Source: a virus. From it: DNA of 64,000 nucleotides. The stretch's first letter is position 1, and the number at the start of each line of letters is the position of its first letter. The DNA lies in IMG/VR virus record IMGVR_UViG_3300034062_004313, positions 62,001 through 126,000 of that record; one strand, 5' to 3'. The position numbers and the translations under genes were made by a program. Below the pieces are notes generated by a model. That model was not told the DNA's origin. It worked only from the letters and a program-made list of their open reading frames with translations, and did not search any database. Positions 1-64,000 of the stretch are shown here, piece by piece.

Positions 1-42
1 TTCTACTTTAGTAGGTATATAAACTGTTTGTAACTGTTTCAT
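1..42 (-). CDS. Partial small protein, start only
   Basis: An ATG at 42-40 on the minus strand opens a frame that runs off the left edge after 14 codons (MKQLQTVYIPTKVE). It starts 3 nt after the stop of the next minus-strand gene, matching the tight packing of this arm. Nothing can be said of its function. Confidence 0.55.
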   Translation of the reverse strand, partial: MKQLQTVYIPTKVE

Positions 43-44
43 AA

Positions 45-473
45 TTATTGATTTTTTCTATTCCCAAACATAAAACCTACATTAAAACACCAAAAGTATT
101 TAGATGCAGTTATTTCACCAAAACCTCCATACACCTGATAACGAATGCCAAAAACAGGCTTTATCCTTTTTTCCAGTTCATCATTCTTGTTATAAAGAGA
201 TAGTTGCTGAATGCCCATAACAGGGGCAACGTATGATTCTTTTTGCACGTCAATCCAATGAGCGTAATTAACCTTTATACCGGCTGTTTGGTAACCTGTG
301 TAGTTCACTTGATATGTTCCTAATAGAGTTATCCTTTCGTGAAATAATTGCGCAACCCCAACCTCCGCAACGCCCTGCATTCCCCATCCTGTCATACCTA
401 ATGCAATAGCTGCTACTGGTTTTATTTGACCATATGTAGCAGTACTAATTAACAATAATATTAATGTTTTCAT
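45..473 (-). CDS. Predicted secreted, beta-rich protein
   Basis: 142 residues from the ATG at 473, which begins a clear signal peptide (MKTLILLLISTATYGQ, ending in the YGQ typical of Bacteroidetes export signals). A longer frame opens at 539 but adds a charged 22-residue extension ahead of the signal peptide, so I prefer 473. The mature part alternates polar and hydrophobic residues, rich in Gly, Tyr and Val, as in outer-membrane or small beta-barrel proteins. Export suggests action in the host envelope, for example surface modification or superinfection exclusion; that role is inference. Confidence 0.6.
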   Translation of the reverse strand: MKTLILLLISTATYGQIKPVAAIALGMTGWGMQGVAEVGVAQLFHERITLLGTYQVNYTGYQTAGIKVNYAHWIDVQKESYVAPVMGIQQLSLYNKNDELEKRIKPVFGIRYQVYGGFGEITASKYFWCFNVGFMFGNRKNQ

Positions 474-540
474 AATTATAAAAGTGGATTTACTATTTTC
501 TTTTTCTGAATTAAGTTCAAAACTTAGATTATTTTTCATT

Positions 541-683
541 TTCTTTTTTTACAGGGTGGAAATAATGTTTGCCATATAGCCATTAATCCTATGAAACTTT
601 GTCCACAAACCAATACCATATACGTACTATATATGTACGCATAAATTCGTATATTATTATAAATCCTATTATTTTCCAAAACA
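541..683. other. Short gene-free stretch with a GTAC hairpin
   Basis: No convincing ORF in 143 nt. It contains an inverted repeat, CGTAC / GTACG with a 7-nt AT spacer, at about 634-650. It could be a terminator or operator for the flanking minus-strand genes. Confidence 0.3.
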
Positions 684-866
684 TTATTCAAAAATTGCTG
701 TTATTTTACATGGTTCTTTTATACAAAATCTGCATTCGTTTTCAGCTTCTATATAGTTATTATATTTAGTAGCAAATATCCAACCTCTAAATCTTTTTTG
801 ATTACTATCCCAAAAAGCTTGTGTTGGGACAGTTTCTATTACAAAATATTGTTTCATATTCTCCAT
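684..866 (-). CDS. Small hypothetical protein, Cys-containing
   Basis: 60 residues (57 if the second Met, MKQYFVIE, is used). The C-terminus has C-x2-C-x4-C (CRFCIKEPC), which could bind metal. The opening (YFVIETVPTQAFWDS) resembles other short phage proteins of this arm that start with a beta strand such as YFVI or YVIL. No family recognised. Confidence 0.5.
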   Translation of the reverse strand: MENMKQYFVIETVPTQAFWDSNQKRFRGWIFATKYNNYIEAENECRFCIKEPCKITAIFE

Positions 867-936
867 AATTATTCATTAGTAAATATTGTTTCTTAAACTT
901 GTCAATAATTATCATCTTCACATTCAATATTTAGAT

Positions 937-1146
937 TCATAAATCAAAATTGTTTAGTTCAAGTTTATCCCATATGGGACCAGTATAACCGCTTTCTTCT
1001 ACAAATTCATCATAATACTTATTACATTCTTTTTTAGTACCTTCTTTAAGAACTTTAAAACCTTCTCTTTGAGATGCAAAATCTAATTCTGTTTCATCTA
1101 TAAAATGCAGTTGTTGTTGATTATCAAGAATTACGTAGTGATTCAT
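937..1146 (-). CDS. Small acidic hypothetical protein
   Basis: 69 residues, starting MNHYVILDNQQQLHF and rich in Glu and Asp. Its start lies inside the 3' end of the upstream gene (23-nt overlap), so the two are translationally linked. Function unknown. Confidence 0.6.
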   Translation of the reverse strand: MNHYVILDNQQQLHFIDETELDFASQREGFKVLKEGTKKECNKYYDEFVEESGYTGPIWDKLELNNFDL

Positions 1147-1324
1147 TTTCTTTTTCTTTTGGTGTTAGTCTTATTAAAGTTGTATCCCATTTATTACCTT
1201 CTTCATCTTCTACTCTACCAAATAATTTTCCTTTGCTTAATAATTTAACTATAGAAGAGTTGTTATATTCTTTATCTAAAACATAATATTCCCCTACATT
1301 TAAATCTTTACTCCAATCTATCAT
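1124..1324 (-). CDS. Small beta-barrel-like hypothetical protein
   Basis: 66 residues. The pattern GEYYVL - SSIVKLLSKGKLFGRVEDEEGN - W-TTLIRL is a series of short beta strands, as in SH3-like or KOW-like small barrels that bind nucleic acid or protein; this is a fold guess from pattern only. Its start codon overlaps the stop of the gene upstream as ATGA (1321-1324). Confidence 0.6.
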   Translation of the reverse strand: MIDWSKDLNVGEYYVLDKEYNNSSIVKLLSKGKLFGRVEDEEGNKWDTTLIRLTPKEKENESLRNS

Positions 1325-1485
1325 GTATTATATCTTGATGGTAATCTAAGAGCTTCAAGTTCATATTTAATAAGAGCATCTTTATCTAATTTAAAAATTA
1401 AATCAGCAATATATTCTCTTATTTTTAAATAACCTATAATTTCTGGATTATCAGAAACATTAGCCCAATTAATTTCTATTTGCAT
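1321..1485 (-). CDS. 54-residue hypothetical protein
   Basis: Minus-strand ATG at 1485, stop TCA complement at 1321-1323. The product, from MQIEINWANVSDNPEIIG to LRLPSRYNT, has a predicted central helix (YLKIREYIADLIFKLDKDAL). It is supported by context: its start overlaps the end of the upstream gene (stop at 1476) and its stop overlaps the next start as ATGA, so it fills the gap in an unbroken chain of coupled genes. Confidence 0.65.
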   Translation of the reverse strand: MQIEINWANVSDNPEIIGYLKIREYIADLIFKLDKDALIKYELEALRLPSRYNT

Positions 1486-1730
1486 AGTGGATTATTATAC
1501 TGTTTACGAATAAGAGAATCGGGAAAACATTCAATCATAGCTTTCTTCCATGCAGTTTTCATAGAGTATATTTTATTTCTTTCTTCTATACTCTTCTTAA
1601 ATACACTCCTATCTATAGGTTCTTTATATCCTTTATTAATTTCCTTAAATAATTGCTCCCTTTTTTGAAGAGCATTTGCAATATCATTATTATCTTTAAA
1701 AATGCTATGTTCTGTTAATGTAGTTACCAT
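1476..1730 (-). CDS. Small basic helical hypothetical protein
   Basis: 84 residues, mostly charged helix (ALQKREQLFKEINKGYKE, FKKSIEERNKIYS). The plus-strand frame on the same DNA is a shadow. It overlaps both neighbours by a few nucleotides, consistent with one coupled operon. Function unknown. Confidence 0.6.
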   Translation of the reverse strand: MVTTLTEHSIFKDNNDIANALQKREQLFKEINKGYKEPIDRSVFKKSIEERNKIYSMKTAWKKAMIECFPDSLIRKQYNNPLCK

Positions 1731-1909
1731 ACTATAAATGTTTCTTTTTTAGAATTTTTTAATAATTTATGATTATTATCCCATACAGGATTCTTATTAC
1801 CATCAATGAATACAGATGGTATCATAGTTGTTCGTATACCTTTTGGTACTAAATCAGAGTTTTTAGGCTCTGATTTAGTATTAAAGATAGATTTTATTAG
1901 TTTTAACAT
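1724..1909 (-). CDS. Small hypothetical protein
   Basis: 61 residues with a basic N-terminus (MLKLIKSIF) and a Trp-terminated C-terminus (ETFIVW). It overlaps the upstream gene by 7 nt and the downstream gene by 7 nt. No motif recognised. Confidence 0.55.
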   Translation of the reverse strand: MLKLIKSIFNTKSEPKNSDLVPKGIRTTMIPSVFIDGNKNPVWDNNHKLLKNSKKETFIVW

Positions 1910-2190
1910 AAATTAAATGTTTTAGCCAAAATTAAATCTATATCTTTTTTTGAAGACTTTGGATTTAAGATGTAATTAATAAAATTCTCTGACTTACGTT
2001 CAATTTCTTTTTCATTTTTCCAAGCAGGATGAATATCATTCAAATTACCTTCTAACAATTCATTTCTTTGAGAACGAAGTTCCTGCTGAAACTTTTCAGC
2101 CCTACGAGTTTGTGAAATACTTAATTGATTTGCTTTACAGCTAAATACTTTTGTACCGAAATTTTGATAAATTTTTGATGGAATTTGCAT
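1903..2190 (-). CDS. Small basic hypothetical protein
   Basis: 95 residues with a strongly charged central helix (SQTRRAEKFQQELRSQRNELLEG) and a second helix (WKNEKEIERKSENFINYIL). The helix style resembles the gene at 1476-1730, so the two may be distant relatives. Function unknown. Confidence 0.55.
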   Translation of the reverse strand: MQIPSKIYQNFGTKVFSCKANQLSISQTRRAEKFQQELRSQRNELLEGNLNDIHPAWKNEKEIERKSENFINYILNPKSSKKDIDLILAKTFNLC

Positions 2191-2195
2191 AAAAT

Positions 2196-3080
2196 TTAAT
2201 TTAATTTATTTAAAACTTTGTTAATTGTTTCTAAAGATACACTCCAACGATGACTACTTGTTACATCTTTAGCTCCACATCCTAATACAACATCAGCTTT
2301 AGAATGCTCTGCTACAATCTTTGCAGATTTCCAAAAATCATTAAAAAATACATGTCCATCAATAATTGTTGCTCCATTTGCTATGATTATTTCATATTTG
2401 CTGTTGTCAAGCATTATCTTGTCATCTTCATAAACAGGTTCGAACCACAAGTCTAACACTCCTGCTTCTGTTAATTTTTCAATGTAATATTCATTAGGAT
2501 TATTTATCATTATTTCAGCAAATGATTTGTCCTTATTCCAATTTACATTTACATTTACTATATTTTCACAAGCAATTCTGTATTGAGTCTTAACTAACTT
2601 ATAACCAATAATTTTTTTCATGTTTATTTCTTTTAATACGTATTTTTTGAATTGTTCCATTGTGATTTTAACATATTCTTTATCTATATTTTTACTATGA
2701 GAATGATATCTTTTATCTGAATCATAAGCATTATCTGGATAAGATATGAAATAATCACTATGGTCTTTTGTCCAATTCTTAATAATTTCTAAATTTTCTT
2801 CTGTTTCAGGACATACATACCATTTTTCAGGTAATACATATCCATTTACACATTCATTCCAATGTTCTAATGTGATTATAGTAGGATTATTATTAAATCT
2901 CATTATATCATAATCTGAATTAGTACCACCCCATTTAGTATTTCCGTCATATCCATAATAATATAAATAATCACAACCTCTCCAAAGTGAATCATATTCA
3001 TCAGATAACCACTCTATATATTTTTTCCATAAAGGATTTTCTTCATTTTGTTGTATTACAAAGTATTTAGGTAGTTCCAT
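2196..3080 (-). CDS. Two-part hypothetical phage protein
   Basis: 294 residues. The N-terminal part (about 1-150) is Tyr- and Trp-rich and ends in VKITMEQFKKYVLKE, a segment that recurs in modified form in the gene at 4690-5838 (YKEISIKQFRNKYLTLKK). An internal Met then opens an unrelated-looking C-terminal part (MKKIIGYKLVKTQYR onwards) ending in a predicted alpha/beta region (YEIIIANGATIIDGHVFF). This looks like a fusion of two small phage proteins. No enzymatic motif is visible. Confidence 0.65.
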   Translation of the reverse strand: MELPKYFVIQQNEENPLWKKYIEWLSDEYDSLWRGCDYLYYYGYDGNTKWGGTNSDYDIMRFNNNPTIITLEHWNECVNGYVLPEKWYVCPETEENLEIIKNWTKDHSDYFISYPDNAYDSDKRYHSHSKNIDKEYVKITMEQFKKYVLKEINMKKIIGYKLVKTQYRIACENIVNVNVNWNKDKSFAEIMINNPNEYYIEKLTEAGVLDLWFEPVYEDDKIMLDNSKYEIIIANGATIIDGHVFFNDFWKSAKIVAEHSKADVVLGCGAKDVTSSHRWSVSLETINKVLNKLN

Positions 3081-3357
3081 AATTTAAATTTAATTGTATG
3101 CTTTTAATTTGTTTATTTAACTGAACCATTTTCCATCTACGTACTGATATTTGAAGCTTATTAATATAATTATATAATCCATCAAAATCTTTCGATTGTC
3201 CTACGTAATACCAAGTGTTCTTAATAAGTTTTCTATATGGTTCTTTAATATAATTTGCTAAAGCATATTCCTTTGGTAATGGAAAGGTAGCTCTATAATG
3301 AGATAATTTACCATTATCGTAAAGAATTGTCTGAATACATTTTGTTTGTACTGTCAT
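3067..3357 (-). CDS. Small basic hypothetical protein
   Basis: 96 residues with many Lys, Arg and Tyr. The segment NTWYYVGQSKDFDGLYNYINKL is followed by a basic stretch (ISVRRWKMVQLNKQIKS) that might bind nucleic acid. Its end overlaps the start of the next gene downstream by 14 nt. Confidence 0.55.
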   Translation of the reverse strand: MTVQTKCIQTILYDNGKLSHYRATFPLPKEYALANYIKEPYRKLIKNTWYYVGQSKDFDGLYNYINKLQISVRRWKMVQLNKQIKSIQLNLNYGTT

Positions 3358-3776
3358 AACTTTTTGTGGATTAAAATAATTTCACATTTTTGTTTAAGTT
3401 CTCTTAACAAATCAACTTCCATATCTAATAAAGGAAGTATAGTGTGATTTGTAATATACAAATAGATGTAAATATGCTTGGCTTTTCGAATACGAATGTC
3501 ATATACACCAGATGTTTTTAAATAATCTTTATATTTCTTATTTAAATAATCTTTTATATAGTGATTAAAATACCACTCTTCTTCATTAAACCATTTTAAA
3601 AATTTATCTTTCCATTCTTCAATATATTCTTCATATGTATCACATTTAGACTTTCTAAACATAAATGGTATATAAAAGAATATCATTGAGAATTTTAACG
3701 GTTCGTATTTCTGCTTTATACATAATATAATGTTAAATGTTATGTATAAAATCAATATTATTTTTAAAAATGTCAT
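3354..3776 (-). CDS. Hypothetical protein with N-terminal membrane helix
   Basis: 140 residues. The first ~20 (FLKIILILYITFNIILCI) form one membrane-spanning helix. A Trp- and Glu-rich cytoplasmic-looking region follows (YEEYIEEWKDKFLKWFNEEEW), then a basic beta-rich tail. It may be an inner-membrane protein acting early in infection; function unknown. Stop and downstream start overlap by 4 nt. Confidence 0.6.
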   Translation of the reverse strand: MTFLKIILILYITFNIILCIKQKYEPLKFSMIFFYIPFMFRKSKCDTYEEYIEEWKDKFLKWFNEEEWYFNHYIKDYLNKKYKDYLKTSGVYDIRIRKAKHIYIYLYITNHTILPLLDMEVDLLRELKQKCEIILIHKKL

Positions 3777-3795
3777 AAAATAGTTTTAGTGGAAA

Positions 3796-3836
3796 TGTAA
3801 AGAGAGTAGGATATTTCACCTACTCTCCAATTTAAT
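3796..3836 (-). promoter_or_regulatory. Strong intergenic hairpin
   Basis: On the minus strand GAGAGTAGG and CCTACTCTC form a 9-bp stem with a 7-nt AT-rich loop, about 20-45 nt upstream of the gene starting at 3776. The U run after it is weak, so it may be an RNA-processing or translation-control hairpin rather than a terminator. Confidence 0.5.
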
Positions 3837-3864
3837 TATTTTGAAAGCATAGCTTCCAATTCTT

Positions 3865-4224
3865 TCATAGCCATTCTTTTAATATACTAATACGTTTGTT
3901 AATAAGTTCAATTACTTCATCTTTTGATTCTGCATAATATGGAGCTTTAAACCAAAAAGGTATCTGCGGATTGTCTATATTTCCCTGACTATCACAAACT
4001 TTAAAGTCATTTATTAAATCTTGTATAGTATAATTTTTTTCAAAACCTTCCATCATTTTACAAACTCCAAAATCAGCATTATGAACTCGTAGTATCTCTT
4101 TAATATCAAAAAGATTCTCTTCAAATTTAATAAGTTTTAAAACTTTCAAATACTTATTAATTGTTATTTTAGCAAATTTCTTATACTTCTTTCTTGTGAA
4201 GTATAAATTAATTTTCGAGTACAT
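3865..4224 (-). CDS. Hypothetical protein
   Basis: 119 residues with a basic N-terminus (KINLYFTRKKYKKFAK), a Cys-containing middle (FGVCKMMEGF) and a helical end (VIELINKRISILKEWL). The start overlaps the stop of the upstream gene by one base. No family recognised. Confidence 0.55.
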   Translation of the reverse strand: MYSKINLYFTRKKYKKFAKITINKYLKVLKLIKFEENLFDIKEILRVHNADFGVCKMMEGFEKNYTIQDLINDFKVCDSQGNIDNPQIPFWFKAPYYAESKDEVIELINKRISILKEWL

Positions 4225-4610
4225 TATATACGAGATTTTAAAGTTAATAATTCTTTTTGAATACGTTTGGTATCAGATTCTGTTAAAGGAATATCATTAC
4301 CTGTAGTTACTGCTGTTAATTTAGCAGTTCCTTTTTCTGTTTTAAATCCAGATTTTAACTGATTTTCTAAACGGTTGATTACTTTAACTCTACGTTGAAT
4401 TGTTCTCTTATCTTTAGGATAGTTAATTACTGCTTGAACCTTAACATCACTCTTAACTCTTTTGCTTTCTTCAAGCTTATTAAGCCAATTAACTGTTTCT
4501 TGCAATCGTGTAGATTGTGCAGATGAACCGCCTGTTTGAGCTTTTCGAGCTTGGTTACGTGTTAAACCACCCCTTGCATCTCTAATTTTTTGCCTATTGC
4601 TATGTGCCAT
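4224..4610 (-). CDS. Highly basic hypothetical protein
   Basis: 128 residues, very rich in Lys, Arg, Thr and Gln. The N-terminus (SNRQKIRDARGGLTRNQARKAQTGG) is low-complexity and positively charged, and the middle has RTIQRRVKVINRLENQLKSG. A nucleic-acid-binding role is plausible from charge alone. It is the last gene before the hairpin terminator at 4662. Confidence 0.55.
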   Translation of the reverse strand: MAHSNRQKIRDARGGLTRNQARKAQTGGSSAQSTRLQETVNWLNKLEESKRVKSDVKVQAVINYPKDKRTIQRRVKVINRLENQLKSGFKTEKGTAKLTAVTTGNDIPLTESDTKRIQKELLTLKSRI

Positions 4611-4649
4611 TTTATTTGTTTTACGTCCATTGTAATATTACAACTTCTT

Positions 4650-4682
4650 TCGTTAAAAATGGGTGGAGTATATACTCCACCT
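4650..4682 (-). terminator. Perfect 10-bp palindrome, probable terminator
   Basis: GGTGGAGTAT / ATACTCCACC at 4662-4681 is a perfect inverted repeat. On the minus strand it is followed by CATTTTTAAC. It sits between the genes at 4690-5838 and 4224-4610, so it likely ends or attenuates the upstream transcript. Confidence 0.65.
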
Positions 4683-4689
4683 TTATCTT

Positions 4690-5838
4690 TCAATATGAAA
4701 TTACTTCTGTTATGTAATCAATATAATTATCAGCACTGAATATTATAAACTTACCCTTTTGTTCAAATGTGCTATAAAGAGAATGTGGTCCATCTTTTTG
4801 AAATCCACCAACATTTATAAAATGTGGAGTTTTAAAGAAAACAATATTAAATTCTTCATTCATATCTATATCCTTTGAAGAATTACAATGTGAACCTGTA
4901 TACTTTATTTTAACTACACTTCCTGTTTTTAATTTATCATAATCAATAATAGATTTATTATATTCTTCAATTTCTTCGGGAGTAGCAAGTCTAAAACAAT
5001 TAGAATAATTGATGTAACCAATTATACAAAAACCATCATTTAACTTTAAATATTTTTCATCTTGTTCTATTTTATACACTTGTCCTACAATAGGTGAACA
5101 CATATTCGGTTTTTTAATGCAATATAGATAATCACCTATTTTAAATTTAAAATTATTTCTCTCTCCAAATATCTCATCTAAAAGAATACATTGGTCTTTA
5201 TTTGCTACTTCATATCCAGCATCAAGTTCTTGTTGAGTGAATGTAATGTTCTGAAATACATCTACTCTACTTAAATATTCTGCTACCTTCTTCTTCCATC
5301 CACAACTATTACTTATACTTGCATGGATACGAATAACATCTTGTATAGGAACTGTTAATTTTTGCATTGTTTCTTTTTTTAATGTTAAATATTTATTTCT
5401 GAATTGTTTTATTGAAATTTCTTTATATCCCGGTTGTATTTTATTGTAACAATAATCTTCTGTATGACTAACAGGGGGAAAATGAGCATATAAACCTAAA
5501 TCTTCATTCCAATTTCCACTATTATTTCCTATTAATTCTATTATGTAATCTGCTACTTCTTGAAGATGTATAACACACAATTTTTCAGGAAATACTTCTA
5601 TACCACAATATTCAAGGAATATATCTTTATCCCATGTTTCAAATATAGTTCTATTATAATCTGATTTCATATAAGTAAATGATAATAATTTATCACGTTC
5701 ATTATAATTATTTACTAAATACTCCCGATTTGTTTTATTTATATCTTTATATTCTTCTTCAAATCCATTTTCAAGAAGAACATCTCTAATTTCATTATAT
5801 TGCTCCTTAGAGCATTTCATAGCGATTGGTTTTATCAT
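4690..5838 (-). CDS. Large hypothetical phage protein
   Basis: 382 residues, the largest gene of the left arm. Residues around 120-155 (NKIQPGYKEISIKQFRNKYL) repeat the motif of the 2196-3080 gene. After an internal Met (MQKLTVPIQDVIRIHAS) comes a region on helical repeats (WKKKVAEYLSRVDVFQNITFTQQEL). The last third is beta-rich (FKFKIGDYLYCIKKP, KTGSVVKIKYTGSH), perhaps two small barrels. No catalytic motif is evident. It overlaps its upstream neighbour by 4 nt. Confidence 0.65.
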   Translation of the reverse strand: MIKPIAMKCSKEQYNEIRDVLLENGFEEEYKDINKTNREYLVNNYNERDKLLSFTYMKSDYNRTIFETWDKDIFLEYCGIEVFPEKLCVIHLQEVADYIIELIGNNSGNWNEDLGLYAHFPPVSHTEDYCYNKIQPGYKEISIKQFRNKYLTLKKETMQKLTVPIQDVIRIHASISNSCGWKKKVAEYLSRVDVFQNITFTQQELDAGYEVANKDQCILLDEIFGERNNFKFKIGDYLYCIKKPNMCSPIVGQVYKIEQDEKYLKLNDGFCIIGYINYSNCFRLATPEEIEEYNKSIIDYDKLKTGSVVKIKYTGSHCNSSKDIDMNEEFNIVFFKTPHFINVGGFQKDGPHSLYSTFEQKGKFIIFSADNYIDYITEVISY

Positions 5839-6110
5839 CTTATTTGTACTTTTGGTATGTCATTAATATCTTTACAAATTATAGGCTCTGCAAATTCTCT
5901 TTTAATTTGATAACCTATTTCTCTGAAAAGTGGTATAAATTCTGTCATAGCACATGTTGTTGCCATTTCTAAAGAATTATACCCTAATGTTCTATGACCT
6001 GCATTGTAATAGTAATCACTAAAATTTAAATCAGCAATATCTAAAAGATATACAATAGGGTGATATGTTTTTCTATCTTCAAGATATATTATTTTAAATA
6101 ATGCTTTCAT
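5835..6110 (-). CDS. Small hypothetical protein
   Basis: 91 residues, start MKALFKIIYLEDRKTYHP. Gly- and Tyr-rich middle (FSDYYYNAGHRTLGYNSLEMA). It overlaps the gene upstream by 4 nt (ATGA) and the gene downstream by 4 nt, so translation is coupled. Function unknown. Confidence 0.6.
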   Translation of the reverse strand: MKALFKIIYLEDRKTYHPIVYLLDIADLNFSDYYYNAGHRTLGYNSLEMATTCAMTEFIPLFREIGYQIKREFAEPIICKDINDIPKVQIR

Positions 6111-6454
6111 AATTGTTTTGTGTTTTCTATTTCAAATACGGATTCAAGAAACCATTCTTTATTAAGACTATCGGGAAGTGTTATTATATATCCCTTTTCA
6201 ACATCTTCTGATTCTTCTGGTTCTTTATAGAACATTGTGAATTCAATTTCACATGGGTCATCACCATTATCAAGAAGATTTAAGAAGTCTACTATACGTT
6301 CTTCAGGAATAAATACTTTCTTTCTTAATGATAAGAGTAATTCATCTACAGTTGGACCCACTTTATCATATTTCTTAGATTTTTCCCAATCTTTTTTAAT
6401 CTTTTTTGGATTAGTTTCATCTAAGTATTTCTCTAATTCTTCAAACATGTTCAT
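6107..6454 (-). CDS. Acidic hypothetical protein
   Basis: 115 residues (113 if the second Met is the start). Glu- and Asp-rich throughout, with EEPEESEDVEKG in the C-terminal half. The plus-strand frame over the same DNA is a shadow. No family recognised. Confidence 0.6.
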   Translation of the reverse strand: MNMFEELEKYLDETNPKKIKKDWEKSKKYDKVGPTVDELLLSLRKKVFIPEERIVDFLNLLDNGDDPCEIEFTMFYKEPEESEDVEKGYIITLPDSLNKEWFLESVFEIENTKQL

Positions 6455-6656
6455 TTAAATCAAGTTTAACTTTTTCCATTAGTAATATGATTTCTTTCAT
6501 TTCATCTATTGTAATATCAAAGAAATTTTCATCTTCATAATTAAATATAACTCCAATTGGAGTTTTCTCTATATCTCCTAATATTACATCTTTAGATTTA
6601 GAATAAACATAATAACGCTCAAGAAAGTCATTATAATAAAAAGGTTTTAATTCCAT
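6441..6656 (-). CDS. Small hypothetical protein
   Basis: 71 residues with a Tyr-rich N-terminus (ELKPFYYNDFLERYYVYS), a beta hairpin-like middle and a C-terminal helix (IDEMKEIILLMEKVKLDL). It overlaps the next gene by 14 nt. Unknown role. Confidence 0.55.
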   Translation of the reverse strand: MELKPFYYNDFLERYYVYSKSKDVILGDIEKTPIGVIFNYEDENFFDITIDEMKEIILLMEKVKLDLNEHV

Positions 6657-6668
6657 AATAATATTGTT

Positions 6669-6953
6669 TCATAATGGTAAAACTTTAATTTTATCCCATT
6701 CATCAATGATAACTGGTCTTAGTAAAGGGTGCAATGCTCTCATATATTTTAAATGAGGAGGTGTTATTAATTCTTCTGGAGTTGGTTGAGTTTCCCACCT
6801 TTTAATTTCTTCTAAAGAAGCAGGTGTTATGTTCTCTTTTACCATACGTTTAAGTGTATGATATCCAGTACATTGTTTATCTTCTGATAAACGAGGTTCG
6901 TAAAGCCCATCACAATATTTGTGACAGAATTCATTAAATGTTTTCGGTTTCAT
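6669..6953 (-). CDS. Small Cys/His-containing hypothetical protein
   Basis: 94 residues. The N-terminus FCHKYCDGLYEP has Cys and His spaced as in metal-binding proteins but lacks a clear second pair. A Pro-rich linker (ETQPTPEELITPPH) leads to a Leu-rich C-terminus. Its start lies 20 nt inside the upstream gene. Confidence 0.55.
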   Translation of the reverse strand: MKPKTFNEFCHKYCDGLYEPRLSEDKQCTGYHTLKRMVKENITPASLEEIKRWETQPTPEELITPPHLKYMRALHPLLRPVIIDEWDKIKVLPL

Positions 6954-7239
6954 TGTAATGTTTTGAGATTTTTAATACATTTATGAAACATTCCATAGCT
7001 TCTATGTTATTTTGATTAAAATTTTCATAGGATTTAATAACTTGTTGTTTGTCATTTATTAAAACCAAGTCACTAATATTTTCCCCTTTAACTACAAAAA
7101 CCATGTGATTTTCAAGCTTTGGTAAATTAACTTTTTGTTGATTCTCCAAAATCATTTTGAAATAAGGGTCAACATACCACATAGTCACTCCATTATTAAA
7201 ATCTGGTTTTGTATTTTCGAAATCTATAAGTTTCCACAT
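6934..7239 (-). CDS. Small hypothetical protein
   Basis: 101 residues. A beta-rich middle (HMVFVVKGENISDLVLIND) is flanked by helices. It is preceded by the hairpin element at 7254-7300. No family recognised. Confidence 0.55.
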   Translation of the reverse strand: MWKLIDFENTKPDFNNGVTMWYVDPYFKMILENQQKVNLPKLENHMVFVVKGENISDLVLINDKQQVIKSYENFNQNNIEAMECFINVLKISKHYNETENI

Positions 7240-7253
7240 AACGTAGTTTTATG

Positions 7254-7300
7254 AAAGAACAGGTACTAAGTCATAAGACTGTTCCCCGTTCCACCAATGA
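7254..7300 (-). promoter_or_regulatory. Hairpin element, copy 1 (ACTTAGTAC type)
   Basis: On the minus strand the segment begins ATTGGTGGAAC, contains GAACAG paired with CTGTTC around ACTTAGTAC, and ends about 15 nt before the start codon at 7239. A second copy with the same order and shared ACTTAGTAC core lies at 11,006-11,050. Probably a 5' UTR control hairpin. Confidence 0.5.
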
Positions 7301-7301
7301 T

Positions 7302-7409
7302 TTAAAATAATATTAATAATACGGTTATCATACCTATTAAAACCTTTACAACATCTTGTTCTGTAAAGACTTTTAATAATTTTCCTGTCGGTGATACAAA
7401 ATAGGTCAT
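7302..7409 (-). CDS. 35-residue membrane peptide
   Basis: Minus-strand ATG at 7409. The product starts MTYFVSPTGKLLKVFTEQ and ends in one membrane helix (VLIGMITVLLILF). It fits exactly between the gene ending at 7416 and the hairpin element. Tiny membrane proteins are common in phage early regions; role unknown. Confidence 0.5.
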   Translation of the reverse strand: MTYFVSPTGKLLKVFTEQDVVKVLIGMITVLLILF

Positions 7410-7415
7410 AAATAA

Positions 7416-7727
7416 TTATTTATAAATAAATAAAAACATCCATGCTCCTAATAGTAATAACCAAGGAGATAATATAGTTATAATTGATTTTTCATACTTA
7501 TTTCTATATTCATCTTTAATATCAGTAATATAACTATGTACAAAACAATGTACAAAAAACGCTATACCAGTATATTGATACCAAGTTAATTTTGGAAAAT
7601 CAGGAAATATTGGTAATATATACCAATCTGCAATAATAGTTGTTACATAACCCCATGAAAATGCTCCGTATATTACAAATACGAAAACAATAAAAGCTGC
7701 CGCTATAAATTTTAATAAGTCTTTCAT
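7416..7727 (-). CDS. Three-helix membrane protein
   Basis: 103 residues from the ATG at 7727 (MKDLLKFIAAAFIVFVFVIYGAF); a longer frame from 7772 adds a segment without membrane character. Three hydrophobic helices: about 5-22, 46-64 and 82-101 (IITILSPWLLLLGAWMFLFI). Likely an inner-membrane protein. The pseudoknot-like element at 7791-7820 lies about 65 nt upstream of this start. Confidence 0.6.
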   Translation of the reverse strand: MKDLLKFIAAAFIVFVFVIYGAFSWGYVTTIIADWYILPIFPDFPKLTWYQYTGIAFFVHCFVHSYITDIKDEYRNKYEKSIITILSPWLLLLGAWMFLFIYK

Positions 7728-7790
7728 AAAAATTAATTGAAGGTGGAAAATATGCCACGTTTTTAGTACCACAAAACAGTGCTTAAAAGT

Positions 7791-7820
7791 GTAACCTTTT
7801 GGTGGGTTGGTTACTACCCC
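7791..7820 (-). promoter_or_regulatory. Candidate H-type pseudoknot, copy 1
   Basis: Minus-strand RNA: GGGT - A - GTAACC - A - ACCC - ACCAAAA - GGTTAC. GGGT pairs with ACCC and GTAACC with GGTTAC in interleaved order, giving a compact pseudoknot with an A-rich third loop. A copy with the same segment lengths and compensating base changes lies at 18,400-18,429. It lies in the leader of the membrane-protein gene starting at 7727. Confidence 0.6.
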
Positions 7821-7832
7821 AAGAATTAATAG

Positions 7833-7904
7833 CTATTTCTTTTTTAAAGCATTTTTAATTTGCTCTAAAGTATAGCATCTTATACCATTAATCCAGAAAT
7901 ACAT
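7833..7904 (-). CDS. Possible 23-residue peptide
   Basis: Short minus-strand frame from the ATG at 7904 (MYFWINGIRCYTLEQIKNAL). It sits just upstream of the pseudoknot element. It could be a real tiny gene or chance. Confidence 0.25.
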   Translation of the reverse strand: MYFWINGIRCYTLEQIKNALKKK

Positions 7905-7914
7905 ATGTTTTATT

Positions 7915-8088
7915 TTATTGTACCCAAACGGAAGTCATATTTGGCTCAATATCACAAGCAAGCTTTCTGAAATATTCAAGATTAAACTTACCATTAGGAT
8001 AAGTGTTCTTTGCAGTTTGTTGCACTTGCACTTTTCGTAGAAGGGAATGCTTATTATTAGCATTGCCATAGATAAATAGTGTTACCAT
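7915..8088 (-). CDS. 57-residue hypothetical protein
   Basis: Minus-strand ATG at 8088; the product starts MVTLFIYGNANNKHSLLRK and ends MTSVWVQ. Mixed beta and helix, basic N-terminal half. It is supported only by its fit between neighbouring genes and normal composition. Confidence 0.5.
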   Translation of the reverse strand: MVTLFIYGNANNKHSLLRKVQVQQTAKNTYPNGKFNLEYFRKLACDIEPNMTSVWVQ

Positions 8089-8112
8089 AACATTTGTTTT
8101 ATTGATGAAAAA

Positions 8113-8250
8113 TTATTTAAATAACCAAATAAAAGGAATATGACGCAAATTATACACACTAAAAGAATCAGATTTTCTAGCTTTCCAAATATATCCTATA
8201 ATATCTATAACTGTTAAAAGGATAATAATTAAACCAATTGATATGTTCAT
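8113..8250 (-). CDS. 45-residue membrane protein
   Basis: Minus-strand ATG at 8250, 2 nt after the upstream gene's stop. Residues 3-21 (ISIGLIIILLTVIDIIGYI) form one membrane helix, followed by a basic loop (WKARKSDS). Role unknown. Confidence 0.55.
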   Translation of the reverse strand: MNISIGLIIILLTVIDIIGYIWKARKSDSFSVYNLRHIPFIWLFK

Positions 8251-8252
8251 AA

Positions 8253-8453
8253 TTATTTAATTAAAATAGGACACCACATGGGAATTTGAATTTTACTTTC
8301 TTCATGCCACTCTACAGCACCTTGTATTTTTTTATTTTCTTTGGTACATATCCAATCATCCATTCTATCCCAACCATCTGTACTATATCGATTAGCTGTT
8401 TCAAAATATGGACATTGTTTGCATGATTTAACTTCTATTGATATTTTAGCCAT
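8253..8453 (-). CDS. Four-cysteine small protein
   Basis: 66 residues with Cys at 11, 14, 36 and 61, arranged CKQCPYF ... WICTKENKKIQG ... EWHEE ... IPMWCP. I know similar short proteins (CPYF - W-CTK-NKKI - EW-E - WCP) as common hypothetical proteins of gut phages and Bacteroides mobile elements. The four Cys likely bind zinc; function is unknown. Confidence 0.7.
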   Translation of the reverse strand: MAKISIEVKSCKQCPYFETANRYSTDGWDRMDDWICTKENKKIQGAVEWHEESKIQIPMWCPILIK

Positions 8454-8463
8454 AAAATTGATT

Positions 8464-8928
8464 TTATTGATTAATTAATTTATGGTCTTCATAATAACCA
8501 TTACCACTAAGTATTCTTTCGAAGAGTTCTTTATTAGGTTCTGGTAGTTGTATAAGGGTGATATATTCTTCAGTACCTTCAGGTTTTGTTTTAATCTCCA
8601 TATTTGAGAGTACACTCTTGTATTCCCAAATTAATGCTTCAATAGGACTTAGATTTTCAGGTTTACCTATTTGCCATACAATTTCTCTATGAAGATTTTC
8701 CATGAAATGTTGTAATCTATCAGGTAGACATATATTCATAATTTCGAACATGTCATTAGCAACATAGATTAATGTATCATTGGTTGCTAATTCATAATCC
8801 CATCCACAACGTATAGCCCATATTCTTTTTAAACCTTCAAAGAAATTTACATCATTAGGTCTTTTATACCATCCCTTACAGTACAGAACTATATGTCCTT
8901 GTATTGGTTCCAATAATATTGGTTTCAT
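8464..8928 (-). CDS. Hypothetical phage protein
   Basis: 154 residues, starting MKPILLEPIQGHIVLYCKGWYK. Trp-rich helical middle (RIWAIRCGWDYELA, HREIVWQIG) and acidic C-terminus. It is the middle of a three-gene run of similar size and tight spacing. No domain recognised. Confidence 0.6.
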   Translation of the reverse strand: MKPILLEPIQGHIVLYCKGWYKRPNDVNFFEGLKRIWAIRCGWDYELATNDTLIYVANDMFEIMNICLPDRLQHFMENLHREIVWQIGKPENLSPIEALIWEYKSVLSNMEIKTKPEGTEEYITLIQLPEPNKELFERILSGNGYYEDHKLINQ

Positions 8929-8936
8929 AAAAATTT

Positions 8937-9305
8937 TTAAAGATTTTGCTCAATCCAATTCTCTCTTACTGTATAATGACAATCGGGTTTACTTTGTCCA
9001 TGTATCCATGCCTGTGTCATAAGATTATGTACTTCTTTTTTAGTATACATTTTATCAGAAGATTTATTCAATTCTTCAACAATATGTTCCTTAGCTTTAT
9101 TAAGATAATATGCTCTTTCATGATATTCAAATATACCATCATCCTTTGGATAAGCAGCATAAACAGTATTACCAAAACATTCTGCTCTAAAGTAACCATG
9201 TCTAAGTCTTAAATAACCAACTTCCATATCATTAAGAAATACATCGTATTGTTCAGGACAGGCTCCACATGTTTGAACTAGTTCTAATTCATTTGTTGTT
9301 ATCAT
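8937..9305 (-). CDS. Conserved-type gut-phage hypothetical protein
   Basis: 122 residues. The core CGACPEQYDVFLNDMEVGYLRLRHGYF followed by ECFGNTVY and YHERAYYLNKA is a pattern I associate with widespread small hypothetical proteins of Bacteroidetes phages. It ends in a helix introduced by YTKKEVHNLMTQA, which parallels WTREEVINLIRNA in the next gene. The plus-strand frame here is a shadow. Function unknown. Confidence 0.65.
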   Translation of the reverse strand: MITTNELELVQTCGACPEQYDVFLNDMEVGYLRLRHGYFRAECFGNTVYAAYPKDDGIFEYHERAYYLNKAKEHIVEELNKSSDKMYTKKEVHNLMTQAWIHGQSKPDCHYTVRENWIEQNL

Positions 9306-9314
9306 AAAATTGTT

Positions 9315-10022
9315 TTAAAGATTCTCTTTACAAAACTCAATTACTTCATATTCAGGAGTATATCCTTTCGATTGCATAGCATTACGAATAAGATTTATTA
9401 CTTCTTCTCTTGTCCAACTATCTTTAATTGGTCTTATAGTAATGGTATTATCCTTAGCTACTTTAAGTATGTGATAAATATCTTTATGCGCCCAATATCT
9501 TATCCATATTTTACCTATAGGTGGAGTTATATCAAAATTTCTTTCTCCTGTTTGTTCACAATACCAATGCTCTTCAAAAGTTTTTTCTTCATATTCAACC
9601 ATCACTTCTTTTATTATATTACTTTTATTATATTCAGTAATATATTTTTCAATGAATGATTTAGATGGTTGTGGTAAATGGTCATAATGTGGACTATTCA
9701 TTTGCATTGGATGAATATTCAGAATATCTGTTGTAGCTATTACTTTTTTAGCTAATCCACTTAATCTTCTTGATTCTGATATTCTGTTGTTAGAATTAAA
9801 TAGTTCAAAAGAACCATCTGTCCAACACATAATATAAGGTAATATTTCACCATCTTTTATTGGTTCATCACTAAGGAAATAAAGATGTTGATGAGTCCAT
9901 GAACCATCAGGAACTTTTTCTTTCCAAATAGGTCGGTCTCCTATATAAAACAGCCTCGAACCTTTTGCAATAACTCCTTCTTTTTCTGTAGGTAAAAGAA
10001 TAACCTTTGTTTGTTTTAACAT
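9315..10022 (-). CDS. Hypothetical phage protein
   Basis: 235 residues. The N-terminal half is beta-rich (KVILLPTEKEGVIAKGSRLFYIG). A second beta region is WIRYWAHKDIYHILKVAKDN, and the C-terminus carries WTREEVINLIRNAMQSKGY, a helix module shared with the gene at 8937-9305. It is the first coding gene downstream of the structured RNA region 10,026-10,520. Confidence 0.6.
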   Translation of the reverse strand: MLKQTKVILLPTEKEGVIAKGSRLFYIGDRPIWKEKVPDGSWTHQHLYFLSDEPIKDGEILPYIMCWTDGSFELFNSNNRISESRRLSGLAKKVIATTDILNIHPMQMNSPHYDHLPQPSKSFIEKYITEYNKSNIIKEVMVEYEEKTFEEHWYCEQTGERNFDITPPIGKIWIRYWAHKDIYHILKVAKDNTITIRPIKDSWTREEVINLIRNAMQSKGYTPEYEVIEFCKENL

Positions 10023-10025
10023 AAC

Positions 10026-10520
10026 ATAGTTTTTAGTTTTAACAATATTGAAGATTTATCAAATCTCCTGCACAATGTTGTCAGAGGTGAATCCTTGATG
10101 TAAAAGGAGAACTGCTACTTAAAGCTTCATTCACAATTACCACATAACAACTACTTATTTATATTGCTACAAATAAGGCATATTTCTTATAGCTGATTAG
10201 ATTTATCATTATTCATGGCCACATGGGTAGCGTGGTAGGTAGGTATCCCTGTATTCAGTCAGATATTATTCCCCCTTGTTGTCTAATACTTCATATCGCG
10301 TTTAGCTTATGCTGCCACTCTAAACTTTCGTTTAGCCCTTTCGGGACATTCTGTACTTAGATTATATACTCCAATCATCCTCCGGTCCTAACAGTTATAT
10401 CTAGTATAACATACATTAGCGGGATAGTATTTTCCAGAATGCTTTATATTCTCTACCAAATAACTTGCAAGATAGAACTACGAATTTGCAACTTCTGTTA
10501 TTTGTATTTATTTGGTATGA
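10026..10520 (-). ncRNA. Candidate large structured RNA (about 500 nt)
   Basis: No ORF of useful size on either strand. The minus strand is full of helices: ACCAAATAA pairs with TTATTTGGT around an inner TTGCAA / TTGCAA; GTTATA-CTAG-TATAAC; CCC-GAAA-GGG directly followed by CTAAAC-GAAA-GTTTAG, i.e. two hairpins with GNRA tetraloops; CTTATTT / AAATAAG; and AGATTT-GAT-AAATCT. GNRA loops in series are a mark of large folded RNAs. It is more GC-rich than flanking leader DNA. Strand is inferred from gene direction and the GAAA loops. I could not match it to group I or II introns or tmRNA. Confidence 0.55.
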
Positions 10521-10521
10521 A

Positions 10522-10665
10522 TTAATTAATTAAATGAGGACCATCTGTTATAGTTCTGGTTCCTCCTTCTGATATCATACTTATAGCCTCCCTTAAACTT
10601 TGGGCTATAACTGTACAAGTGATTTGTTCACCATTTGTACTAATAACTTGCGCTGTGTATTTCAT
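10522..10665 (-). CDS. 47-residue hypothetical protein
   Basis: Minus-strand ATG at 10,665. The product (start MKYTAQVISTNGEQITC, then a helix AQSLREAISMISEGG) looks like a small alpha/beta protein. It ends two bases before the structured RNA region. Confidence 0.55.
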   Translation of the reverse strand: MKYTAQVISTNGEQITCTVIAQSLREAISMISEGGTRTITDGPHLIN

Positions 10666-10684
10666 AAAATAGATTAAAAAGATA

Positions 10685-10730
10685 GAAGGTGCTCACTCAT
10701 TGAGCTTTCCCTTCCACCAAATTATTTAAT
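10685..10730 (-). promoter_or_regulatory. Intergenic hairpin ahead of the 47-residue gene
   Basis: Minus-strand GAAGG-GAAA-GCTCA-ATGAG-TGAGC-A-CCTTC folds as a two-part stem, introduced by TTGGTGG as in other hairpins of this arm. It lies about 20 nt upstream of the start at 10,665. Confidence 0.5.
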
Positions 10731-10775
10731 TATTCCAATGTGATATTTACAACAAAAATATAAAAAGATTTATCA

Positions 10776-10994
10776 TTAGTAATCATTTGCAGACCAAGCA
10801 TAATCAGACCATTCGTCTCCGCTTGTTCCTTGTGGTTTTAATGAAGGAGATTCGATGTTTGTTTTTCTTTTCTTAACTTGTACTTTATACTTACTTGCTT
10901 CCTTGCTATGACAAATCATAAATTTACCATTATTCTTATCAGCAAAATTTCTTGCTTTTTGTTCATTATGAAATCTGATTGTTACTGTTCCCAT
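10776..10994 (-). CDS. Small basic hypothetical protein
   Basis: 72 residues if translation starts at MGTVTIRFHNEQKARNF (10,994), which follows an AT-rich leader; a 79-residue form would start at 11,015. Middle section YKVQVKKRKTN is basic, and the C-terminus is Trp/Tyr/Asp-rich (GDEWSDYAWSANDY). Confidence 0.55.
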   Translation of the reverse strand: MGTVTIRFHNEQKARNFADKNNGKFMICHSKEASKYKVQVKKRKTNIESPSLKPQGTSGDEWSDYAWSANDY

Positions 10995-11005
10995 ATTATA
11001 AATGT

Positions 11006-11050
11006 TTAAGAACAAGTACTAAGTATTACTACCGTTCCCTGTTCTACCAA
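11006..11050 (-). promoter_or_regulatory. Hairpin element, copy 2 (ACTTAGTAC type)
   Basis: Minus strand: ATTGGTAGAAC, then AGAACA paired with TGTTCT around ACTTAGTACT, as in the copy at 7254-7300. The paired arms differ between copies while the core is kept. It lies immediately upstream of the gene starting at 10,994. Confidence 0.5.
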
Positions 11051-11275
11051 TTATTTACATCCAAAATCTTCTGCATCATATTCAGCTTCTAAATCATCCA
11101 TATCATCATTAAACAAATTAGCCATATCTCCAGCTAATTCAATATTATGTGAGCATGATTTAGGAAGTCTTTTTGTTTGAAGAATAATCATTTTGAGCGT
11201 ATTTCTTAAATGTTCTATAGACATTTCATCTATGTCAATAGATTTACCATTTTTCATTGTCCAATATACTGTCAT
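11051..11275 (-). CDS. Conserved-type small phage protein
   Basis: 74 residues from the ATG at 11,275, which overlaps the upstream stop as ATGA; a 78-residue form starts at 11,287. The N-terminus VYWTMKNGKSIDIDEMSIEHLRNTLKMI resembles common phage hypothetical proteins with the pattern W-T-x-x-G-x-x-I-x-I-x-x-M-x-x-x-H-L-x-N. Acidic C-terminus. Function unknown. Confidence 0.65.
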   Translation of the reverse strand: MTVYWTMKNGKSIDIDEMSIEHLRNTLKMIILQTKRLPKSCSHNIELAGDMANLFNDDMDDLEAEYDAEDFGCK

Positions 11276-11712
11276 AATGTTACCCATTTATGTTGTTCAT
11301 TCTCATATTCTTTAATCTCACTTATCCATTCACCATATACAGTATCAGGTTCCCAAACCACTTTATCACCCAATAATTCTTTTAACCATACCATAGGTAC
11401 AGCTACAGAGATTTGGTCTAATGCTATCTCATATATATCCACATTAAACACTTTATTAACAGCAGTGGAGTTTGAACTCCATTCACCACCATGACCCGGA
11501 CGATGTTTTACATTATGTGTAAGAAAACCAAATGTATGAACTGGTATTCCTTCAGGATGTTCATATTTTGTTAATCTATAAATACCACCATCTTCATCTT
11601 TAGTAATAGTTTCTTTATTATCCAACCATTTAGGATTTAAAGAATTATTACCATCACCAGAATACAAATATATATTCCAATGTTGATTAAAATAACAGAA
11701 TTTTATTTGCAT
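11272..11712 (-). CDS. Hypothetical protein
   Basis: 146 residues, N-terminus MQIKFCYFNQHWNIYLYSG. Gly/His-rich middle (HNVKHRPGHGGEWSSN) and a helical C-terminus. The plus-strand frame here is a shadow. No recognised domain. Confidence 0.55.
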   Translation of the reverse strand: MQIKFCYFNQHWNIYLYSGDGNNSLNPKWLDNKETITKDEDGGIYRLTKYEHPEGIPVHTFGFLTHNVKHRPGHGGEWSSNSTAVNKVFNVDIYEIALDQISVAVPMVWLKELLGDKVVWEPDTVYGEWISEIKEYENEQHKWVTL

Positions 11713-11725
11713 ATGAATTATTTAA

Positions 11726-11962
11726 TTATTCTAAAATATTTTTCCAACAAGTTTCTCTCCAATCAGGCCAAGTTTCTTCACATTCAGGTTGATGGTCTTC
11801 TAATGTAGAACCAAAAAAACCATTTTTCCAAGCATTGCTGACTAATTTATCAGCTTCACTTTGTTTTTGAACGTGATAAACTTGCCATACCAGTCCACCT
11901 TCATGATTTCGTATCATTAAGGTTTTTGGATAAATGTTATCATTTGTTATGTCTGTGTACAT
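11726..11962 (-). CDS. Small acidic, Trp-rich hypothetical protein
   Basis: 78 residues, ending ECEETWPDWRETCWKNILE. A beta hairpin-like start (LMIRNHEGGLVWQVYHVQ) leads into a helix. Unknown role. Confidence 0.5.
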   Translation of the reverse strand: MYTDITNDNIYPKTLMIRNHEGGLVWQVYHVQKQSEADKLVSNAWKNGFFGSTLEDHQPECEETWPDWRETCWKNILE

Positions 11963-11972
11963 AAAATAAGTT

Positions 11973-12326
11973 TTAAAGTGATTGTGATTTTTTCTTGTAA
12001 CATTTCATAGCATAGTTATAAAACTCAATATCCGAATCAGCAACAACTAAACCACAAAATCTTCTACCATTACTCCATCTAAAGAATGTGCAGGGTTTAT
12101 CAAAGCATATACATGAATATATACCATCTCCTAATTTATCAGATAACCAACGTTCATCTATTTCTTCAGGGGTTAATTCTGATTTCAATAAAGAAAATAT
12201 GTCATATCCATTCTTTTCTTCTAATTCACCATGAAGATAACACCATGATGCTCTTACAACATCTTCGTATTTAGCACCACGATATTCACCATCAATATTT
12301 TCTGGTATTATTGTTAATGTTCTCAT
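11973..12326 (-). CDS. Hypothetical protein
   Basis: 117 residues with three Cys in the C-terminal half (YSCICFDKPCTFFRW), possibly metal-binding. The start overlaps the stop of the upstream gene by 4 nt. Confidence 0.55.
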   Translation of the reverse strand: MRTLTIIPENIDGEYRGAKYEDVVRASWCYLHGELEEKNGYDIFSLLKSELTPEEIDERWLSDKLGDGIYSCICFDKPCTFFRWSNGRRFCGLVVADSDIEFYNYAMKCYKKKSQSL

Positions 12327-12538
12327 AATTTTTTAGCTTTTCTTTTTGCATTACGCTCATTAATAGCCCACACTTCAACACCATCAATTTTGAATTTCTT
12401 TAAACCATTAGGTATAATATCCTTTGGTTGTGGTTCAGGTGCTGGGCGATGTTTTGGTTTTTCTCCTGCAAACACTTGTTCAGCACCAAACATAGCAGAC
12501 ATCATATATAATCCTAAGAGTGATTTCATTGATTTCAT
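12323..12538 (-). CDS. Small protein with hydrophobic N-terminus
   Basis: 71 residues. The N-terminal 25 (LLGLYMMSAMFGAEQVFAGE) could be a signal peptide or membrane anchor. A Pro-rich linker (KHRPAPEPQPKD) leads to a basic end (INERNAKRKAKKL). Unknown function. Confidence 0.55.
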   Translation of the reverse strand: MKSMKSLLGLYMMSAMFGAEQVFAGEKPKHRPAPEPQPKDIIPNGLKKFKIDGVEVWAINERNAKRKAKKL

Positions 12539-12540
12539 AA

Positions 12541-12598
12541 AATTAGTTTAAGAGCTTAGGTTCAAGGTATTTCTACCTCTCCCCTAAACTCAAGATTT
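12541..12598 (-). promoter_or_regulatory. Intergenic hairpin with GAAA loop
   Basis: Minus strand: TTAGG pairs with CCTAA and inside it AGGTA-GAAA-TACCT forms a GNRA-capped hairpin; GAG/CTC extends the outer stem. It lies 15 nt upstream of the start at 12,538. Confidence 0.5.
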
Positions 12599-13263
12599 TA
12601 AATAATATTAATATCATACATTCTTTGAAAGCCTGTAGGCATTATCATACGATAAGCTCCATTTGTTTCAATTACATCTCCAACACAGGTTGACCTTATA
12701 CCAAGAGCTTCATATTCAAGACTAAAGTCATTTTGTGCTTTTTTGAAAGCATCATCTAAAGAATTAGCATATACATTAGCCACTTCTTTGAACCGAATAT
12801 CTAATTGACAAAATGTATTTAATTCTGAATTTGCAGGATGATATACACGATACTTTTGAAGTGATGTTATAGGTTCTTTTTCATCATACACTCTTTCATC
12901 TTCATAATTATCCATTTCTTCATCTAACATGTCCTGAAATAAATCATCTAAGCTTTCATCTACATCATCATAATATTCACTTAACATATTCCCTTCAATG
13001 CACATTTCCACTTCATCAAGAATAAAGTCAATGAAATGATATGTAAAAGAACTATCTTTAAGCTCTTTAAGAAAGTTGTAATGTTTCTGGAATTTCTCAA
13101 CATCTTCTTCATGTGTACTTGAATTAAAGCACATGTTCTGAATTGTCACCTGTACTGAAACCAACAAATGACTAATAGCTCCATTTGCTTCTCTATAAGC
13201 AGAAATAATAGGAATAAGCTTATTAAGAGTGTTCTTAATAGCTTGTAATGTTTCTTTTTTCAT
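12598..13263 (-). CDS. Hypothetical protein with acidic middle
   Basis: 221 residues. The N-terminal half is helical (NTLNKLIPIISAYREANGA). Residues ~115-145 are extremely acidic (DESLDDLFQDMLDEEMDNYEDE). The C-terminus has the pattern YANSLDDAFKKAQNDF ... RSTCVGDVIE, which I associate with small gut-phage proteins (AF-x-x-x-Q-N ... RSTSVGDV). It starts the minus-strand unit left of the GIY-YIG gene. Confidence 0.6.
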   Translation of the reverse strand: MKKETLQAIKNTLNKLIPIISAYREANGAISHLLVSVQVTIQNMCFNSSTHEEDVEKFQKHYNFLKELKDSSFTYHFIDFILDEVEMCIEGNMLSEYYDDVDESLDDLFQDMLDEEMDNYEDERVYDEKEPITSLQKYRVYHPANSELNTFCQLDIRFKEVANVYANSLDDAFKKAQNDFSLEYEALGIRSTCVGDVIETNGAYRMIMPTGFQRMYDINII

Positions 13264-13294
13264 AAGTTTTATTTGAGTTTAATAAAAGATTATA

Positions 13295-13326
13295 TTTGGA
13301 ATATTGAGTTTATTTATGTATATTTG
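13295..13326 (+). promoter_or_regulatory. Bacteroidetes-type promoter for GIY-YIG gene
   Basis: TTTG at 13,295-13,298, a 20-nt spacer and TATATTTG at 13,319-13,326 match the TTTG / TAnnTTTG consensus. A perfect 12-bp inverted repeat (ATATTGAGTTTA at 13,301-13,312; TAAACTCAATAT at 13,334-13,345) brackets the -7 box and covers the start codon. Confidence 0.75.
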
Positions 13327-13343
13327 TATAAATTAAACTCAAT

Positions 13344-13949
13344 ATGATATATTTTATAGGAAACAAAGAACAAGATATAGTTAAGATAGGAAAAACTAAA
13401 AATGTTGAAAATAGACTTTGGGAAATAAATACTCACTGTCCTTATAAATGTGAGTTATTCTTAACTATAGATGGAAAAGAAGCTATTGAAAAAACAATAC
13501 ATGAAATGTTTAATCAATTTAAAATGAACGGTGAATGGTTTCAATTTTCAACTGAAATTCAAGATTTTATAAATAATCCAAAAGAAATAGTATTAAATCC
13601 TTTGTTTAAAGATTTTAATATAAATACTTCATATTATAATAATGAAGACTTAAAAATCGTTGAAGATTTATACAAATTGAAAAAATCCAATATTGAAATC
13701 TCTGAAATAACAGGATTAACTATACATCAAGTTAGAAGAATTATAAGAAATAATCAACTTGCTAGAAAATATAGAGAATATAAAGGAACAACTATTGTTA
13801 GTTCAGAACAAGACTTTCAAAGAAATAAGCGTAAAAAGTATAGAACTCTTTATAAAAAAGGGATAATTACTAAAGAAGTATTATTAGAAGAACTTGCAAA
13901 ATATCCAACTAAACGTAATTGTCCCAAAAATACAATTGAATATACCTAA
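13344..13949 (+). CDS. GIY-YIG family (T5orf172/MUG113-like) endonuclease
   Basis: 201 residues. The N-terminus MIYFIGNKEQDIVKIGKTKN-VENRL fits the GIY-YIG nuclease fold of the T5orf172/MUG113 type: Y-F-I-G strand, KIGKT, conserved Arg at about 29, and a later Glu in AIEKTIHEMF; GEWF follows. Residues ~115-140 (NIEISEITGLTIHQVRRIIRNN) look like a helix-turn-helix DNA-binding domain. It is the only plus-strand gene in an 18.6 kb minus-strand arm and carries its own promoter, which suggests a free-standing homing endonuclease acquired by insertion. Target site unknown. Confidence 0.8.
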   Translation: MIYFIGNKEQDIVKIGKTKNVENRLWEINTHCPYKCELFLTIDGKEAIEKTIHEMFNQFKMNGEWFQFSTEIQDFINNPKEIVLNPLFKDFNINTSYYNNEDLKIVEDLYKLKKSNIEISEITGLTIHQVRRIIRNNQLARKYREYKGTTIVSSEQDFQRNKRKKYRTLYKKGIITKEVLLEELAKYPTKRNCPKNTIEYT

Positions 13950-13954
13950 ACCTA

Positions 13955-14037
13955 ATAAATAGAGAGTAATGTCAAGCAATGAACAAAAGTTCGGCAACGC
14001 TTTTCATAAGTATAAACTAACATTACTCTCTATTTAT
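13955..14037. terminator. 18-bp inverted repeat between convergent genes
   Basis: ATAAATAGAGAGTAATGT (13,955-13,972) is perfectly complementary to ACATTACTCTCTATTTAT (14,020-14,037) with a 47-nt spacer. It lies between the plus-strand endonuclease gene and the minus-strand arm. It is too far spaced for a simple terminator, though AT-rich flanks could give one in either direction; it could also mark the edge of the inserted segment. Confidence 0.55.
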
Positions 14038-14066
14038 CAGACCTAATCCTATTACGGATTATGCAC

Positions 14067-14402
14067 TCAATCTTTAAAATAATCTTTTACTAAATCTCTA
14101 CCTGAATAATCTTGTCTTGAACAAGCATCATCTAAAATGTCATTTGGGCAATTTTCACAAAGCTTAGAAACAAGCTCCATATTCTTGTTACACAAATCTG
14201 ACCACAATACATACAAGTTTGTTCCCTTTAAAGAAGGAACCTGTTCCAACTTAATAGCAATTGGAATACTGTATTTTAAGTTTTCAGGAGAGAACAATTC
14301 CATAAGAAATGTCATTGCAACTGGATTTCCTTTTGCATAATTCATAATCATACCAATCATAATAATAATTTTTGAGTTTGACATCATTAATGTTTCGTCC
14401 AA
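14067..14402 (-). CDS. Hypothetical protein
   Basis: 111 residues with a hydrophobic N-terminal third (KIIIMIGMIMNYAKGNPVAMTFLMEL) and a Cys-containing C-terminal half (LCNKNMELVSKLCENCPNDILDDACS). The first third may be membrane-associated. The plus-strand frame is a shadow. Confidence 0.55.
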   Translation of the reverse strand: MDETLMMSNSKIIIMIGMIMNYAKGNPVAMTFLMELFSPENLKYSIPIAIKLEQVPSLKGTNLYVLWSDLCNKNMELVSKLCENCPNDILDDACSRQDYSGRDLVKDYFKD

Positions 14403-14557
14403 GTCTGGTCACAAACTGATTTTATACTCTTCTTGGCTGAGTTTATAGTCTTGTCTAATGGAACATTAAAGACTTAAACAAGGCTGCTAATCCATCAATA
14501 ATATATGCATTACTGTCATAGTTATTAATATAGCACTTACAGCACCTTGTTGATTAA

Positions 14558-14794
14558 CTAAAGACCTAAATAATCCAATTGTTCTTGAGTAACTCCTGTT
14601 GCTTTAGCATATTCAGCTAAAGTTATTTCTTCACAAGAAATGATAGGACATGTCTCTACAATAGGAAATTCATCTTCTGCAATTGGGTCATAATACCAAT
14701 CTATATTAACATCAATAGATGTTAAATTAGGTGTAGTAGAATAATGAATAAAAGGCATTCCATGCTCTTCATGTATATATTTAAAGAATTGCAT
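14558..14794 (-). CDS. Small acidic hypothetical protein
   Basis: 78 residues from the ATG at 14,794 (MQFFKYIHEEHGMPF). A longer frame opens at 14,884 but its extension is hydrophobic and unlike the rest. The end (EEITLAEYAKATGVTQEQLDYLGL) resembles a small helical DNA-binding module, though nothing proves binding. Confidence 0.5.
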   Translation of the reverse strand: MQFFKYIHEEHGMPFIHYSTTPNLTSIDVNIDWYYDPIAEDEFPIVETCPIISCEEITLAEYAKATGVTQEQLDYLGL

Positions 14795-14903
14795 AATAAG
14801 TGTGATGCTGATTAGACAACATCGATTTATTAACAAATTAATAAAATTCTCTAACCTTATTACAGGAATTACAGAGAATACCATTACGGATGTGGAATGA
14901 CAA

Positions 14904-14981
14904 CTATTGCCAATCCCACTCTTGCAGTCCTTCTAAGGTGGTTACACCAATAGAAGTAATAATCAAAGCAGTATGTTTCAT
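14904..14981 (-). CDS. Possible 25-residue peptide
   Basis: Minus-strand ATG at 14,981 (MKHTALIITSIGVTTLEGLQ ...). Hydrophobic first half. It is in a gene-poor stretch; weak support. Confidence 0.25.
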   Translation of the reverse strand: MKHTALIITSIGVTTLEGLQEWDWQ

Positions 14982-15037
14982 GCTTTTATTATTTAGTAAT
15001 GAAGAAATCTCCCTGTTAACGTACAGAGAATAAAACG

Positions 15038-15256
15038 TTATTTACCTTTGAAGTCTTCATCAAAACTACTATCAAATAAACATCCTAATGCAACACATAT
15101 TACTATTGTTCCCAACACACAATAAGCAGGATGTTGAGCCACTTCTCTGAAGCTGCCACCAAATAATCATGCAATAGCAGGAACAATCGAATACAAGAAA
15201 CAGTAGCATATAACGTATACCACTGTAAGAACCATAAAACGGATTAACTTTTCCAT
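15038..15256 (-). pseudogene. Two-helix membrane protein interrupted by in-frame TGA
   Basis: From the ATG at 15,256 the frame reads MEKLIRFMVLTVVYVICYC ... SIVPAIA, then TGA (15,167-15,169), then continues in the same frame LFGGSFREVAQHPAYCVLG ... FDEDFKGK to a TAA at 15,038. The two halves each hold a membrane helix and join well if TGA stood for Trp (TGG). Either a recent nonsense mutation, a sequencing error, or stop readthrough. The second half has no start of its own in this frame. Confidence 0.55.
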
Positions 15257-15343
15257 AACAGATAAATATTTAAAGAATGAATAAACATAGAAAAGCATAT
15301 ACACAAGTCCTTGACAGGAGAGTGTATATGCCCTGTGAATAAA

Positions 15344-15733
15344 TTACAACGGAAACTTAAACTTAAACCAACCAAAGGACTTAGCTCTAATAAAACATTG
15401 AGCTATACTAATATGTTCACAAGATTCATCTCTGAAACCTGTAATATGATTATCAACACCTTGTTCAGGTTTTATAGTAGTATAACCAACTTTTCGAACA
15501 TATCCACCACCATGTTTCTGTTCTACAATAAATGTAGTACCAACAGGAGATGTGAGAATATTAAAGAGATTCTTACTCTGAAAAGAATAAGTGTGGTCTT
15601 TAACATAATCAGAATTACTTAAAGAACGCTCTTCAATAGGACAATTATAATCTACATGAATAGAATAATACTTATCAATAACCTTATTGGCTTGATTAGC
15701 ACTAAGCTGAATACAGGAAATGAACTTTTCCAT
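15344..15733 (-). CDS. Hypothetical protein
   Basis: 129 residues from the ATG at 15,733 (MEKFISCIQLSANQANK), preceded by an AT-rich leader; a 141-residue form would start at 15,769. Gly-rich beta hairpin (VEQKHGGGYVRKVGY) in the middle. Overlapping plus-strand frames are shadows. It is the first minus-strand gene to the left of the parS/palindrome region. Confidence 0.6.
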   Translation of the reverse strand: MEKFISCIQLSANQANKVIDKYYSIHVDYNCPIEERSLSNSDYVKDHTYSFQSKNLFNILTSPVGTTFIVEQKHGGGYVRKVGYTTIKPEQGVDNHITGFRDESCEHISIAQCFIRAKSFGWFKFKFPL

Positions 15734-15921
15734 TTTAAATATTTTATTGTTTTCTGTTTCGATGCTCAATTACATCATCATCAGCAAAGAGAATACTCTT
15801 TGGACAGATTAGCATATACTGCGGTTTCAACATGGGAATATGATGTCAAAATGATATTGTTTTGATATCAAATGAGTGATTCTATACCCTATTTGTACTC
15901 ATGTCAGTGCAAATTTGTACT

Positions 15922-15937
15922 TGTTTCACGTGGAACA
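15922..15937. other. parS-type ParB binding site
   Basis: TGTTTCACGTGGAACA reads TGTTCCACGTGAAACA on the other strand, which is identical to the canonical bacterial chromosomal parS sequence bound by ParB/Spo0J. All 16 positions match. No parB or parA gene is recognisable in this window, so host ParB is the obvious candidate partner. Confidence 0.8.
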
Positions 15938-16023
15938 TTATATAATATCTACATGTATTAATACACTATTTATTAGATATTATCTAATTCAATTTAAAAT
16001 ATGCCGAGAAAATACAAAACCAA

Positions 16024-16068
16024 TTTGATATTATTCAACAATTGTTCATATTATTGAATAATATCAAA
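16024..16068. repeat. 15-bp inverted repeat
   Basis: TTTGATATTATTCAA and TTGAATAATATCAAA form a perfect 15-bp inverted repeat around a 15-nt spacer that itself contains ACAATTGT. There is no T run, so an operator or origin element is more likely than a terminator. It lies 87 nt from parS. Confidence 0.6.
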
Positions 16069-16103
16069 ATTAAGCTCTTTTTATGGGTGGATTTGGGCTG
16101 ATT

Positions 16104-16134
16104 TAAAAAAGGACAGGGATAAATATCCCCGTCC
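16104..16134 (-). terminator. Intrinsic terminator after the 16158 gene
   Basis: Minus strand GGACGGGGATATTTATCCCTGTCC forms a strong stem-loop followed by TTTTTT. It closes the minus-strand unit that ends with the gene at 16,158. Confidence 0.8.
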
Positions 16135-16157
16135 GTTATTCTTCAATCATCATCCCA

Positions 16158-16670
16158 TTAAGGAGTCGGAACTGCATTCTCCTGCAATTCAGCAGTGGCA
16201 GTCACTTTCTTTTCCTTCTTTTCAGGAGTTACACCAGCCAAAGCTTGTGTCAAAGCAGTGATACCGGCAAGGTATTGGTCAGCCCTTTGCTTTTGAAGGT
16301 TACGTCCACGGCCTTTAAATGGGACATTTGTCAGCCACACATTAGGTGAGCGTGTCATTTTGCCAGCAGAATCGAACTGTGGTTTTGCCACATCGAACTT
16401 CATAGCACCTTCATACTTGCCTGTGGCATCATCATAACCCTTCAGGAATTCTTCAAATTCATCTTCACTGATGCGTACTTCTGTACTTTTTACCGGAATC
16501 CTTACGCCTGTAGGAGAAATATAATTCTCACTTGTAGCTTCCACCTCTTCACTGAGGATAAGAATTACGGTGTCTGCATTTACACCTGATTGAGTGTCAA
16601 TAGTTTCCACTTCAATTGTGGTCTTCCTCATACGGGACAAACCTGCTAATAGCTCATGTTTAATAGCCAT
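16158..16670 (-). CDS. Hypothetical protein
   Basis: 170 residues. Beta-rich N-terminal half (TTIEVETIDTQSGVNADTVILIL), acidic segment (SEDEFEEFLKGYDD), then a basic linker (FKGRGRNLQKQRADQYL) and an Ala/Pro/Glu tail. The DNA is visibly richer in GC than most of the arm, like 17,604-18,299. The layout, OB-like body plus tail, would suit a nucleic-acid-binding protein, but this is a guess. Confidence 0.6.
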   Translation of the reverse strand: MAIKHELLAGLSRMRKTTIEVETIDTQSGVNADTVILILSEEVEATSENYISPTGVRIPVKSTEVRISEDEFEEFLKGYDDATGKYEGAMKFDVAKPQFDSAGKMTRSPNVWLTNVPFKGRGRNLQKQRADQYLAGITALTQALAGVTPEKKEKKVTATAELQENAVPTP

Positions 16671-16807
16671 AATGTTTACTTTTTGTTTAATTAATAAAAA
16701 ATCTATGTATCATCTAATATGTAGCCTTGCTTGTTTGGTTTAAAAAAATAACACAAACCCGCAAAGAGCTTGTGTTATTTGTAAGTGAATACATTAGTGT
16801 TGTAGTA

Positions 16808-17215
16808 TTATCTGTTTTCTAAATTGGCTTCAATTTCTTTTTTAAACTCAACTTTATCCAATTCCATCTGAATCCTGTCTTCTGGAGTTATTACACCATC
16901 AAATATATCTGGATATTTACGGCAGATTCTTTGAGCAACCTTCCCATCAATCATCATTTTTAACCATTTCTGGTAATTGGATTCAAAACCAAGAATGATG
17001 TAAACATACCCTTTGATATCCTTTCTGAATGGGTCAGGTCTGTTATAATGGTCATCAAGATTGAGATAATTCATTTTAACATCATAATTCTTGAGCCTTA
17101 TTTCAACTCCTTGAACATAGCAGTCAGAAACTTCATCAAAGAAGAATACATTATCAATTACTTCTTTGTTCTGGAATATGAGCTTCATAAACTCATTTAA
17201 TGCATAACTAGTCAT
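16808..17215 (-). CDS. Hypothetical protein
   Basis: 135 residues. Helical N-terminus (ALNEFMKLIFQNKEVIDNVFFFDEV) and C-terminus rich in Asp, Glu and Lys. No domain recognised. It lies second in the small unit read leftwards from the strand switch. Confidence 0.55.
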   Translation of the reverse strand: MTSYALNEFMKLIFQNKEVIDNVFFFDEVSDCYVQGVEIRLKNYDVKMNYLNLDDHYNRPDPFRKDIKGYVYIILGFESNYQKWLKMMIDGKVAQRICRKYPDIFDGVITPEDRIQMELDKVEFKKEIEANLENR

Positions 17216-17250
17216 AATATAACAAGGATAGTAAGATATCAGCTTTTATT

Positions 17251-17550
17251 TTATAACCAACGATAATATTGAGTGTTCCCATTCATTCCAAAGTACTGAT
17301 TATCAGTAGTGTGTTCAGCTTTTACACCAAATGCAATCCAAGTTCTGTAATAGTCATCATCAGACATATTAAGAGACTTCTTTACACTGATATCAAATCC
17401 CATAAGCTTATTTATCATGGTTTGATAGTTAAACTCTGAAACATATACTTCTTTTGGAAAATTAGGATGATGTTCAGTATTAACATCAATAGTCAATTTG
17501 ATACATTCCTTTTTAGGTTCAAAATACTTGCTTTCTGTTGTGTACAGCAT
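17251..17550 (-). CDS. Hypothetical protein
   Basis: 99 residues, with CIKLTIDVNTEHHPNFPKEVYVSEFNYQ and a C-terminal GNTQYYRWL. An overlapping frame at 17,519-17,716 on the same strand is a shadow of the neighbouring gene. Function unknown. Confidence 0.55.
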   Translation of the reverse strand: MLYTTESKYFEPKKECIKLTIDVNTEHHPNFPKEVYVSEFNYQTMINKLMGFDISVKKSLNMSDDDYYRTWIAFGVKAEHTTDNQYFGMNGNTQYYRWL

Positions 17551-17603
17551 AAAAGATAATTTGTGGGAGAGAGTTCATCACCCTCTCCCGATTAGAAAAT
17601 GGG

Positions 17604-18299
17604 TTACTTAACAGCATAAGGATTAAAATCACCAAATACTTCCTTGTACTTTGCATCAGAAAGAATACCATGAGCTTTACGAGCTTCATTCTTGAGAGCA
17701 TTCTCTGCAACACCAAGAATCTGTAAACTCCTGCGTGAAATGGCTACAACCTTCACATGTTCAGCAAGCCAAACAGTACCATCCCAATTCTTCTTAGCCT
17801 GATAAGCATCAATCATACACTTATCAAGACTCAGTTCAATTGCCTTTGTTTGTTCACCACCAGCAGTTTCACAATCCAAATCCAACTCTGTAGCACTAAC
17901 CAAATCACTCTGAGCAATCTCAAGAGGAATCTTGATAGTATCCACAGTGACAGAGAACTTCTCGGATATTTTCTTCCCCTGAACATTCATCCTTATCTGG
18001 TAAGTGCTATCAATGGTGATAGGTTCGAACAGCTTGAAGATGATGTTCACCTTCTTTTCACCATCAGGCTTTGTGTTATGCAACTCTCCCACCTTAGCAA
18101 AATCACCAGCAAGCACAGCTTCTGCAAGCTCCTTAGTGTGAGCAGCCTTGTCCTTACCAAGTTCATAGACTTCTTGGTCATAGAACCAACCCTTGTAGGA
18201 ACGACCAAATGTTCCGTTATCATGGTCAATGCTAGACTTAGCACTTACATTTTCCAGAGCAGTCTGGAAGCTTTTCAAATTCAAAAGACTCGTTTTCAT
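17604..18299 (-). CDS. Hypothetical protein of GC-richer composition
   Basis: 231 residues. N-terminus MKTSLLNLKSFQTALENVSAKSSIDHDNGTFGRSYKG cut here only for length; a central beta-rich region (VNIIFKLFEPITIDSTYQIRMN) and an Ala-rich helical C-terminus (NALKNEARKAHGILSDAKYK). Codon use is less AT-rich than neighbours, suggesting high expression or a different origin. Its leader carries the second pseudoknot element about 100 nt upstream. Confidence 0.6.
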   Translation of the reverse strand: MKTSLLNLKSFQTALENVSAKSSIDHDNGTFGRSYKGWFYDQEVYELGKDKAAHTKELAEAVLAGDFAKVGELHNTKPDGEKKVNIIFKLFEPITIDSTYQIRMNVQGKKISEKFSVTVDTIKIPLEIAQSDLVSATELDLDCETAGGEQTKAIELSLDKCMIDAYQAKKNWDGTVWLAEHVKVVAISRRSLQILGVAENALKNEARKAHGILSDAKYKEVFGDFNPYAVK

Positions 18300-18399
18300 A
18301 AAATTGATTGAAGAATGATTCCCTTATTCTTTATTCTCTACTTGGGATTGAAAGAGATAACAGCATTTCTTTAGTCCTTAGAATAGCTGTCCTAAAACT

Positions 18400-18429
18400 G
18401 TCACCTTTTGGCAGGTTGATGACTACCTC
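18400..18429 (-). promoter_or_regulatory. Candidate H-type pseudoknot, copy 2
   Basis: Minus strand: AGGT - A - GTCATC - A - ACCT - GCCAAAA - GGTGAC. Same element lengths as the copy at 7791-7820. Relative to that copy one pair in stem 1 changes G-C to A-T, one pair in stem 2 changes A-T to C-G, and one becomes a G-T wobble, so pairing is preserved. Confidence 0.6.
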
Positions 18430-18441
18430 TAATTAAGAAGA

Positions 18442-18666
18442 TTAATGTAATTTCAACTGTTTTGCAGAGAAATATACCCCTTCTTGTTTAACAACATCCC
18501 AATAAATGAGATGATTTAGACAATTAGTAGTCCAAATTTGGGTATTGAACTGACCGTAGTCAGATACTCCACCTCTTTCATGGAGTATTTTAGAATCATT
18601 ACTAACTCTTGCAGATTTAACTGCATTACCTGTCAATGTTCCAAAGAACGTTGTTCTAATTGTCAT
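18442..18666 (-). CDS. Small hypothetical protein
   Basis: 74 residues (MTIRTTFFGTLTGNAVKSARVSN start region; C-terminus FSAKQLKLH). First minus-strand gene at the strand switch. A hairpin (GTTG-AA-CCTG / CAGG-CAAC) sits a few nucleotides upstream of the start. Confidence 0.55.
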   Translation of the reverse strand: MTIRTTFFGTLTGNAVKSARVSNDSKILHERGGVSDYGQFNTQIWTTNCLNHLIYWDVVKQEGVYFSAKQLKLH

Positions 18667-18969
18667 AATATGTCGTTGCCTGAATAGACAGGTTCAACTG
18701 ACCCTTATTGTGATGGATATAAACATATTATTTTGACTTTTCTTTGTAATACAATTTTTACATTATTAATAGAATGAACATAGGGGTAGACCCGGTTTCA
18801 CTTTCTTAACAAGGCATCATTTATCTTACTGTTCTCCAGCTTCACACATAAAACTGATAGGGGGTGTACACACACTTCTTATGTATTCCTATATGTTAAC
18901 ACCTTCTTAAAAAAATTATAAAAAATAGAAAAATTTGGAGTTATTAACTTTTTAAGTTATTTTTGTCCC
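18667..18969. promoter_or_regulatory. Divergent intergenic region at the strand switch
   Basis: 303 nt without a gene, between the leftward and rightward arms. The right end holds a good plus-strand promoter: TTTG at 18,934-18,937, a 20-nt spacer, TATTTTTG at 18,958-18,965, then N4 and the ATG at 18,970. The left half has no equally good match for the minus strand. GGTGT at about 18,865 and ACACC at about 18,898 could form a long-range hairpin. Confidence 0.65.
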
Positions 18970-19587
18970 ATGTCTCAATTAAATGCCAACACTCCTTATA
19001 TATATTGTTATATAAGGAAAGAAATTACGGGATTAGAGAATGATATGGAGGGGTATATCTTTGGAGTGAAGTCTCAATTGAATTATCCTCTCCTTTTTCA
19101 TTTTCAGTCTTCTATAGGAGCTATATTTTGGAATATTCCTATAAGTGGTTTTGTGCATAATTTGGAATATGAAGATTTGGATTTATCTATTCTCGAAACT
19201 TGGGATTGCCAAAGTAATGCTATATCTGTTTTATGTTTTAAGTTTCTTCAGCATAAGAGAGTGGATGTATTTTGTAGAGATGGTATATGGAGGAGTGGAA
19301 TTTATCACTTCACTATAGATGATTACGAAACGGATGTTAATGAAATAAATGTGGGTTATTCTCAAGATATGGATAGTAAGTGTTTTCACTTTATAGAACT
19401 TGATAATGGAAGATTTTGTGTGCATCCTAATAATATATTACGTTGGCATAATGCTGATTTTATTCATCCCTACGATAAAGAAAACCCTCCAAAAATAAAG
19501 TTGAATAATCCCAGAGTTAGTTCTGAAGATGTAGATTTATCATTTGCTAAAAGTGCTTATTATTTAAAATATGAAAGAACCAAATAG
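18970..19587 (+). CDS. Hypothetical protein, first rightward gene
   Basis: 205 residues, beginning MSQLNANTPYIYCYIRKEI; beta- and aromatic-rich, with Trp-containing segments (AIFWNIPISGF, ILRWHNADFIHPYD). No domain recognised. The start is 4 nt after the -7 box, so its mRNA is probably leaderless. It overlaps the PhoH gene by 17 nt. Confidence 0.6.
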   Translation: MSQLNANTPYIYCYIRKEITGLENDMEGYIFGVKSQLNYPLLFHFQSSIGAIFWNIPISGFVHNLEYEDLDLSILETWDCQSNAISVLCFKFLQHKRVDVFCRDGIWRSGIYHFTIDDYETDVNEINVGYSQDMDSKCFHFIELDNGRFCVHPNNILRWHNADFIHPYDKENPPKIKLNNPRVSSEDVDLSFAKSAYYLKYERTK

Positions 19588-21319
19588 AGTACGTAAGAAT
19601 CCTATACAATATAATATACAGTTAGATGAAGAGCAAAAGGCTGGTAAAGCTATAATTCTTCAATATCCTATTACATTAATTACTGGTCAGGCTGGATGTT
19701 TAGGATTAGACACAGAAGTATTAATGTATAATGGAACTTTTAAAAAAGTTCAAGATATTGTTGTAGGTGACCAATTAATGGGACCAGATTCTAAGCCTAG
19801 AAATGTATTATCTTTATGTAGAGGCATAGACCAAATGTATTGGATTAGACAAAATAGAGGAATTGATTATAGAGTTAATAGTAATCATATACTATCATTA
19901 ATAAGAGTTCAAACTGCAAAATATCCAAGAATTGCAGTTGATGGTGTAAGAAAACAAGATTTTTCAAGACCTCCTATTCATCCTAAAAAGGAAACAGTTA
20001 CAAATATAGAAGTTAATAGATATTTTGATTTGGGTTCTAAAAAACAATATATGGGATATATTTCAAATTGTCTTTTCTTTGAAGAAAAGAATTTATCAAT
20101 TGACCCATATTATTTAGGACTTTGGTTAGGAGATGGAAGTAAAAATTGTATAAGAGAAATTACAGCAGCAGATTCTGAAATAATAAATTATTTAATTGAC
20201 AAAGGAGCAAGAGCTAAATTAAATAGTAAATATGCATGGTTATTACCAATAAATTTAGAAACAGTTGAGTCTTTTAAAGATTTATTTTCAATTACAAATT
20301 CTTCAAAATTACCTGAAAAATTTATACCTAATGATTATTTGTTTAACTCAAAAGAAAATAGATTAAAATTGTTAGCTGGTTTATTAGATAGTGATGGACA
20401 TTATATAAAAGATGGAAAATATTATGAAATAATAGTAAAAAATAAAAGATTAGCAGATAATATAACATTTCTATGTAGAAGTCTTGGTTATAAAACTAAT
20501 CAAAGAGACAAGAAAGCTAGTATGAAAAGAGATGATGGTACTATATATAAATGTATTGTTCAAAGAATATCTATAATGACAGAAGATATTATACCTGTTA
20601 TTATAGATAGAAAAAAGAATGAAATTGGTTCTGATTTTAAAAATAGAAAATACACAGGATTCAAAATAGAAAAAGATATTATTGATAATTACTATGGGTT
20701 TACACTTGATGAAGATAATCTTTTTTTATTAAAGGACTTAACCGTTACTCATAATTCAGGTAAAAGTTTAGTTGCTCTACAGACTGGATTGGATTTTGTT
20801 AATAGTAAGATGGGTAAGATGGTATTAACACGTTCTTTAGTAGAGGTTGGAGATGAATCAATGGGTTATTTACCCGGAGATGCTAAAGAAAAGTTAAGTC
20901 CTTATTTAGAAGCAGCAATGGAGAATCTTGAGAAATGTATGTCAAGACAAGAGATTTTAAAGCTTGTTAATGATAATAGGATTGTTGCTGGTCCTGTAAA
21001 CTTCATGAGAGGTAAGACTGTAGAGGATGTGCTTATTGTAGAAGAGGGACAAAATCTTACTATAGGACAGATGTTAGCAGTTTTAACAAGAACTGGTAAG
21101 GAGGGTAAGATTATTATTACTGGTGACTTGGCTCAAAAGGATAGAAGAAAGGAAAGAAGTTATGGAGCATTGGACTTAGCAATTGATTTAGCTAAGGACT
21201 TACCTGAATATATAGGATGGGTAAAACTTAATGGTCAGCATAGACATGATGTGGTTAGTAAGATAAATGACTTAATTTATTCTGATAAATATAAAAATAG
21301 GGTATTCCCTGAAAACTAA
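19571..21319 (+). CDS. phoH: PhoH-like P-loop ATPase with inserted intein
   Basis: 582 residues; 229 remain after removing the intein (residues 43-395). Exteins join as GQAG-SGKSLVAL, a Walker A motif. Later motifs fit PhoH: Walker B VEDVLIVEEGQNLT, GDLAQKD (compare GDLTQ) and GQHRHDVVSKI. PhoH-like proteins are ATPases of poorly known role, some with RNA helicase or RNase links, and are common in phages. The gene overlaps both neighbours. ATP binding requires intein splicing, because the intein interrupts the P-loop. Confidence 0.85.
   Translation: MKEPNRVRKNPIQYNIQLDEEQKAGKAIILQYPITLITGQAGCLGLDTEVLMYNGTFKKVQDIVVGDQLMGPDSKPRNVLSLCRGIDQMYWIRQNRGIDYRVNSNHILSLIRVQTAKYPRIAVDGVRKQDFSRPPIHPKKETVTNIEVNRYFDLGSKKQYMGYISNCLFFEEKNLSIDPYYLGLWLGDGSKNCIREITAADSEIINYLIDKGARAKLNSKYAWLLPINLETVESFKDLFSITNSSKLPEKFIPNDYLFNSKENRLKLLAGLLDSDGHYIKDGKYYEIIVKNKRLADNITFLCRSLGYKTNQRDKKASMKRDDGTIYKCIVQRISIMTEDIIPVIIDRKKNEIGSDFKNRKYTGFKIEKDIIDNYYGFTLDEDNLFLLKDLTVTHNSGKSLVALQTGLDFVNSKMGKMVLTRSLVEVGDESMGYLPGDAKEKLSPYLEAAMENLEKCMSRQEILKLVNDNRIVAGPVNFMRGKTVEDVLIVEEGQNLTIGQMLAVLTRTGKEGKIIITGDLAQKDRRKERSYGALDLAIDLAKDLPEYIGWVKLNGQHRHDVVSKINDLIYSDKYKNRVFPEN
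19697..20755 (+). mobile_element. LAGLIDADG intein in the PhoH P-loop
   Basis: 353 residues from Cys43 to Asn395 of the precursor. N-terminal splice block CLGLDTEVLMYNG; C-terminal block LKDLTVTHN followed by Ser as +1 residue, i.e. Cys1, penultimate His, terminal Asn and Ser+1, all needed for splicing. Two LAGLIDADG homing-endonuclease motifs: YYLGLWLGDGS (Asp188) and LLAGLLDSDGHYI (Asp273, Asp275). All key residues are present, so it is probably active in splicing and possibly in homing. Confidence 0.92.
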
Positions 21320-21540
21320 TGGAAAATAAAAGCTTAGTAGATAAAATGAAACCCTTACAGATATTATATAATCTGGATAAGGCTGGTGTAAATGTGGAGA
21401 ACTTACATATCAGTACATTTACTAAACCTTTAGAAGAATCTGTAGAACAATGGTTGGGTAGAATATTTGATAATAATAAAGAAGTATTTGGAGAATACAC
21501 AAAAGAAGATTTTATAAATAATGCATTATATGGACGGTAG
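21319..21540 (+). CDS. Small hypothetical protein
   Basis: 73 residues, helical (SLVDKMKPLQILYNLDKAG), with PLEESVEQWLGRIF. The ATG starts at the last base of the PhoH stop codon. Overlaps the next gene by 20 nt. Opposite-strand frame is a shadow. Confidence 0.55.
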   Translation: MENKSLVDKMKPLQILYNLDKAGVNVENLHISTFTKPLEESVEQWLGRIFDNNKEVFGEYTKEDFINNALYGR

Positions 21541-21844
21541 AACATTTATTGACAATTTAGAAGATATCCCTTTAAGGGATGATATTAAAAGTATGTCTTT
21601 AAAAAGTCAGAAAAATCTTGAAAATTGGATTGATACTTTAACAAATTCTATATTTCCAAAAGAATGTATAGATACCCCAATGTTAAAATTTAAAGATGTA
21701 AATGATGGAGATGGTTTCAAGATAGAATATATTAATCCAAGAACTCAAGAAAAACAAGAAATTTTAGATAGAGAGAGAGGTATATTTTCTTATACAGAAT
21801 ATTTAACTGAAAATCAGAATAATAAACCTATATTTGCACAATAA
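21521..21844 (+). CDS. Hypothetical protein
   Basis: 107 residues (MHYMDGRTFIDNLEDIPLR onwards), a helical middle (KSQKNLENWIDTLTNSIFP) and a beta-rich end. Unknown function. Confidence 0.55.
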   Translation: MHYMDGRTFIDNLEDIPLRDDIKSMSLKSQKNLENWIDTLTNSIFPKECIDTPMLKFKDVNDGDGFKIEYINPRTQEKQEILDRERGIFSYTEYLTENQNNKPIFAQ

Positions 21845-21899
21845 AGTTAATCGCTTTATCAAGCATAATCAGGTTTATTATGGAAAATAAAAGAAAAAT

Positions 21900-22439
21900 A
21901 TGGAAAAACTTATAGCAACGATATATTGTCTTGATAAAGAAGATACTATAACTTATGGAGAACTTATGAAAGATAAACTTGGAAAAGATATTGTTATTCC
22001 AAAAAGATTAGCAAGTTTAAAACTTCGTAAAAATAAATTAATTCAAGAAGATTATATGCATAAAGATTATATAGCTGGAATTGACCCATACTTAGATGAT
22101 AATAGTGTTCATTTTTATCAAAGGGAAGGAGATATGGATAATCTTCCTGAATCTACTATTACATATTCCAATACATCTCCAGAAGAATTAACAGAAATAT
22201 TTATGAAACAACCTATTCAGTTACAACAATATGTAACTATAGAAGAGGCTATAAAGAAGTTAACAGAAGAATTATCACAGGATGAAGAACATTATATAGC
22301 TTGGAAAGCTGCTATTGCTATGTCTTTTAAAGATGAAGTGTATAGATTAAGACCTGTTACTAATAGATGGAATAGTGACATTGTTCATAAAATTGCTAAT
22401 AAAGCAGCAGATAACTTTTTAAAACAATTAATAGGATGA
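21900..22439 (+). CDS. Hypothetical protein
   Basis: 179 residues. Mixed alpha/beta start (KLIATIYCLDKEDTITYGEL), acidic centre and a helical end (WNSDIVHKIANKAADNFLKQL). No domain recognised. Its stop overlaps the next start as ATGA. Confidence 0.55.
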   Translation: MEKLIATIYCLDKEDTITYGELMKDKLGKDIVIPKRLASLKLRKNKLIQEDYMHKDYIAGIDPYLDDNSVHFYQREGDMDNLPESTITYSNTSPEELTEIFMKQPIQLQQYVTIEEAIKKLTEELSQDEEHYIAWKAAIAMSFKDEVYRLRPVTNRWNSDIVHKIANKAADNFLKQLIG

Positions 22440-22696
22440 ATACCAAAGATTTAATATTATATAATGATAATCTTCTACCTAGTCAAAAAATAGAATTTCT
22501 TATATCTGGTAAAATACCAAAAATGGCAGATTATATGGAAGTAGCAGAAAGGGTTTATTATCATGTAAATCCTGAAACTAAAATGGATGTTCCTAATTCT
22601 GCTTATATTACTACAGAAAAATGGTATCATGAATGGTGTAGAGATACTGAAACTGATTTGGATTTATTTAAATGGATACTTAAAAATAAAAAATAA
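22436..22696 (+). CDS. Small hypothetical protein
   Basis: 86 residues, Tyr/Trp-rich second half (ITTEKWYHEWCRDTETDLDLFKWIL). Coupled to the upstream gene by a 4-nt overlap. Confidence 0.55.
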   Translation: MNTKDLILYNDNLLPSQKIEFLISGKIPKMADYMEVAERVYYHVNPETKMDVPNSAYITTEKWYHEWCRDTETDLDLFKWILKNKK

Positions 22697-22699
22697 ACA

Positions 22700-23227
22700 A
22701 TGAAAACAAAAATTTTTGAAGCTTTAGGACAAGCTTCTATGTGTTGGTCTGAAATTCCAAACGGAGTATTTGATTCTTCTAAAGTATTAGAAGTAGGTAA
22801 TGAACTACTAAAAAGTGTTTATACTACAGAAGGAGTACAAGAAATAATAAATGATTTAGATGGTTCTGAAATAGAACTTATTAATGATAAGTGGCATAGT
22901 TTCAAAGAACTTTATGAATTCAGGAAGATGTATAATGCTGCTTTGTTCAATGAATGGGCTAATCATACTTGGGTTAGAAAAATACAAGGGGATACTGTAA
23001 CAGGTATAAAATTTAGTGTCCATAAGTCATGGAAGCATTATGATGGAGAACTTTGTTTTGGTGGAGGATGGTTTATAGTTAGTGCTATGTTACCTACAGG
23101 ATTGATTTCCAATCATTATGAAGCTAAAGATTGGGATATGTTTAAGATTCCTGAAGTTGAGAAAGCTCTTTTCGAGTATGATGGACATACAGGACAAGAT
23201 GTATTGAATCGTTTAAAACAATTATAA
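22700..23227 (+). CDS. Hypothetical protein
   Basis: 175 residues. The first half is helical, with ALGQASMCWSEIPNGVFDS. The second half has a beta-rich, Trp- and His-containing stretch (VHKSWKHYDGELCFGGGWFIV). The N-terminal phrase GQASMCWSE-P-G-FDS is of a kind I have seen in phage proteins annotated only as hypothetical. Confidence 0.55.
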   Translation: MKTKIFEALGQASMCWSEIPNGVFDSSKVLEVGNELLKSVYTTEGVQEIINDLDGSEIELINDKWHSFKELYEFRKMYNAALFNEWANHTWVRKIQGDTVTGIKFSVHKSWKHYDGELCFGGGWFIVSAMLPTGLISNHYEAKDWDMFKIPEVEKALFEYDGHTGQDVLNRLKQL

Positions 23228-23427
23228 TGATAATAACAATAGATAGAAATAATGAAGAAAGGCAATGTCCTATCATAACAATTGATACTAGAAAGTGTTA
23301 TTCCGAATATGCTGTTAGAAATTGTCTTGAATTAGCATTAGAATTAGAGGGTTACTCTGAACAGGATATTGATAGAGTATTTAATTTACAAAGAGATTTA
23401 GTTTGTAAACAAGAAGACTTAACTTAA
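23227..23427 (+). CDS. Small hypothetical protein
   Basis: 66 residues (MIITIDRNNEERQCPIITI ...), ends in a helix with EGYSEQDIDRVFNLQRDL. Starts on the last base of the upstream stop. Confidence 0.5.
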   Translation: MIITIDRNNEERQCPIITIDTRKCYSEYAVRNCLELALELEGYSEQDIDRVFNLQRDLVCKQEDLT

Positions 23428-23437
23428 AATTATAAAT

Positions 23438-23650
23438 ATGAAAAATAAAGAATTGTACGGATATATTTTTTCCTATAATTGTTTTACAGATAGATGGATG
23501 GCAACAAATAGAGATAATTATTTTAAGCTCTGGAATGAAGGTTTAAAAGAAGAGGTTCTTGAAAGTAGAAGTATAAATTCTCTTCAGGAGTTGATTATTA
23601 AGGGTAAAGGAGATTTAAGAACAATTTTAAAATTAAAGGAGGCTATATGA
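23438..23650 (+). CDS. Small hypothetical protein
   Basis: 70 residues. The core LYGYIFSYNCFTDRWMATNRDNYF resembles the short WRITE-type phage proteins whose fold starts with a strand, a turn and an aromatic pair; no named family. Ends in a helix. Overlaps the next gene by 4 nt. Confidence 0.5.
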   Translation: MKNKELYGYIFSYNCFTDRWMATNRDNYFKLWNEGLKEEVLESRSINSLQELIIKGKGDLRTILKLKEAI

Positions 23651-24042
23651 CATATTTTGAAAACTTCTTTAGATTTCCAAGTGTGGAAGCTGATATGGAA
23701 AACGAATGGGTAAAGAAAGCAAGTGCTGAAAGCATGAGTAAAGAACAAGAATTTAATGTAGATTATGTTATTTCCATGACTGAAATTAGTTCAGATAATG
23801 AAGTGATGTCTATATCAGAAGGATGGTATCCTAATGAATATAGCTTTAATGATGTAAAACAAACACATAAATTTCCATGTACAAGGGTGAACTTTTCAAT
23901 TGAAGGAGACTTTCTTGTTAACTGGCCTTTAAAAGAATTTAAAGTTAAGTGGCAAAAATTTCAAGATAGTCTTCCACAATTAGAAGTGATAGAGTTAAAT
24001 GAAGAAGAAGCAAAAGATTTAATTAACAAATACAAAAAATAA
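23647..24042 (+). CDS. Acidic hypothetical protein
   Basis: 131 residues, Glu-rich. TYFENFFRFPSVEADMENEW at the start, Pro/Trp motif INWPLKEFKVKWQKF-like segment in the last third. Unknown. Confidence 0.5.
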   Translation: MTYFENFFRFPSVEADMENEWVKKASAESMSKEQEFNVDYVISMTEISSDNEVMSISEGWYPNEYSFNDVKQTHKFPCTRVNFSIEGDFLVNWPLKEFKVKWQKFQDSLPQLEVIELNEEEAKDLINKYKK

Positions 24043-24314
24043 TGAAAAATCAACTTAATGGAGCTACCATTCAAAAGCAACAACAAGAATATGCTACAAA
24101 GAAAGAGATGTTAGCAGAAGTGGAAAGATATGAACTTGCTGCTAGAAAGTTTAAAGCAGAGTATGAAATGATGGAATATGCTATGAAAGCACATGAACTA
24201 AAGCCTACCTATAGAGAATTTGCACAAAAAATTATGCAAGAAGCTCAGGAAGCAATGGCTAAAATGCAGGAGAATCCAGATATTACTGTTGAGGAGGAAC
24301 AACAAGATGCTTAA
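24042..24314 (+). CDS. Helical, coiled-coil-like protein
   Basis: 90 residues, almost wholly helical and rich in Glu, Lys, Gln, Ala and Met (YATKKEMLAEVERYELAARK, KIMQEAQEAMAKMQE). Coiled-coil character suggests oligomerisation. The reverse-strand frame is a shadow. Confidence 0.6.
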   Translation: MKNQLNGATIQKQQQEYATKKEMLAEVERYELAARKFKAEYEMMEYAMKAHELKPTYREFAQKIMQEAQEAMAKMQENPDITVEEEQQDA

Positions 24315-24687
24315 AGGAAATGGAAAGATGTATAATGATAAGTATAATGCTCCAGATACATATACAGATATGGATGGGCAAAGTAAAAACTTCACTCACA
24401 TCAATTACAGTAAAAAATCAAAAATGTCTTTCCAAATGAAAGAAGAGCAAGATTTACAAGAGCTTTTAAAAGCAGACAAATTACGTATACAAGAAGAAAT
24501 ATTAAATCTTCCAGCAAGCATGTTTCCTATGGAATTTCAGGACTTTATTATAAGAGATATTCCAAATGAAAAGATTATATGGAATGAATCTATGATAAGA
24601 GATGAAGGTACACCTTTTACAACACTCCTTTCTTTAAAAACACTAACTTCTAATAGGTTAGAACACTATGGTCCAAAAGCATACTAA
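24307..24687 (+). CDS. Hypothetical protein
   Basis: 126 residues from the ATG at 24,307, 8 nt inside the upstream gene; the longer frame from 24,220 runs through that gene and its extra residues read as shadow. Charged N-terminal half, then LLKADKLRIQEEILNLPAS, SMFPMEFQDF and a C-terminal Tyr. Last gene before the promoter at 24,695. Confidence 0.55.
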   Translation: MLKGNGKMYNDKYNAPDTYTDMDGQSKNFTHINYSKKSKMSFQMKEEQDLQELLKADKLRIQEEILNLPASMFPMEFQDFIIRDIPNEKIIWNESMIRDEGTPFTTLLSLKTLTSNRLEHYGPKAY

Positions 24688-24694
24688 AAATAAT

Positions 24695-24726
24695 TTTGGA
24701 AATTTAAACTTTTTTCGTTATTTTAT
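24695..24726 (+). promoter_or_regulatory. Promoter for the packaging/head genes
   Basis: TTTG at 24,695-24,698, 20-nt spacer ending TTTTTTCGT, then TATTTTAT at 24,719-24,726 (six of eight with TAnnTTTG). The TTTGGAAA...TTTCGTA spacing resembles the promoter at 46,099. ATG of the next gene follows 8 nt later. Confidence 0.55.
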
Positions 24727-24734
24727 ATAAAACC

Positions 24735-25121
24735 ATGTACTTAATAATTCAAGAGCAAAAACCACATGTACTCAAAGACAAATATTCTGTCTTAAAGGTT
24801 TATCTATATTTACAAATGCTGAAAAAAGGACATGCTCCTTTGGATAATGATATTGACATACTATGTGAATTATTCTTTGCTGGAGGTTATTGTGGTATAA
24901 AGGAAAAGAAATGGTTTTATAAAACAGTGATAGACAAGAAGTTACGTAATTCTGAACAGAGTATAAGTAATAAACTAACCGAATTCTTTGAAAAGAAGGG
25001 ATATATATTTAGGACTGATAGAAATTGTGTAGAGCTTAATTACGATTTCTTCCCAAAAGAAGGGATAGTAGGAGATGTAGAAGGAATTGGTTTATCTTTA
25101 AAGGTGGCACATGCAAGCTGA
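24735..25121 (+). CDS. Hypothetical protein, first gene of packaging unit
   Basis: 128 residues. Helix-rich, with a Cys/Gly segment (ILCELFFAGGYCGIKEKKWFYK) and a likely winged-helix-like stretch (NSEQSISNKLTEFFEKKGYIFRTDRN). The position upstream of the terminase genes and the fold hint suggest DNA binding or regulation, unproven. Overlaps the next gene by 11 nt. Confidence 0.55.
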   Translation: MYLIIQEQKPHVLKDKYSVLKVYLYLQMLKKGHAPLDNDIDILCELFFAGGYCGIKEKKWFYKTVIDKKLRNSEQSISNKLTEFFEKKGYIFRTDRNCVELNYDFFPKEGIVGDVEGIGLSLKVAHAS

Positions 25122-25515
25122 TATAAAAACAATCTGTAAGAAATTATCAAAAGAAAAGAATATAGATTACAATCTATTAAAGGCTGTGGGTGATACAGTA
25201 TTTAAAGAAACTAAAAAAGTTCTTAATAATCCTCCCAATCTTATTATTAACTTAAAAGGTTTAGGAAGGTGGTATTTAAGAAAGCAACAGATGGAAAGGA
25301 AAATAGAATACCTTGAAGATTACTATAAGTATGAATCTGGTGTTCTACCTGAACCATTGGGTAAGTATTGGGAAAATAAAGAAGTAAAGGAAAAGCTTGA
25401 AGCCTTACTACCTGTTTATGAGAAATATTTAAATAGAAAACAAGAAGTAAGAGATTTAAGAGTGGAACTTGGATTTACAAAAATCATAGAATTAACAGAT
25501 GATGAAGAGGATTAA
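25111..25515 (+). CDS. Possible HU/IHF-like N-terminal fold protein
   Basis: 134 residues. Residues ~5-60 (KKLSKEKNIDYNLLKAVGDTVF ... LIINLKGLGRWYLRK) follow the HU/IHF pattern of two helices and the GFG-like turn (KGLGRWYLR; compare GFGTFEVRE). The usual DNA-binding arm is missing; the remainder is a charged coil with YLEDYYKYESG and PVYEKYLNRKQEVRDL. crAss-like phages carry IHF-like genes, so this is plausible, but similarity is weak. Confidence 0.45.
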   Translation: MQADIKTICKKLSKEKNIDYNLLKAVGDTVFKETKKVLNNPPNLIINLKGLGRWYLRKQQMERKIEYLEDYYKYESGVLPEPLGKYWENKEVKEKLEALLPVYEKYLNRKQEVRDLRVELGFTKIIELTDDEED

Positions 25516-25864
25516 ACACTATATAAAACTGCTTTGTTCAAGAAAGTATTGGACTTGGAGTAATTTTAAAGGAGTTGTACAAGCCTATTTTCGTAAGACT
25601 AAATATGAATATATGGGATATAAAGTTCCGAAGCATATTCATGAACAATATATGTGGAGAGAGATTAAAGCTAAGAAGTGTATAGATAATATAACATGCT
25701 TAAACTGTGATTGTTACATTAAAGAAAGAATCCTTGAAGATAGAGGATGCTCTATAATGGAAGGTAAGGGAAACCTTGTAGGTAAACAAGAACCTTGTTA
25801 TCCAGATTTAATGAAAAGAGAAGTATGGAACAATTATAAAACTAATAATAAAATAAAAATATGA
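25499..25864 (+). CDS. Cys-rich basic hypothetical protein
   Basis: 121 residues. Basic N-terminus (MKRIKHYIKLLCSRKYWTWSN) and a Cys group KKCIDNITCLNCDCYIKERILEDRGC that may bind zinc. Overlaps the upstream gene by 17 nt. Confidence 0.55.
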   Translation: MMKRIKHYIKLLCSRKYWTWSNFKGVVQAYFRKTKYEYMGYKVPKHIHEQYMWREIKAKKCIDNITCLNCDCYIKERILEDRGCSIMEGKGNLVGKQEPCYPDLMKREVWNNYKTNNKIKI

Positions 25865-26154
25865 TATTAAACTTACCAACCAAAATAGATTTTGGTCAAA
25901 TGAAATTTGGTAGCTCTTATAGTAGAGATTACATAATTAAAAACACTACAAATCAAGGGATTAATATTACTGATTTTTCTAAAAGCTGTAGTTGTGTACA
26001 AGCTTCTTTAAAAGTGAGTCACCTATCTCCAAATGAATCCACTACTATAAATGTCACTGTAACTCCGGGTTCTACAGGATTATTCAGTAGAAGTATGGCA
26101 TTTAAAATAAATGGGCAATCATATACAGTAACATTAACAGGACATGCAAGTTAA
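25861..26154 (+). CDS. DUF1573-like immunoglobulin-type domain protein
   Basis: 97 residues, one domain. The pattern KIDFGQMKFGSSYSRDYIIKN followed by SKSCSCVQASL and LSPNESTTINVTVTPG matches DUF1573/ASH-type beta sandwiches, with the CSC motif that marks DUF1573. These domains are common in Bacteroidetes secreted proteins. A stand-alone copy in a packaging operon may serve as a capsid decoration or adhesion domain; inference. Overlaps both neighbours. Confidence 0.7.
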   Translation: MILNLPTKIDFGQMKFGSSYSRDYIIKNTTNQGINITDFSKSCSCVQASLKVSHLSPNESTTINVTVTPGSTGLFSRSMAFKINGQSYTVTLTGHAS

Positions 26155-26917
26155 ATTTATAGAGAGTACCCATCAATATTTAAGTGATAAAGGAGAGCTT
26201 ACATCTGTTTCAAAATTCGTAAAAGGTTTTGAAGTTGAGAAAGATTGGAAAAAGATTGCTGAAAAGAATGTAAGGAACCTAAAGAAATATAAAGGTATAA
26301 TAAAAACTGTAGACCAAGTTCTTAAAGAATGGGAAAATAAAAGAAATCTTGGAAGTGCTGCTGGTACAATATTACATGAAATAAAAGAGAAGCAAAGAAT
26401 AGAATCATGCTCTAATATTAAACATTCTGGATTTAAAGGAGAAGATGGTGGAAAGGTGAGCTTTGATTTATCTTTATTAGAAGATGGTTATATTTATCCT
26501 GAACTTATGTTATATGATTTTGATTATATGGTTTGTGGTCAAAGTGATGAAGTAGAAATTCTTGATAGAAAGATTAATATCATAGACTATAAATCAGATA
26601 AGAGTATAGATTTTAAAGCCTATCAAACAGAATGGACAGAACCTGAATATCTATTACCACCTTTAAATCACTTACAAAATTGTAATGGTAACCTATATGC
26701 TCTAAAGATGTCCTTATATATGTATATGGCATGGAAACAATGCAGAGGAAAGTTTAAACCCGGCAAGATAATACTCAAATGGTGTCCTATAGAACGTGAT
26801 GAAGATGGTATACCTATATTATATGATGGAATACCAAAAATAATAAAAGAACAGGATATAGAACTTCCATATATGAAACAGGAAGTGTTAAAAATGCTAG
26901 AATGCTACCAAAAATAA
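26144..26917 (+). CDS. PD-(D/E)XK nuclease (RecB/Cas4-like)
   Basis: 257 residues. His78-Glu79 in GTILHEIKEK, Asp135 in GQSDEVEIL, and Asp148-x-Lys150 in INIIDYKSDK form the PD-(D/E)XK core; a later HLQNCNGNLYALKMSLY matches the Q-x-x-x-Y helix of the RecB/Cas4 group. Such nucleases are known in crAss-like genomes. It lies two genes upstream of TerL; a role in DNA recombination, repair or packaging-end processing is likely. Confidence 0.8.
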   Translation: MQVKFIESTHQYLSDKGELTSVSKFVKGFEVEKDWKKIAEKNVRNLKKYKGIIKTVDQVLKEWENKRNLGSAAGTILHEIKEKQRIESCSNIKHSGFKGEDGGKVSFDLSLLEDGYIYPELMLYDFDYMVCGQSDEVEILDRKINIIDYKSDKSIDFKAYQTEWTEPEYLLPPLNHLQNCNGNLYALKMSLYMYMAWKQCRGKFKPGKIILKWCPIERDEDGIPILYDGIPKIIKEQDIELPYMKQEVLKMLECYQK

Positions 26918-27423
26918 TTGATTATGATACGGATACTAAGCAAATACAATTAACCGAAAATGCTTATGTCATTCCTGAATTAAGAAATCTTATAGATAAA
27001 TATCCAGATAATTATGTACCATATGTTACATACGTATATTTAATGTGTGGATATAATAGCCCTTATATTAATTTACCAGATTCTGAAAGACAGGAGCAGG
27101 TAATATTTGATGTTCAAGAATTATTCACAGACTTTGACCCCTTCGAACCATTATTAGAAAAGGCGGTGGAAAAACTGAGTGACTTATATAAAAGTCCAAT
27201 TATGAAATTAGCTGAAGAGCTTGGTAATGAAGTGGATAGATTCAGAAAGATTCTAAAAACTGAAGCTATTGTAACTGGACCAGAAGGTAATTTCAGAGAA
27301 AGAATGGCTCTCTTAGAGAAAATTGATAAGATATCAAGTTCTTATGCAAAGGTAAAAGAACAAGCAAAAAAAGAAATGGATGATGATGGTATACGTGGTG
27401 ACCATGAAATAGGTATGTACTAA
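26902..27423 (+). CDS. Putative small terminase subunit (by position)
   Basis: 173 residues. It is directly upstream of TerL, sharing one base with its start. The C-terminal half is helical coiled-coil type (ERMALLEKIDKISSSYAKVKEQAKKEMDDD). No helix-turn-helix is visible at the N-terminus. TerS assignment rests on position, size and oligomer-like helices only. Confidence 0.4.
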   Translation: MLPKIIDYDTDTKQIQLTENAYVIPELRNLIDKYPDNYVPYVTYVYLMCGYNSPYINLPDSERQEQVIFDVQELFTDFDPFEPLLEKAVEKLSDLYKSPIMKLAEELGNEVDRFRKILKTEAIVTGPEGNFRERMALLEKIDKISSSYAKVKEQAKKEMDDDGIRGDHEIGMY

Positions 27424-29723
27424 TGTTTTTTAAATTCCCCTTAAAAATACCAAGATGGAAATCTTCTACTAATGAGTGGGATTACCAAATTTTTGATAAT
27501 AAACAATCCTTTATAGATTATATGTGGAAGCAATTTAAACTTCCCGGAGAATATAATTTAAGAGAAGATATTAACTTAAAGATACAAGAAGAGGGTATTA
27601 AATATACCAAAACTGCTAATCCAGAAACATTTCAAGGTGGTCGTTACCACAATTATGTCAAGGGTAGCATACATTATAAGAATTGGCACACTGCTCAAAA
27701 AGAGAAGGTTTTATGTGGAGTGATATATGATGACTTTTATATCCCCCCTTATTATCATTGGTATCTAAACTTTTGCCCATTCTTTGATGACATAAAAATG
27801 TTATATAGATTTGGAGATGTGTGGGATACAGATTTATGGTATTTCCACTATCTCACTTTATGTCTATTACTAGGTAAGAATGTTTATGGTGTTAAGGGTA
27901 GACAGAAAGGATTTTCCTTGAAACATATGGCATTTCTATATTGGGGATATTGTTGGTTTGGAGGTGGTGTATATACTGTAGGAGCATATGATGAGAGTCT
28001 TGTTGATAAATCTTGGATATTCTTAGAGAGATATAGAAATCACATAAATAAATACACTCCTTGGAAAAGAGGACCAATTAAACCTAAATCCTTAGAATGG
28101 GAAGAACTTATTGAAACCAAGAAGGGTGGAACAGTTGGAGGTGGAGCAAAACTCTCTGGAGTTACATTCAAACAAAGTCCTACAAAAGATGTAGGGGGTG
28201 TTCAAACAATATTCAATTATGAAGAACCCGGAGTTAGCCCTACAATAACCCAAACATACTCTTTTATAAAACCTGCTATGAAAAAGGGGTCTGTAAAGAC
28301 TGGTATATTTGTAGCATGTGGTTCTGTAGGTAATCTTGAACAAGCAGAAGGATTAAGACAGATGGTATATAATCCTGCTTCTTATGATGGTCTTCCTGTT
28401 AAAAATATATGGGATGAAGATGCTGGACCAGATGACACTTGTGCCATATTTATATCAGAAGCATATTCTATGCTTGGTGAAGATTATCACTTTGATGATT
28501 ATGGTAAAGTGGTTGGTGGTTCTGGTAGACCATTCATTGATAATGCTGGTAATTCAGATATTAAATTATCATTAGAATGGATTGCTGAAAATGATAAACT
28601 TCTTCAAGTCTCTAAAAAGAGTGAAGAAGAAAAGCAAATTGATAGGTCTCAGAAATGTACAAGCTTAAAGCAAGCATTTGCTGAAAGAAAAATATCCTAC
28701 TTTCCTGTTGCCAAATTAAAAAGGAGACAAGAACAATTAAAAATATTAGAGAGTGAAGGAAAGTTAAAGCATCGTAAAGGGTTATTATATATTGATAATG
28801 ACGGTGTTATAAAACTTGATGAAAAGGATAAAGGAGAAGAACATGGTTATCCTATTAATCCAGCTTGGGAAGATAAAAGAGGATGTGTTACAATAATTCA
28901 TGATTGTGAACCAAATCCTGCTAAATATAGATATTTTGTTGGAGTGGATACAGTGGAAGCAGATGAAACAACTACATCTGATTCTATACAAACAGTTGAT
29001 GTATTTGAAGGACAAACCACTGTTAAGGATGAACATGGTAGAATATTAAGAATAGAAGGTGATAGACTTGTTGCTACTTATAGAGGTAGATTTAATCCTG
29101 TAGATGGTGGAAATGAACAAGCATGGCTCTTAATAAAAAAGTATAATGGTTACTGCTATCAAGAAAGGAGTAAGCCAAACTTTCAATCTTACATGAAGAG
29201 AAATGGTTGGGCTGAACAATATTTAGCTAAGGAATCAGAAGTGCAAATATTCAAAGATGTAAACTTCTATAAAGAAAAGCCTGATAGTGGATTATATGGA
29301 TTTACTATCACTTTAAATAATCAAATATGGGAAACCTTTAAGAAGATAGGAAGTGAATATCTTCATTCTGAATATGATAGGCAAACTATAACAACTGAAG
29401 AAGGGGATGAGAAATCAATAAAAATATATACAGGTATAGATAGAATTGAAGACTATTGGTTATTGGAAGAATTTATTCAATATGCAGAAGATAAATCTGG
29501 AAGACCTAAAAAGAATACAGATAGGTTAATTTCATTCTTTGCAGCTTTGATACTTTCGAAGGTGTTCCAAAATAGTCACAACTCTATAAGAATAGAACAT
29601 AGTCAAAAAGATGTACCTAAAAAGGTATATTCTCCGAAACCTGTAAATATGCTTGGTGGTGTGAGTAAAAAAACGTATAATAATACTAAAGGGGTCAGAA
29701 AAAGACCTATATCAATGATATAA
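27423..29723 (+). CDS. terL: Terminase large subunit
   Basis: 766 residues. ATPase: Walker A-like GVKGRQKGFS (about 156-165) and Walker B TIFNYEEP (263-269, catalytic Glu267/268). Nuclease: VGVDTVEAD (Asp509), CYQERSK (Glu581) and KNTDRLISFFAAL (Asp700), the acidic triad of the RNase H-like endonuclease. It drives genome packaging into the pr ohead at the portal vertex. Length agrees with crAss-like TerL proteins of about 700-800 residues. Stop overlaps the portal start by one base; opposite-strand frames are shadows. Confidence 0.92.
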   Translation: MFFKFPLKIPRWKSSTNEWDYQIFDNKQSFIDYMWKQFKLPGEYNLREDINLKIQEEGIKYTKTANPETFQGGRYHNYVKGSIHYKNWHTAQKEKVLCGVIYDDFYIPPYYHWYLNFCPFFDDIKMLYRFGDVWDTDLWYFHYLTLCLLLGKNVYGVKGRQKGFSLKHMAFLYWGYCWFGGGVYTVGAYDESLVDKSWIFLERYRNHINKYTPWKRGPIKPKSLEWEELIETKKGGTVGGGAKLSGVTFKQSPTKDVGGVQTIFNYEEPGVSPTITQTYSFIKPAMKKGSVKTGIFVACGSVGNLEQAEGLRQMVYNPASYDGLPVKNIWDEDAGPDDTCAIFISEAYSMLGEDYHFDDYGKVVGGSGRPFIDNAGNSDIKLSLEWIAENDKLLQVSKKSEEEKQIDRSQKCTSLKQAFAERKISYFPVAKLKRRQEQLKILESEGKLKHRKGLLYIDNDGVIKLDEKDKGEEHGYPINPAWEDKRGCVTIIHDCEPNPAKYRYFVGVDTVEADETTTSDSIQTVDVFEGQTTVKDEHGRILRIEGDRLVATYRGRFNPVDGGNEQAWLLIKKYNGYCYQERSKPNFQSYMKRNGWAEQYLAKESEVQIFKDVNFYKEKPDSGLYGFTITLNNQIWETFKKIGSEYLHSEYDRQTITTEEGDEKSIKIYTGIDRIEDYWLLEEFIQYAEDKSGRPKKNTDRLISFFAALILSKVFQNSHNSIRIEHSQKDVPKKVYSPKPVNMLGGVSKKTYNNTKGVRKRPISMI

Positions 29724-32500
29724 TGGCGCAAACTAAAATGATATGGAGCAGTGATTTGTATAAAGGATTTAAAACAAATTCTGCCCAACAACTAAAAATA
29801 GACGACCTTCTTCCTTTTAATTTCTTAGTGGAAAAAGAAAAAGGACCGGATTGGATAAGAGCTGTAGCAGATTTCTATGAAACTGCTGGATGGGTTAATG
29901 TAGAAAAGAAAGCTTACGGTATTCAAAGAAATTTTGATTTACGTTATTCAAAGCTGAATCCATCCGATTATATTGTTGGGCCATCTCACTATGATTATTA
30001 CTTAGCTGCTGGACTTGATGTTGCTATTGGAGAAACTTCTCCTATACAACAATTCTATCCATTAGTAGATAATATTGTAGACTTACTAAGAGGAGAATAT
30101 GTTAAGAGAGATAATAGTATGTTAATTGAAGTGATAGACCCATATTCTCAAAATGAACTATTTGAAAAGAAAGAGAAAGAATTTGAAGGAGTGATGATGA
30201 GTTATTTAGAAAAACAGATACAACTCAATCTTCAAAAATCAGGACTTGCTCCATCTCAAGACCAAAACTTAAATCAACAATACGAACAGAGTTATCAAGA
30301 TGCTATGAGACAACTTACAGAAGTTGAAATGGCATCTAAAAAATATAGAACCACAGGACAAAAGTGGGCTGAAAAGGTTTTAAAGGTACATGACCAAAGA
30401 TATAATTTACACGAATTAGAACCAGATGGTTTTGAAAGCTCTCTAATATCAGATAGATGTTTTTATCATATTGACTTATTAGAAGATGATTTTAAATTAG
30501 AACTTATAAATGTTAAGTGGTGTGATTATCACAAGGGACCAAATGTTAAATATGTTTCAGAAGGAGACTACTTTCTTTGGTTTGAATTTATGAGCAGTGG
30601 CCAAATTATAGATAAGTTTGGTACAAGAATGGAAGAAAAGGATATAGATAAGCTAAAAGAAGTTTATTTAAAAACCTCAAATCTTGTTGTACCCGATGGT
30701 CAAAGAGCTATACAAGGTGCTTATTATGACCATAGTAAACCTTGGAGTGAAGCTACAGATTTGAATCCTAATATGAACAATGCTTTATTAGGTAAAGAAC
30801 TTGCTTACTCCTACATGCGTTCTCCAAACTTTGACCACAATGAAGATGTGGATATACTAAATCCTGTTTGGGGAAGAAGAGTGACAGGTAAGCCACAAAT
30901 GTTTAGAGTGATGAGACTCTATTGGAAGAGTATGAGAAAGATTGGTTGGCTTACTAAAATAGATAGGTCAGGAGTTATGTCATATAATGATTGGGTAGAT
31001 GAACATTTTGTAGTGACAGAAGAACCTAAATATGACCACACTTTAATAAAAGAAAAGAAGAAGGATAATTTATTATATGGAGAACATATTGATTGGACAT
31101 GGGTTCCTCAATGGAGACATGTGATTAAAATTTCTCCAAATCAAAAGCATACATTCTGGATGAATTGGAATGAAACATTTGAAACCATATATATTGATGG
31201 AGCACCTGTTAAGTTTCAATTTAAAGGAGATAAAAGTCCATATGGATGTTTACCACCTGTTGAAGGTGCTGAATTTAGCTGGATGAATACTGGACCAGTT
31301 TCTTTAGTAGATAGACTTAAACCAAAGCAAATACTTTATAATATTTGCATGAATAAAGTACCTAAAAAGATATTGGAAGATTTTGGATTAAAACTCGGTG
31401 TACATAATTCTCTTGTTACAAATGGTTCTACATCTGTTCAATCTGAAGTTGACCCACTTATGGAATTTGAAGAAAGACTTAGAGAATCTCCAATATTTAA
31501 TTATAGTACAGATATGGATACATTGAGAGCTATAGGACAACCTCCTAGACCTGAATTGTATAACATGTCCACTGTACAAGATGCTCAAGCATATTTACAA
31601 TTGGCAACATTTGTTAAAGAGAGTGCTGGTGAAGATGTTGGTATAACAAGACAACGTACAGCTAAGATGCAAGCTTCTGAAACTGCTACAGGAATACAAC
31701 AAGCAATAAATTATTCTGAAACTCAAACAGAGAAATATTTTGAGAATTACAGTAATTTAATGACAAGAGTGAGACAGCGTATGTTAGATGCTGCTCAATT
31801 TTATAGCACATTTGTTCCTTCTTCAAGAGATATATATCTTAATGAATATGAAGAGAATGTATTTCTTGAAATGGATGGGATGCAAAATCTGCTTCCACAA
31901 TATTTAATAAAGGTGACTTCCAGACCAAATGTTAAGGAAGCCTTGAAACAAATTAAACAATTCCTATTCGAAGAAAATACTCTTCCTATAAAACCTTCTG
32001 ATAAGATACAAGCTTTCTTTAATAATAGTCAGGCAAGAATAATAGAACTTTTCAAAGAAGGTGAAGCAGAACAAGTTCTTAGAGAAGATAAACAAAGAGA
32101 ATTTGAACAATCTATGCAACAAGAAAAACTTGCTCAACAAGAAAGATTAGAACAAGATAAGAGAGAAAGAGAAGATAATAATAAAGAACTTGATAGAGAG
32201 AGCAATGAATATATTGCTTCTATAAGAGCATTGGGTGGAGTTCAAACTGATGCTAATGTAGACGGTACATTAGATGCTGCTCAAAATATGCAAATATTAA
32301 TGAAGCAAAAAGAGATGCAAAATAAAGCAATGCAACTTATAGATGAAAGACAATCCAAACGTCAAGAAGCTATAGAGACTAATCTACTTGAAAGAGAGAA
32401 GATTGCTGGTAAACTTGAAGAGACAAGAATGAAAACTGAAGCTCAGAAGTTTGTTGCAAAAGAAAACAAACAAAAGCATGAAGTAAAGAAAAGGAAATAG
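29723..32500 (+). CDS. Portal protein
   Basis: 925 residues, the gene directly after TerL. Portal-type features: helical wing region, a conserved middle with HTFWMNWNETFETIYID and PYGCLPPVEGAEFSWMNTGP, then VDRLKPKQILYNICMNKV and the helical crown/barrel part, ending in a long charged coiled coil (EQSMQQEKLAQQERLEQDKR). Forms the dodecameric gate for DNA at the tail vertex. Assigned by synteny, size and pattern typical of crAss-like portals. Confidence 0.85.
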   Translation: MAQTKMIWSSDLYKGFKTNSAQQLKIDDLLPFNFLVEKEKGPDWIRAVADFYETAGWVNVEKKAYGIQRNFDLRYSKLNPSDYIVGPSHYDYYLAAGLDVAIGETSPIQQFYPLVDNIVDLLRGEYVKRDNSMLIEVIDPYSQNELFEKKEKEFEGVMMSYLEKQIQLNLQKSGLAPSQDQNLNQQYEQSYQDAMRQLTEVEMASKKYRTTGQKWAEKVLKVHDQRYNLHELEPDGFESSLISDRCFYHIDLLEDDFKLELINVKWCDYHKGPNVKYVSEGDYFLWFEFMSSGQIIDKFGTRMEEKDIDKLKEVYLKTSNLVVPDGQRAIQGAYYDHSKPWSEATDLNPNMNNALLGKELAYSYMRSPNFDHNEDVDILNPVWGRRVTGKPQMFRVMRLYWKSMRKIGWLTKIDRSGVMSYNDWVDEHFVVTEEPKYDHTLIKEKKKDNLLYGEHIDWTWVPQWRHVIKISPNQKHTFWMNWNETFETIYIDGAPVKFQFKGDKSPYGCLPPVEGAEFSWMNTGPVSLVDRLKPKQILYNICMNKVPKKILEDFGLKLGVHNSLVTNGSTSVQSEVDPLMEFEERLRESPIFNYSTDMDTLRAIGQPPRPELYNMSTVQDAQAYLQLATFVKESAGEDVGITRQRTAKMQASETATGIQQAINYSETQTEKYFENYSNLMTRVRQRMLDAAQFYSTFVPSSRDIYLNEYEENVFLEMDGMQNLLPQYLIKVTSRPNVKEALKQIKQFLFEENTLPIKPSDKIQAFFNNSQARIIELFKEGEAEQVLREDKQREFEQSMQQEKLAQQERLEQDKREREDNNKELDRESNEYIASIRALGGVQTDANVDGTLDAAQNMQILMKQKEMQNKAMQLIDERQSKRQEAIETNLLEREKIAGKLEETRMKTEAQKFVAKENKQKHEVKKRK

Positions 32501-32581
32501 TTATATTATCAAATTGAAATTTAACAATTTGGAAAAATAATTTAAAAAGTGTATTATATATTATAAAACAAAACCAATATT

Positions 32582-33727
32582 ATGCAAACAGAAAAAGCTG
32601 CATATGATGATTTCTTCGGATTGAATGATATTCCTACCGAAGATGTGATTATTCAGAAAGACAATAATTTTAGCACTACAGGAAATGGAGATTTTGATAT
32701 TCTAAATCCATTAGAAAAAAAAGAAGAAGTTATTGTAGAAAAGAAAGAACAGAATCAAGAAGAAGTTGATATTCTTGAAAGTGATAAAAAAGAAGAAAAA
32801 GAACAAGAAGATATTACAAATATTGTAAACTTCTTTCAAGAAAGGGTTAAGAAGGGAATATTTTCGAATCTTGTTGATGAAGAAGGAAATGATGTAACGC
32901 TATCTAAAGTTGAAGATATTGATAGTTTCTTAGAAGCAAACTTTAATTACAGAGTAGAAAAGGAAAAAGAAACTCTTGAAACAACTTGGTACGAAACAAA
33001 AAGTCCAGCATGGAAAGCAGTTGCTCAATATGCTGATTACGTTCAAGACCCAACACAACTTATTCCATTCCTTCAAGGTGTTAATAACATAATGAACATT
33101 TCTGAAGTGGATGAAACCACAATAGAAGGAGCAGAAAGCATTGTAAGATTTAAAATGCAAGCTTCTGGAGATGATGAAGAAACTATAGAAGAACAGATTA
33201 AGATTCTTAAAGATTCAGATAAAATTGTTGATATAGCAAAAAGATATAAACCTGCATTAGTTCAGAGTGAAACTCAAAGACTCTCACAAATGCAAGAAAA
33301 AGCTAAAAAGGACCAAGACCAATATATTGAATCCGTTAGAGCCTATGAAAAGTTAGCTATAGAAAATATTGAAAAGCCTTTATTTGGAGAGAAATTAAAT
33401 CAAGAAGAGAAAGCAATTATATATGATATGATTGCTATCCCAAATCAAGAACTAGGTGGATACGCTATATTTTCAGCAATAGATGATTTGTATGAAAAGC
33501 AAGACATGGAAACCCTTAGAGAAATAGCTCTTCTAATAGCAAATAAACAAAAATTCTACACTTATGCTTCAAAAGCTGCAACAGTTAAAACAGCAGCAGA
33601 TTTGCAAAGAAAGCTTAGAGTACAATTAGAAAGTGATAAAAAAAGTTCATCGAAAGATGACCCTGAAATAACAAATGTAAAAGCCCCTACATATAAACAA
33701 CAAGGCAAGCCGAGATTCGGATTTTAA
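32582..33727 (+). CDS. Probable scaffold protein
   Basis: 381 residues between portal and MCP, the usual scaffold position. The N-terminal 100 residues are strongly acidic (EKKEEVIVEKKEQNQEEVDILESDKKEEKEQEDI), the middle helical, and the end basic and Lys/Ser/Gln-rich (LESDKKSSSKDDPE ... KQQGKPRFGF), the charged ends expected of a scaffold that interacts with MCP. No protease motif seen. Role is inferred from position and composition. Confidence 0.65.
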   Translation: MQTEKAAYDDFFGLNDIPTEDVIIQKDNNFSTTGNGDFDILNPLEKKEEVIVEKKEQNQEEVDILESDKKEEKEQEDITNIVNFFQERVKKGIFSNLVDEEGNDVTLSKVEDIDSFLEANFNYRVEKEKETLETTWYETKSPAWKAVAQYADYVQDPTQLIPFLQGVNNIMNISEVDETTIEGAESIVRFKMQASGDDEETIEEQIKILKDSDKIVDIAKRYKPALVQSETQRLSQMQEKAKKDQDQYIESVRAYEKLAIENIEKPLFGEKLNQEEKAIIYDMIAIPNQELGGYAIFSAIDDLYEKQDMETLREIALLIANKQKFYTYASKAATVKTAADLQRKLRVQLESDKKSSSKDDPEITNVKAPTYKQQGKPRFGF

Positions 33728-33740
33728 AAATTGAAATAAA

Positions 33741-35444
33741 ATGATAAACAACAAAGTAGGACTTGGGAGTTTAGGTCATCCCGGTATTTTTATCGGTCAG
33801 ACACGAGTGAAGGGTTTGACAAATCACCTAGATATCCCTTATGTAACAGCACTCGAAGGTGCTCAAACCGACAAATTAGACTTTGGTGTGCTTGATTTGT
33901 GGGCACTTAAACAAAGAACTGATTCCCCACTTCTATCTTTAGCAGTGGAAAACGCTCAGATTATCTATACTGATGCGGATTATTACACATTCGAACTTCC
34001 AAGTGCAGCAGAAGGAGTTACAAGACTTATTTCTGGTGGATTGGATAGAGACAAATTTGGTATGGATGGAGAAGAAATTCCATTCATTGTATCAAGGAGA
34101 GATTTATCTCCGGGTGCTATGTTCAAATTTGACTTAACTTCTCCTGTAATGTTCAAAGTGGTAAATAGAATTCCTGAACAAGTAGGTGAACATTATAGAG
34201 TGTGGGCAAGTCTTGTTACAAATGCTCAAGTTCCATATGTAACTAAAGCGGAATTTATTCCTCAAAGGCAAATTATAAAACTTGCTGATACAAGAGGATT
34301 GGATTTCTCTGCTCATGAATCAACTTGGGGTGTATCAGGTGTTCCTTCATTAATGAAGTTTAAGAACTACTTGACAAATGTAAAACTTCAACAAGCTTAT
34401 AGAGTTACTGAAGGTGCTGTAGAAATGTTAAATCACGAAACAAGATTTGACTCTGCACAACTTAAAGGAATGGAGAACATGCTTTTGAAATTCTACTCTG
34501 TAAGAGGTATTGCTGATAACAAAGTGATTAATATGAATACTGCTGCTCCTCAAGATAGAGAGCGTTATATGCAGCAAATTCAAGATTCAAGAGTTAAAGG
34601 ATTGGGTCATAGTGCTATGGTTTCTTTCTTAGATAACGTAGCTATTAATCTTATGCTTCAACAAAATAACAATCTTGGTATATGGGGTCCAGCAGCTAAT
34701 AGTTTAGTAGATGGATATGACAGTACAAGATTGGCTCCGGGTGTATGGTTCCAATTAGACCAAGCTGGTTACAAAACTACTTATGACATTGGTACTTTTG
34801 ACTTAAATGTTCTTGGAGATGCTATTAAGGACTACGAATTTGGAAAGGTTGAAATGAGAGAATCTGTTTCTACTAATGTATATGTAATTAGAACTGGTAG
34901 AGGTGGACAAGAGATTATATTTGATGCTTTCTTAAAAGCTGGATTCGATATTCCTGCTCAAGTTCAAAATACTGACCACGGATTCCTAAGAGGTGATGCA
35001 AATAATCTTGTACATAGAGCAGCAAGAATAGTAGAGTTCCAATTGAAAACTATTGGTATACTAAGAGTAGAATGGGAACCCGGTTTTGACCCTGTAACAG
35101 CAGATGAAATTGTAAACCCAATCTTAGCAAGTGGTTACAGACTTTCTTCTTACACTATGTTGATTGAAGATTATAACACTTCAGGTGATAATATTGCAAT
35201 CATTAGAAAGAAAAGCAATAGTAAAATCTCTATGAGAGTTACTAATGGTACTGCTTGTCACCCTATATTCAGTGGTTCTACAAGTATAGCTGGACAAAAT
35301 GTTATGTATCATAATGCTGATGATGATTTGAATGGTTACAAAGTTAAGTTTAGTGGTACTGCTGACACTATGATAGTGAAAGACCCTACAAAACTTTTGA
35401 AGTTAGTTCCGAACAACCCTAAATTAGGTCGCGCAAATTTATGA
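33741..35444 (+). CDS. Major capsid protein, HK97-fold type
   Basis: 567 residues, GC-richer codon use than most genes, as expected for the most abundant protein. N-terminus MINNKVGLGSLGHPGIFIGQ; N-arm region then PFIVSRRDLSPGAMFKFDLTSPVMFKVV and a long spine helix region. Synteny (TerL, portal, scaffold, MCP) and sequence character match crAss-like MCPs. A slightly longer C-terminus (to KLVPNNPKLGRANL) carries an Ig-like beta region. Followed by three hairpins. Confidence 0.88.
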   Translation: MINNKVGLGSLGHPGIFIGQTRVKGLTNHLDIPYVTALEGAQTDKLDFGVLDLWALKQRTDSPLLSLAVENAQIIYTDADYYTFELPSAAEGVTRLISGGLDRDKFGMDGEEIPFIVSRRDLSPGAMFKFDLTSPVMFKVVNRIPEQVGEHYRVWASLVTNAQVPYVTKAEFIPQRQIIKLADTRGLDFSAHESTWGVSGVPSLMKFKNYLTNVKLQQAYRVTEGAVEMLNHETRFDSAQLKGMENMLLKFYSVRGIADNKVINMNTAAPQDRERYMQQIQDSRVKGLGHSAMVSFLDNVAINLMLQQNNNLGIWGPAANSLVDGYDSTRLAPGVWFQLDQAGYKTTYDIGTFDLNVLGDAIKDYEFGKVEMRESVSTNVYVIRTGRGGQEIIFDAFLKAGFDIPAQVQNTDHGFLRGDANNLVHRAARIVEFQLKTIGILRVEWEPGFDPVTADEIVNPILASGYRLSSYTMLIEDYNTSGDNIAIIRKKSNSKISMRVTNGTACHPIFSGSTSIAGQNVMYHNADDDLNGYKVKFSGTADTMIVKDPTKLLKLVPNNPKLGRANL

Positions 35445-35590
35445 TTTCTTTAATTCGGATTCTTTGGTACTTTAAAAGAATTCAATAAAATACAAAGGAG
35501 AGCCGTAACTCTCCAATGGTCTCAAAGAAGAACCTCCTCGTGGTGAGACTGGATAATCAACTAATTCTTCAATAATATAAAACCAAATAT
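35445..35590 (+). promoter_or_regulatory. Three hairpins after the MCP gene
   Basis: Three stems in 146 nt: GGATTCTTT / AAAGAATTC, GGAGAG-CCGTAA-CTCTCC (35,497-35,514) and GTCTC / GAGAC (35,519-35,549) holding ACC / GGT. None has a good T run. They look like mRNA 3'-end protectors or processing sites that would set MCP above downstream genes. Confidence 0.5.
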
Positions 35591-36583
35591 ATGAACGTAA
35601 GATTTCAAATCAAATCAACTTCTCCAAAAGCGGAGAAAGAAGGAAAGGAGATATTAAATTTCTCTGGTGAAGCTCAAAATTACAGAAGAAAAGCAACGAG
35701 AGTTTCGGAAGCTGTAGGTTATAAACCTGATGGTTCACCAAAAATTAAATTCAAAACAGGACTTGACCCTGAAAGAGTTAAATTCTATTGGTGGTTTAAA
35801 GAAGAAGAAAGAGAAGAAGTTAAGAAGCAATTGGAAGAATCTCTACCTGACATAGAAATGAGATTTCATGGAAAGGAAGTTATTCATGATGAAAATAAGT
35901 CGTTTTGGAAAGACCAAAAAGAATTTTATCAAATTGCTCTAACATTAGATACTGCAAATTTGTTCTTTGATACTAAAAATCCAGACCATGCAGTTTTATA
36001 TTTTAGCATAATTGGTGGTGCATTTATTGACACTATTGCTCCTACAAAGGATTTAGCAATTGAAAAAAGGATTCCTCACTATATAGTTCTTGAAAAAGAT
36101 GCAACTGATGAAGAATTCGTAGATGTTAATGAAAAACTAAAAGCTTCCGCTAACTTGTATAAGCTTATGGAAGAAGGAAGTGAAGATGCTTTATTTATAT
36201 TGTGTTGGACTGCTCTTTATAATACGAAAGGATTTGGTAGCATTTTAAAAAGTATGCCAAAGAGTGATAAAGCCACTTATCTGAACATGTTTATCGAAGG
36301 TGAACTTGTAGATAAGAAAAAGAAAACATGTGCTAAGATATTTAATCAATATGTTGATAGATGGTCAAGTCCTCAATTAAGAGAAAAGTTGTATGCAGAA
36401 GCTTATATTAAAGCTGGAGAACAATATGCTCTTGTTGTTACAAATGATAAAAAGTATGAAACTACATGGGGTACATCTTTAGGAAATACTATTGATGAAG
36501 CCGTAGAAAAAATAACACAGAAAAAGTTCGCAAAAGACTTAGACCAACTTATGACAGAAGTTGAGAAAAAATGGGTAGCATGA
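35591..36583 (+). CDS. Conserved capsid-module protein, unknown role
   Basis: 330 residues. Starts MNVRFQIKSTSPKAEKEGKEIL, with QNYRRKATRVSEAVGYKPDG and later FFDTKNPDHAVLYFSIIGGAF, a small-domain-plus-helix pattern. Its place right after MCP matches the conserved unnamed gene of crAss-like head modules. The C-terminal half is helical. Overlaps the next gene by 13 nt. Confidence 0.6.
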   Translation: MNVRFQIKSTSPKAEKEGKEILNFSGEAQNYRRKATRVSEAVGYKPDGSPKIKFKTGLDPERVKFYWWFKEEEREEVKKQLEESLPDIEMRFHGKEVIHDENKSFWKDQKEFYQIALTLDTANLFFDTKNPDHAVLYFSIIGGAFIDTIAPTKDLAIEKRIPHYIVLEKDATDEEFVDVNEKLKASANLYKLMEEGSEDALFILCWTALYNTKGFGSILKSMPKSDKATYLNMFIEGELVDKKKKTCAKIFNQYVDRWSSPQLREKLYAEAYIKAGEQYALVVTNDKKYETTWGTSLGNTIDEAVEKITQKKFAKDLDQLMTEVEKKWVA

Positions 36584-37233
36584 CAATAGCAGATTTCTCT
36601 TTAAAGATAGACCTAAGATTAAATAAAGGAGCTTCAAATGATTATGATGCTATATGGTCTGATGTAAAAGAAGAAGCTGCAAATAAAGGAGTGACGGATT
36701 TTGTAAGAAGACAAGTAAAAGGTAAGAATCAAACACAGGAAGGTGACGAAGAAACAACAGCTAAAGTGGATGATTTACAAGTGTTACTTAAACCCGAAGT
36801 TCTTAAAGTTACTAAAAAGAATGGATTCTTTGAAACAGAAAAACTCCCACAGGATTATTTATATTATAAACGTCTCACTCCAAATGTTAAAAAAGGGGAA
36901 TGTGATTCCTTAGATATAAAATCATATTTTTCAGAAGAAGCAAATGTAGATGATTTAAGACATGTTCCATCTTTTGATTTTGAAGAAACATTTCACACTT
37001 TAGCAGGTAACAAATTTAAGATATATTTTGATGACTTTGACGTTTTAAAAGCGTCTTTAATTTATTATAGAAAGCCTAAAAAGCTAAACTTCAAAAAACT
37101 TAATGACATATTAGAATTTAAAGATGATATATGTGAAATGATAGTGGATGAAACAGTAAAGATAATAGCTTCCGATATTGAAAGCATAAATCAAAAGAAT
37201 TTAGCTCAAGAACGAGTACAAATACAAGAATAA
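36571..37233 (+). CDS. Putative head-to-tail connector protein
   Basis: 220 residues, helical N-terminus (DYDAIWSDVKEEAANKG), acidic linker (GDEETTAKVDDLQ) and a helix-turn-beta body (YYKRLTPNVKKGEC). Location after the MCP-linked gene suits a head-completion or ring protein; no direct motif. Confidence 0.5.
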   Translation: MGSMTIADFSLKIDLRLNKGASNDYDAIWSDVKEEAANKGVTDFVRRQVKGKNQTQEGDEETTAKVDDLQVLLKPEVLKVTKKNGFFETEKLPQDYLYYKRLTPNVKKGECDSLDIKSYFSEEANVDDLRHVPSFDFEETFHTLAGNKFKIYFDDFDVLKASLIYYRKPKKLNFKKLNDILEFKDDICEMIVDETVKIIASDIESINQKNLAQERVQIQE

Positions 37234-37261
37234 ATTAGTTAACAAGTAAACAAACAAACAA

Positions 37262-39457
37262 ATGGAAAATTTTTCATTCCACGTTCCCTTCTACGTTGTA
37301 AACGGAGGAATTGCTACAAGCGGTCATTCTGCTGATTTAACTCCCGGTAAAGTGGGACTATTTGATAGGCAAACATTTAGTGTTGCTACATCAAGTGGTA
37401 ATGGTAAGGAGTTTTTTCTTGCTCAAGGTAGAATTGGTGGACTTGATTGGTATGGTAACAAAGTAAAAGAGAGTCACAAATCTCCATTCTTCATGGGTAA
37501 GGATGTAGTAGATATGTATAAAGTGACCCCTAAGAGAATCCAAAATGAAGAGTGGGTTCTTGGATATAATGGTGCTGCTTCTTCTAAAGGATTGGTTTAT
37601 GAAAAAGATAAACCTGTAAGATTCAAGTTTGAATTTAATGGAGAACCTGCTTATAGATTCTTTGGAGGTCCTAAAACTTATGTAGTTTCACACACACCTG
37701 ATAAAGATTGTTCGACTCTTTGTGATGGAGGTTGTGATGATTTAACATCTGACCCTAAAGCAGAAACTATGAAATTGATTGATAAAATCAATAATCATAC
37801 AGAACTTAGTAAATTTGGAGTTACAGCAAAACTTAAAGCAAGTGATTATATTGCTGCTACTGCTAACATGGAAAAGTTCAGATTGAACGTATGTGATGCT
37901 GGTGATAGTGTAGCTCTTCAACAAGTACAATCTCAATATCCTGCACTTAATGTAGTAAGAGTTGCAAGAACAGGAAATACATCAACTTATGAAGTGTGTG
38001 TAGTTTCTACTGAAGGAGATGATACTCCTGCTGCATTCACTCAAAGTGCTTCTGTAAGCATGGCAGTATGTGGAAGTTGTAGTTCATTAACAGGTTCAGT
38101 TGATGCTCCTGCTCAAGATTGGTATCTTATTGAAAGACCATTAGCTGGTACTGAAAGTTTGATAGATGATAATGCTAAACTTGCATATGCTCAAACTGTA
38201 GCTGCTACTTATTTTGGTAAGAGTTTTAATTCAACTAATGATATTAATGCTACTACTGAAACTATTACTAAAACCGCACATGGGTTTTCTATAGGTCAAG
38301 CTGTTGTATTTTCAGGAACTGCTCCTACAGGATTAACTAATGGTATTACATACTATATAATTACTGCTGGATTTACTGTTAATGCATTTAGAGTAGCTTT
38401 AACAAGAGAGGGGTCTGCTGTAAATTTAACTGCTGCTGTTGGTACAGGTGTTGTAACTCCTGCTCCTGTACAATTCTTAGCTAATACTGGTGCAACTGCT
38501 CTTATTAAAGTACCTGTTCCTTATGGTACAACTGTTACTGCATTGCTTTCTGACGTAGTTACATTCTCTCATACTCAAGAAGCTATGTGTGAATTTACTG
38601 CTCCAAGTTCAATTGCTTGGGTTGCTGCTGGTACTGGTATAAGGTCTACAAGAACTATGAAAATTAGTGGTATAGTAAGACCCGATTGTAATGCAAATGG
38701 AGATAGAATTGCTGATATTACAGATATAGTTTCTGGTGTTAAAGGTGTATATGGCACTCCTATAAAAATTGCTGGTACAGCTTGTGCTGATGATTATACT
38801 GTTACTCAATATAGTGATGACTGCTTGGAAGAAGGATGCCTTACATCTAATGTAACATTCACTTATGCTGAACTTCCTGCTTTTGAAGGTAGAAGTTGGG
38901 AACTTGTTCCTGCAAGTAATGTTGCTGGAGAAGGAGCTAAATACGGTATAGTTGTTACTGCTGGATATTTGGATATTCAATTTGGTAACTGTAGCTTTGA
39001 CCCAACTGATTACTATGAAGTAATGCCTGTTAAAATGGAAATTAGTTTGCTTACAGAAGATGGTACTGCTTGTGATTTTAGCACATTACCAACTATCACT
39101 CAAACTAGGTATGGTCAAATTTCAAGAGCTTCCGGTGAATATGTTATTAGAGAAGCAACTTCTAAACTTGATGCTTATCAAAAAGATACTGACCAATTCA
39201 GCCTTAATCCAAGGATGAGAGAAGCTTTCGACATGAACATTTTACAACAAGTTGAAAGAAGTGCATTCTACAATCTGTATTATGTTACTTACTACGCTTC
39301 ATATGGTAAAACAAATAGAAAGGGTGAACAAGAGAAATTTACAACAATCTTTGCTGTAAAAGAAACTGACCCAATTGCTGCTACTTTAGAATCTCAAATT
39401 TTGAGCGTTCTTACAGCTAAATCTGCTGATAAAGTAACATTAAGAGTAATTGATTAA
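37262..39457 (+). CDS. Large structural protein with beta-sandwich domains
   Basis: 731 residues. N-terminus HVPFYVVNGGIATSGHSADLT; a Cys-rich loop KDCSTLCDGGCDDL; a second Cys pair (MAVCGSCSSL). Around residues 335-400 the segment AHGFSIGQAVVFSGTAPTGLTNGITYYIITAGF is a beta domain widespread in phage tail and fibre proteins (HG-x-x-x-GD-x-V-x-F ... P-x-G-L-x-x-G-x-x-Y-Y-V). A candidate head-decoration or fibre protein. Opposite-strand frames are shadows. Confidence 0.6.
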   Translation: MENFSFHVPFYVVNGGIATSGHSADLTPGKVGLFDRQTFSVATSSGNGKEFFLAQGRIGGLDWYGNKVKESHKSPFFMGKDVVDMYKVTPKRIQNEEWVLGYNGAASSKGLVYEKDKPVRFKFEFNGEPAYRFFGGPKTYVVSHTPDKDCSTLCDGGCDDLTSDPKAETMKLIDKINNHTELSKFGVTAKLKASDYIAATANMEKFRLNVCDAGDSVALQQVQSQYPALNVVRVARTGNTSTYEVCVVSTEGDDTPAAFTQSASVSMAVCGSCSSLTGSVDAPAQDWYLIERPLAGTESLIDDNAKLAYAQTVAATYFGKSFNSTNDINATTETITKTAHGFSIGQAVVFSGTAPTGLTNGITYYIITAGFTVNAFRVALTREGSAVNLTAAVGTGVVTPAPVQFLANTGATALIKVPVPYGTTVTALLSDVVTFSHTQEAMCEFTAPSSIAWVAAGTGIRSTRTMKISGIVRPDCNANGDRIADITDIVSGVKGVYGTPIKIAGTACADDYTVTQYSDDCLEEGCLTSNVTFTYAELPAFEGRSWELVPASNVAGEGAKYGIVVTAGYLDIQFGNCSFDPTDYYEVMPVKMEISLLTEDGTACDFSTLPTITQTRYGQISRASGEYVIREATSKLDAYQKDTDQFSLNPRMREAFDMNILQQVERSAFYNLYYVTYYASYGKTNRKGEQEKFTTIFAVKETDPIAATLESQILSVLTAKSADKVTLRVID

Positions 39458-39474
39458 TAACCCTTAATAATAAT

Positions 39475-39517
39475 AAAAGGTGGTAGGCAGTAAAAGTCTG
39501 CCACCTTTTTTCATAAT
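39475..39517 (+). terminator. Intrinsic terminator of the head operon
   Basis: AAAGGTGG-TAG-GCAG / CTGC-CACCTTT with a 7-nt loop, followed by a run of T. It ends the operon containing MCP and the large structural gene. Confidence 0.85.
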
Positions 39518-39554
39518 AACTTTTTTAGTATAAATAAATAGAATATATTATACT

Positions 39555-40079
39555 GTGAATCCAGAATATGTTATAGAAATTACAAAAGACTTTAATCCTA
39601 AGATTATAGAGATTAAGGATTTTTCTATTTATCCAAGTGAACCTGAAAATCTTTTATTGGAAATTTTATCACCAACTAAGAACAAATGGGTAACTTATAA
39701 TATAGTAAAGAATAAAGGTTTTATAGCAAATTCTGTAAATCTTAAACTTAGTTCTACATTACAAAATCTTCCTGATGGTGTATATGAGATAAAGATTTCT
39801 CAAAAGCCAAATTTTGCTACTCATAATCTATTTTATTACTTTCATACTAAAACTCTTGAAAGTACTTATTATAAGAATCTTAATGAATTATATTCAGAAA
39901 GGTGTGAAATAACAAAAAGAGAATTTGAAGAGAATAGATATAAACTCCTTATGATAGATATGGATATTGCAGCTATAAAATATATGACTGAAATAAATCA
40001 TGATAAGGATAAGGCTAAAGAAATTTATGAAAAAGTAAAAGAAGATTTGAAAAGTTATGAAAAATCCTGTGGATGTTAA
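39555..40079 (+). CDS. Hypothetical structural-region protein, GTG start
   Basis: 174 residues from a GTG at 39,555; no ATG precedes it in frame. Beta-sandwich-like first half (KIIEIKDFSIYPSEPENLLLE ... LPDGVYEIKIS) then a long helix (LYSERCEITKREFEENRYKLLM). Ends in CGC. Looks like an assembly or fibre-linked protein; function unknown. Confidence 0.55.
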   Translation: MNPEYVIEITKDFNPKIIEIKDFSIYPSEPENLLLEILSPTKNKWVTYNIVKNKGFIANSVNLKLSSTLQNLPDGVYEIKISQKPNFATHNLFYYFHTKTLESTYYKNLNELYSERCEITKREFEENRYKLLMIDMDIAAIKYMTEINHDKDKAKEIYEKVKEDLKSYEKSCGC

Positions 40080-40227
40080 ATCAAAATATGCTGAATGGTT
40101 CTATCTAAATGCCTTAGAAAATTTATATTTTGTTAAGACAGGAATAGATAAGAAGGATTTAACAAAAAGAATTGATGATTTTTTAAAATTTAAGCTTAAT
40201 AAATATAATGATTCCTGTACAACTTGA
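40057..40227 (+). CDS. 56-residue protein overlapping both neighbours
   Basis: ATG at 40,057 (MKNPVDVKSKYAEWFYLNAL ...), stop at 40,225-40,227. It overlaps the upstream gene by 23 nt and the downstream gene by 20 nt. Helical, Lys- and Tyr-rich, two-helix layout typical of small chaperones. Its in-phase fit between two structural genes supports it. Confidence 0.7.
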   Translation: MKNPVDVKSKYAEWFYLNALENLYFVKTGIDKKDLTKRIDDFLKFKLNKYNDSCTT

Positions 40228-41467
40228 AGATAATCCAAACTGCATACACACTCCTGCATCATGTGTAGAGTGGACATATGGTTCTATTCCTTACTTAGGA
40301 ATATGCAATGGAGATATGTTACCTAAAATAATTTGGGAGATTGTAAATAAATTACAAGAAATTGCTGGAGCAGATTTATCTTCATTCGATATAGATACAC
40401 TTTTAGATATTTGTAACCAAAAAGCTCCATTAGAAAAGAATCTAACGTCTATATTAGAATTACTAAAAAATAATCAAGTTTGTTTAAAGAATTATATAGA
40501 TACTTTAAATGAAACTCTTCAAGAATTATCGCAAGCTCAATCTATTAATGTAAATTTAAAATGTTTAGCTGATTTTGATAACTTTGGTAACCAATTAAGT
40601 GTAACAAGAGAAACTTTAGACCAATTAGTAATTGATAAACTTTGTAATCATGAAACAAGGATTACAACAGTGGAAGGAAAGGTTACTTCTTTACAGAGTC
40701 AGATTAATGATATATCAGTTAATCCTATTGTTTCAGAACCTGAATTTGCTACATGTGTAGATGCTACTGTAAAACCTACATCTGGACAAGTTGTATCTAT
40801 TGCTACAGAAGTTTGTGACATAAGAACAAAACTTGGTCCAAATACAACAACTTCTAATCTAACTACTGGAAGTTTTGGAAATAAAGGAAGTTATTGGAAT
40901 ACTTCATTGTTAAATGCTGCATTTGGAGCAACTTCTGGATGGATACCATCTCCTTTGAATGAAGTGGAGTATCAAAGAAACATGTATATAATTCTTGCTA
41001 ACTTTCAAACAAGGATTAATGAAATAGAAACAAATTGTTGTGCTCCTACATGTGATAAGATTATGATTGGATTTAGTGTAGTGGTAGAAGATGCTGAAAC
41101 TGGAGATTATGTAGTTAGGTTTAGACCTTCTGATGGAACAAGTCTATTTGGTTTTGTAAGCACAGGTTCTCAAATAACATTTACAGGTACTCTTTTAATT
41201 GGTGGTATTACGGCTACGGCAGGACCATTCCCTATAGATATAAATGAAACAGATTGGGATGATAATGTTTATAATCTTTCTTCTTTCGATTTAAGTAAAC
41301 CTATAACTGTTAATCTTACACCTATTATGATTAAGAATGGTTTAACATGTCAAAAATGTATTTCTCAAGTAATTAGTTTAAATATGGGTTGTGCAGTATG
41401 TGAATTAACAGCAAGTGGTGATAAAGGTGATGCTGGAACAATAACAATAACTTATCAATACGAATAA
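40208..41467 (+). CDS. Putative fibre protein, Cys-rich
   Basis: 419 residues. Cys-containing head (NPNCIHTPASCVEWTYGSIPYLGICNG), then alpha-helical coiled coil (CNHETRITTVEGKVTSLQSQIN), then a beta-rich Gly/Ser/Thr shaft and a Cys-pair end (CQKCISQVISLNMGCAVCEL). The coil-then-beta plan suits a trimeric fibre. It sits with two other probable fibre genes. Confidence 0.6.
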   Translation: MIPVQLEDNPNCIHTPASCVEWTYGSIPYLGICNGDMLPKIIWEIVNKLQEIAGADLSSFDIDTLLDICNQKAPLEKNLTSILELLKNNQVCLKNYIDTLNETLQELSQAQSINVNLKCLADFDNFGNQLSVTRETLDQLVIDKLCNHETRITTVEGKVTSLQSQINDISVNPIVSEPEFATCVDATVKPTSGQVVSIATEVCDIRTKLGPNTTTSNLTTGSFGNKGSYWNTSLLNAAFGATSGWIPSPLNEVEYQRNMYIILANFQTRINEIETNCCAPTCDKIMIGFSVVVEDAETGDYVVRFRPSDGTSLFGFVSTGSQITFTGTLLIGGITATAGPFPIDINETDWDDNVYNLSSFDLSKPITVNLTPIMIKNGLTCQKCISQVISLNMGCAVCELTASGDKGDAGTITITYQYE

Positions 41468-41468
41468 T

Positions 41469-41969
41469 ATGCCAATAGCAACAATAACACTTAATGCAGG
41501 TGAAACATTTTGGGTTCCAAAAACAGCAACATTACTTTCTGTAGATGCTACAGATGGACTTGTTTTACAAGGAAGTGATTGCATTAGCACTACTGTTCCT
41601 GCAAGGATATGTATGACTTTCACATGGATAACTGATGAAGATGATAATACTGAACATCCTTGGGATAATGGTACTTTACTGAAAAGTATTAATAATGGAA
41701 CTACTACATATCTATTTACTGCTGCAACATCTGCTAAGTCTGGAACATTAGGAAGTCTACAAACAGCATTCCCATATCAATCTTTAATAGAGTTTGTAGA
41801 TTATGATGAACAAGCTCACGAAACTAAAAGAATTGGACATGTATTAAAAGTGAGTGTTCCAGCATCTTTCATAGAATTGTATTTAGAATTTACAGTTCCT
41901 CATACAAGTAGTACAACAACATCATTATTTGCAAAAGGAGTTATAGTAGATTGTGAACCAATCGTTTAA
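41469..41969 (+). CDS. Putative fibre-associated beta protein
   Basis: 166 residues. Beta-rich, Thr- and Ser-rich (TTYLFTAATSAKSGTLGSLQ), starts MPIATITLNAGETFWVP. Its start lies one base after the upstream stop. Likely part of the same fibre or head-decoration complex. Confidence 0.5.
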   Translation: MPIATITLNAGETFWVPKTATLLSVDATDGLVLQGSDCISTTVPARICMTFTWITDEDDNTEHPWDNGTLLKSINNGTTTYLFTAATSAKSGTLGSLQTAFPYQSLIEFVDYDEQAHETKRIGHVLKVSVPASFIELYLEFTVPHTSSTTTSLFAKGVIVDCEPIV

Positions 41970-41987
41970 AAATTAAAATAAAAAATT

Positions 41988-43133
41988 ATGGCTTGTAGTC
42001 CTTATAATCCTTGTCACACACCAACTTGTGACACATGTAATACAGTAAATCCTTGTTATGACAATTGTGGTTGTTTAAATCCAACTACATTTGATTGTAT
42101 AACAAATTTCAAAAAAGCATATAACAATATCCCTTTAGAAATAAATGCTACAGGGCAAGATATGCTTGATAATCTTGATGAAACAGTAGCTGAAATAGAA
42201 AGTAATCTATATAAAGTAAAGGTGGATGATAGTGATACTTGTCCTGATACACTCTTAGATAAGATTACAGCAGGTAGCAATATTACAGTATCTGTAGCAG
42301 GAAGTGGATGTAATAGAAAACTTACTATAACAGCAGGGAATGGTATAACAACTGCTCCTGATATATATGCTAAAGTTTCATCTAATGACACTACATCTGA
42401 TTATCTTGGTAATAAATTTGTAGATGGTACATATGTTAAGAAATCTGTAAATAGTCCCGGTGGAAATGAAACAATTGATTTTGACATTACAATAGCTGAT
42501 TTAATCTCTACTGATAGTGGAAACCAATTAGGACAAGGAGTAGATGGTAAATTAAAAACTTTGTTCTCTGCACCTGATGGTTCTGAAACTAAAATTAACC
42601 CTGTTGCAAATTCTGGAATTACCCTAACTGGTACAGGTACTAATGGTGACCCTTATCTTATAGGAACTAATGGAGCATTATTTGCTGTTCAACCATATAC
42701 AGATGGTGTATGGAGAACATTAACCTTTAACAATGGTAGCAATGCTAATGTGACACTTAATTCTCAATCTGTTAAATATCGTATGAGATACGATGGTTCT
42801 GTAGAGTTTAAAGGAAGCTTAAATTATAGTGTAACATTCAATGTAGCAAGTACTAATAAGATAGCTATAACAGCAGCTAACATCACTACAGGAGGCTCAA
42901 CAAACCTTCCTTCAACAGCCTTTGATAGGGTTGCTAATCTAAGACATTATATGACGTTCAGTAGCCCTAATACAATAAGTGCTACACCAAAATTAACAGG
43001 TTATAATGTAAACATATTAGCTGCTGCTTTAAATAGTCCAGCACCAATTCAAATAGAATTTATGAATGACACTGCTGAAACTAAAAATATAGTAGTAACA
43101 ATGGATGGAGCAATATATCATCCTAATATTTAA
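41988..43133 (+). CDS. Putative fibre protein with Cys-rich N-terminus
   Basis: 381 residues. The first 30 residues hold nine Cys (ACSPYNPCHTPTCDTCNTVN, then NPCYDNCGC), similar in style to the 40,208 gene. The body carries typical fibre repeats: VSVAGSGCNRKLTIT and GITLTGTGTNGDPYLIG. A C-terminal domain with GVWRTLTFNNGSNANVTLNS could bind receptor. Ends 50 nt before a terminator. Confidence 0.65.
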   Translation: MACSPYNPCHTPTCDTCNTVNPCYDNCGCLNPTTFDCITNFKKAYNNIPLEINATGQDMLDNLDETVAEIESNLYKVKVDDSDTCPDTLLDKITAGSNITVSVAGSGCNRKLTITAGNGITTAPDIYAKVSSNDTTSDYLGNKFVDGTYVKKSVNSPGGNETIDFDITIADLISTDSGNQLGQGVDGKLKTLFSAPDGSETKINPVANSGITLTGTGTNGDPYLIGTNGALFAVQPYTDGVWRTLTFNNGSNANVTLNSQSVKYRMRYDGSVEFKGSLNYSVTFNVASTNKIAITAANITTGGSTNLPSTAFDRVANLRHYMTFSSPNTISATPKLTGYNVNILAAALNSPAPIQIEFMNDTAETKNIVVTMDGAIYHPNI

Positions 43134-43183
43134 GAATTTAGAAAGAACGTAGCTTTTTTTGGTTTTTGCTGCATATGTTTTTC

Positions 43184-43206
43184 GGAGCCGTTCTCGGCTC
43201 TTTTTT
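43184..43206 (+). terminator. Intrinsic terminator of fibre genes
   Basis: GAGCCG-TTCT-CGGCTC (43,185-43,200) followed by TTTTTT. Confidence 0.85.
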
Positions 43207-43229
43207 CTTTTTATTAACATTTTAAATTG

Positions 43230-43237
43230 TAATTTTG
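43230..43237 (+). promoter_or_regulatory. -7 box of a leaderless promoter
   Basis: TAATTTTG followed by exactly 4 nt and the ATG at 43,242. The -33 region is only T-rich. Same spacing as at 18,970, 45,931 and 46,135. Confidence 0.55.
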
Positions 43238-43241
43238 TATT

Positions 43242-43496
43242 ATGATAATAACAGATAACATATTCTATTTAGATAATGGAGTAGAAAGACAAATAAATGT
43301 ATTTAACGAAAGTGACCCACACTATAGATGTTTTGAATCAGATGGACAGAAACAAATAATCTTTGGAAGAAGTTCATTTGTAAAAACTGAAAATGGAGAA
43401 GTAGATTTCTTCTCTTTAAGCAAAGAAGAAAAAGATAAATTCTGTAATAACACTAATTTTATAAAAACTTATAAAAAATATGATATACATAGGTAA
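43242..43496 (+). CDS. Small acidic hypothetical protein
   Basis: 84 residues, MIITDNIFYLDNGVERQINVF ... EDFF-type acidic body with two Cys (YRCFESDG, KFCNNTN). Last protein gene before the tRNA island; its mRNA is likely leaderless. Unknown function. Confidence 0.6.
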   Translation: MIITDNIFYLDNGVERQINVFNESDPHYRCFESDGQKQIIFGRSSFVKTENGEVDFFSLSKEEKDKFCNNTNFIKTYKKYDIHR

Positions 43497-43543
43497 AGAA
43501 TTAAGATGTTGGAAACACGTTAACAATGAATTAACACAACATA

Positions 43544-43716
43544 TTTGATTATATAAAATTATTACACTATATTACAATATAATTATGAAATACGTAGTAA
43601 CACATACAACATGTCCACAGTGGTTTACACCGACAATATCGGGAGGGGCTTTGTATGTATACTAAGAAATAGCTGTGTAGTAACATCAACCCTCTGAGAA
43701 ATCGGAGGGTTTTTTA
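43544..43716 (+). promoter_or_regulatory. Attenuator A, upstream of tRNA block A
   Basis: Promoter-like TTTG (43,544-43,547), 20-nt spacer, TATATTAC (43,568-43,575; six of eight). Then leader ORF A, then segment 1 GGAGGG (43,642-43,647), segment 2 CCCTCTG (43,690-43,696) and segment 3 CGGAGGG (43,703-43,709) followed by TTTTTT. Segments 2 and 3 form a 7-bp terminator; 1 and 2 can pair over 6 bp instead. The sensor codons of the leader end 6 nt before segment 1, so ribosome position selects the structure. Block A tRNAs start at 43,720. Confidence 0.8.
43585..43665 (+). CDS. Leader peptide A of tRNA attenuator
   Basis: 26 codons. Codons 6-17 read THTTCPQWFTPT: only Thr, His, Cys, Pro, Gln, Trp and Phe, with all seven present. 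These are exactly the amino acids of the seven tRNAs downstream (Pro, Thr, Phe, Gln, His, Trp, Cys). Codons also fit the anticodons: ACA five times for UGU, CCA and CCG for UGG, TTT for GAA, CAG for UUG, CAT for GUG, TGG for CCA and TGT for GCA. Product itself is presumably without function. Confidence 0.88.
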   Translation: MKYVVTHTTCPQWFTPTISGGALYVY

Positions 43717-43719
43717 TTT

Positions 43720-43813
43720 CTAGTTGTGGACGAGAGGTTTATGTCATTAGTCTTGGAAACTAATATCTGCACACAGATGGTGTGGGTCAAGGGTTCGACT
43801 CCCTTCAACTAGA
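43720..43813 (+). tRNA. tRNA-Pro(UGG) with enlarged variable region
   Basis: Acceptor CTAGTTG / CAACTAG, discriminator A. Anticodon stem TTAGT / ACTAA with loop CTTGGAA gives UGG. T arm AAGGG-TTCGACT-CCCTT. The variable region is about 25 nt and holds a hairpin ATCTG-CACA-CAGAT before a normal-looking GGGTC. The long arm could suggest a serine tRNA, but A73, the UGG anticodon and the Pro codons in leader A support Pro. Confidence 0.75.
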
Positions 43814-43823
43814 CTTTTAATTT

Positions 43824-43896
43824 GCCTTACGAAGCTTTTATGGATGAAGTGTACTCTTGTAAAGTACGGAACTGGACTCGATTTCCAGCTAAGGCT
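43824..43896 (+). tRNA. tRNA-Thr(UGU)
   Basis: Acceptor GCCTTAC / CTAAGGC (one mismatch), anticodon arm GTACT-CTTGTAA-AGTAC gives UGU. T arm CTGGA-CTCGATT-TCCAG, with CTCG rather than TTCG. Confidence 0.85.
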
Positions 43897-43902
43897 CAAA
43901 TT

Positions 43903-43975
43903 GGAGAAGAAGCTAACTTGGTAGAAGCGTTAGACTGAAAATCTAAAGGAGTTGGTCCGAAACCAACCTTCTCCG
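43903..43975 (+). tRNA. tRNA-Phe(GAA)
   Basis: Acceptor GGAGAAG / CTTCTCC, anticodon arm TTAGA-CTGAAAA-TCTAA gives GAA, T arm GTTGG-TCCGAAA-CCAAC. Confidence 0.9.
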
Positions 43976-43977
43976 CT

Positions 43978-44053
43978 AAATACTTAATGAAACAATAAAG
44001 GAACAAAGGGGTCCGGGTAGAAATACGTTAGCGCCCATTGATTTAAGTATTTT
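43978..44053 (+). promoter_or_regulatory. Internal structured spacer with T-rich tail
   Basis: AAATACTTAA and TTAAGTATTT form a perfect 10-bp stem around 54 nt, followed by TTTT. Inside is GGGG-TCC-GGG ... GCGCCC. A three-codon frame (ATG AAA CAA TAA) lies at the 5' arm just before tRNA-Gln. It may be a second internal attenuator or a weak terminator; the tRNA-Gln gene begins at once. Confidence 0.4.
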
Positions 44054-44057
44054 TTAT

Positions 44058-44129
44058 TCCTATGTGGTGTAATGTAACATCCACGCCTTTGAAGCGTTGA
44101 GATTGGTGGTTCAAGTCCATCTATAGGAA
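44058..44129 (+). tRNA. tRNA-Gln(UUG)
   Basis: Acceptor TCCTATG / TATAGGA, discriminator A, D arm GTGTAATGT-like, anticodon loop CTTTGAA gives UUG. T arm GGTGG-TTCAAGT-CCATC. Confidence 0.85.
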
Positions 44130-44130
44130 C

Positions 44131-44205
44131 TGTCTAAGTGTTCTGACTGGATTCAGATGAATGACTGTGAATTATTCAAAAAGGGTTCGAATCCCACTTA
44201 GACCC
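44131..44205 (+). tRNA. tRNA-His(GUG)
   Basis: Acceptor about GTCTAA / TTAGAC, C discriminator as expected for His, anticodon arm AATGA-CTGTGAA-TTATT gives GUG. T arm ends at TTCGAAT. Terminal CCA is partly encoded; ends are accurate to 1-2 nt. Confidence 0.8.
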
Positions 44206-44210
44206 AATAT

Positions 44211-44283
44211 ATAGGTACTCATGGCTGGCGTGATAAACAATCTCCAAAATTGTGATTTGTTGAATCGTTCTCAACTACCTATG
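44211..44283 (+). tRNA. tRNA-Trp(CCA)
   Basis: Acceptor ATAGGTA / TACCTAT, discriminator G, anticodon arm ACAAT-CTCCAAA-ATTGT gives CCA. T arm GTTGA-ATCGTTC-TCAAC; the T loop departs from TTCG. Confidence 0.85.
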
Positions 44284-44339
44284 CTTTATAGGTCTATATA
44301 CCTATATTTATAGATTATAGGTTTTAAAGGCTATAATTT
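44284..44339 (+). other. Spacer with TATAGGT hairpin
   Basis: ATAGGT-CTATAT-ACCTAT is a hairpin, followed by an imperfect repeat TTATAGATTATAGG. It lies between tRNA-Trp and tRNA-Cys and might be a processing signal or a tRNA remnant. Confidence 0.3.
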
Positions 44340-44415
44340 GTCCAGATACCTAATATTGATTTTGGGATAGGTCTGCAACACCTATTAAATATCGGTTTGA
44401 TTCCGATTCTGGACT
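44340..44415 (+). tRNA. tRNA-Cys(GCA)
   Basis: Acceptor GTCCAGA / TCTGGAC with discriminator T, typical for Cys. Anticodon arm TAGGT-CTGCAAC-ACCTA gives GCA. T arm ATCGG-TTTGATT-CCGAT. Last tRNA of block A. Confidence 0.88.
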
Positions 44416-44430
44416 CTATTAAAAATAAAT

Positions 44431-44619
44431 TTTTTTATTTGAAAAAGATTTCGTATATTTGCTGTATAAATAATAAACATTCAACAATGCAACTTATAAA
44501 TATGATAGTGGATAACGGTATTGGAGCAAACGAGAAGTTTGGCTTCAGGTATTCTATTGTCGTATAATTACTTACTAACCCGATAAAGAATCCTGAGGCC
44601 CATCGCTTCGGGATTTTTT
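44431..44619 (+). promoter_or_regulatory. Attenuator B, upstream of tRNA block B
   Basis: -7 box TATATTTG at 44,454-44,461. Leader ORF B is followed by segment 1 GGCTTCAGG-t-ATTC (44,541-44,554), which pairs with GAATCCTGAGGCC (44,588-44,600) in a 13-bp helix with one bulged base. The same segment 2 instead forms the 10-bp terminator AATCCTGAGG / CTTCGGGATT followed by TTTTT. Mutually exclusive antiterminator and terminator are explicit in the sequence. tRNA-Lys starts at 44,624. Confidence 0.9.
44487..44567 (+). CDS. Leader peptide B of tRNA attenuator
   Basis: 26 codons. Codons 4-17 read INMIVDNGIGANEK: only Ile, Asn, Met, Val, Asp, Gly, Ala, Glu and Lys, all nine present. These are exactly the amino acids of block B. 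Both ATA and ATT codons occur for Ile, and block B encodes Ile(GAU) plus two CAU tRNAs, so one CAU tRNA is probably the lysidine-type Ile2 that reads ATA. Antiterminator strand begins 4 nt after the sensor codons. Confidence 0.9.
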   Translation: MQLINMIVDNGIGANEKFGFRYSIVV

Positions 44620-44623
44620 GTTT

Positions 44624-44698
44624 AATCTCGTAGCAAAATGTGGCTTTGCTTCAGCCTTTTAAGCTGACTAAAAATGGGTTCGACTCCCATCGGGATTA
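44624..44698 (+). tRNA. tRNA-Lys(UUU)
   Basis: Acceptor AATCTCG / CGGGATT, anticodon arm TCAGC-CTTTTAA-GCTGA gives UUU. T arm ATGGG-TTCGACT-CCCAT. Confidence 0.88.
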
Positions 44699-44704
44699 CT
44701 AAAT

Positions 44705-44777
44705 GGCTCTTTAGCTCAGTGGTAGAGCTTCGTTTTTACATGACGAGAAAGCACTTGTCCGATTCAAGTAAGAGCTA
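44705..44777 (+). tRNA. tRNA-Val(UAC)
   Basis: Acceptor GGCTCTT / AAGAGCT, anticodon arm TCGTT-TTTACAT-GACGA gives UAC. T arm ACTTG-TCCGATT-CAAGT. Its 3' end is 1 nt before the RlpA start codon. Confidence 0.88.
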
Positions 44778-44778
44778 C

Positions 44779-45108
44779 ATGAAATATATATTAGGAATAC
44801 TGTTCTTATTAATTATAGGAACAGCAACAAAAACAGGAATTGCAAGTTATTATCATAACAAGTTTCAAGGAAGGAAAACTGCTAGTGGTGAATTATATGA
44901 TAAACATAAATTAACAGCAGCTTCTAATCAATATAAACTTGGTGATAGTGTAAGAGTAACAAATACTAAGAATGGTAAAAGTGTAAATGTTACAGTAAAT
45001 GACCGTATGGCTAATAATGGAAGACTAATTGATTTAAGTAGAAGTGCTGCTGATAGTCTTGGTTTTATTAAGGATGGTTTAGTTGTAGTTAAAGTTAGTA
45101 TATTATAA
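44779..45108 (+). CDS. RlpA-like double-psi beta-barrel, exported
   Basis: 109 residues from the ATG at 44,779. An upstream in-frame start at 44,674 would run through two tRNA genes and is rejected. N-terminal signal peptide (KYILGILFLLIIGTATKTG). The rest matches RlpA/DPBB: GIASYYHNKFQGRKTASGELYDKHKLTAA, LGDSVRVTNTKNGKSVNVTVNDR and GRLIDLSRSAADSLG. The conserved Glu of SGELYD and Asp of VNDR, key in RlpA, are present. RlpA-type proteins cleave or bind peptidoglycan (lytic transglycosylase), so a lysis or cell-wall role is likely. It lies between tRNA-Val and tRNA-Asn in block B, so it shares attenuator B. Confidence 0.85.
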   Translation: MKYILGILFLLIIGTATKTGIASYYHNKFQGRKTASGELYDKHKLTAASNQYKLGDSVRVTNTKNGKSVNVTVNDRMANNGRLIDLSRSAADSLGFIKDGLVVVKVSIL

Positions 45109-45113
45109 ATATC

Positions 45114-45187
45114 TGTTTTGTAGCTCAGTGGCCTAGAGCGTGAAGCTGTTAACTTCAGGGTCGTGGGTTCGAATCCCATCAGGACAG
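45114..45187 (+). tRNA. tRNA-Asn(GUU)
   Basis: Acceptor TGTTTTG / CAGGACA, discriminator G, anticodon arm TGAAG-CTGTTAA-CTTCA gives GUU. T arm GTGGG-TTCGAAT-CCCAT. Confidence 0.9.
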
Positions 45188-45192
45188 CATAT

Positions 45193-45277
45193 TGTGGGAT
45201 GGTGTAATTGGTAACACGCAAGGCTCATAACCTTGAGACAGAAAATGCTAGCAAGGGTTCGAATCCCTTTCCCGCAA
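45193..45277 (+). tRNA. tRNA (CAU) with long variable region
   Basis: Acceptor TGTGGGA / TCCCGCA, discriminator A, D arm GTGT-AATTGGTA-ACAC, anticodon arm CAAGG-CTCATAA-CCTTG gives CAU. T arm AAGGG-TTCGAAT-CCCTT. The variable region is about 17 nt, unusual for Met. Could be Met or Ile2. Confidence 0.8.
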
Positions 45278-45282
45278 CACAA

Positions 45283-45355
45283 GCAGTATAGGCAGATTGG
45301 CTTATGCACCTCACTTCCAATGAGGACATGGTGGGTTCGATTCCTACATGCTGCA
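45283..45355 (+). tRNA. tRNA-Gly(UCC)
   Basis: Acceptor GCAGTAT / ATGCTGC, anticodon arm CCTCA-CTTCCAA-TGAGG gives UCC, T loop TTCGATT. Confidence 0.88.
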
Positions 45356-45402
45356 CAAAAATTATATTATGAAAAATTCTTTAAAAGAAGGTGAAGAGAT
45401 AT

Positions 45403-45475
45403 ACTCTCATCTTCTAGTTGGTCAGGATAACACACTTTCAATGTGTTGACACGGGTTCAAGCCCCGTTGGGAGTG
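45403..45475 (+). tRNA. tRNA-Glu(UUC)
   Basis: Acceptor ACTCTCA / TGGGAGT, discriminator G, anticodon arm ACACA-CTTTCAA-TGTGT gives UUC. T loop TTCAAGC. Confidence 0.9.
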
Positions 45476-45485
45476 CTTTAAAAAT

Positions 45486-45559
45486 GGTAGATGGGTCTGC
45501 TGGATGAAGATGTCGGTCTGTCGAACCGAAGATGATGGGTTTGAATCCCATATCTACCG
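45486..45559 (+). tRNA. tRNA-Asp(GUC)
   Basis: Acceptor GGTAGAT / ATCTACC, discriminator G, anticodon arm TCGGT-CTGTCGA-ACCGA gives GUC. T loop TTTGAAT. Confidence 0.9.
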
Positions 45560-45564
45560 CATTA

Positions 45565-45639
45565 GGACTTGTAGCCAAGTTGGTAAAGGCCCTTGACTCA
45601 TAATCAAGAGATGCAATGGTTCGAGACCATTCAAGTCCA
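45565..45639 (+). tRNA. tRNA (CAU), Met or Ile2
   Basis: Acceptor GGACTTG / CAAGTCC, discriminator A, anticodon arm CTTGA-CTCATAA-TCAAG gives CAU. T loop TTCGAGA. Normal variable region. Confidence 0.88.
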
Positions 45640-45644
45640 CATAT

Positions 45645-45716
45645 AGGAATATAGTAGAAGGGTTATCACAATTGACTGATACTCAATTAATATAGGTTCG
45701 AATCCTATTGTTCCTA
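45645..45716 (+). tRNA. tRNA-Ile(GAU)
   Basis: Acceptor AGGAATA / TGTTCCT, discriminator A, anticodon arm ATTGA-CTGATAC-TCAAT gives GAU. T loop TTCGAAT, T stem TATAGG-type. Confidence 0.88.
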
Positions 45717-45721
45717 CATTT

Positions 45722-45794
45722 GGGGATAAAGCTCTAGCGGATGAGCATCTGCCTTGCACGTAGAAGGTTACGATTTCGAGTGTCGTTATCTCCA
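45722..45794 (+). tRNA. tRNA-Ala(UGC)
   Basis: Acceptor GGGGATA / TATCTCC, discriminator A, anticodon arm TCTGC-CTTGCAC-GTAGA gives UGC. T arm ACGAT-TTCGAGT-GTCGT. Last tRNA of block B. Confidence 0.85.
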
Positions 45795-45816
45795 CATAGG
45801 GGTTCGGAAAATAATT

Positions 45817-45856
45817 AGCTACATCTCTTTATTAATAAGGGTTGTAGCTTTTTTAT
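45817..45856 (+). terminator. Terminator of tRNA block B
   Basis: AGCTACA and TGTAGCT form the base of a long stem with CTTTATT / AATAAGG inside, followed by TTTTTT. It ends block B transcription. Confidence 0.85.
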
Positions 45857-45895
45857 TGTCTCAAATATTGTAATAATTTGCGACATAATTTATTT

Positions 45896-45926
45896 TTTGT
45901 CAGGTTATAACCTTTCTTTATCTTTG
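45896..45926 (+). promoter_or_regulatory. Promoter, leaderless gene
   Basis: TTTG at 45,896-45,899, 19-nt spacer, TATCTTTG at 45,919-45,926, then TTTT and the ATG at 45,931. A near-perfect TTTG/TAnnTTTG match. Confidence 0.8.
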
Positions 45927-45930
45927 TTTT

Positions 45931-46098
45931 ATGAATTGGCATATACTACCTGTAAATGATATAGAATATCATGAAGAATCTACCACTTGTAAGTGTGAAC
46001 CACAAGTAGAATTTATAGAAGGAGATATGCTAATTATACAAAACTCTTTTGATGGTAGAGAAGGAGTTGAATGGGTAAATGAAATTTTAAATAAATAA
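45931..46098 (+). CDS. 55-residue conserved small protein
   Basis: Start MNWHILPVNDIEYHEESTTC, then CKCEPQVEF and MLIIQNSFDGREGVEWVNE. The patterns NWHxLPxND, a C-x-C and NSFDGRE are familiar from short hypothetical proteins in many Bacteroidetes genomes. Presence in a phage likely reflects exchange with the host. Function unknown. Its mRNA is probably leaderless and the start is fixed by the promoter spacing. Confidence 0.75.
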   Translation: MNWHILPVNDIEYHEESTTCKCEPQVEFIEGDMLIIQNSFDGREGVEWVNEILNK

Positions 46099-46264
46099 TT
46101 TGGAAAATTCAAAATAATTTCGTATATTTGCTTTATGAAAACATTATCACTATATAGTTCCTCAAGTTATCTCTTATTAAGAGACAGGGATTGTATTGTG
46201 TAAATAGCTATAAGCTTTTAGCTCCCCTAACAATCCCTTGTCTTTCCAGATGAGGGATTTTTTA
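46099..46264 (+). promoter_or_regulatory. Attenuator C, upstream of tRNA block C
   Basis: Promoter TTTG (46,099-46,102), 20-nt spacer, TATATTTG (46,123-46,130), N4, ATG of leader C. Segment 1 GAGACAGGGATTGT (46,181-46,194) can pair with ACAATCCCT-t-GTCTT (46,230-46,244) over about 13 bp with one bulge. Alternatively ATCCCT (46,233-46,238) pairs with AGGGAT (46,253-46,258) followed by TTTTTT, the terminator. The sensor codons end 1 nt before segment 1. tRNA-Leu starts at 46,267. Confidence 0.9.
46135..46203 (+). CDS. Leader peptide C of tRNA attenuator
   Basis: 22 codons. Codons 4-15 read LSLYSSSSYLLL, twelve residues in a row drawn only from Leu, Ser and Tyr. The block downstream encodes Leu(UAG), Leu(UAA), Ser(UGA), Ser(GCU) and Tyr(GUA). 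Codons match: TTA and CTA, TCA and AGT, TAT. A ribosome at the stop codon would cover segment 1 and permit termination. Confidence 0.92.
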   Translation: MKTLSLYSSSSYLLLRDRDCIV

Positions 46265-46266
46265 TT

Positions 46267-46339
46267 GGCTCTATGACGTAATCGGCAACCGTCTTGGCTT
46301 TAGACCCCAAGTTTTCCAGTTCGAATCTGGATAGAGCTA
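46267..46339 (+). tRNA. tRNA-Leu(UAG)
   Basis: Acceptor GGCTCTA / TAGAGCT, discriminator A. Anticodon stem CTTGG / CCAAG with a 9-nt loop (or 7 nt with one C-C mismatch) centred on TAG. Short variable region, unlike normal leucine tRNAs. T arm TCCAG-TTCGAAT-CTGGA. Confidence 0.75.
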
Positions 46340-46394
46340 CAAATTAGCAGCCCTCTATGGATAATTCTATTGACGAATAGAATATGGGCAAAAT
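46340..46394 (+). other. Spacer with 8-bp hairpin
   Basis: ATTCTATT-GACG-AATAGAAT within GCCC ... GGGC forms an extended stem-loop. No T arm, so not a tRNA. Possibly a processing or control hairpin between the two Leu tRNAs. Confidence 0.35.
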
Positions 46395-46477
46395 ATTCCT
46401 GTGGTGAAATGGTGAGACACGGCAGACTTAAAATCTGCTACGGAGAAACGTTGCTGGTTCGAATCCAGTCAGGAATA
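46395..46477 (+). tRNA. tRNA-Leu(UAA)
   Basis: Acceptor ATTCCTG / CAGGAAT, discriminator A, anticodon arm GCAGA-CTTAAAA-TCTGC gives UAA, long variable arm TACGGAGAAACGTT, T arm GCTGG-TTCGAAT-CCAGT. Confidence 0.9.
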
Positions 46478-46480
46478 CTT

Positions 46481-46565
46481 AGCAGAATGTCAGAGTGGTT
46501 TATTGTGATAGTCTTGAAAACTATTGGGTGTAAAAGCTCCTTGGGTTCGAATCCCAATTTTGCTG
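46481..46565 (+). tRNA. tRNA-Ser(UGA)
   Basis: Acceptor AGCAGAA / TTTTGCT, discriminator G, anticodon arm ATAGT-CTTGAAA-ACTAT gives UGA, long variable arm, T loop TTCGAAT. Confidence 0.88.
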
Positions 46566-46569
46566 CAAT

Positions 46570-46658
46570 AGAAGATTGTGTGAGTGGCTTAAACAACCAG
46601 TTTGCTAAACTGGCGAGGGATTAAAACACCTCCATTGGTTCAAATCCAATATCTTCTG
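46570..46658 (+). tRNA. tRNA-Ser(GCU)
   Basis: Acceptor AGAAGAT / ATCTTCT, discriminator G, anticodon arm CCAGT-TTGCTAA-ACTGG gives GCU, long variable arm CGAGGGATTAAAACACCTC, T loop TTCAAAT. Confidence 0.9.
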
Positions 46659-46663
46659 CATAT

Positions 46664-46756
46664 TGTGTTGTAACGGCAGTAGACTGTAAATCTACTCTGC
46701 ATAACAAATTGTCGTACTGGTCTCGCAGTAAGAAGGTTCGAATCCTTTCAACACAA
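46664..46756 (+). tRNA. tRNA-Tyr(GUA), D arm missing, giant variable region
   Basis: Acceptor TGTGTTG / CAACACA, discriminator A, anticodon arm AGTAGA-CTGTAAA-TCTACT gives GUA, T arm GAAGG-TTCGAAT-CCTTT. Only about 7 nt (TAACGGC) lie between acceptor and anticodon stem, so no D arm fits. The variable region is about 34 nt and holds CTGC / GCAG and TACTG-GTCTCG-CAGTA. Leader C contains two Tyr codons, supporting Tyr identity. Confidence 0.7.
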
Positions 46757-46782
46757 CATTAACTTATTATTAACTATAGACA

Positions 46783-46814
46783 TTTGACTATATAAAGTAA
46801 ATAGTCTATTTTTG
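46783..46814 (+). promoter_or_regulatory. Promoter of the small ncRNA
   Basis: TTTG at 46,783-46,786, 20-nt spacer, TATTTTTG at 46,807-46,814. Confidence 0.75.
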
Positions 46815-46819
46815 TATTG

Positions 46820-46957
46820 TACAAATTCCCAACCGTCATAGGAGATTTGTATTTAATTAACAATAACTATATATTCGATTGATGTAACTTTGTTCTTAGG
46901 AACGCAACTTGACGGTTGGGACCCCTTGTACTTAATTGTATGAGGGGATTTTTTTTG
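46820..46957 (+). ncRNA. Small structured RNA with its own terminator
   Basis: About 135 nt. CCCAACCGTCA (46,828-46,838) and TGACGGTTGGG (46,910-46,920) are perfectly complementary over 11 bp. A strong terminator follows: CCCCTTGTAC / GTATGAGGGG, loop TTAATT, then eight T. An inner GTTC-TTAG-GAAC hairpin lies near the 3' arm. A weak GGAG-TTG start (YLINNNYIFD) is inside, but with no matching target downstream. Likely a free-standing sRNA. Confidence 0.75.
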
Positions 46958-47316
46958 CAGACATCCGAGGTTTTTCTTTCCTTCTTTTACGTCCTCCACA
47001 AAAATAAAAGAGTGTCATTAAGATAGTATAGTATATTACACTTGGTATATTATATGATAGGATGTAGAAAAATCAGCAATGTCTAAGGTGACAACTGGAC
47101 CTGAACGAAATTATCAGCAAAAACTACATTCCTCCGTGAAAAATAAAATCATCTTATAGCTGATAATTATTTGTAGATGATTGGCAGGACATGGGAATCT
47201 TAGGTTGACAATATGTTTATAGGAGTATGTGTTAACTATAAATACATTATCCCAACAGGGGAAGACCTTGTTCAGGATAGACCCCCTTATGTAAATTAAC
47301 AATAAAATGTAAAACT
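46958..47316 (+). other. Gene-free region with long-range repeats
   Basis: 359 nt without an ORF of note. ATTATCAGC (47,110-47,118) and GCTGATAAT (47,159-47,167) are complementary; TCATCT / AGATGA lie around the second. The two stems would compete, as in a control RNA. TTGACAATATGTTTATAGGAG occurs but is not a Bacteroides promoter. Possible leader of the gene at 47,317. Confidence 0.4.
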
Positions 47317-47622
47317 ATGAAAAACCACAAAATGACATCATATCAATTCATGATGTTAATGCAAGAATTACCAAATCCAATGTATTATGCTAGAAATGGA
47401 GCTAATGTAGGATTTAGAGTAAAAGTAGGATATTTAAAGAAGTCCATTGATAATACTCCTACAATATTAATAAATCCTAATTCTCAACCTATGAAGATGG
47501 CAGAAGTTGAACAGGTAGAATTTGAATTAGTTCCGAACAATACTATTTGGTATTGGCAACCTGTAGAACCAATTACTATAATAACATTAGATAAGAAAGA
47601 GTACATTAAAAATTGGGAATAA
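47317..47622 (+). CDS. Hypothetical protein
   Basis: 101 residues. Helical start (TSYQFMMLMQELPNPMYYARNG), then beta strands. C-terminal half looks like a small barrel (VEFELVPNNTIWYWQPVEPITII). Overlaps the next gene by 10 nt. Confidence 0.55.
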   Translation: MKNHKMTSYQFMMLMQELPNPMYYARNGANVGFRVKVGYLKKSIDNTPTILINPNSQPMKMAEVEQVEFELVPNNTIWYWQPVEPITIITLDKKEYIKNWE

Positions 47623-47930
47623 TGAATATAATAAAATGGTATAAAAGAGTATTTAGAATTCTTACTATAGAAGAATGTAAAGAATTAGGATTAGTACATT
47701 CTCATAATATATATGGTGATAGTATTAATCATTTAAATTGTAGAAGTATTTGGAAAGATGAAAAGGATAGAACATATAGGTGTGAAAGTTTAATACCTAC
47801 TATAGGAGTACTAGATTTATGGATTTTAAAAATGAAAAATCAAGATAAAGTACAACCAATAACTCAAGAAGAATATAATAAAATAAGAGATGAAGAATTT
47901 GAAAGGCTCAAGACTTTATATTCGCCTTAA
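47613..47930 (+). CDS. Hypothetical protein
   Basis: 105 residues. Basic start (MNIIKWYKRVFRILTIEEC), Cys at KCESL-like positions, and a helical acid end (EYNKIRDEEFERLKTLYSP). Unknown role. Confidence 0.5.
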   Translation: MGIMNIIKWYKRVFRILTIEECKELGLVHSHNIYGDSINHLNCRSIWKDEKDRTYRCESLIPTIGVLDLWILKMKNQDKVQPITQEEYNKIRDEEFERLKTLYSP

Positions 47931-47942
47931 CAAATAATAGTG

Positions 47943-47950
47943 TAATTTTG
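47943..47950 (+). promoter_or_regulatory. -7 box upstream of 47,968 gene
   Basis: TAATTTTG matches TAnnTTTG; 17 nt separate it from the ATG. The -33 region is not clear. Confidence 0.5.
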
Positions 47951-47967
47951 GCTTCTAAATAAAAATC

Positions 47968-48288
47968 ATGAAAGTATTAACAGAAGGACATTATTATGAA
48001 CTAGAACATTTTGAAAAAGATGAATCGGGTAGTTCAGAAAGTTTACAATTTATCGAAAAGGTTCCAAAAGGTGAAGGGAAAGTACAAGATTTAGTAACAG
48101 TAAATAATGGAACTACAAATGAAGAAGTTCTTAAAGTTCTAATAAATAGAATGAACTATTTACAAGCAAAATTTCCATGTAGAGAAAATGCTATTGTAAT
48201 TACAAAACTTGAAGAAAGTCTAATGTGGTTAGAAAAAAGAACTGTTGATAGAATAGCTAGAAATGTAGAAGGTAAACAATTAAAATAA
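47968..48288 (+). CDS. Acidic hypothetical protein
   Basis: 106 residues, first half beta-rich (GHYYELEHFEKDESGSSESLQF), second half helical (FPCRENAIVITKLEESLMWLEKRTVDRI). The helix ending RTVDRIARNVEGKQLK is of a kind seen in many phage early proteins. Unknown function. Confidence 0.55.
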   Translation: MKVLTEGHYYELEHFEKDESGSSESLQFIEKVPKGEGKVQDLVTVNNGTTNEEVLKVLINRMNYLQAKFPCRENAIVITKLEESLMWLEKRTVDRIARNVEGKQLK

Positions 48289-48296
48289 AATAAACT

Positions 48297-48512
48297 ATGA
48301 AAAAACAATTATTTACGTATGCTGTATTATTCCATCAGCATGAAGAGAAAGAGGGAAAATTGGAATACAAAGAAACACTTATTCTTGTAGAACCAAAAGT
48401 GATTTTAGCAAAGAATAGTAATGAAGTAGCATTCAAAGCTACAAGAGACGTACCAGAACAATATGCAGGATTTTCAGAAAATGTAGAAATTATAGTACGC
48501 CCTTTTAAATAG
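48297..48512 (+). CDS. Small hypothetical protein
   Basis: 71 residues. Beta-rich (QLFTYAVLFHQHEEKEGKLEYKETLILVEPKVILAK), the pattern of a small transcription- or DNA-binding barrel; weak evidence. The reverse frame is a shadow. Confidence 0.55.
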   Translation: MKKQLFTYAVLFHQHEEKEGKLEYKETLILVEPKVILAKNSNEVAFKATRDVPEQYAGFSENVEIIVRPFK

Positions 48513-48543
48513 CTCCCCCTTAATGTGGGATAGTGGGAGCAAA
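48513..48543 (+). promoter_or_regulatory. Hairpin covering the next start codon
   Basis: GCTCCC (48,512-48,517) pairs with GGGAGC (48,535-48,540) and the ATG at 48,523 lies in the loop. It may control translation of the 59-residue protein. Confidence 0.45.
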
Positions 48544-48702
48544 GGAGTATGGGAACAATTAGTAGACCCACCTAAATATAAAAGTACTTTCCAAAATTAT
48601 ATGGGTACAACTACAAATTTAGTAGGACAAGCAATAAACACTTTGACAACAGGAACATCAATATCATATAACATGGCAGATGCAATGTCATTCACAAATT
48701 AA
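48523..48702 (+). CDS. 59-residue hypothetical protein
   Basis: MWDSGSKGVWEQLVDPPKYK ... ending MADAMSFTN. Thr- and Asn-rich second half. Fits between neighbours without overlap. Unknown. Confidence 0.6.
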   Translation: MWDSGSKGVWEQLVDPPKYKSTFQNYMGTTTNLVGQAINTLTTGTSISYNMADAMSFTN

Positions 48703-48711
48703 AATCAAATT

Positions 48712-48876
48712 ATGAAAACACTAACAAATCTATTTACAAGCAACCCATCTTACATGAAATGGGGTAATGAAAGAATTGCAAAAAGAACAGGGCTGAAACC
48801 AAAAACAGTAGAGAAATTCAAAAAGAATCCCTTGTATAAGATAATGAAAACCCAATATCTTAACGAGATTAATTAG
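48712..48876 (+). CDS. 54-residue helix-turn-helix-like protein
   Basis: MKTLTNLFTSNPSYMKWGN ... with NERIAKRTGLKPKTVEKFKKNP, a helix-turn-helix pattern. The same sort of motif opens the gene at 49,019 (SKAKLAQRLGTTIDDITESRFKVKQ). Possible DNA-binding regulator. Transcription through it leads to leader D and tRNA-Arg. Confidence 0.6.
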   Translation: MKTLTNLFTSNPSYMKWGNERIAKRTGLKPKTVEKFKKNPLYKIMKTQYLNEIN

Positions 48877-48879
48877 GAA

Positions 48880-48909
48880 ATGTCGCAAAAAAGGCGTATA
48901 TTGTTATGA
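48880..48909 (+). CDS. Leader peptide D of tRNA-Arg attenuator
   Basis: ATG at 48,880, reads MSQKRRILL then TGA. The two Arg codons, AGG and CGT (48,892-48,897), lie on the 5' arm of the terminator that precedes tRNA-Arg(UCU), which reads AGG. A ribosome waiting for charged Arg tRNA would mask that arm. Shorter than leaders A-C, so weaker on its own, but it completes the pattern. Confidence 0.7.
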   Translation: MSQKRRILL

Positions 48910-48922
48910 TATGCGCTTTTTT
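48894..48922 (+). terminator. Attenuator D terminator before tRNA-Arg
   Basis: GCGTATAT (48,894-48,901) pairs with ATATGCGC (48,909-48,916) with a 7-nt loop, then six T. It sits 4 nt upstream of tRNA-Arg and overlaps leader D. Confidence 0.8.
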
Positions 48923-48926
48923 ATTT

Positions 48927-48998
48927 GGCTCCTTAGTTAAATGGATATAACCGCAGAATTCTAATCTGCATTTGGGAGTTCGATTCTCTCAGGGGCTA
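48927..48998 (+). tRNA. tRNA-Arg(UCU)
   Basis: Acceptor GGCTCCT / AGGGGCT, discriminator A, anticodon arm GCAGA-ATTCTAA-TCTGC gives UCU. T loop TTCGATT. It stands apart from the other 22 tRNAs and supplies the twentieth amino acid. Confidence 0.9.
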
Positions 48999-49018
48999 CG
49001 AAATCTTAAAAATAAATT

Positions 49019-50335
49019 ATGATTATAACACAAACAATGCAAAAGTTTATTGACAATCCGAAGATGTTAGAGAGTGGATATTGCTCAAAAGCAAAATTAG
49101 CTCAAAGACTTGGAACAACAATAGACGATATTACAGAATCAAGGTTTAAAGTGAAACAAATGATGTCTTCATTAGACCATGCTCAAGAGTTCTTTAAAGA
49201 ATTAAAATCAGAAATTGTTAATGAACATACTACAAGAGTAGATAATGAAAAGGGTACTATAACATCGGATGTAGAAACTACATTTGAACCCAAGAATGAT
49301 ATTGAATTAGCTGAATTACATAAGATTGATTTAACAAAATACAAAATAAGTACATATTGGTCTAAACTAAAGAGCAATGGTAAATTCACTTCATCTGTAT
49401 TAGCTACATTAAGAAATATTGATAAGGATATTCCTAAACAAAAAGAATCATTAATAGAAGAAATAGATGAATATTTTGGTAGTAAAAAAGCTATTGAAAA
49501 TTATAGATTCTTCACAAGAGAAATTGATAAGGATAGAAAAACTGCTAAAAATACAGATGGTCAACTATTAGAAATATCCATTCCTGATTTACACATTGGT
49601 AAAATGTCTCATAGAGAAGAAACAGGGGAAGATTATGATTTAAAAATTGCATCTGCAAGATATAAGAATGCTATAACTCAACTATTAAAAACAGCCAATT
49701 TAGATAATGTATCTGATATATTACTACCCATTGGTAATGACTTGTTCAATGTAGATAATCAGTTCTCAACTACTACAGGTGGTACACCACAGGATTGTGA
49801 TAGTAGGTTCCACAAGATGGTAGGAGCAGCAAAAGAACTCCTTATAAATACAATAACAGGGTTAAGTGCATTTGCAAGAGTACATGTTCTTATAGTACCA
49901 GGCAATCATGATGAAGTTACAACATTTATGTTAGGTGAAATATTAGAAGCATGGTTTCATAATGATAGTAACATAACTGTAAATAATACAGCAAAACTTA
50001 GAAAATACTTCCAATTTGGAAAGAATTCTTTCCTTTATACTCATGGAGACAAAGAAAAACATGGGGATTTAGGATTGATATTTGCTACAGAAGAACCTAG
50101 ACTTTGGGCTGATACTAAATACAGATTTGTAAAACTTGGTCATCTTCACAAGCAAAAGAAAATAGAATATATAACAACAGACACACTTCAAGGGTTCCAA
50201 ATAGAAATACTTCCATCACTAAGTTCTGCTGATAAGTGGCATTATGGAAAAGGTTTCTTAGGAGCAAAGCAAGCAAAAGCCTATCTCTATGATAAAGAAC
50301 TTGGGGAAATTGCACAGTATACACACACTGTTTAA
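49019..50335 (+). CDS. Calcineurin-like metallophosphoesterase
   Basis: 438 residues. Metal site motifs in order: PDLHIGK (Asp190, His192), GNDLFN (Asn240, Asp241), GNHDE (Asn296, His297, Asp298), THGDKEKHGD (His342) and GHLHK (His375, His377). N-terminal ~60 residues have a helix-turn-helix pattern (SKAKLAQRLGTTIDD). Such phage phosphoesterases act as nucleases or phosphatases; substrate unknown. It starts 20 nt after tRNA-Arg and ends at a terminator. Opposite-strand frames are shadows. Confidence 0.85.
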   Translation: MIITQTMQKFIDNPKMLESGYCSKAKLAQRLGTTIDDITESRFKVKQMMSSLDHAQEFFKELKSEIVNEHTTRVDNEKGTITSDVETTFEPKNDIELAELHKIDLTKYKISTYWSKLKSNGKFTSSVLATLRNIDKDIPKQKESLIEEIDEYFGSKKAIENYRFFTREIDKDRKTAKNTDGQLLEISIPDLHIGKMSHREETGEDYDLKIASARYKNAITQLLKTANLDNVSDILLPIGNDLFNVDNQFSTTTGGTPQDCDSRFHKMVGAAKELLINTITGLSAFARVHVLIVPGNHDEVTTFMLGEILEAWFHNDSNITVNNTAKLRKYFQFGKNSFLYTHGDKEKHGDLGLIFATEEPRLWADTKYRFVKLGHLHKQKKIEYITTDTLQGFQIEILPSLSSADKWHYGKGFLGAKQAKAYLYDKELGEIAQYTHTV

Positions 50336-50338
50336 TAA

Positions 50339-50361
50339 AGAGTCCCGTAAAGGGACTTTTT
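50339..50361 (+). terminator. Terminator after the phosphoesterase gene
   Basis: AGTCCC-GTAA-AGGGACT followed by TTTT. Confidence 0.85.
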
Positions 50362-50405
50362 AATTTAAAAGATTATTTGTAACTTATAAAATTTTTTAGT
50401 ATATT

Positions 50406-50942
50406 ATGGTGAGAACTGGTATAATATCAAGTCCAAAAGGACCACGTTTTGTTAAGACAGAATACATGTATCAAATATTCTCTGATGACCTTTATAACAC
50501 ATTTATAAAAGATTATCCAGAATATAAGAACATTAGTAAAGATGAATTTAAGAGAATATGGATAAATATATTAGCTCCAGAAATAAGAAAGGAATCTATA
50601 AAAAATCCATTGGGTTTAAAGCTTCCATTTTATAATGGAGAATTAAAACTTCAATGGCTTCCATATAGAATGAAAGCTCCTGAGAGAAAGCATAAAAAGG
50701 AAACAGGTGAAGATATTCCTATAATATACTTAAATACTCAAAACAAGATAGGAAAGGTAAAATGGGAAAGAAGAAATGCTGTAAGATATAATAGGTGGTT
50801 ACAATTCTACGCATTTGAACCACATAGAGAAATGGAAAAAATGGCTAAAAAAAGAATAGATGAATCAAATGACATAAGAGTTTCCAGAGTGACATTAGGA
50901 GGAGCAAAATATGGTCTTGCACCTTTAAATAAGAAAATATGA
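50406..50942 (+). CDS. Possible IHF/HU-related or connector-region protein
   Basis: 178 residues. The middle SKDEFKRIWINILAPEIRKESIKNPLGLKLPFYNGELKLQWLP (given in parts) follows a helix, then a beta turn and arm as in IHF/HU subunits: FKRIWINILAPEI, NPLGLKLPFYNGEL. crAss-like phages keep IHF-like genes next to tail-ring genes, which is this position. A basic region (ERKHKKETGE) and KIGKVKWERRNAVRYNRWL follow. Assignment tentative. Shares 4 nt with the next gene. Confidence 0.45.
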   Translation: MVRTGIISSPKGPRFVKTEYMYQIFSDDLYNTFIKDYPEYKNISKDEFKRIWINILAPEIRKESIKNPLGLKLPFYNGELKLQWLPYRMKAPERKHKKETGEDIPIIYLNTQNKIGKVKWERRNAVRYNRWLQFYAFEPHREMEKMAKKRIDESNDIRVSRVTLGGAKYGLAPLNKKI

Positions 50943-51613
50943 TTACTAAAAGACAAGCTATATTACAACTTCGAAAGAAGATACAAGAACAACATGCAGA
51001 TACAGGGTACACTAATCAGTTCCTGTATCTTTCTATTTTAGAACAAGCCAAATGGATTGTAAAGAGAGAGATACGTTCTGGAAGAGTATATAAAAATATG
51101 GACTTATTTAAACCTTTAAAATGTAAGAGAGTTGTAGAAAGTTCTATTATAGAGAATAGTTGCCCAATAAAAATACCATGTAACATTTGGAGAACAGATA
51201 AAAAACTTCCCGATACTTGGCAAGATGATTATGGACCAGTTATTAAATATGCAATGTCTGTAGATGACAGCACAAGATGGCATCTTATATCTAAGGAAGA
51301 ATGGATTAATAAACAGTCTTCTCCATATTTCAAACTTGACAAGACTAAGTACATGATATATTCTGATGGATACCTTTGGTTTCCAAGAGAAAATCCAAAA
51401 AGGATAAATATATATGGATATTGGATAGATGACCCCTTATTATATTCAGAATGTGGAGATAAACCACAATGTATTAAATATCTGGACACTCCCTTATATA
51501 TACCAGATTGGACGGAGGCAGAGATAATAAATAAAGCATTTGAGATACTTATAAAGGGTACAAAACAAATTCCTTTAGATGAAGACATAAATAAATCAGA
51601 AAATCGTAAATAA
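50939..51613 (+). CDS. Tail stabilisation / ring protein (P22 gp4-like position)
   Basis: 224 residues. N-terminal helix (MITKRQAILQLRKKIQEQHADTG), then FLYLSILEQAKWIVKREI and a beta-rich body with YMIYSDGYLWFPRENPKRINIYGYWIDDP. Position between the IHF-like gene and the large tail-tube gene matches the crAss-like tail stabilisation gene. Ring proteins join portal to tail tube. Confidence 0.6.
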   Translation: MITKRQAILQLRKKIQEQHADTGYTNQFLYLSILEQAKWIVKREIRSGRVYKNMDLFKPLKCKRVVESSIIENSCPIKIPCNIWRTDKKLPDTWQDDYGPVIKYAMSVDDSTRWHLISKEEWINKQSSPYFKLDKTKYMIYSDGYLWFPRENPKRINIYGYWIDDPLLYSECGDKPQCIKYLDTPLYIPDWTEAEIINKAFEILIKGTKQIPLDEDINKSENRK

Positions 51614-52461
51614 TGAACAATAAAATTATAGATTATATACCATATTCTGAATTGATGTCTCTTGTAAAACAAGAGATTAAATCATATGATAGTCAAGGAT
51701 ATATAAATGATGGAGACCTTATTCCAACGGTGATGTATTGCAATGAAAAGCTTGGAATACATATACATGAAGTTAAACAGGCTATAATTGAAATAAAGAA
51801 CAATAAAGGAGATTTACCTAAAGATTTCCATAAAGTGTTTTACATGGCTGCTTTATCTATGACTAATACTACAGTAACAAATTGGACAAATCCTTGGGAC
51901 AATAGTAAAGACAGAACAGTAACCTATGATGCAGATTTTAAAAGAGGATGTATAGGATGTGAAGATAATGTTACAGTGATATATAAGAAATCAGGAGTTG
52001 ACATAACACAATCTTATTATAATTGGCAAGATTTAAAATTAAGCAATGGTCAATATGCTTATATAGGATGTCCAAATATTAATAGTAAGTCGAAGAATCA
52101 AGTGGATATTGATATAGAGAATGGAGAGATTACAACAGGATTTAGAACTGGAGAAATATATATGATGTATGTAGCAAATATGCTAAGTGAAGAAGGTGAG
52201 ATACTTATCCCTTTCCATCCACTTATAACTCCTTGGTATGTATGGAGTTGTGTAGACCAAGTTATTAAATCCATGATATTTGATACAGATGAAGATTTGA
52301 ATAAGTTAAAAATGCAAAGAGAATTAGCACAGGATGAAAAGGATAAATCATGGATAACATCTTATAATTTTGCAAATACAAAAGAGTTTATGGCTTGGCA
52401 ACAAGACCAAAAGAAGCAACAACTTTCTTGGTGGAAGAGATGGTTTAGAATTATTCAATAA
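51613..52461 (+). CDS. Ring/tail-connector protein
   Basis: 282 residues, start overlapping the upstream stop. Contains YKKSGVDITQSYYNWQDLKLSNGQYAYIGCPNIN and VDIDIENGEITTGFRTGEIYMMYV, with a helical C-terminus (WKRWFRIIQ). Syntenic with the second ring protein gene of crAss-like phages. Confidence 0.6.
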   Translation: MNNKIIDYIPYSELMSLVKQEIKSYDSQGYINDGDLIPTVMYCNEKLGIHIHEVKQAIIEIKNNKGDLPKDFHKVFYMAALSMTNTTVTNWTNPWDNSKDRTVTYDADFKRGCIGCEDNVTVIYKKSGVDITQSYYNWQDLKLSNGQYAYIGCPNINSKSKNQVDIDIENGEITTGFRTGEIYMMYVANMLSEEGEILIPFHPLITPWYVWSCVDQVIKSMIFDTDEDLNKLKMQRELAQDEKDKSWITSYNFANTKEFMAWQQDQKKQQLSWWKRWFRIIQ

Positions 52462-55400
52462 TGGAGTTACAAAATTTACGAAATCAAGATGTAAAGGTTA
52501 CATCAAGTGCTAAGATGATAAAAGACTTGAACGAAAGTTATTTCGGACAAGATGTTTATTATCAAGCAAGAAATATGTGTACCATATCTCATGATGGTAA
52601 TAGAGGAACTATTCAAACTGAACCTGCAAACAAGTTCTTATTTGAAGCTCCATATAAAATTATAAATATAACACCCTTACCAGAAGAGAATCAATATCTT
52701 GTATTTAGTACTGATAATACAAATTCAGAGATAGGGATATATAATGGTGTTTATTCAAAGATTACAGATAATAAATGTCTTAATTTTAACTATAATTTTC
52801 CTATAAAAGCTGTTGTAAAAAAGGATTTTAATAAGGATGTTGTTATTACCTTTACAGATAAATATAATCCTGTAAGAAGAGCTACATTAAAAGAGTTAAA
52901 AACATTAACAAGTTGTGATGATATTCTTCTTTGGAAGAAAATTACAATTCCAAGTATAAATATAGATAAGGGTAATTTCGGAAACCTTCCAAATGGAGCT
53001 TATTCTGTACTATTAAATTATACTATAGATAAAAAAAAATATAGTGATTATTATCTTTGTAAGGATAAAATTCATTTATTTAATAAAGTTGATAATAGTA
53101 GTTCTTTAGAAATTGAAATAGGTAACCTTGATAAAGAATTTATAGAATATGAACTTATATTAATATCAAATCCAAATGGTGTAAAAACTGCTTATAGACA
53201 AGGATATTACAGTACAAATCAAAATAAAATTATAATATCTGATTTAGGTGTAGAACAAATACAACTTTCTGATTTAGTTATAAAGAATAGAACTTGGCAA
53301 AAAGCAGGTATAATAAGTTCGAATAGTAACTATCTTATATTAGCAGATTTAGTGCAAAGGAAGGAATTGAATTATCAATTAAAAGCTATGAATATCAAAG
53401 CTGAATATGTTGTAACTCAAGTTCCATACGATTATTATAAAAATGAAGGAAAGGATTTTGGATATTATAGAGATGAAAGGTATTCATTTGATATAGAAGG
53501 ATTATATAATACTGGAGAAACAACAGCTTCATATCATATAGCTGGCCCAAAACCCAAACCTTGGGACATATCTCAAGCATCTGGTTCTGATGTATTTGAA
53601 TATGAAGATTCATTTAAAGAATGTGATAAACCTGATGTAGTATATAACTATCAAGTGTATAATACAGCAGGTGATATGATACCTGTTCAAGAAGAGTTTA
53701 AGTGTAATAGAAGAGTTATAGGATATGGAGATATGGGTTTTTGGCAATCTACAGAACGTCTTAATGAAAATAAAGAACTTTTCGGAGAAGATGCTGGTAA
53801 AAATCAAAGACATTTTATGTTTCCAAATGAAGAGAAGGTTCCAAGATTCTCAATTATAAATGGTAGAACATATATTAATATATTGGGTATTAGATTTAAA
53901 AATATCCCTTCTTTTGAAGACTCTGATATAATAGGATATAGAATATTAAGAAGAGATAGAGAAGGAAACAGAAGCGTTATAGCAAGAGGAATGCTTCATA
54001 ACACAAGAAGTTATTTTGATAATCAAAATCAACAAGAAGTTTATTATTCTAACTACCCTTTCAATGACCTATCTCCTGACACATATCATTCAGAGACTCA
54101 AACAGTATTCAAGAATAAAAGAGAGTCTAAATTTAAAGCACCTACTAAATATTATAAAGACAAGTTCAACTTCTACACTCCACACGCTTATTTCTTTGAG
54201 AAATATCGTATGGGACCAGAATTTAGAATTGAGAGTGAAGAATATGGACAAGTTAATGGTAAGTTTGAAAAAGTATATAATCATCCGAGAGCAATATTAT
54301 TAAATCAAACAGCATTCTGGATAGCTTCCGCTGTAGGATTTATAGAGAGTACATTAGTATTATTAGGAAGTAGTAATTTAGAGACAAGTAATAATGCAAA
54401 CTTAGGAATAGGTGGTGGAATACAAGCAGATGCTAAGACAATATATAATATAAAAACATTTGATGACTTATTAAGAGTAGACCCTATAGCATTAGGTATT
54501 GAAATTGCTTCACAAATAACAAACCCTATAGGGCAAGCTAAGTTAATTCCTATAATTAGAAATATACTAACCTTATTAGCAAGTGCTGCTATAAAGCTTC
54601 CATATTCATTATTAAAAGGGATTGAAACTGCTGATATATTAATAGAGAGTATAGAAAAGTTTAGTAGACCAATAGATTATGCATATCAATATAATAGTTC
54701 TGTTTTATATAATCAACAAGCAAAGATACAAGATGGTAATAAAAGAAGATATGCTATAGATACACCGTTCTATTTATCTTCTGCTCTTCATACTGTAAAT
54801 GACAAGATATATAATAATGCATTCAGAGAGAATAGTGTATTCATAGAATTTAATAAAGAACTTAAAGACCCATCTAAAAAAGATGATAGTAGAAATACAA
54901 TAAGTGGTTTTAATCTTTGTGATAAGGATATTAAATCATTTCAAGCTCAAAGTTCTTCATATTATACAACTTCTAGGATATTTAATCCAAATCAATATGG
55001 ACAAATTGGTTCAGCATTACCCATCTTAATTTCTGAAGTTATTTCTAATTATGAAGAAACTCCTGTATTATTTGGTGGAGATTGTGTTATAGCTCGTTTT
55101 CAAATCCAGAAGAGACATAAGTTCTTTTCTCAAGATTTAGCAGCTAATACCTTTCCAGATAAAACAGAGTATGATTATAGACTTTATAGGAATATAGCAT
55201 ATCCAAGATTTTGGATAGACACTACTAAATTTAGCTTTGCTGGTATATTAACAAGAAATATTGTAAATGAATCTACATTTACAAGAACTACTACATCAAA
55301 GTATAATCTTGATTGTAGAGACACAGGAGGAAATCCATATGTTGTAGATAATGCTTATTTCTACACTTCTGCAAATGGAGTAATGGATTTCTTTTGTGAA

Positions 55401-56984
55401 GTGGATTATAACATATCATTCAGAGAAGATACTCAATATCCTCATTATTCAGAAGATAATACAAATATATCATTAATATTCAGAGCAGATAACTTAAAAT
55501 ATCCAGAAGAATTTAAACTCAATAGAGCCTTTAAAGATTTATATAGTAAAGAATATTTCAATCAACAATTAAGACTTGATTTTTCAGAAGATGCCTCTTT
55601 CCCTGTAAATCAAGAAAATAGTGTAATATATTCACTCCCTTCTTTTAACTTGCAAAGTATAGATAATTGGAGATACTTTCTTCCAAATAACTTCTTTTCA
55701 TTCAGAGAAAGTGATTTTGGTATATTAACAGGAATACATAAACTTGACCAAGATAGGCTCATATTCTTAATGTCCAGAAGTTCTCCATATATTTCTATGG
55801 GAAGAGACTTCTTAGAATTAGAACAGAGTGGTAGAAAGATTACAATAGGAGATGGTGGACTTTTTGCTCAAGACCCAAGAGAAATTATGCCCACTGATAA
55901 TAACTATGGTTCTACAAAATCTCCATATGCATTCTCAAATACCCATATGGGTAGATATTATGTATCAGCAGACCAAGGAAGAATATTCTCATTCACAGAA
56001 GGTATAGATGATATAACAAGACAAGGACTTGACCAATGGACTAATTTTTACATGCCATTCCAATTAAAGGTGTGGTTTCCAAATTATACACTTGGAGAAA
56101 ATCCTTTAATATCATATGGATATTACACAATATTTGATAGTTCTTTAGGAATTGTATATGTTACAAAAAGAGATTTTGTTCCAAAACATGAATATAAAGA
56201 TAAAATAACATGCGTAGATAACAAGTTTTATTTTGATGGATTGGAAATAGATTTACACTCAATATATTTTAAAGACATATCATGGACTCTATCATACTCA
56301 CCCGAAGAAAAAGGATTTGTTTCCTATCATGATTGGCATCCTGATTATGTAGTGCAAACTGATAATCACTTCTTAACAGTGAAAGATAATACAGTGTGGG
56401 AACATAATAATAGAACTGATTTATTTTGTAACTATTACGATAAAGATTATCCATATGAAATAGAACCTATATTCAAATCTAATGAAACAGAGATTATTAA
56501 TTCAATAGAATATAAAGGAGAACATTATAAATATAAACCTAATCAGATTGATAAATTTCATGTTCTAAATGAAAACTTTGATACACTTATTGTAAGCAAT
56601 TCTGAACAGATATCCCCGATGTTATATTTGAAACTACAGAACTCATTGAAGGATAGAGTATTATATCAAGACGGTGTAAGAAAAGGAGAAGGTTATGAAA
56701 TTCTATTTACTAAAGAACAGCAGGAATATAGAATAAATCAATTTTGGGACTCTGTAAAAGACAGAGGAGAATTTACAAATGCAGAATATCACTTGTGGCA
56801 TAATGATGAAAGTGGGTATAAAAAGGTGATAAATCCTGTAGCTGTGGATTTGAATAAACCCATTATACAAAGAAAGAAATTCAGACATGATTGGGTGAAA
56901 TTCTTCTTTGCAAAATCTGTTGTAGGGGCTGTAAAGCATATAACAAAACTGTTCAAAATTAAAAAAACAATTTCCATACGATGA
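52461..56984 (+). CDS. Giant tail-tube / nozzle (muzzle-like) protein
   Basis: 1507 residues, starting MELQNLRNQDVKVTSSAKMI. Beta-rich with many short repeats; a hydrophobic helical insert near residues 610-720 (WIASAVGFIESTLVLLGSS, LIPIIRNILTLLASAA). The order ring, ring, giant tube protein corresponds to the P22 gp10-like or muzzle protein of crAss-like virions, which forms the tail end and meets the host surface. The unusual hydrophobic insert could contact membrane. Opposite-strand frames are shadows. Confidence 0.7.
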   Translation: MELQNLRNQDVKVTSSAKMIKDLNESYFGQDVYYQARNMCTISHDGNRGTIQTEPANKFLFEAPYKIINITPLPEENQYLVFSTDNTNSEIGIYNGVYSKITDNKCLNFNYNFPIKAVVKKDFNKDVVITFTDKYNPVRRATLKELKTLTSCDDILLWKKITIPSINIDKGNFGNLPNGAYSVLLNYTIDKKKYSDYYLCKDKIHLFNKVDNSSSLEIEIGNLDKEFIEYELILISNPNGVKTAYRQGYYSTNQNKIIISDLGVEQIQLSDLVIKNRTWQKAGIISSNSNYLILADLVQRKELNYQLKAMNIKAEYVVTQVPYDYYKNEGKDFGYYRDERYSFDIEGLYNTGETTASYHIAGPKPKPWDISQASGSDVFEYEDSFKECDKPDVVYNYQVYNTAGDMIPVQEEFKCNRRVIGYGDMGFWQSTERLNENKELFGEDAGKNQRHFMFPNEEKVPRFSIINGRTYINILGIRFKNIPSFEDSDIIGYRILRRDREGNRSVIARGMLHNTRSYFDNQNQQEVYYSNYPFNDLSPDTYHSETQTVFKNKRESKFKAPTKYYKDKFNFYTPHAYFFEKYRMGPEFRIESEEYGQVNGKFEKVYNHPRAILLNQTAFWIASAVGFIESTLVLLGSSNLETSNNANLGIGGGIQADAKTIYNIKTFDDLLRVDPIALGIEIASQITNPIGQAKLIPIIRNILTLLASAAIKLPYSLLKGIETADILIESIEKFSRPIDYAYQYNSSVLYNQQAKIQDGNKRRYAIDTPFYLSSALHTVNDKIYNNAFRENSVFIEFNKELKDPSKKDDSRNTISGFNLCDKDIKSFQAQSSSYYTTSRIFNPNQYGQIGSALPILISEVISNYEETPVLFGGDCVIARFQIQKRHKFFSQDLAANTFPDKTEYDYRLYRNIAYPRFWIDTTKFSFAGILTRNIVNESTFTRTTTSKYNLDCRDTGGNPYVVDNAYFYTSANGVMDFFCEVDYNISFREDTQYPHYSEDNTNISLIFRADNLKYPEEFKLNRAFKDLYSKEYFNQQLRLDFSEDASFPVNQENSVIYSLPSFNLQSIDNWRYFLPNNFFSFRESDFGILTGIHKLDQDRLIFLMSRSSPYISMGRDFLELEQSGRKITIGDGGLFAQDPREIMPTDNNYGSTKSPYAFSNTHMGRYYVSADQGRIFSFTEGIDDITRQGLDQWTNFYMPFQLKVWFPNYTLGENPLISYGYYTIFDSSLGIVYVTKRDFVPKHEYKDKITCVDNKFYFDGLEIDLHSIYFKDISWTLSYSPEEKGFVSYHDWHPDYVVQTDNHFLTVKDNTVWEHNNRTDLFCNYYDKDYPYEIEPIFKSNETEIINSIEYKGEHYKYKPNQIDKFHVLNENFDTLIVSNSEQISPMLYLKLQNSLKDRVLYQDGVRKGEGYEILFTKEQQEYRINQFWDSVKDRGEFTNAEYHLWHNDESGYKKVINPVAVDLNKPIIQRKKFRHDWVKFFFAKSVVGAVKHITKLFKIKKTISIR

Positions 56985-58156
56985 AATACGGACAATCTAA
57001 ATGGTGCTACAAATGTGGCGGTGCTAAAATGAATATCGGAGGAGAATCTAAAGACCAGCCTATAAATAATACTTCTACAACTCCTGATAAATTTTTATCA
57101 GCAATACGAAATAGAGAAGGTATATATGGTACAAAAGAAGGAGGTTCTTTTCTTAGAACATGGATGGATACAGATGATGGTAAACAGATATTTAAACAAA
57201 TGGGTGTAACTCCTGTATATGGTCCTGCTAATAGTATATTAGGTTGGGGAAAAGGTGATTTCTTTTTAACAAATCCAGATGATAACTCAAGAGCAAATGT
57301 AAATAAAGCGGATTTGGATATGATAAATAATCCAAAAGAGTTAAAAAAATATCTTTTAATGAGAGGTTTTAAACCTGTTAATTCAGAAGGAGAACTTTCT
57401 ATATTTAAAAAAGGAGGAGGATTTGGTTCTGTAAAACAATATAGAAATCTTGACCAACTTCCATTCTTTCAAGGGGGAGGACAATTACCTATAATGCAAA
57501 AGGCTGGGTATAGTCCATATTACACAGGACAACAATATAATGATATACCTTTACCACAAGAGGAAGTAGATAAACAAAGAAGAGCTTTAGAAATGAAATC
57601 AGATTGGGAAACATTCAATCCTAATATGGTTTATGAAAATAGAAATGGTTTAGGAAATGTACAAAGTCCTCAAGCAGACTCTGATTATCAAGTTCAACAA
57701 TCTTTTGATAAATCCACTCAAAATTTATTAGGCAAGGGCAGAAGATTTGATGATAATGCAAATTTAAAAAATCGTAGATTTAATGCTATGGGAATTGGAA
57801 ACATGATTAATTATGGAATAGCAGGTTTTGCTGGAATGGCAGATAGAAATATGCAACAACAATATGTTAGCAGAATGCAAAATAATCCTTTAAGTGGAAT
57901 ACTTCCTTTCAATGACATGCGTTCTGATAATGTAGAATATGGGTATAACACAATGCAAAAAGGTGGAATTGCAAATGCTGTTTATATAGGAGAAAATCCA
58001 TTTTTAGATTTATTTAAAAACGGAGGAATGATAAAAAGGAAAGATGGAAGCTATTCTAAAAGAGGTCTTTGGGATAATATTCGTGCTAACAAAGGAAGTG
58101 GTAAAAAACCTACTAAAGAAATGATAGAACAAGAAAGAAAAATTAAAAACAAATAA
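56981..58156 (+). CDS. GG-motif virion protein
   Basis: 391 residues. Zinc-ribbon-like start (WCYKCGGAKM), then several segments of the type xxxGG: IFKKGGG, FFQGGGQ, NTMQKGG and LFKNGGM. The C-terminal stretch IKRKDGSYSKRGLWDNIRAN and GSGKKPTKEMIEQERKI is a pattern familiar from gut-phage virion proteins. Start overlaps the upstream stop. Probably packaged or tail-linked cargo. Confidence 0.6.
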   Translation: MKYGQSKWCYKCGGAKMNIGGESKDQPINNTSTTPDKFLSAIRNREGIYGTKEGGSFLRTWMDTDDGKQIFKQMGVTPVYGPANSILGWGKGDFFLTNPDDNSRANVNKADLDMINNPKELKKYLLMRGFKPVNSEGELSIFKKGGGFGSVKQYRNLDQLPFFQGGGQLPIMQKAGYSPYYTGQQYNDIPLPQEEVDKQRRALEMKSDWETFNPNMVYENRNGLGNVQSPQADSDYQVQQSFDKSTQNLLGKGRRFDDNANLKNRRFNAMGIGNMINYGIAGFAGMADRNMQQQYVSRMQNNPLSGILPFNDMRSDNVEYGYNTMQKGGIANAVYIGENPFLDLFKNGGMIKRKDGSYSKRGLWDNIRANKGSGKKPTKEMIEQERKIKNK

Positions 58157-58157
58157 T

Positions 58158-58418
58158 ATGTATTTTTATCAACAAGGTGGAATGGTTCCCGAAGAAGCCA
58201 TGATGGAACAAGAAGAACAAGGTAATCCAGAAGAACAGATTGCAATGCAAATAATGGAAGCTTTCCAACAATTAAGTCCAGAAATGCAAATGCAACTTAT
58301 GGAAGCAATGGCTCAAATGGTACAACAAGGGCAACAACAAGAAGCCCCAATGCAACAAGAAAGTATTCCTATGCAAAAATATGGTGGAAAGAAAAAAGGT
58401 GGTAATCCCTATAAGTAA
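58158..58418 (+). CDS. Small Gln/Met-rich GG-motif protein
   Basis: 86 residues. Begins MYFYQQGGMVPEEAMMEQ and ends MQKYGGKKKGGNPYK; the middle is a helix of Met, Gln and Glu (AMQIMEAFQQLSPEMQMQLM). Shares the GG motif with both neighbours. Small assembly partner or structural peptide. Confidence 0.55.
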   Translation: MYFYQQGGMVPEEAMMEQEEQGNPEEQIAMQIMEAFQQLSPEMQMQLMEAMAQMVQQGQQQEAPMQQESIPMQKYGGKKKGGNPYK

Positions 58419-58423
58419 TTAAT

Positions 58424-61400
58424 ATGGCAAGAAGAAACTCTGGAACAAGATTTATATTTGGTATAGATACTAAACCTATGAAGTTTAAAGGATTCAAATC
58501 ATCTGGAAATCCTTTCAGAGGAGCTATACTTATGCAAGAAGGTGGTATTAAATCTGATACTATATCTTGTTCTAATTGTGGATGGAGTTGGAAAAAGTCC
58601 GAAGGTGGTAATGATGCTACTACATGTCATAAATGTGGTAATGTTAATTCTATGCAAGATGGTGGAAGTAAAAAACCTTCTTTAGAAGAAGTTTGGAAAC
58701 TTTCTCAAAATGCTACACCTATTATTCCTAAACCTGCCCCTGCTAAACCTTTCAAACAAGTTAAAATAGGTCCAACTACTCAGGATAAAACAGATGCTTT
58801 AAGATTGCAAATGGAAGAAGAAGAAAAACAAAGAAGTATCCAAGCTGCTATAGAATCTGCAAGAAATAATAAAATTGGTACTGCTCCTATTAGAACTTCT
58901 TACGAACAAGCTCAAATTGATAAACAAGTAAAAGCTGCACAAGAAAAAGCACTTGATGGTAATTTTAATTATAAAAAAGGAGATGATGGATTTTATGTAC
59001 CAAATTACGGAAGTACAGGTGCTAAATTTGCAGCAGTTTCTGAAAAAGCTTCAGACAGATTATTAGAACCTGCTTTTTATGCTGGTAATATTGCAGGAGC
59101 ACCTTCTTTATTAAGACACACTCCACAATTTCTTAATTTAATGGGACGAGAATTAGGAAGAGTAGGAAATAAAATTGGTAGAGTTATTGATAATGTTAAT
59201 TTACCTTCTATAAATACCTTACAAGTAGATGTAGGTAGAACTTTATTAAATAATAAGTCTTGGAAAGATAAAATGTTAAAAGGTATAGATGAAGGAAATC
59301 AATGGTCAAAAGAATGGTTTTCACATCCTATAACTAAAGAAAGATATAATAATTTTTTATATAGAGGAAATCCTTATTTAACAGAAAAAGCAGCTTTAGA
59401 AAATTCTAACATTGGAGACGTATTTGGTAATATAGATGTTTCTAAACATGATTATATAAAAGGTATTAATTTAGATAAATCTTTTGCTGCTAAAAATCAT
59501 GCTACTGTAGCAAGAAATAATTATGATAAATTATTAGAAGAAGGTAAATTAACAAAAGGTGTAACAGAATTACTTGACCCAAGTAGAAATACTTTGGGTA
59601 GATATAGTTATTCACCAAATGATGCTAAACTTGATATACTTCATCCAAGTTTTTTAACTAAAGGTTTTAAACCTAAAGAGACAACAATACATGAAAATAT
59701 ACATATGTTAACAAGAGGTGATAAGGCTATGTTACCAGAATCTAAAAAATTATTAAAATCTCCTTTTAAACACGTTGATGATAAATACGATAAATATTTA
59801 ACGGAACCTACAGAAATACATGCAAGAATAGGAGAAATAAGAAGTAATTTTAATTTAACTCCAGATGCAGTAATTTATGACGAATTAGTAGATGATATAA
59901 TAAAACAAGGATTAAAAGGTAAAACTTCTGTAGATAAACAATTTTTTAAGCTTATAAAAGATAAAGAAGCATTTAAAAATGTTTTACAAAATGTTCCTGT
60001 AACAACTGGGGTAATATTAGGAGCAGGAGCATTACAACAAAAACAAAAAGGTGGACCTATAGTAGACCCAATGGGACAATATAATCATCCCGGAAAGGAA
60101 ACTATTATTCCAACACAAGATGGTAGAATAACAATGAAAAATATTCCATATCCTATAATAGGAATTGATGAAACTGGACAAACTCAATTTATGCGCCCGA
60201 ATGGAGAATATCAATTCAGAGGAAAGAGAGTTCATGAAATTCCTTTAATGCAACAAGGTGGGTCAATAGTTGACTTCCTAGTATCTCAAGGAAAAGACCA
60301 CAGAATGTCAGCAAGAAAAAAGATTGCTGAAGATATAGGAATTCAAAACTATTCTGGTACTGCTGAACAAAACTTAAAAATGCTTTTAGCACTTAGAGGA
60401 AATCAAAATACACAATCCACAAATAAAAATACAAAAGTAGTAAATCTGAATATTCCTGAATATTTTGGAGGAGCACCTAAGACAACAGTAATTAATCCTA
60501 AAGGTAAAGGAGTACTATTAAATGTTCCACAAAATCTTATTTATAATGAACCTAAAAAAGAAACAGTAAAAGAGAAAAAAATAGTACAATTTCCAAAACA
60601 AAGATTTATACAATCACCGTCTTCAAATATTATTGCTGATTCTCCTGAATCAAGGAAAATGAATATTATGAAACAGGATAGTAAAGATTTAGGAATAAAT
60701 GATTTTGCAAAAAAGTATAAACAATTAATTAAAGCATCAGAACCAGGATTACTTAATTTAGGAGTAAATTATATAGCAAGGCAGTATCAAAAAATGTTTG
60801 GTGATGATGAAAAAGCTATTTCGAGAATAGAACAACCTAAAAATAATATAAAAATAGATACTACTAATAATCAAAATAACATTAAAAATGTAATTCCTTT
60901 TATTCCACCAATTATTACAGGAGACACTCTTTGGGATTCAAAAGAAAGAGGTACTTATCATATTCCAGAAGTAATTGATTTAAATAGAGTAAAGTTAGGA
61001 GCAAGAAATAGAGGAGAAAATACTCCTGTAGAATCAGATGGATTTATATTTGGTGCTTTTGGAAGACCGGGTTCGGATGAATCTAAAGGATATACTAAAG
61101 TAAGAAATTTAGATAATGATGTATTTGATGATAAAGTATACATAGGGATAGATGATAATGGTGACTTTAAATTAGATTATGGTAAAAATATTAGAGGTAA
61201 AAAACTTAAAGGATATCAAGTAAACCTAGATACGGTTAAGTCTTTTGCATGGGAAGGAAATAATGTTAAACAACAAAGAGACAATGGTAATGCAGGTTCT
61301 AATGTACCTATATATACTAGACCTGATGGAACAGAAGGAACAGTTAATTTATTAATGCCTAGGAATAATAAAAATAGAGAAGATGTTTTTAGTACTATTT

Positions 61401-62491
61401 CTGGAGGTAGAGTTGTTGTTAGTACACCAGATTTGAAAAGACAATTTATGTTATCAGGTTCTGTTAGAACTATTAGTGAACAATTAGAAAAGTTTAAAAA
61501 AGATAACAATGTAGACCATGTACTTTTAACACATGTTGATAATGGTTCTTATTCAAGAGGGTATAGAAATAGTAGCGGACTTATAAGTAACTATGGATGG
61601 AGTGAACATGATGCTCGTAATAATACAGGTGGAGCAGGATTTTATTTAAAAGGAAAGGGATATCAAAAAGGAGGATTAATTAATCCTTATAAAATGAAAC
61701 AAGGTGGACTTTCTATGCAAGATGCTTATAAGTTCTTATTTGATGATGAAGAAGAAACTACAGATGTAGAAAATATAACAGCACCTTCAGATAAAGAACT
61801 TGAAGAGCAATACGCATTAGGGGAAAAAAATGCGGCAAAGAAATATGGAAGACAATTAAGAGCCATGAAGAATAATCAAGCTGCTATGCAATTGATTAAT
61901 GATAATGGAGAACTTAGTTTTGATAATTATATTTCTCCAAAACAAGGTTCAAATCCATATAAATCACAATCTTCATCTACAAGCAATTTAAAAGGAACAA
62001 CATTAGAAAGAGCAAAACAAGCTGTAGATTATTTACAAACACAACATGGATTACCAAAACACGTAGCAGCAGGTATAGCTGGAAATGCTGTTCAAGAATC
62101 AAGCTTTAGCGACTCTGTAATATCAGGAAATAGAAAAGGTGATAATGGACAATCATTCGGATTATTTCAGTGGTATAAAGATAGAAATAAAGGATTCTTT
62201 AATTGGGCTAAACAAAACAATAAAAATCCTTATGATTATAAAACTCAATTAGACTATGGTGTAATTGAAGCAAAGCAAAGAGGTGATTTACAACATGTTT
62301 TAAATACAACAAATGCTGCTCAAGCTGCAAATGTTTGGAGAGATAGATTTGAAAAACCTGCTGTAAAGGATGGAAACAGAGCTTACTTTGCAAATGAATT
62401 AATGAAGTATAAAGTTGGTGGTGAATATGATGTAGACACACAGACACTATTAGAATTGAGAAGACAAGGATATAAATATAAAATCATTTAA
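58424..62491 (+). CDS. Giant virion protein with zinc ribbon, HExxH and tail lysozyme
   Basis: 1355 residues. Zinc ribbon at 49-71 (CSNCGWSWKKSEGG ... CHKCG). Residues 423-427 are HENIH with Glu464 downstream (YLTEPTEIHARIGEIR), a zincin-like metallopeptidase site. The C-terminal ~120 residues (from about 1195) match the phage tail lysozyme (Phage_lysozyme2) fold, with Glu1225 in GNAVQESSF and GLFQWYKDR. GG-motif segments recur (LMQEGG, LMQQGG, GYQKGG, MKQGG, YKVGG). Two enzymes on one polypeptide suit cell-wall penetration and self-processing. Residue before stop: KYKII. Confidence 0.75.
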   Translation: MARRNSGTRFIFGIDTKPMKFKGFKSSGNPFRGAILMQEGGIKSDTISCSNCGWSWKKSEGGNDATTCHKCGNVNSMQDGGSKKPSLEEVWKLSQNATPIIPKPAPAKPFKQVKIGPTTQDKTDALRLQMEEEEKQRSIQAAIESARNNKIGTAPIRTSYEQAQIDKQVKAAQEKALDGNFNYKKGDDGFYVPNYGSTGAKFAAVSEKASDRLLEPAFYAGNIAGAPSLLRHTPQFLNLMGRELGRVGNKIGRVIDNVNLPSINTLQVDVGRTLLNNKSWKDKMLKGIDEGNQWSKEWFSHPITKERYNNFLYRGNPYLTEKAALENSNIGDVFGNIDVSKHDYIKGINLDKSFAAKNHATVARNNYDKLLEEGKLTKGVTELLDPSRNTLGRYSYSPNDAKLDILHPSFLTKGFKPKETTIHENIHMLTRGDKAMLPESKKLLKSPFKHVDDKYDKYLTEPTEIHARIGEIRSNFNLTPDAVIYDELVDDIIKQGLKGKTSVDKQFFKLIKDKEAFKNVLQNVPVTTGVILGAGALQQKQKGGPIVDPMGQYNHPGKETIIPTQDGRITMKNIPYPIIGIDETGQTQFMRPNGEYQFRGKRVHEIPLMQQGGSIVDFLVSQGKDHRMSARKKIAEDIGIQNYSGTAEQNLKMLLALRGNQNTQSTNKNTKVVNLNIPEYFGGAPKTTVINPKGKGVLLNVPQNLIYNEPKKETVKEKKIVQFPKQRFIQSPSSNIIADSPESRKMNIMKQDSKDLGINDFAKKYKQLIKASEPGLLNLGVNYIARQYQKMFGDDEKAISRIEQPKNNIKIDTTNNQNNIKNVIPFIPPIITGDTLWDSKERGTYHIPEVIDLNRVKLGARNRGENTPVESDGFIFGAFGRPGSDESKGYTKVRNLDNDVFDDKVYIGIDDNGDFKLDYGKNIRGKKLKGYQVNLDTVKSFAWEGNNVKQQRDNGNAGSNVPIYTRPDGTEGTVNLLMPRNNKNREDVFSTISGGRVVVSTPDLKRQFMLSGSVRTISEQLEKFKKDNNVDHVLLTHVDNGSYSRGYRNSSGLISNYGWSEHDARNNTGGAGFYLKGKGYQKGGLINPYKMKQGGLSMQDAYKFLFDDEEETTDVENITAPSDKELEEQYALGEKNAAKKYGRQLRAMKNNQAAMQLINDNGELSFDNYISPKQGSNPYKSQSSSTSNLKGTTLERAKQAVDYLQTQHGLPKHVAAGIAGNAVQESSFSDSVISGNRKGDNGQSFGLFQWYKDRNKGFFNWAKQNNKNPYDYKTQLDYGVIEAKQRGDLQHVLNTTNAAQAANVWRDRFEKPAVKDGNRAYFANELMKYKVGGEYDVDTQTLLELRRQGYKYKII

Positions 62492-62492
62492 A

Positions 62493-64000
62493 ATGACAAG
62501 AATACAAATAGAAGGAATGAACTCTGTATATGAAGAACCAAAGATTTCTTCTACTATAAAAGAAAATCCCTACGCTGCAAATACGGAATTAGAAGGAAAG
62601 GGTAAAGGAAGAAAAGGTGAAGTTGTACTTCGTCCTGATGGTGTTGCTTTACATGATGTTGTAGGTAAGAGACACTATGCAGGTGGAGTAGAAACATGGC
62701 TTCCTGAAGGTTCTTTCGTATTCTCTGATTTTAAAGATTTGGCTTTCACTCAAAGAGACCATAAACTCTTCGAACTTAAAGAAGGTGGAACATATAGAAA
62801 AGGTGATAATACACCTGCTGAAGTGTTACGTAGAAATATAGATGTAAAACACTATAACAAAATGTCTAACACCTTAGAAGAAAAACATAAAGATGGTATA
62901 TCAAAAAATACAGCAGCATTAATGCTTGAAAAGTATCAAGAAAAACTTGGGCAAATAGCTTTACTTCAAGAGAGTAAGAAAGGATTTCCAGAAGGAGAAC
63001 CTGCATTCTCACAAGGTACAGCACCTGTATATGAAGGAGATTTAAAAGAAGATATTATGGAACAGAAACAATATATGAGAAGTGGTGGACAAGTTCTTCC
63101 TAAATATCAAGGTGGAGCAACTGTTCCTACATGGGGATATCAAAAACCAACTTCAAATGAAAAAAGATTAGAAGGTATTAATGGAAATTATATACAAGGA
63201 TTTCATGGAGAGAAAGTATGGGTTCCTTTTAATAAAACATCTGTTCCACAACAAACTCAAACAAGTTCAAATCAAACTACAGTTAATACTCAAAGACCAT
63301 TAAGTGGAGCAGCTCAAGATGAAGTAACAGGATTTGGAAGTAATCCACAATCTCCTACTAACCCTTATAAAGTTGAAACTCCTTCTTGGTGGCCGAAAGA
63401 GTCTTCTTCAAATTGTCCACCTAATCATTATTGGAATAGTGTAACAGGAAAATGCACACCAAATTCTGTAAAAAAAGAAGAACAAATAATTCCTTCAAAA
63501 GTGGAAGAAGGAATAAGTTCCCCTATAGAAATGCCTTGGCAATTCACACCTTGGCAGAAATATTCTATGGGACTTGGATTTAAGAACTATGCAGGAATAA
63601 ATAGACTTATGCCTATGCGTAGTCAAATAAATTCTCCCTTAGTAGAACTTGAACGTATGGTAGAACCAAGTTATCTTGGAGAACTTGCAGCAGGATTTAG
63701 AGGAAATCAAGTAATGAATCCATATTTAGCAGGAGTTAATAATGCTCAAATGTATGGACAAATGTTAAATGCTGATAGACAATCAAATGCTCAAAATATA
63801 AATCAAAATGTTCAAATAGGTAATCAACAAAACCTTATAAATAATCAAATTCAAAGACAAGATTTACAAACAAATATAGGAGCAGACCAACAATATTATA
63901 ATCAAGTACAACAATCTAAAGGAAACTTTGATAACATGCGTTCAACTGTAAGAGAACAAAATAGAGCAGAACTTATGGGTAATGTTCAAGGAAATGAACA
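62493..64000 (+). CDS. Virion protein with GG motifs, partial
   Basis: ATG at 62,493, two bases after the upstream stop; 502 codons to the edge with no stop. Starts MTRIQIEGMNSVYEEPKISS, includes GRKGEVVLRPDGVALHDVVGKRHYAGG, ELKEGGTYRKG, MRSGGQVLPKYQGGATVP, then Gln/Asn-rich low-complexity sequence. Position and motif suit a giant cargo protein of the crAss-like tail/injection apparatus. The rest is outside the window. Confidence 0.65.
   Translation, partial: MTRIQIEGMNSVYEEPKISSTIKENPYAANTELEGKGKGRKGEVVLRPDGVALHDVVGKRHYAGGVETWLPEGSFVFSDFKDLAFTQRDHKLFELKEGGTYRKGDNTPAEVLRRNIDVKHYNKMSNTLEEKHKDGISKNTAALMLEKYQEKLGQIALLQESKKGFPEGEPAFSQGTAPVYEGDLKEDIMEQKQYMRSGGQVLPKYQGGATVPTWGYQKPTSNEKRLEGINGNYIQGFHGEKVWVPFNKTSVPQQTQTSSNQTTVNTQRPLSGAAQDEVTGFGSNPQSPTNPYKVETPSWWPKESSSNCPPNHYWNSVTGKCTPNSVKKEEQIIPSKVEEGISSPIEMPWQFTPWQKYSMGLGFKNYAGINRLMPMRSQINSPLVELERMVEPSYLGELAAGFRGNQVMNPYLAGVNNAQMYGQMLNADRQSNAQNINQNVQIGNQQNLINNQIQRQDLQTNIGADQQYYNQVQQSKGNFDNMRSTVREQNRAELMGNVQGNE

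Follow-up and report, generated by a model that had tools for sequence, protein, structure and literature searches.

The three tRNA blocks A, B and C of this phage tRNA island are very probably separate operons, each under ribosome-mediated transcription attenuation by a short leader ORF whose codons name the tRNAs that follow. The island lies in a stretch of viral DNA of 64,000 nucleotides (the window). It encodes 23 tRNAs that cover all 20 amino acids, and each amino acid is confined to one block. A sequence-only reading of this DNA had proposed attenuation of the trp/his/leu kind, which best accounts for leaders A, B and C; a fourth candidate, D, is not included.

Leaders A, B and C and their tRNA blocks

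All features described here are on the plus strand. Leader A is the ORF MKYVVTHTTCPQWFTPTISGGALYVY (43585..43665), and its sensor codons (43600-43635) encode THTTCPQWFTPT, exactly the 7 amino acids of block A (7/7). Before it, a sequence scan identified a putative, imperfect -7 promoter element, TATATTAC (43568..43575), whose match to the TAnnTTTG element of Bacteroidota is weak. By folding, the 5' strand of the antiterminator lies within the coding tail (43639..43647), and an intrinsic terminator with a T run is predicted at 43688..43717 (dG -15.2). Block A (43720..44416) is composed of the tRNAs for Pro (43720-43814), Thr (43824-43897), Phe (43903-43976), Gln (44058-44130), His (44132-44205), Trp (~44210-44285) and Cys (44340-44416). 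The Thr and His tRNAs were called by ARAGORN at a relaxed cut-off. The Trp tRNA, with the anticodon loop CTCCAAA, is a by-eye reading only, with the block order of relatives in its support.

Leader B, MQLINMIVDNGIGANEKFGFRYSIVV (44487..44567), has the Bacteroidota -7 promoter element TATATTTG upstream (44454..44461, sequence scan). Its sensor INMIVDNGIGANEK (codons 44496-44537) contains the amino acids of block B, 9/9. The antiterminator 5' strand, again within the coding tail (44541..44558), forms 16 pairs with the 5' arm of the predicted intrinsic terminator at 44585..44623 (dG -18.3). Block B (44624..45795) encodes tRNAs for Lys, Val, Asn, Met, Gly, Glu and Asp, a second CAT tRNA, and tRNAs for Ile and Ala.

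The same element, TATATTTG (46123..46130), stands 4 nt upstream of the ATG of leader C, the ORF MKTLSLYSSSSYLLLRDRDCIV (46135..46203). Sensor C, LSLYSSSSYLLL (codons 46144-46179), contains 3/3 amino acids of its block and a codon from the own box of each of the 5 isoacceptors (5/5). The antiterminator 5' strand in the coding tail (46181..46194, 14 pairs) is followed by the predicted terminator at 46229..46266 (dG -14.6). Block C (46267..46757) carries Leu(UAG), Leu(UAA), Ser(UGA), Ser(GCU) and Tyr (46664-46757, from Rfam).

Codon and tRNA calls thus bear out the sensor sets first claimed for these leaders (A 7/7, B 9/9, C 3/3). So does folding for the claim that an antiterminator just after each sensor excludes the terminator in A-C, as a predicted fold. 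For the best ORF before each of terminators A, B and C, p = 0.0025, which is the floor of 400 dinucleotide shuffles and was computed with the ARAGORN tRNAs alone. The fit of these ORFs to their own block exceeds their fit to almost every other block.

Leaders in other phages

About 26 further leaders were found in 13 other phage records, including isolated Cellulophaga, Tenacibaculum and Maribacter phages. The same architecture occurs in Lbo-JY46, IMG/VR 3300043403_000051, Cellulophaga phi17:2 and phi38:1, phi10:1, Gundel_1, Panino and more IMG/VR contigs. In most leaders the Bacteroidota promoter element is present, with the ATG 4-7 nt downstream. A check set beforehand was to compare leader codons with downstream tRNAs in related phages. 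The outcome favours attenuation: the codons track the tRNAs in at least 14 phage records, through many rearrangements. The block that holds Cys, Thr, Phe, Arg, Trp, Glu, Asn or Leu differs between phages, and the leader codons shift along. The phage records L159 and L212 have new block compositions, which their leaders match.

For a permutation test, the sensor was defined by RNA structure alone, from codon 3 up to the antiterminator. These sensors contain 131 of the 144 amino-acid types of their blocks. Residues belonging to the block set make up 256/320 within the sensor vs 80/213 after it. The sensor-block match has phi = 0.71, the maximum over 20,000 permutations was 0.375, and 0/20,000 within-genome permutations reached 0.71; because leaders of like blocks are related, the leader tests are not fully independent. 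Eight leaders scored afterwards covered 45/46 block types. A scan that used only the promoter and start motif yielded 10 small ORFs that precede a terminator, and tRNA genes come after 9 of them, one of these being seen in part. The match has exceptions. Residues without a tRNA in the block are Tyr and AGY in Lbo_C, His in Gundel 2, and Asn in L212 and phi38:1-1, and the Panino-2 leader lacks Val and Met. Such tRNA blocks, each behind a switch-like leader, are carried by many viruses of Bacteroidota.

Searches in other directions were negative. Relatives reached through the exonuclease gene that adjoins the island carry no tRNAs, genome contigs scanned with the phi10:1 capsid protein gave no relatives, and none of 10 bacterial matches of the promoter and start motif is such a leader. 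No leader was found in the tRNA regions of immuto and csAssE-Sib; in the PhiCrAssBcn22 stretch no tRNA is annotated. In two IMG/VR arrays, L024 and L027, there is a terminator as well as a small conserved ORF, but the ORF does not fit their tRNAs and both arrays were rejected. The tRNA-Glu of phi38:1 at 30.6 kb was also set aside; a terminator is present, and the sequence before it holds just the final part of an ordinary gene.

RNA folding and the proposed mechanism

Three-state co-transcriptional folding predicts trp-type behaviour in 22/22 leaders: the antiterminator forms when the ribosome stalls in the sensor, and the terminator forms when it stands at the stop codon. The terminator lies 17-29 nt past the stop codon in nearly all leaders, and at 49 nt in one. 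The duplex between tail and terminator arm exceeds that of dinucleotide shuffles (Fisher p ~1e-16, with relatedness uncorrected); individually, 8 of the 22 tail duplexes are non-significant. In many leaders the terminator is favoured over the antiterminator at equilibrium, which means that switching has to be kinetic. A 1:2 hairpin, for default termination without translation, is predicted in A-C, with the pair count across leaders a loose measure of it.

From these features we infer a transcription start, leader translation, ribosome stalling and read-through. Transcription would begin just upstream of the leader ATG. When the sensor codons are quickly decoded, the ribosome would reach the stop codon and cover the antiterminator strand in the tail, allowing the terminator to form and keeping the tRNAs off. 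With no ribosome, the sensor RNA would sequester the antiterminator strand by pairing, again allowing the terminator to form, so that the default state would be off. If any charged tRNA named by the sensor were scarce, the ribosome would stall upstream, and the tail would pair with the 5' arm of the terminator, giving read-through. The entire block would then be made, scarce tRNA included. The sensor would act as an OR-gate over up to ~10 amino acids, and fresh tRNAs would relieve the stall, providing negative feedback.

Isoacceptor-level match and the signal sensed

The match extends from amino acids to codon boxes. In 11/11 sensors the Arg box agrees with the anticodon, AGR with tRNA-Arg(UCU) and CGN with tRNA-Arg(ACG); CGN has a 5-39% share of Arg codons in the leader-bearing phage genomes. 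Every leader of a two-Leu block has codons from both Leu boxes, and the same holds for the two Ser boxes wherever a block has two Ser tRNAs. This codon-level match to isoacceptors suggests that the leaders respond to individual charged tRNA species, not to general amino-acid starvation. The trigger first proposed for A-C, a low level of charged tRNA, would accordingly be narrowed to single tRNA species.

With less certainty, what triggers the switch physiologically may be that particular tRNA species are lost or become scarce during infection, and not a lack of amino acids. One possible form of this, which we put forward tentatively, is counter-defence, in which leaders detect the removal of individual host tRNAs (by anticodon nucleases like PARIS AriB or PrrC, or by host tRNA turnover) and switch on replacements. 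Codon boxes that track the isoacceptor of the block, beyond the amino acid, and complete 20-amino-acid tRNA sets are consistent with it, as is the rescue of infection by phage tRNAs from tRNA-cleaving defences (PMC12409363). However, amino-acid limitation or a mismatch in codon demand could produce similar sequences, starved isoacceptors may differ in charging too, and tRNA cleavage in these hosts is presumed. It is similarly tentative that the 20 amino acids are split over 3-4 attenuated tRNA regulons, each on when any one tRNA species is missing, as a genome-wide, isoacceptor-resolved supply that would both sense the cleavage or depletion of host tRNAs during infection and respond to it. About as tentative, and slightly less likely, is that the leaders sense host amino-acid starvation as trp/his attenuators do, with the tRNAs being genes that happen to profit. 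The architecture is indeed that of amino-acid operon attenuators, but sensing an amino acid would not need a match at the isoacceptor level, and tRNA synthesis is a poor answer to starvation because extra uncharged tRNA cannot relieve the lack of an amino acid.

Two further explanations concern attenuation itself. The small ORFs might be functional peptides or remnants whose match is a by-product of ancestry or composition. Leaders of like blocks do look alike, so part of the match is inherited; nevertheless, amino acids that change block also change leader, the new compositions of L159 and L212 are matched, the tail past the sensor matches far less, and the permutation and shuffle tests contradict this explanation, which is very improbable. 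Direct reading of uncharged tRNA by a T-box or another tRNA-binding riboswitch, without translation, is almost certainly wrong. Both systems sense the charging of tRNA, which chooses between antiterminator and terminator, but the match in these phages is confined to one reading frame across 10-17 codons, the antiterminator strand lies within the coding tail, and sensing is predicted to occur via translation. A T-box was rejected: comparison of 43000-49600 with Rfam gave no match to that family at E up to 1.

Candidate leader D

The sequence-only reading had also placed a leader before tRNA-Arg(UCU) (48927..48999). The ORF, MSQKRRILL (48880..48909), is present, and one arm of the predicted terminator that overlaps it (48888..48922, dG -15.5) does contain its AGG CGT codons. 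Its role as a leader is unsupported and D is not established. The TAnnTTTG element is absent from the 90 nt upstream, and neither an antiterminator nor a homologue was found. Among small ORFs beside terminators in the window, 2/21 are equally Arg-rich, D being one of the two. Given these counts and the missing promoter, antiterminator and homologue, its match to Arg is not shown to be above chance.

Relation to known systems

Ribosome-mediated attenuators are found in amino-acid operons (trp, his, leu, thr and ilv) and in pheST of Escherichia coli. Biosynthesis, transport or synthetase genes are the usual targets of trp-type attenuation, though they are not essential to the mechanism. The phage leaders resemble these attenuators in having a short ORF with regulatory codons, an intrinsic terminator before the first gene and predicted alternative 2:3 and 3:4 RNA folds; a 1:2 fold with a default-off state is a putative further likeness. 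Unlike them, they control tRNA genes, name up to ~10 amino acids per leader vs one to three, match codons to isoacceptors and belong to Bacteroidota phages. The antiterminator strand inside the coding tail and an ATG almost at the presumed 5' end are further differences.

To our knowledge, there is no earlier case of attenuation acting on tRNA genes. In the literature found, no report of such attenuated phage tRNA genes appeared, and no leader regulation is described for the tRNA arrays of T4, T5, vibriophages or mycobacteriophages. Nothing comparable to these leaders emerged from the tRNA arrays of T4, Myrna, Thalassa and PAU; one Thalassa site (p = 0.005, 3/4 types) was judged to be chance among the many sites tested. 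If true, this would be the first known attenuation of tRNA genes, and its sensors would be composites of as many as ~10 amino acids. The timing and tuning of phage tRNA genes are poorly understood. Because the leader sequence names the tRNAs sensed, the question of why phages carry tRNAs could be tested leader by leader, using phage isolates that can be cultured in the laboratory. The codon boxes suggest that single tRNA species are sensed, which may provide a link to tRNA-cleaving defences, and the leaders would be natural translation sensors with multiple inputs.

As in the arrays of T4, T5, vibriophages and mycobacteriophages, the tRNA clusters are broken by small genes and homing-endonuclease genes. 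The RlpA-like protein gave no matches as a query; its ORF lies in block B, between the tRNA genes for Val and Asn.

The tRNA island and its leaders

The virus record from which the window derives is 155,874 bases long, and its terminase and portal match crAss-like families. At 43.5-49.0 kb, the window carries a tRNA island of 23 tRNAs that covers all 20 amino acids, no amino acid being served by more than one block. ARAGORN detected 19 of these tRNAs, the Thr and His tRNAs were added by ARAGORN at a relaxed setting, and the Tyr tRNA was added by Rfam. The tRNA-Trp (~44210-44285) was read by eye; its arms are 4 bp long and enclose the loop CTCCAAA.

The conceptual translations of leader A (43585-43665), leader B (44487-44567) and leader C (46135-46203) agree with the sequence-only reading. 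Their sensors, the codons that name the block amino acids, hold every amino acid of the block behind (7/7, 9/9 and 3/3) and almost no others. All ATG/GTG ORFs ≤200 nt before each terminator were scored against their own tRNA set with dinucleotide shuffles. A, B and C each gave p = 0.0025, the lowest value that 400 shuffles allow, and fitted their own tRNA set better than nearly every other set.

A fourth leader had been claimed, ORF D (MSQKRRILL, 48880-48909), which overlaps an ordinary terminator. The TAnnTTTG element is absent from the 90 nt upstream of D, no antiterminator was found for it, and it has no counterpart in any relative examined. Of the 21 small ORFs that adjoin terminators in the window, 2 are this rich in Arg, and D is one of the two. 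D was therefore dropped from the leader system.

Leaders in other phages

The sequence-only reading had proposed that leader codons be compared with tRNAs in related genomes, and there amino acids that change block also change leader. Three leaders are present in Lbo-JY46 (PP438436), the closest of the named phages. The leader MINSIDIRNIDIVCAEGVNKCSCG.. precedes Lys, Cys, Val, Arg(UCU), Asn, Met, Gly, Glu, Asp, CAT, Ile and Ala; MKNFNTYYSLSLSLSQ.. precedes Leu, Leu and Ser; and MKITRQHTQFWFPTG.. precedes Pro, Thr, Phe, Gln, His, Arg(ACG) and Trp. Cys and Arg lie in different blocks in Lbo-JY46 and the window, and both are present in the corresponding Lbo-JY46 leaders. The three leader kinds of Lbo-JY46 recur in the IMG/VR contig 3300043403_000051.

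Isolated phages with the leader system are Cellulophaga phi17:2, phi38:1 and phi10:1, Tenacibaculum Gundel_1 (two leaders) and Maribacter Panino (three leaders spread over two distant islands). The phi17:2 and phi38:1 blocks are Pro-Glu-Gln-His-Leu-Leu-Arg, Ala-Lys-Ile-Gly-Met-Asp-Thr-Val-Arg-CAT/Ile and Tyr-Ser-Ser-Asn-Trp-Phe-Cys; in phi10:1, the leader MLKKWSYSCFSYSFKNGEVIL precedes Tyr-Trp-Phe-Ser-Cys. The total is 29 leaders in 14 records, the window's three included; records L163 and L146 are not counted, nor are Calle_1 and phi4:1, which are near copies. The phages span Pervagoviridae, Assiduviridae, Pachyviridae, Lightbulbvirus, and unclassified and crAss-like relatives.

Viral contigs were also scanned with the promoter-plus-start motif TATATTTGCNNTATGAAAACA, without use of tRNAs. 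Nine of the 10 small ORFs that lie behind the motif and are followed by a terminator precede tRNA genes. These nine include Gundel_1 again, one already known leader of record L052, two copies of one leader, and the fragmentary L163. Two block compositions were new: MKTQSLYLSFCYSLISGKTGV in L159 precedes Tyr, Phe, Leu, Ser, Ser, Cys and Leu, and MKTQNQYEHFFNYSSNRTRIGI in L212 precedes Glu, Tyr, Gln, Phe and His. Eight leaders scored later, two of them the L052 leaders found earlier, cover 45 of 46 block types.

The tRNA arrays of T4, Myrna, Thalassa, PAU and immuto gave no comparable leader match in a short control test that also misses phi10:1, because ARAGORN splits its tRNA block, so a lone negative there does not prove absence. 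Every occurrence of the leader system in this sample is in a Bacteroidota phage or a relative of such phages.

Strength of the match and exceptions

For 22 leaders, the sensor was set by RNA structure alone, running from codon 3 up to the base at which the antiterminator starts. These sensors contain 131 of 144 block amino-acid types. Residues belonging to the block set make up 256/320 in sensors versus 80/213 in tails, the coding part after the sensor. Phi is 0.71, the highest of 20,000 permutations reached 0.375, and 0 of 20,000 within-genome permutations reached the observed value. Leaders of like blocks share descent, so the leaders are not independent. The main weight falls on block rearrangements, in which Cys, Thr, Phe, Arg, Trp, Glu, Asn and Leu switch block between phages.

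The match extends to isoacceptors. AGR codons occur in 5/5 sensors before tRNA-Arg(UCU) and CGN codons in 6/6 before tRNA-Arg(ACG), although CGN codons account for only 5-39% of the Arg codons of these phages. Every leader before both Leu tRNAs has TTR and CTN, and every leader before both Ser tRNAs has TCN and AGY.

Some leaders deviate. The block C leader of Lbo-JY46 has Tyr and AGY codons before a block lacking Tyr and Ser(GCU) tRNAs. The homologous block of 3300043403_000051 has both, and thus recent loss in Lbo-JY46 is likely. Gundel leader 2 names His, and the L212 leader and phi38:1 leader 1 name Asn, before blocks without these tRNAs; in Panino leader 2 there is neither Val nor an internal Met.

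The predicted RNA switch

In 21 curated leaders, D excluded, the terminator 5' arm is predicted to pair over 7-16 bp with the tail segment directly after the sensor. Compared with dinucleotide-shuffled tails, this pairing has p < 0.05 in 14 of 22 leaders taken singly, a set that now includes one leader from L052; Fisher's method gives an overall p of ~1e-16 when relatedness among leaders is ignored. Folding with a modelled ribosome in 22 leaders gives a predicted cycle of the trp type. Without a ribosome, the sensor is predicted in A-C to pair with the tail, and the terminator would form. With a ribosome in the sensor, the antiterminator precedes synthesis of the 3' arm at most stall positions of every leader. 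With the ribosome at the stop codon, the terminator is formed and the antiterminator is not (22/22). At equilibrium the terminator often beats the antiterminator, and therefore the decision must be kinetic. In most leaders, a TAnnTTTG-like -7 element lies 4-7 nt ahead of the ATG, so the transcripts that carry the leaders may be nearly leaderless when translated.

Mechanism and purpose

Attenuation is the proposed control of the phage tRNA blocks and is well supported at the level of sequence. The block tRNAs would replace whichever tRNA species runs short. The signal could be amino-acid starvation or tRNA shortage itself. The latter is favored because extra tRNA cannot cure a lack of amino acid and because the codon boxes follow isoacceptors, a match that fits sensing of individual charged isoacceptors and that starvation alone would not demand. 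tRNA shortage might arise when host tRNAs are lost, when defenses such as PARIS cleave them, or when codon demand is unusual. The tRNAs of phage T5 overcome PARIS tRNA cleavage (PMC12409363), which makes sensing of tRNA shortage plausible.

No report of leader control of phage tRNA genes was found in the full-text literature, with preprints and most subscription papers outside reach. The Cellulophaga tRNAs were recognized as conserved blocks in 2019 with no mention of leaders (PMC6409571), and the Panino tRNAs were listed without a leader feature (PMC11590407).

Other features of the islands

The window and at least four relatives (records L031, L029, L036 and L033) share out the 20 amino acids among three or four tRNA blocks with almost no overlap. 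In the IMG/VR phages L024 (reverse complement 9249-9341) and L027 (reverse complement 9589-9681), large tRNA arrays follow a terminator and a small ORF that is conserved between the two (MFSAI..P......VDY.ST..). The residues of this ORF do not correspond to the tRNAs behind, and it is possibly a different kind of leader. Homing endonuclease genes lie in or next to regulated blocks. In Lbo-JY46 (35873-36834, minus strand), the gene adjoins tRNA-Glu and may split it; in Gundel_1 (7462-7968), an HNH gene sits between terminator and tRNAs. The recorded host of Lbo-JY46 is the cyanobacterium Leptolyngbya. By terminase, promoters and leader system, this phage is similar to phages of Bacteroidota, and the assignment deserves a check.

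An RlpA/DPBB-like protein gene lies within block B of the window (44674-45108), with a relative at the same position in Lbo-JY46 and 3300043403_000051. After tRNA-Tyr, a non-coding stretch (46780-47316) contains the inverted repeat CCCAACCGTCA / TGACGGTTGGG and a terminator (~46918-46951); Rfam gave no match to it. A PhoH-like protein (19571-21319) is broken up by a Hint/LAGLIDADG homing-endonuclease intein. A small protein (47968-48288) has a weak, below-cut-off match to the Acb2/Tad1 hairpin domain of the anti-CBASS sponge family.
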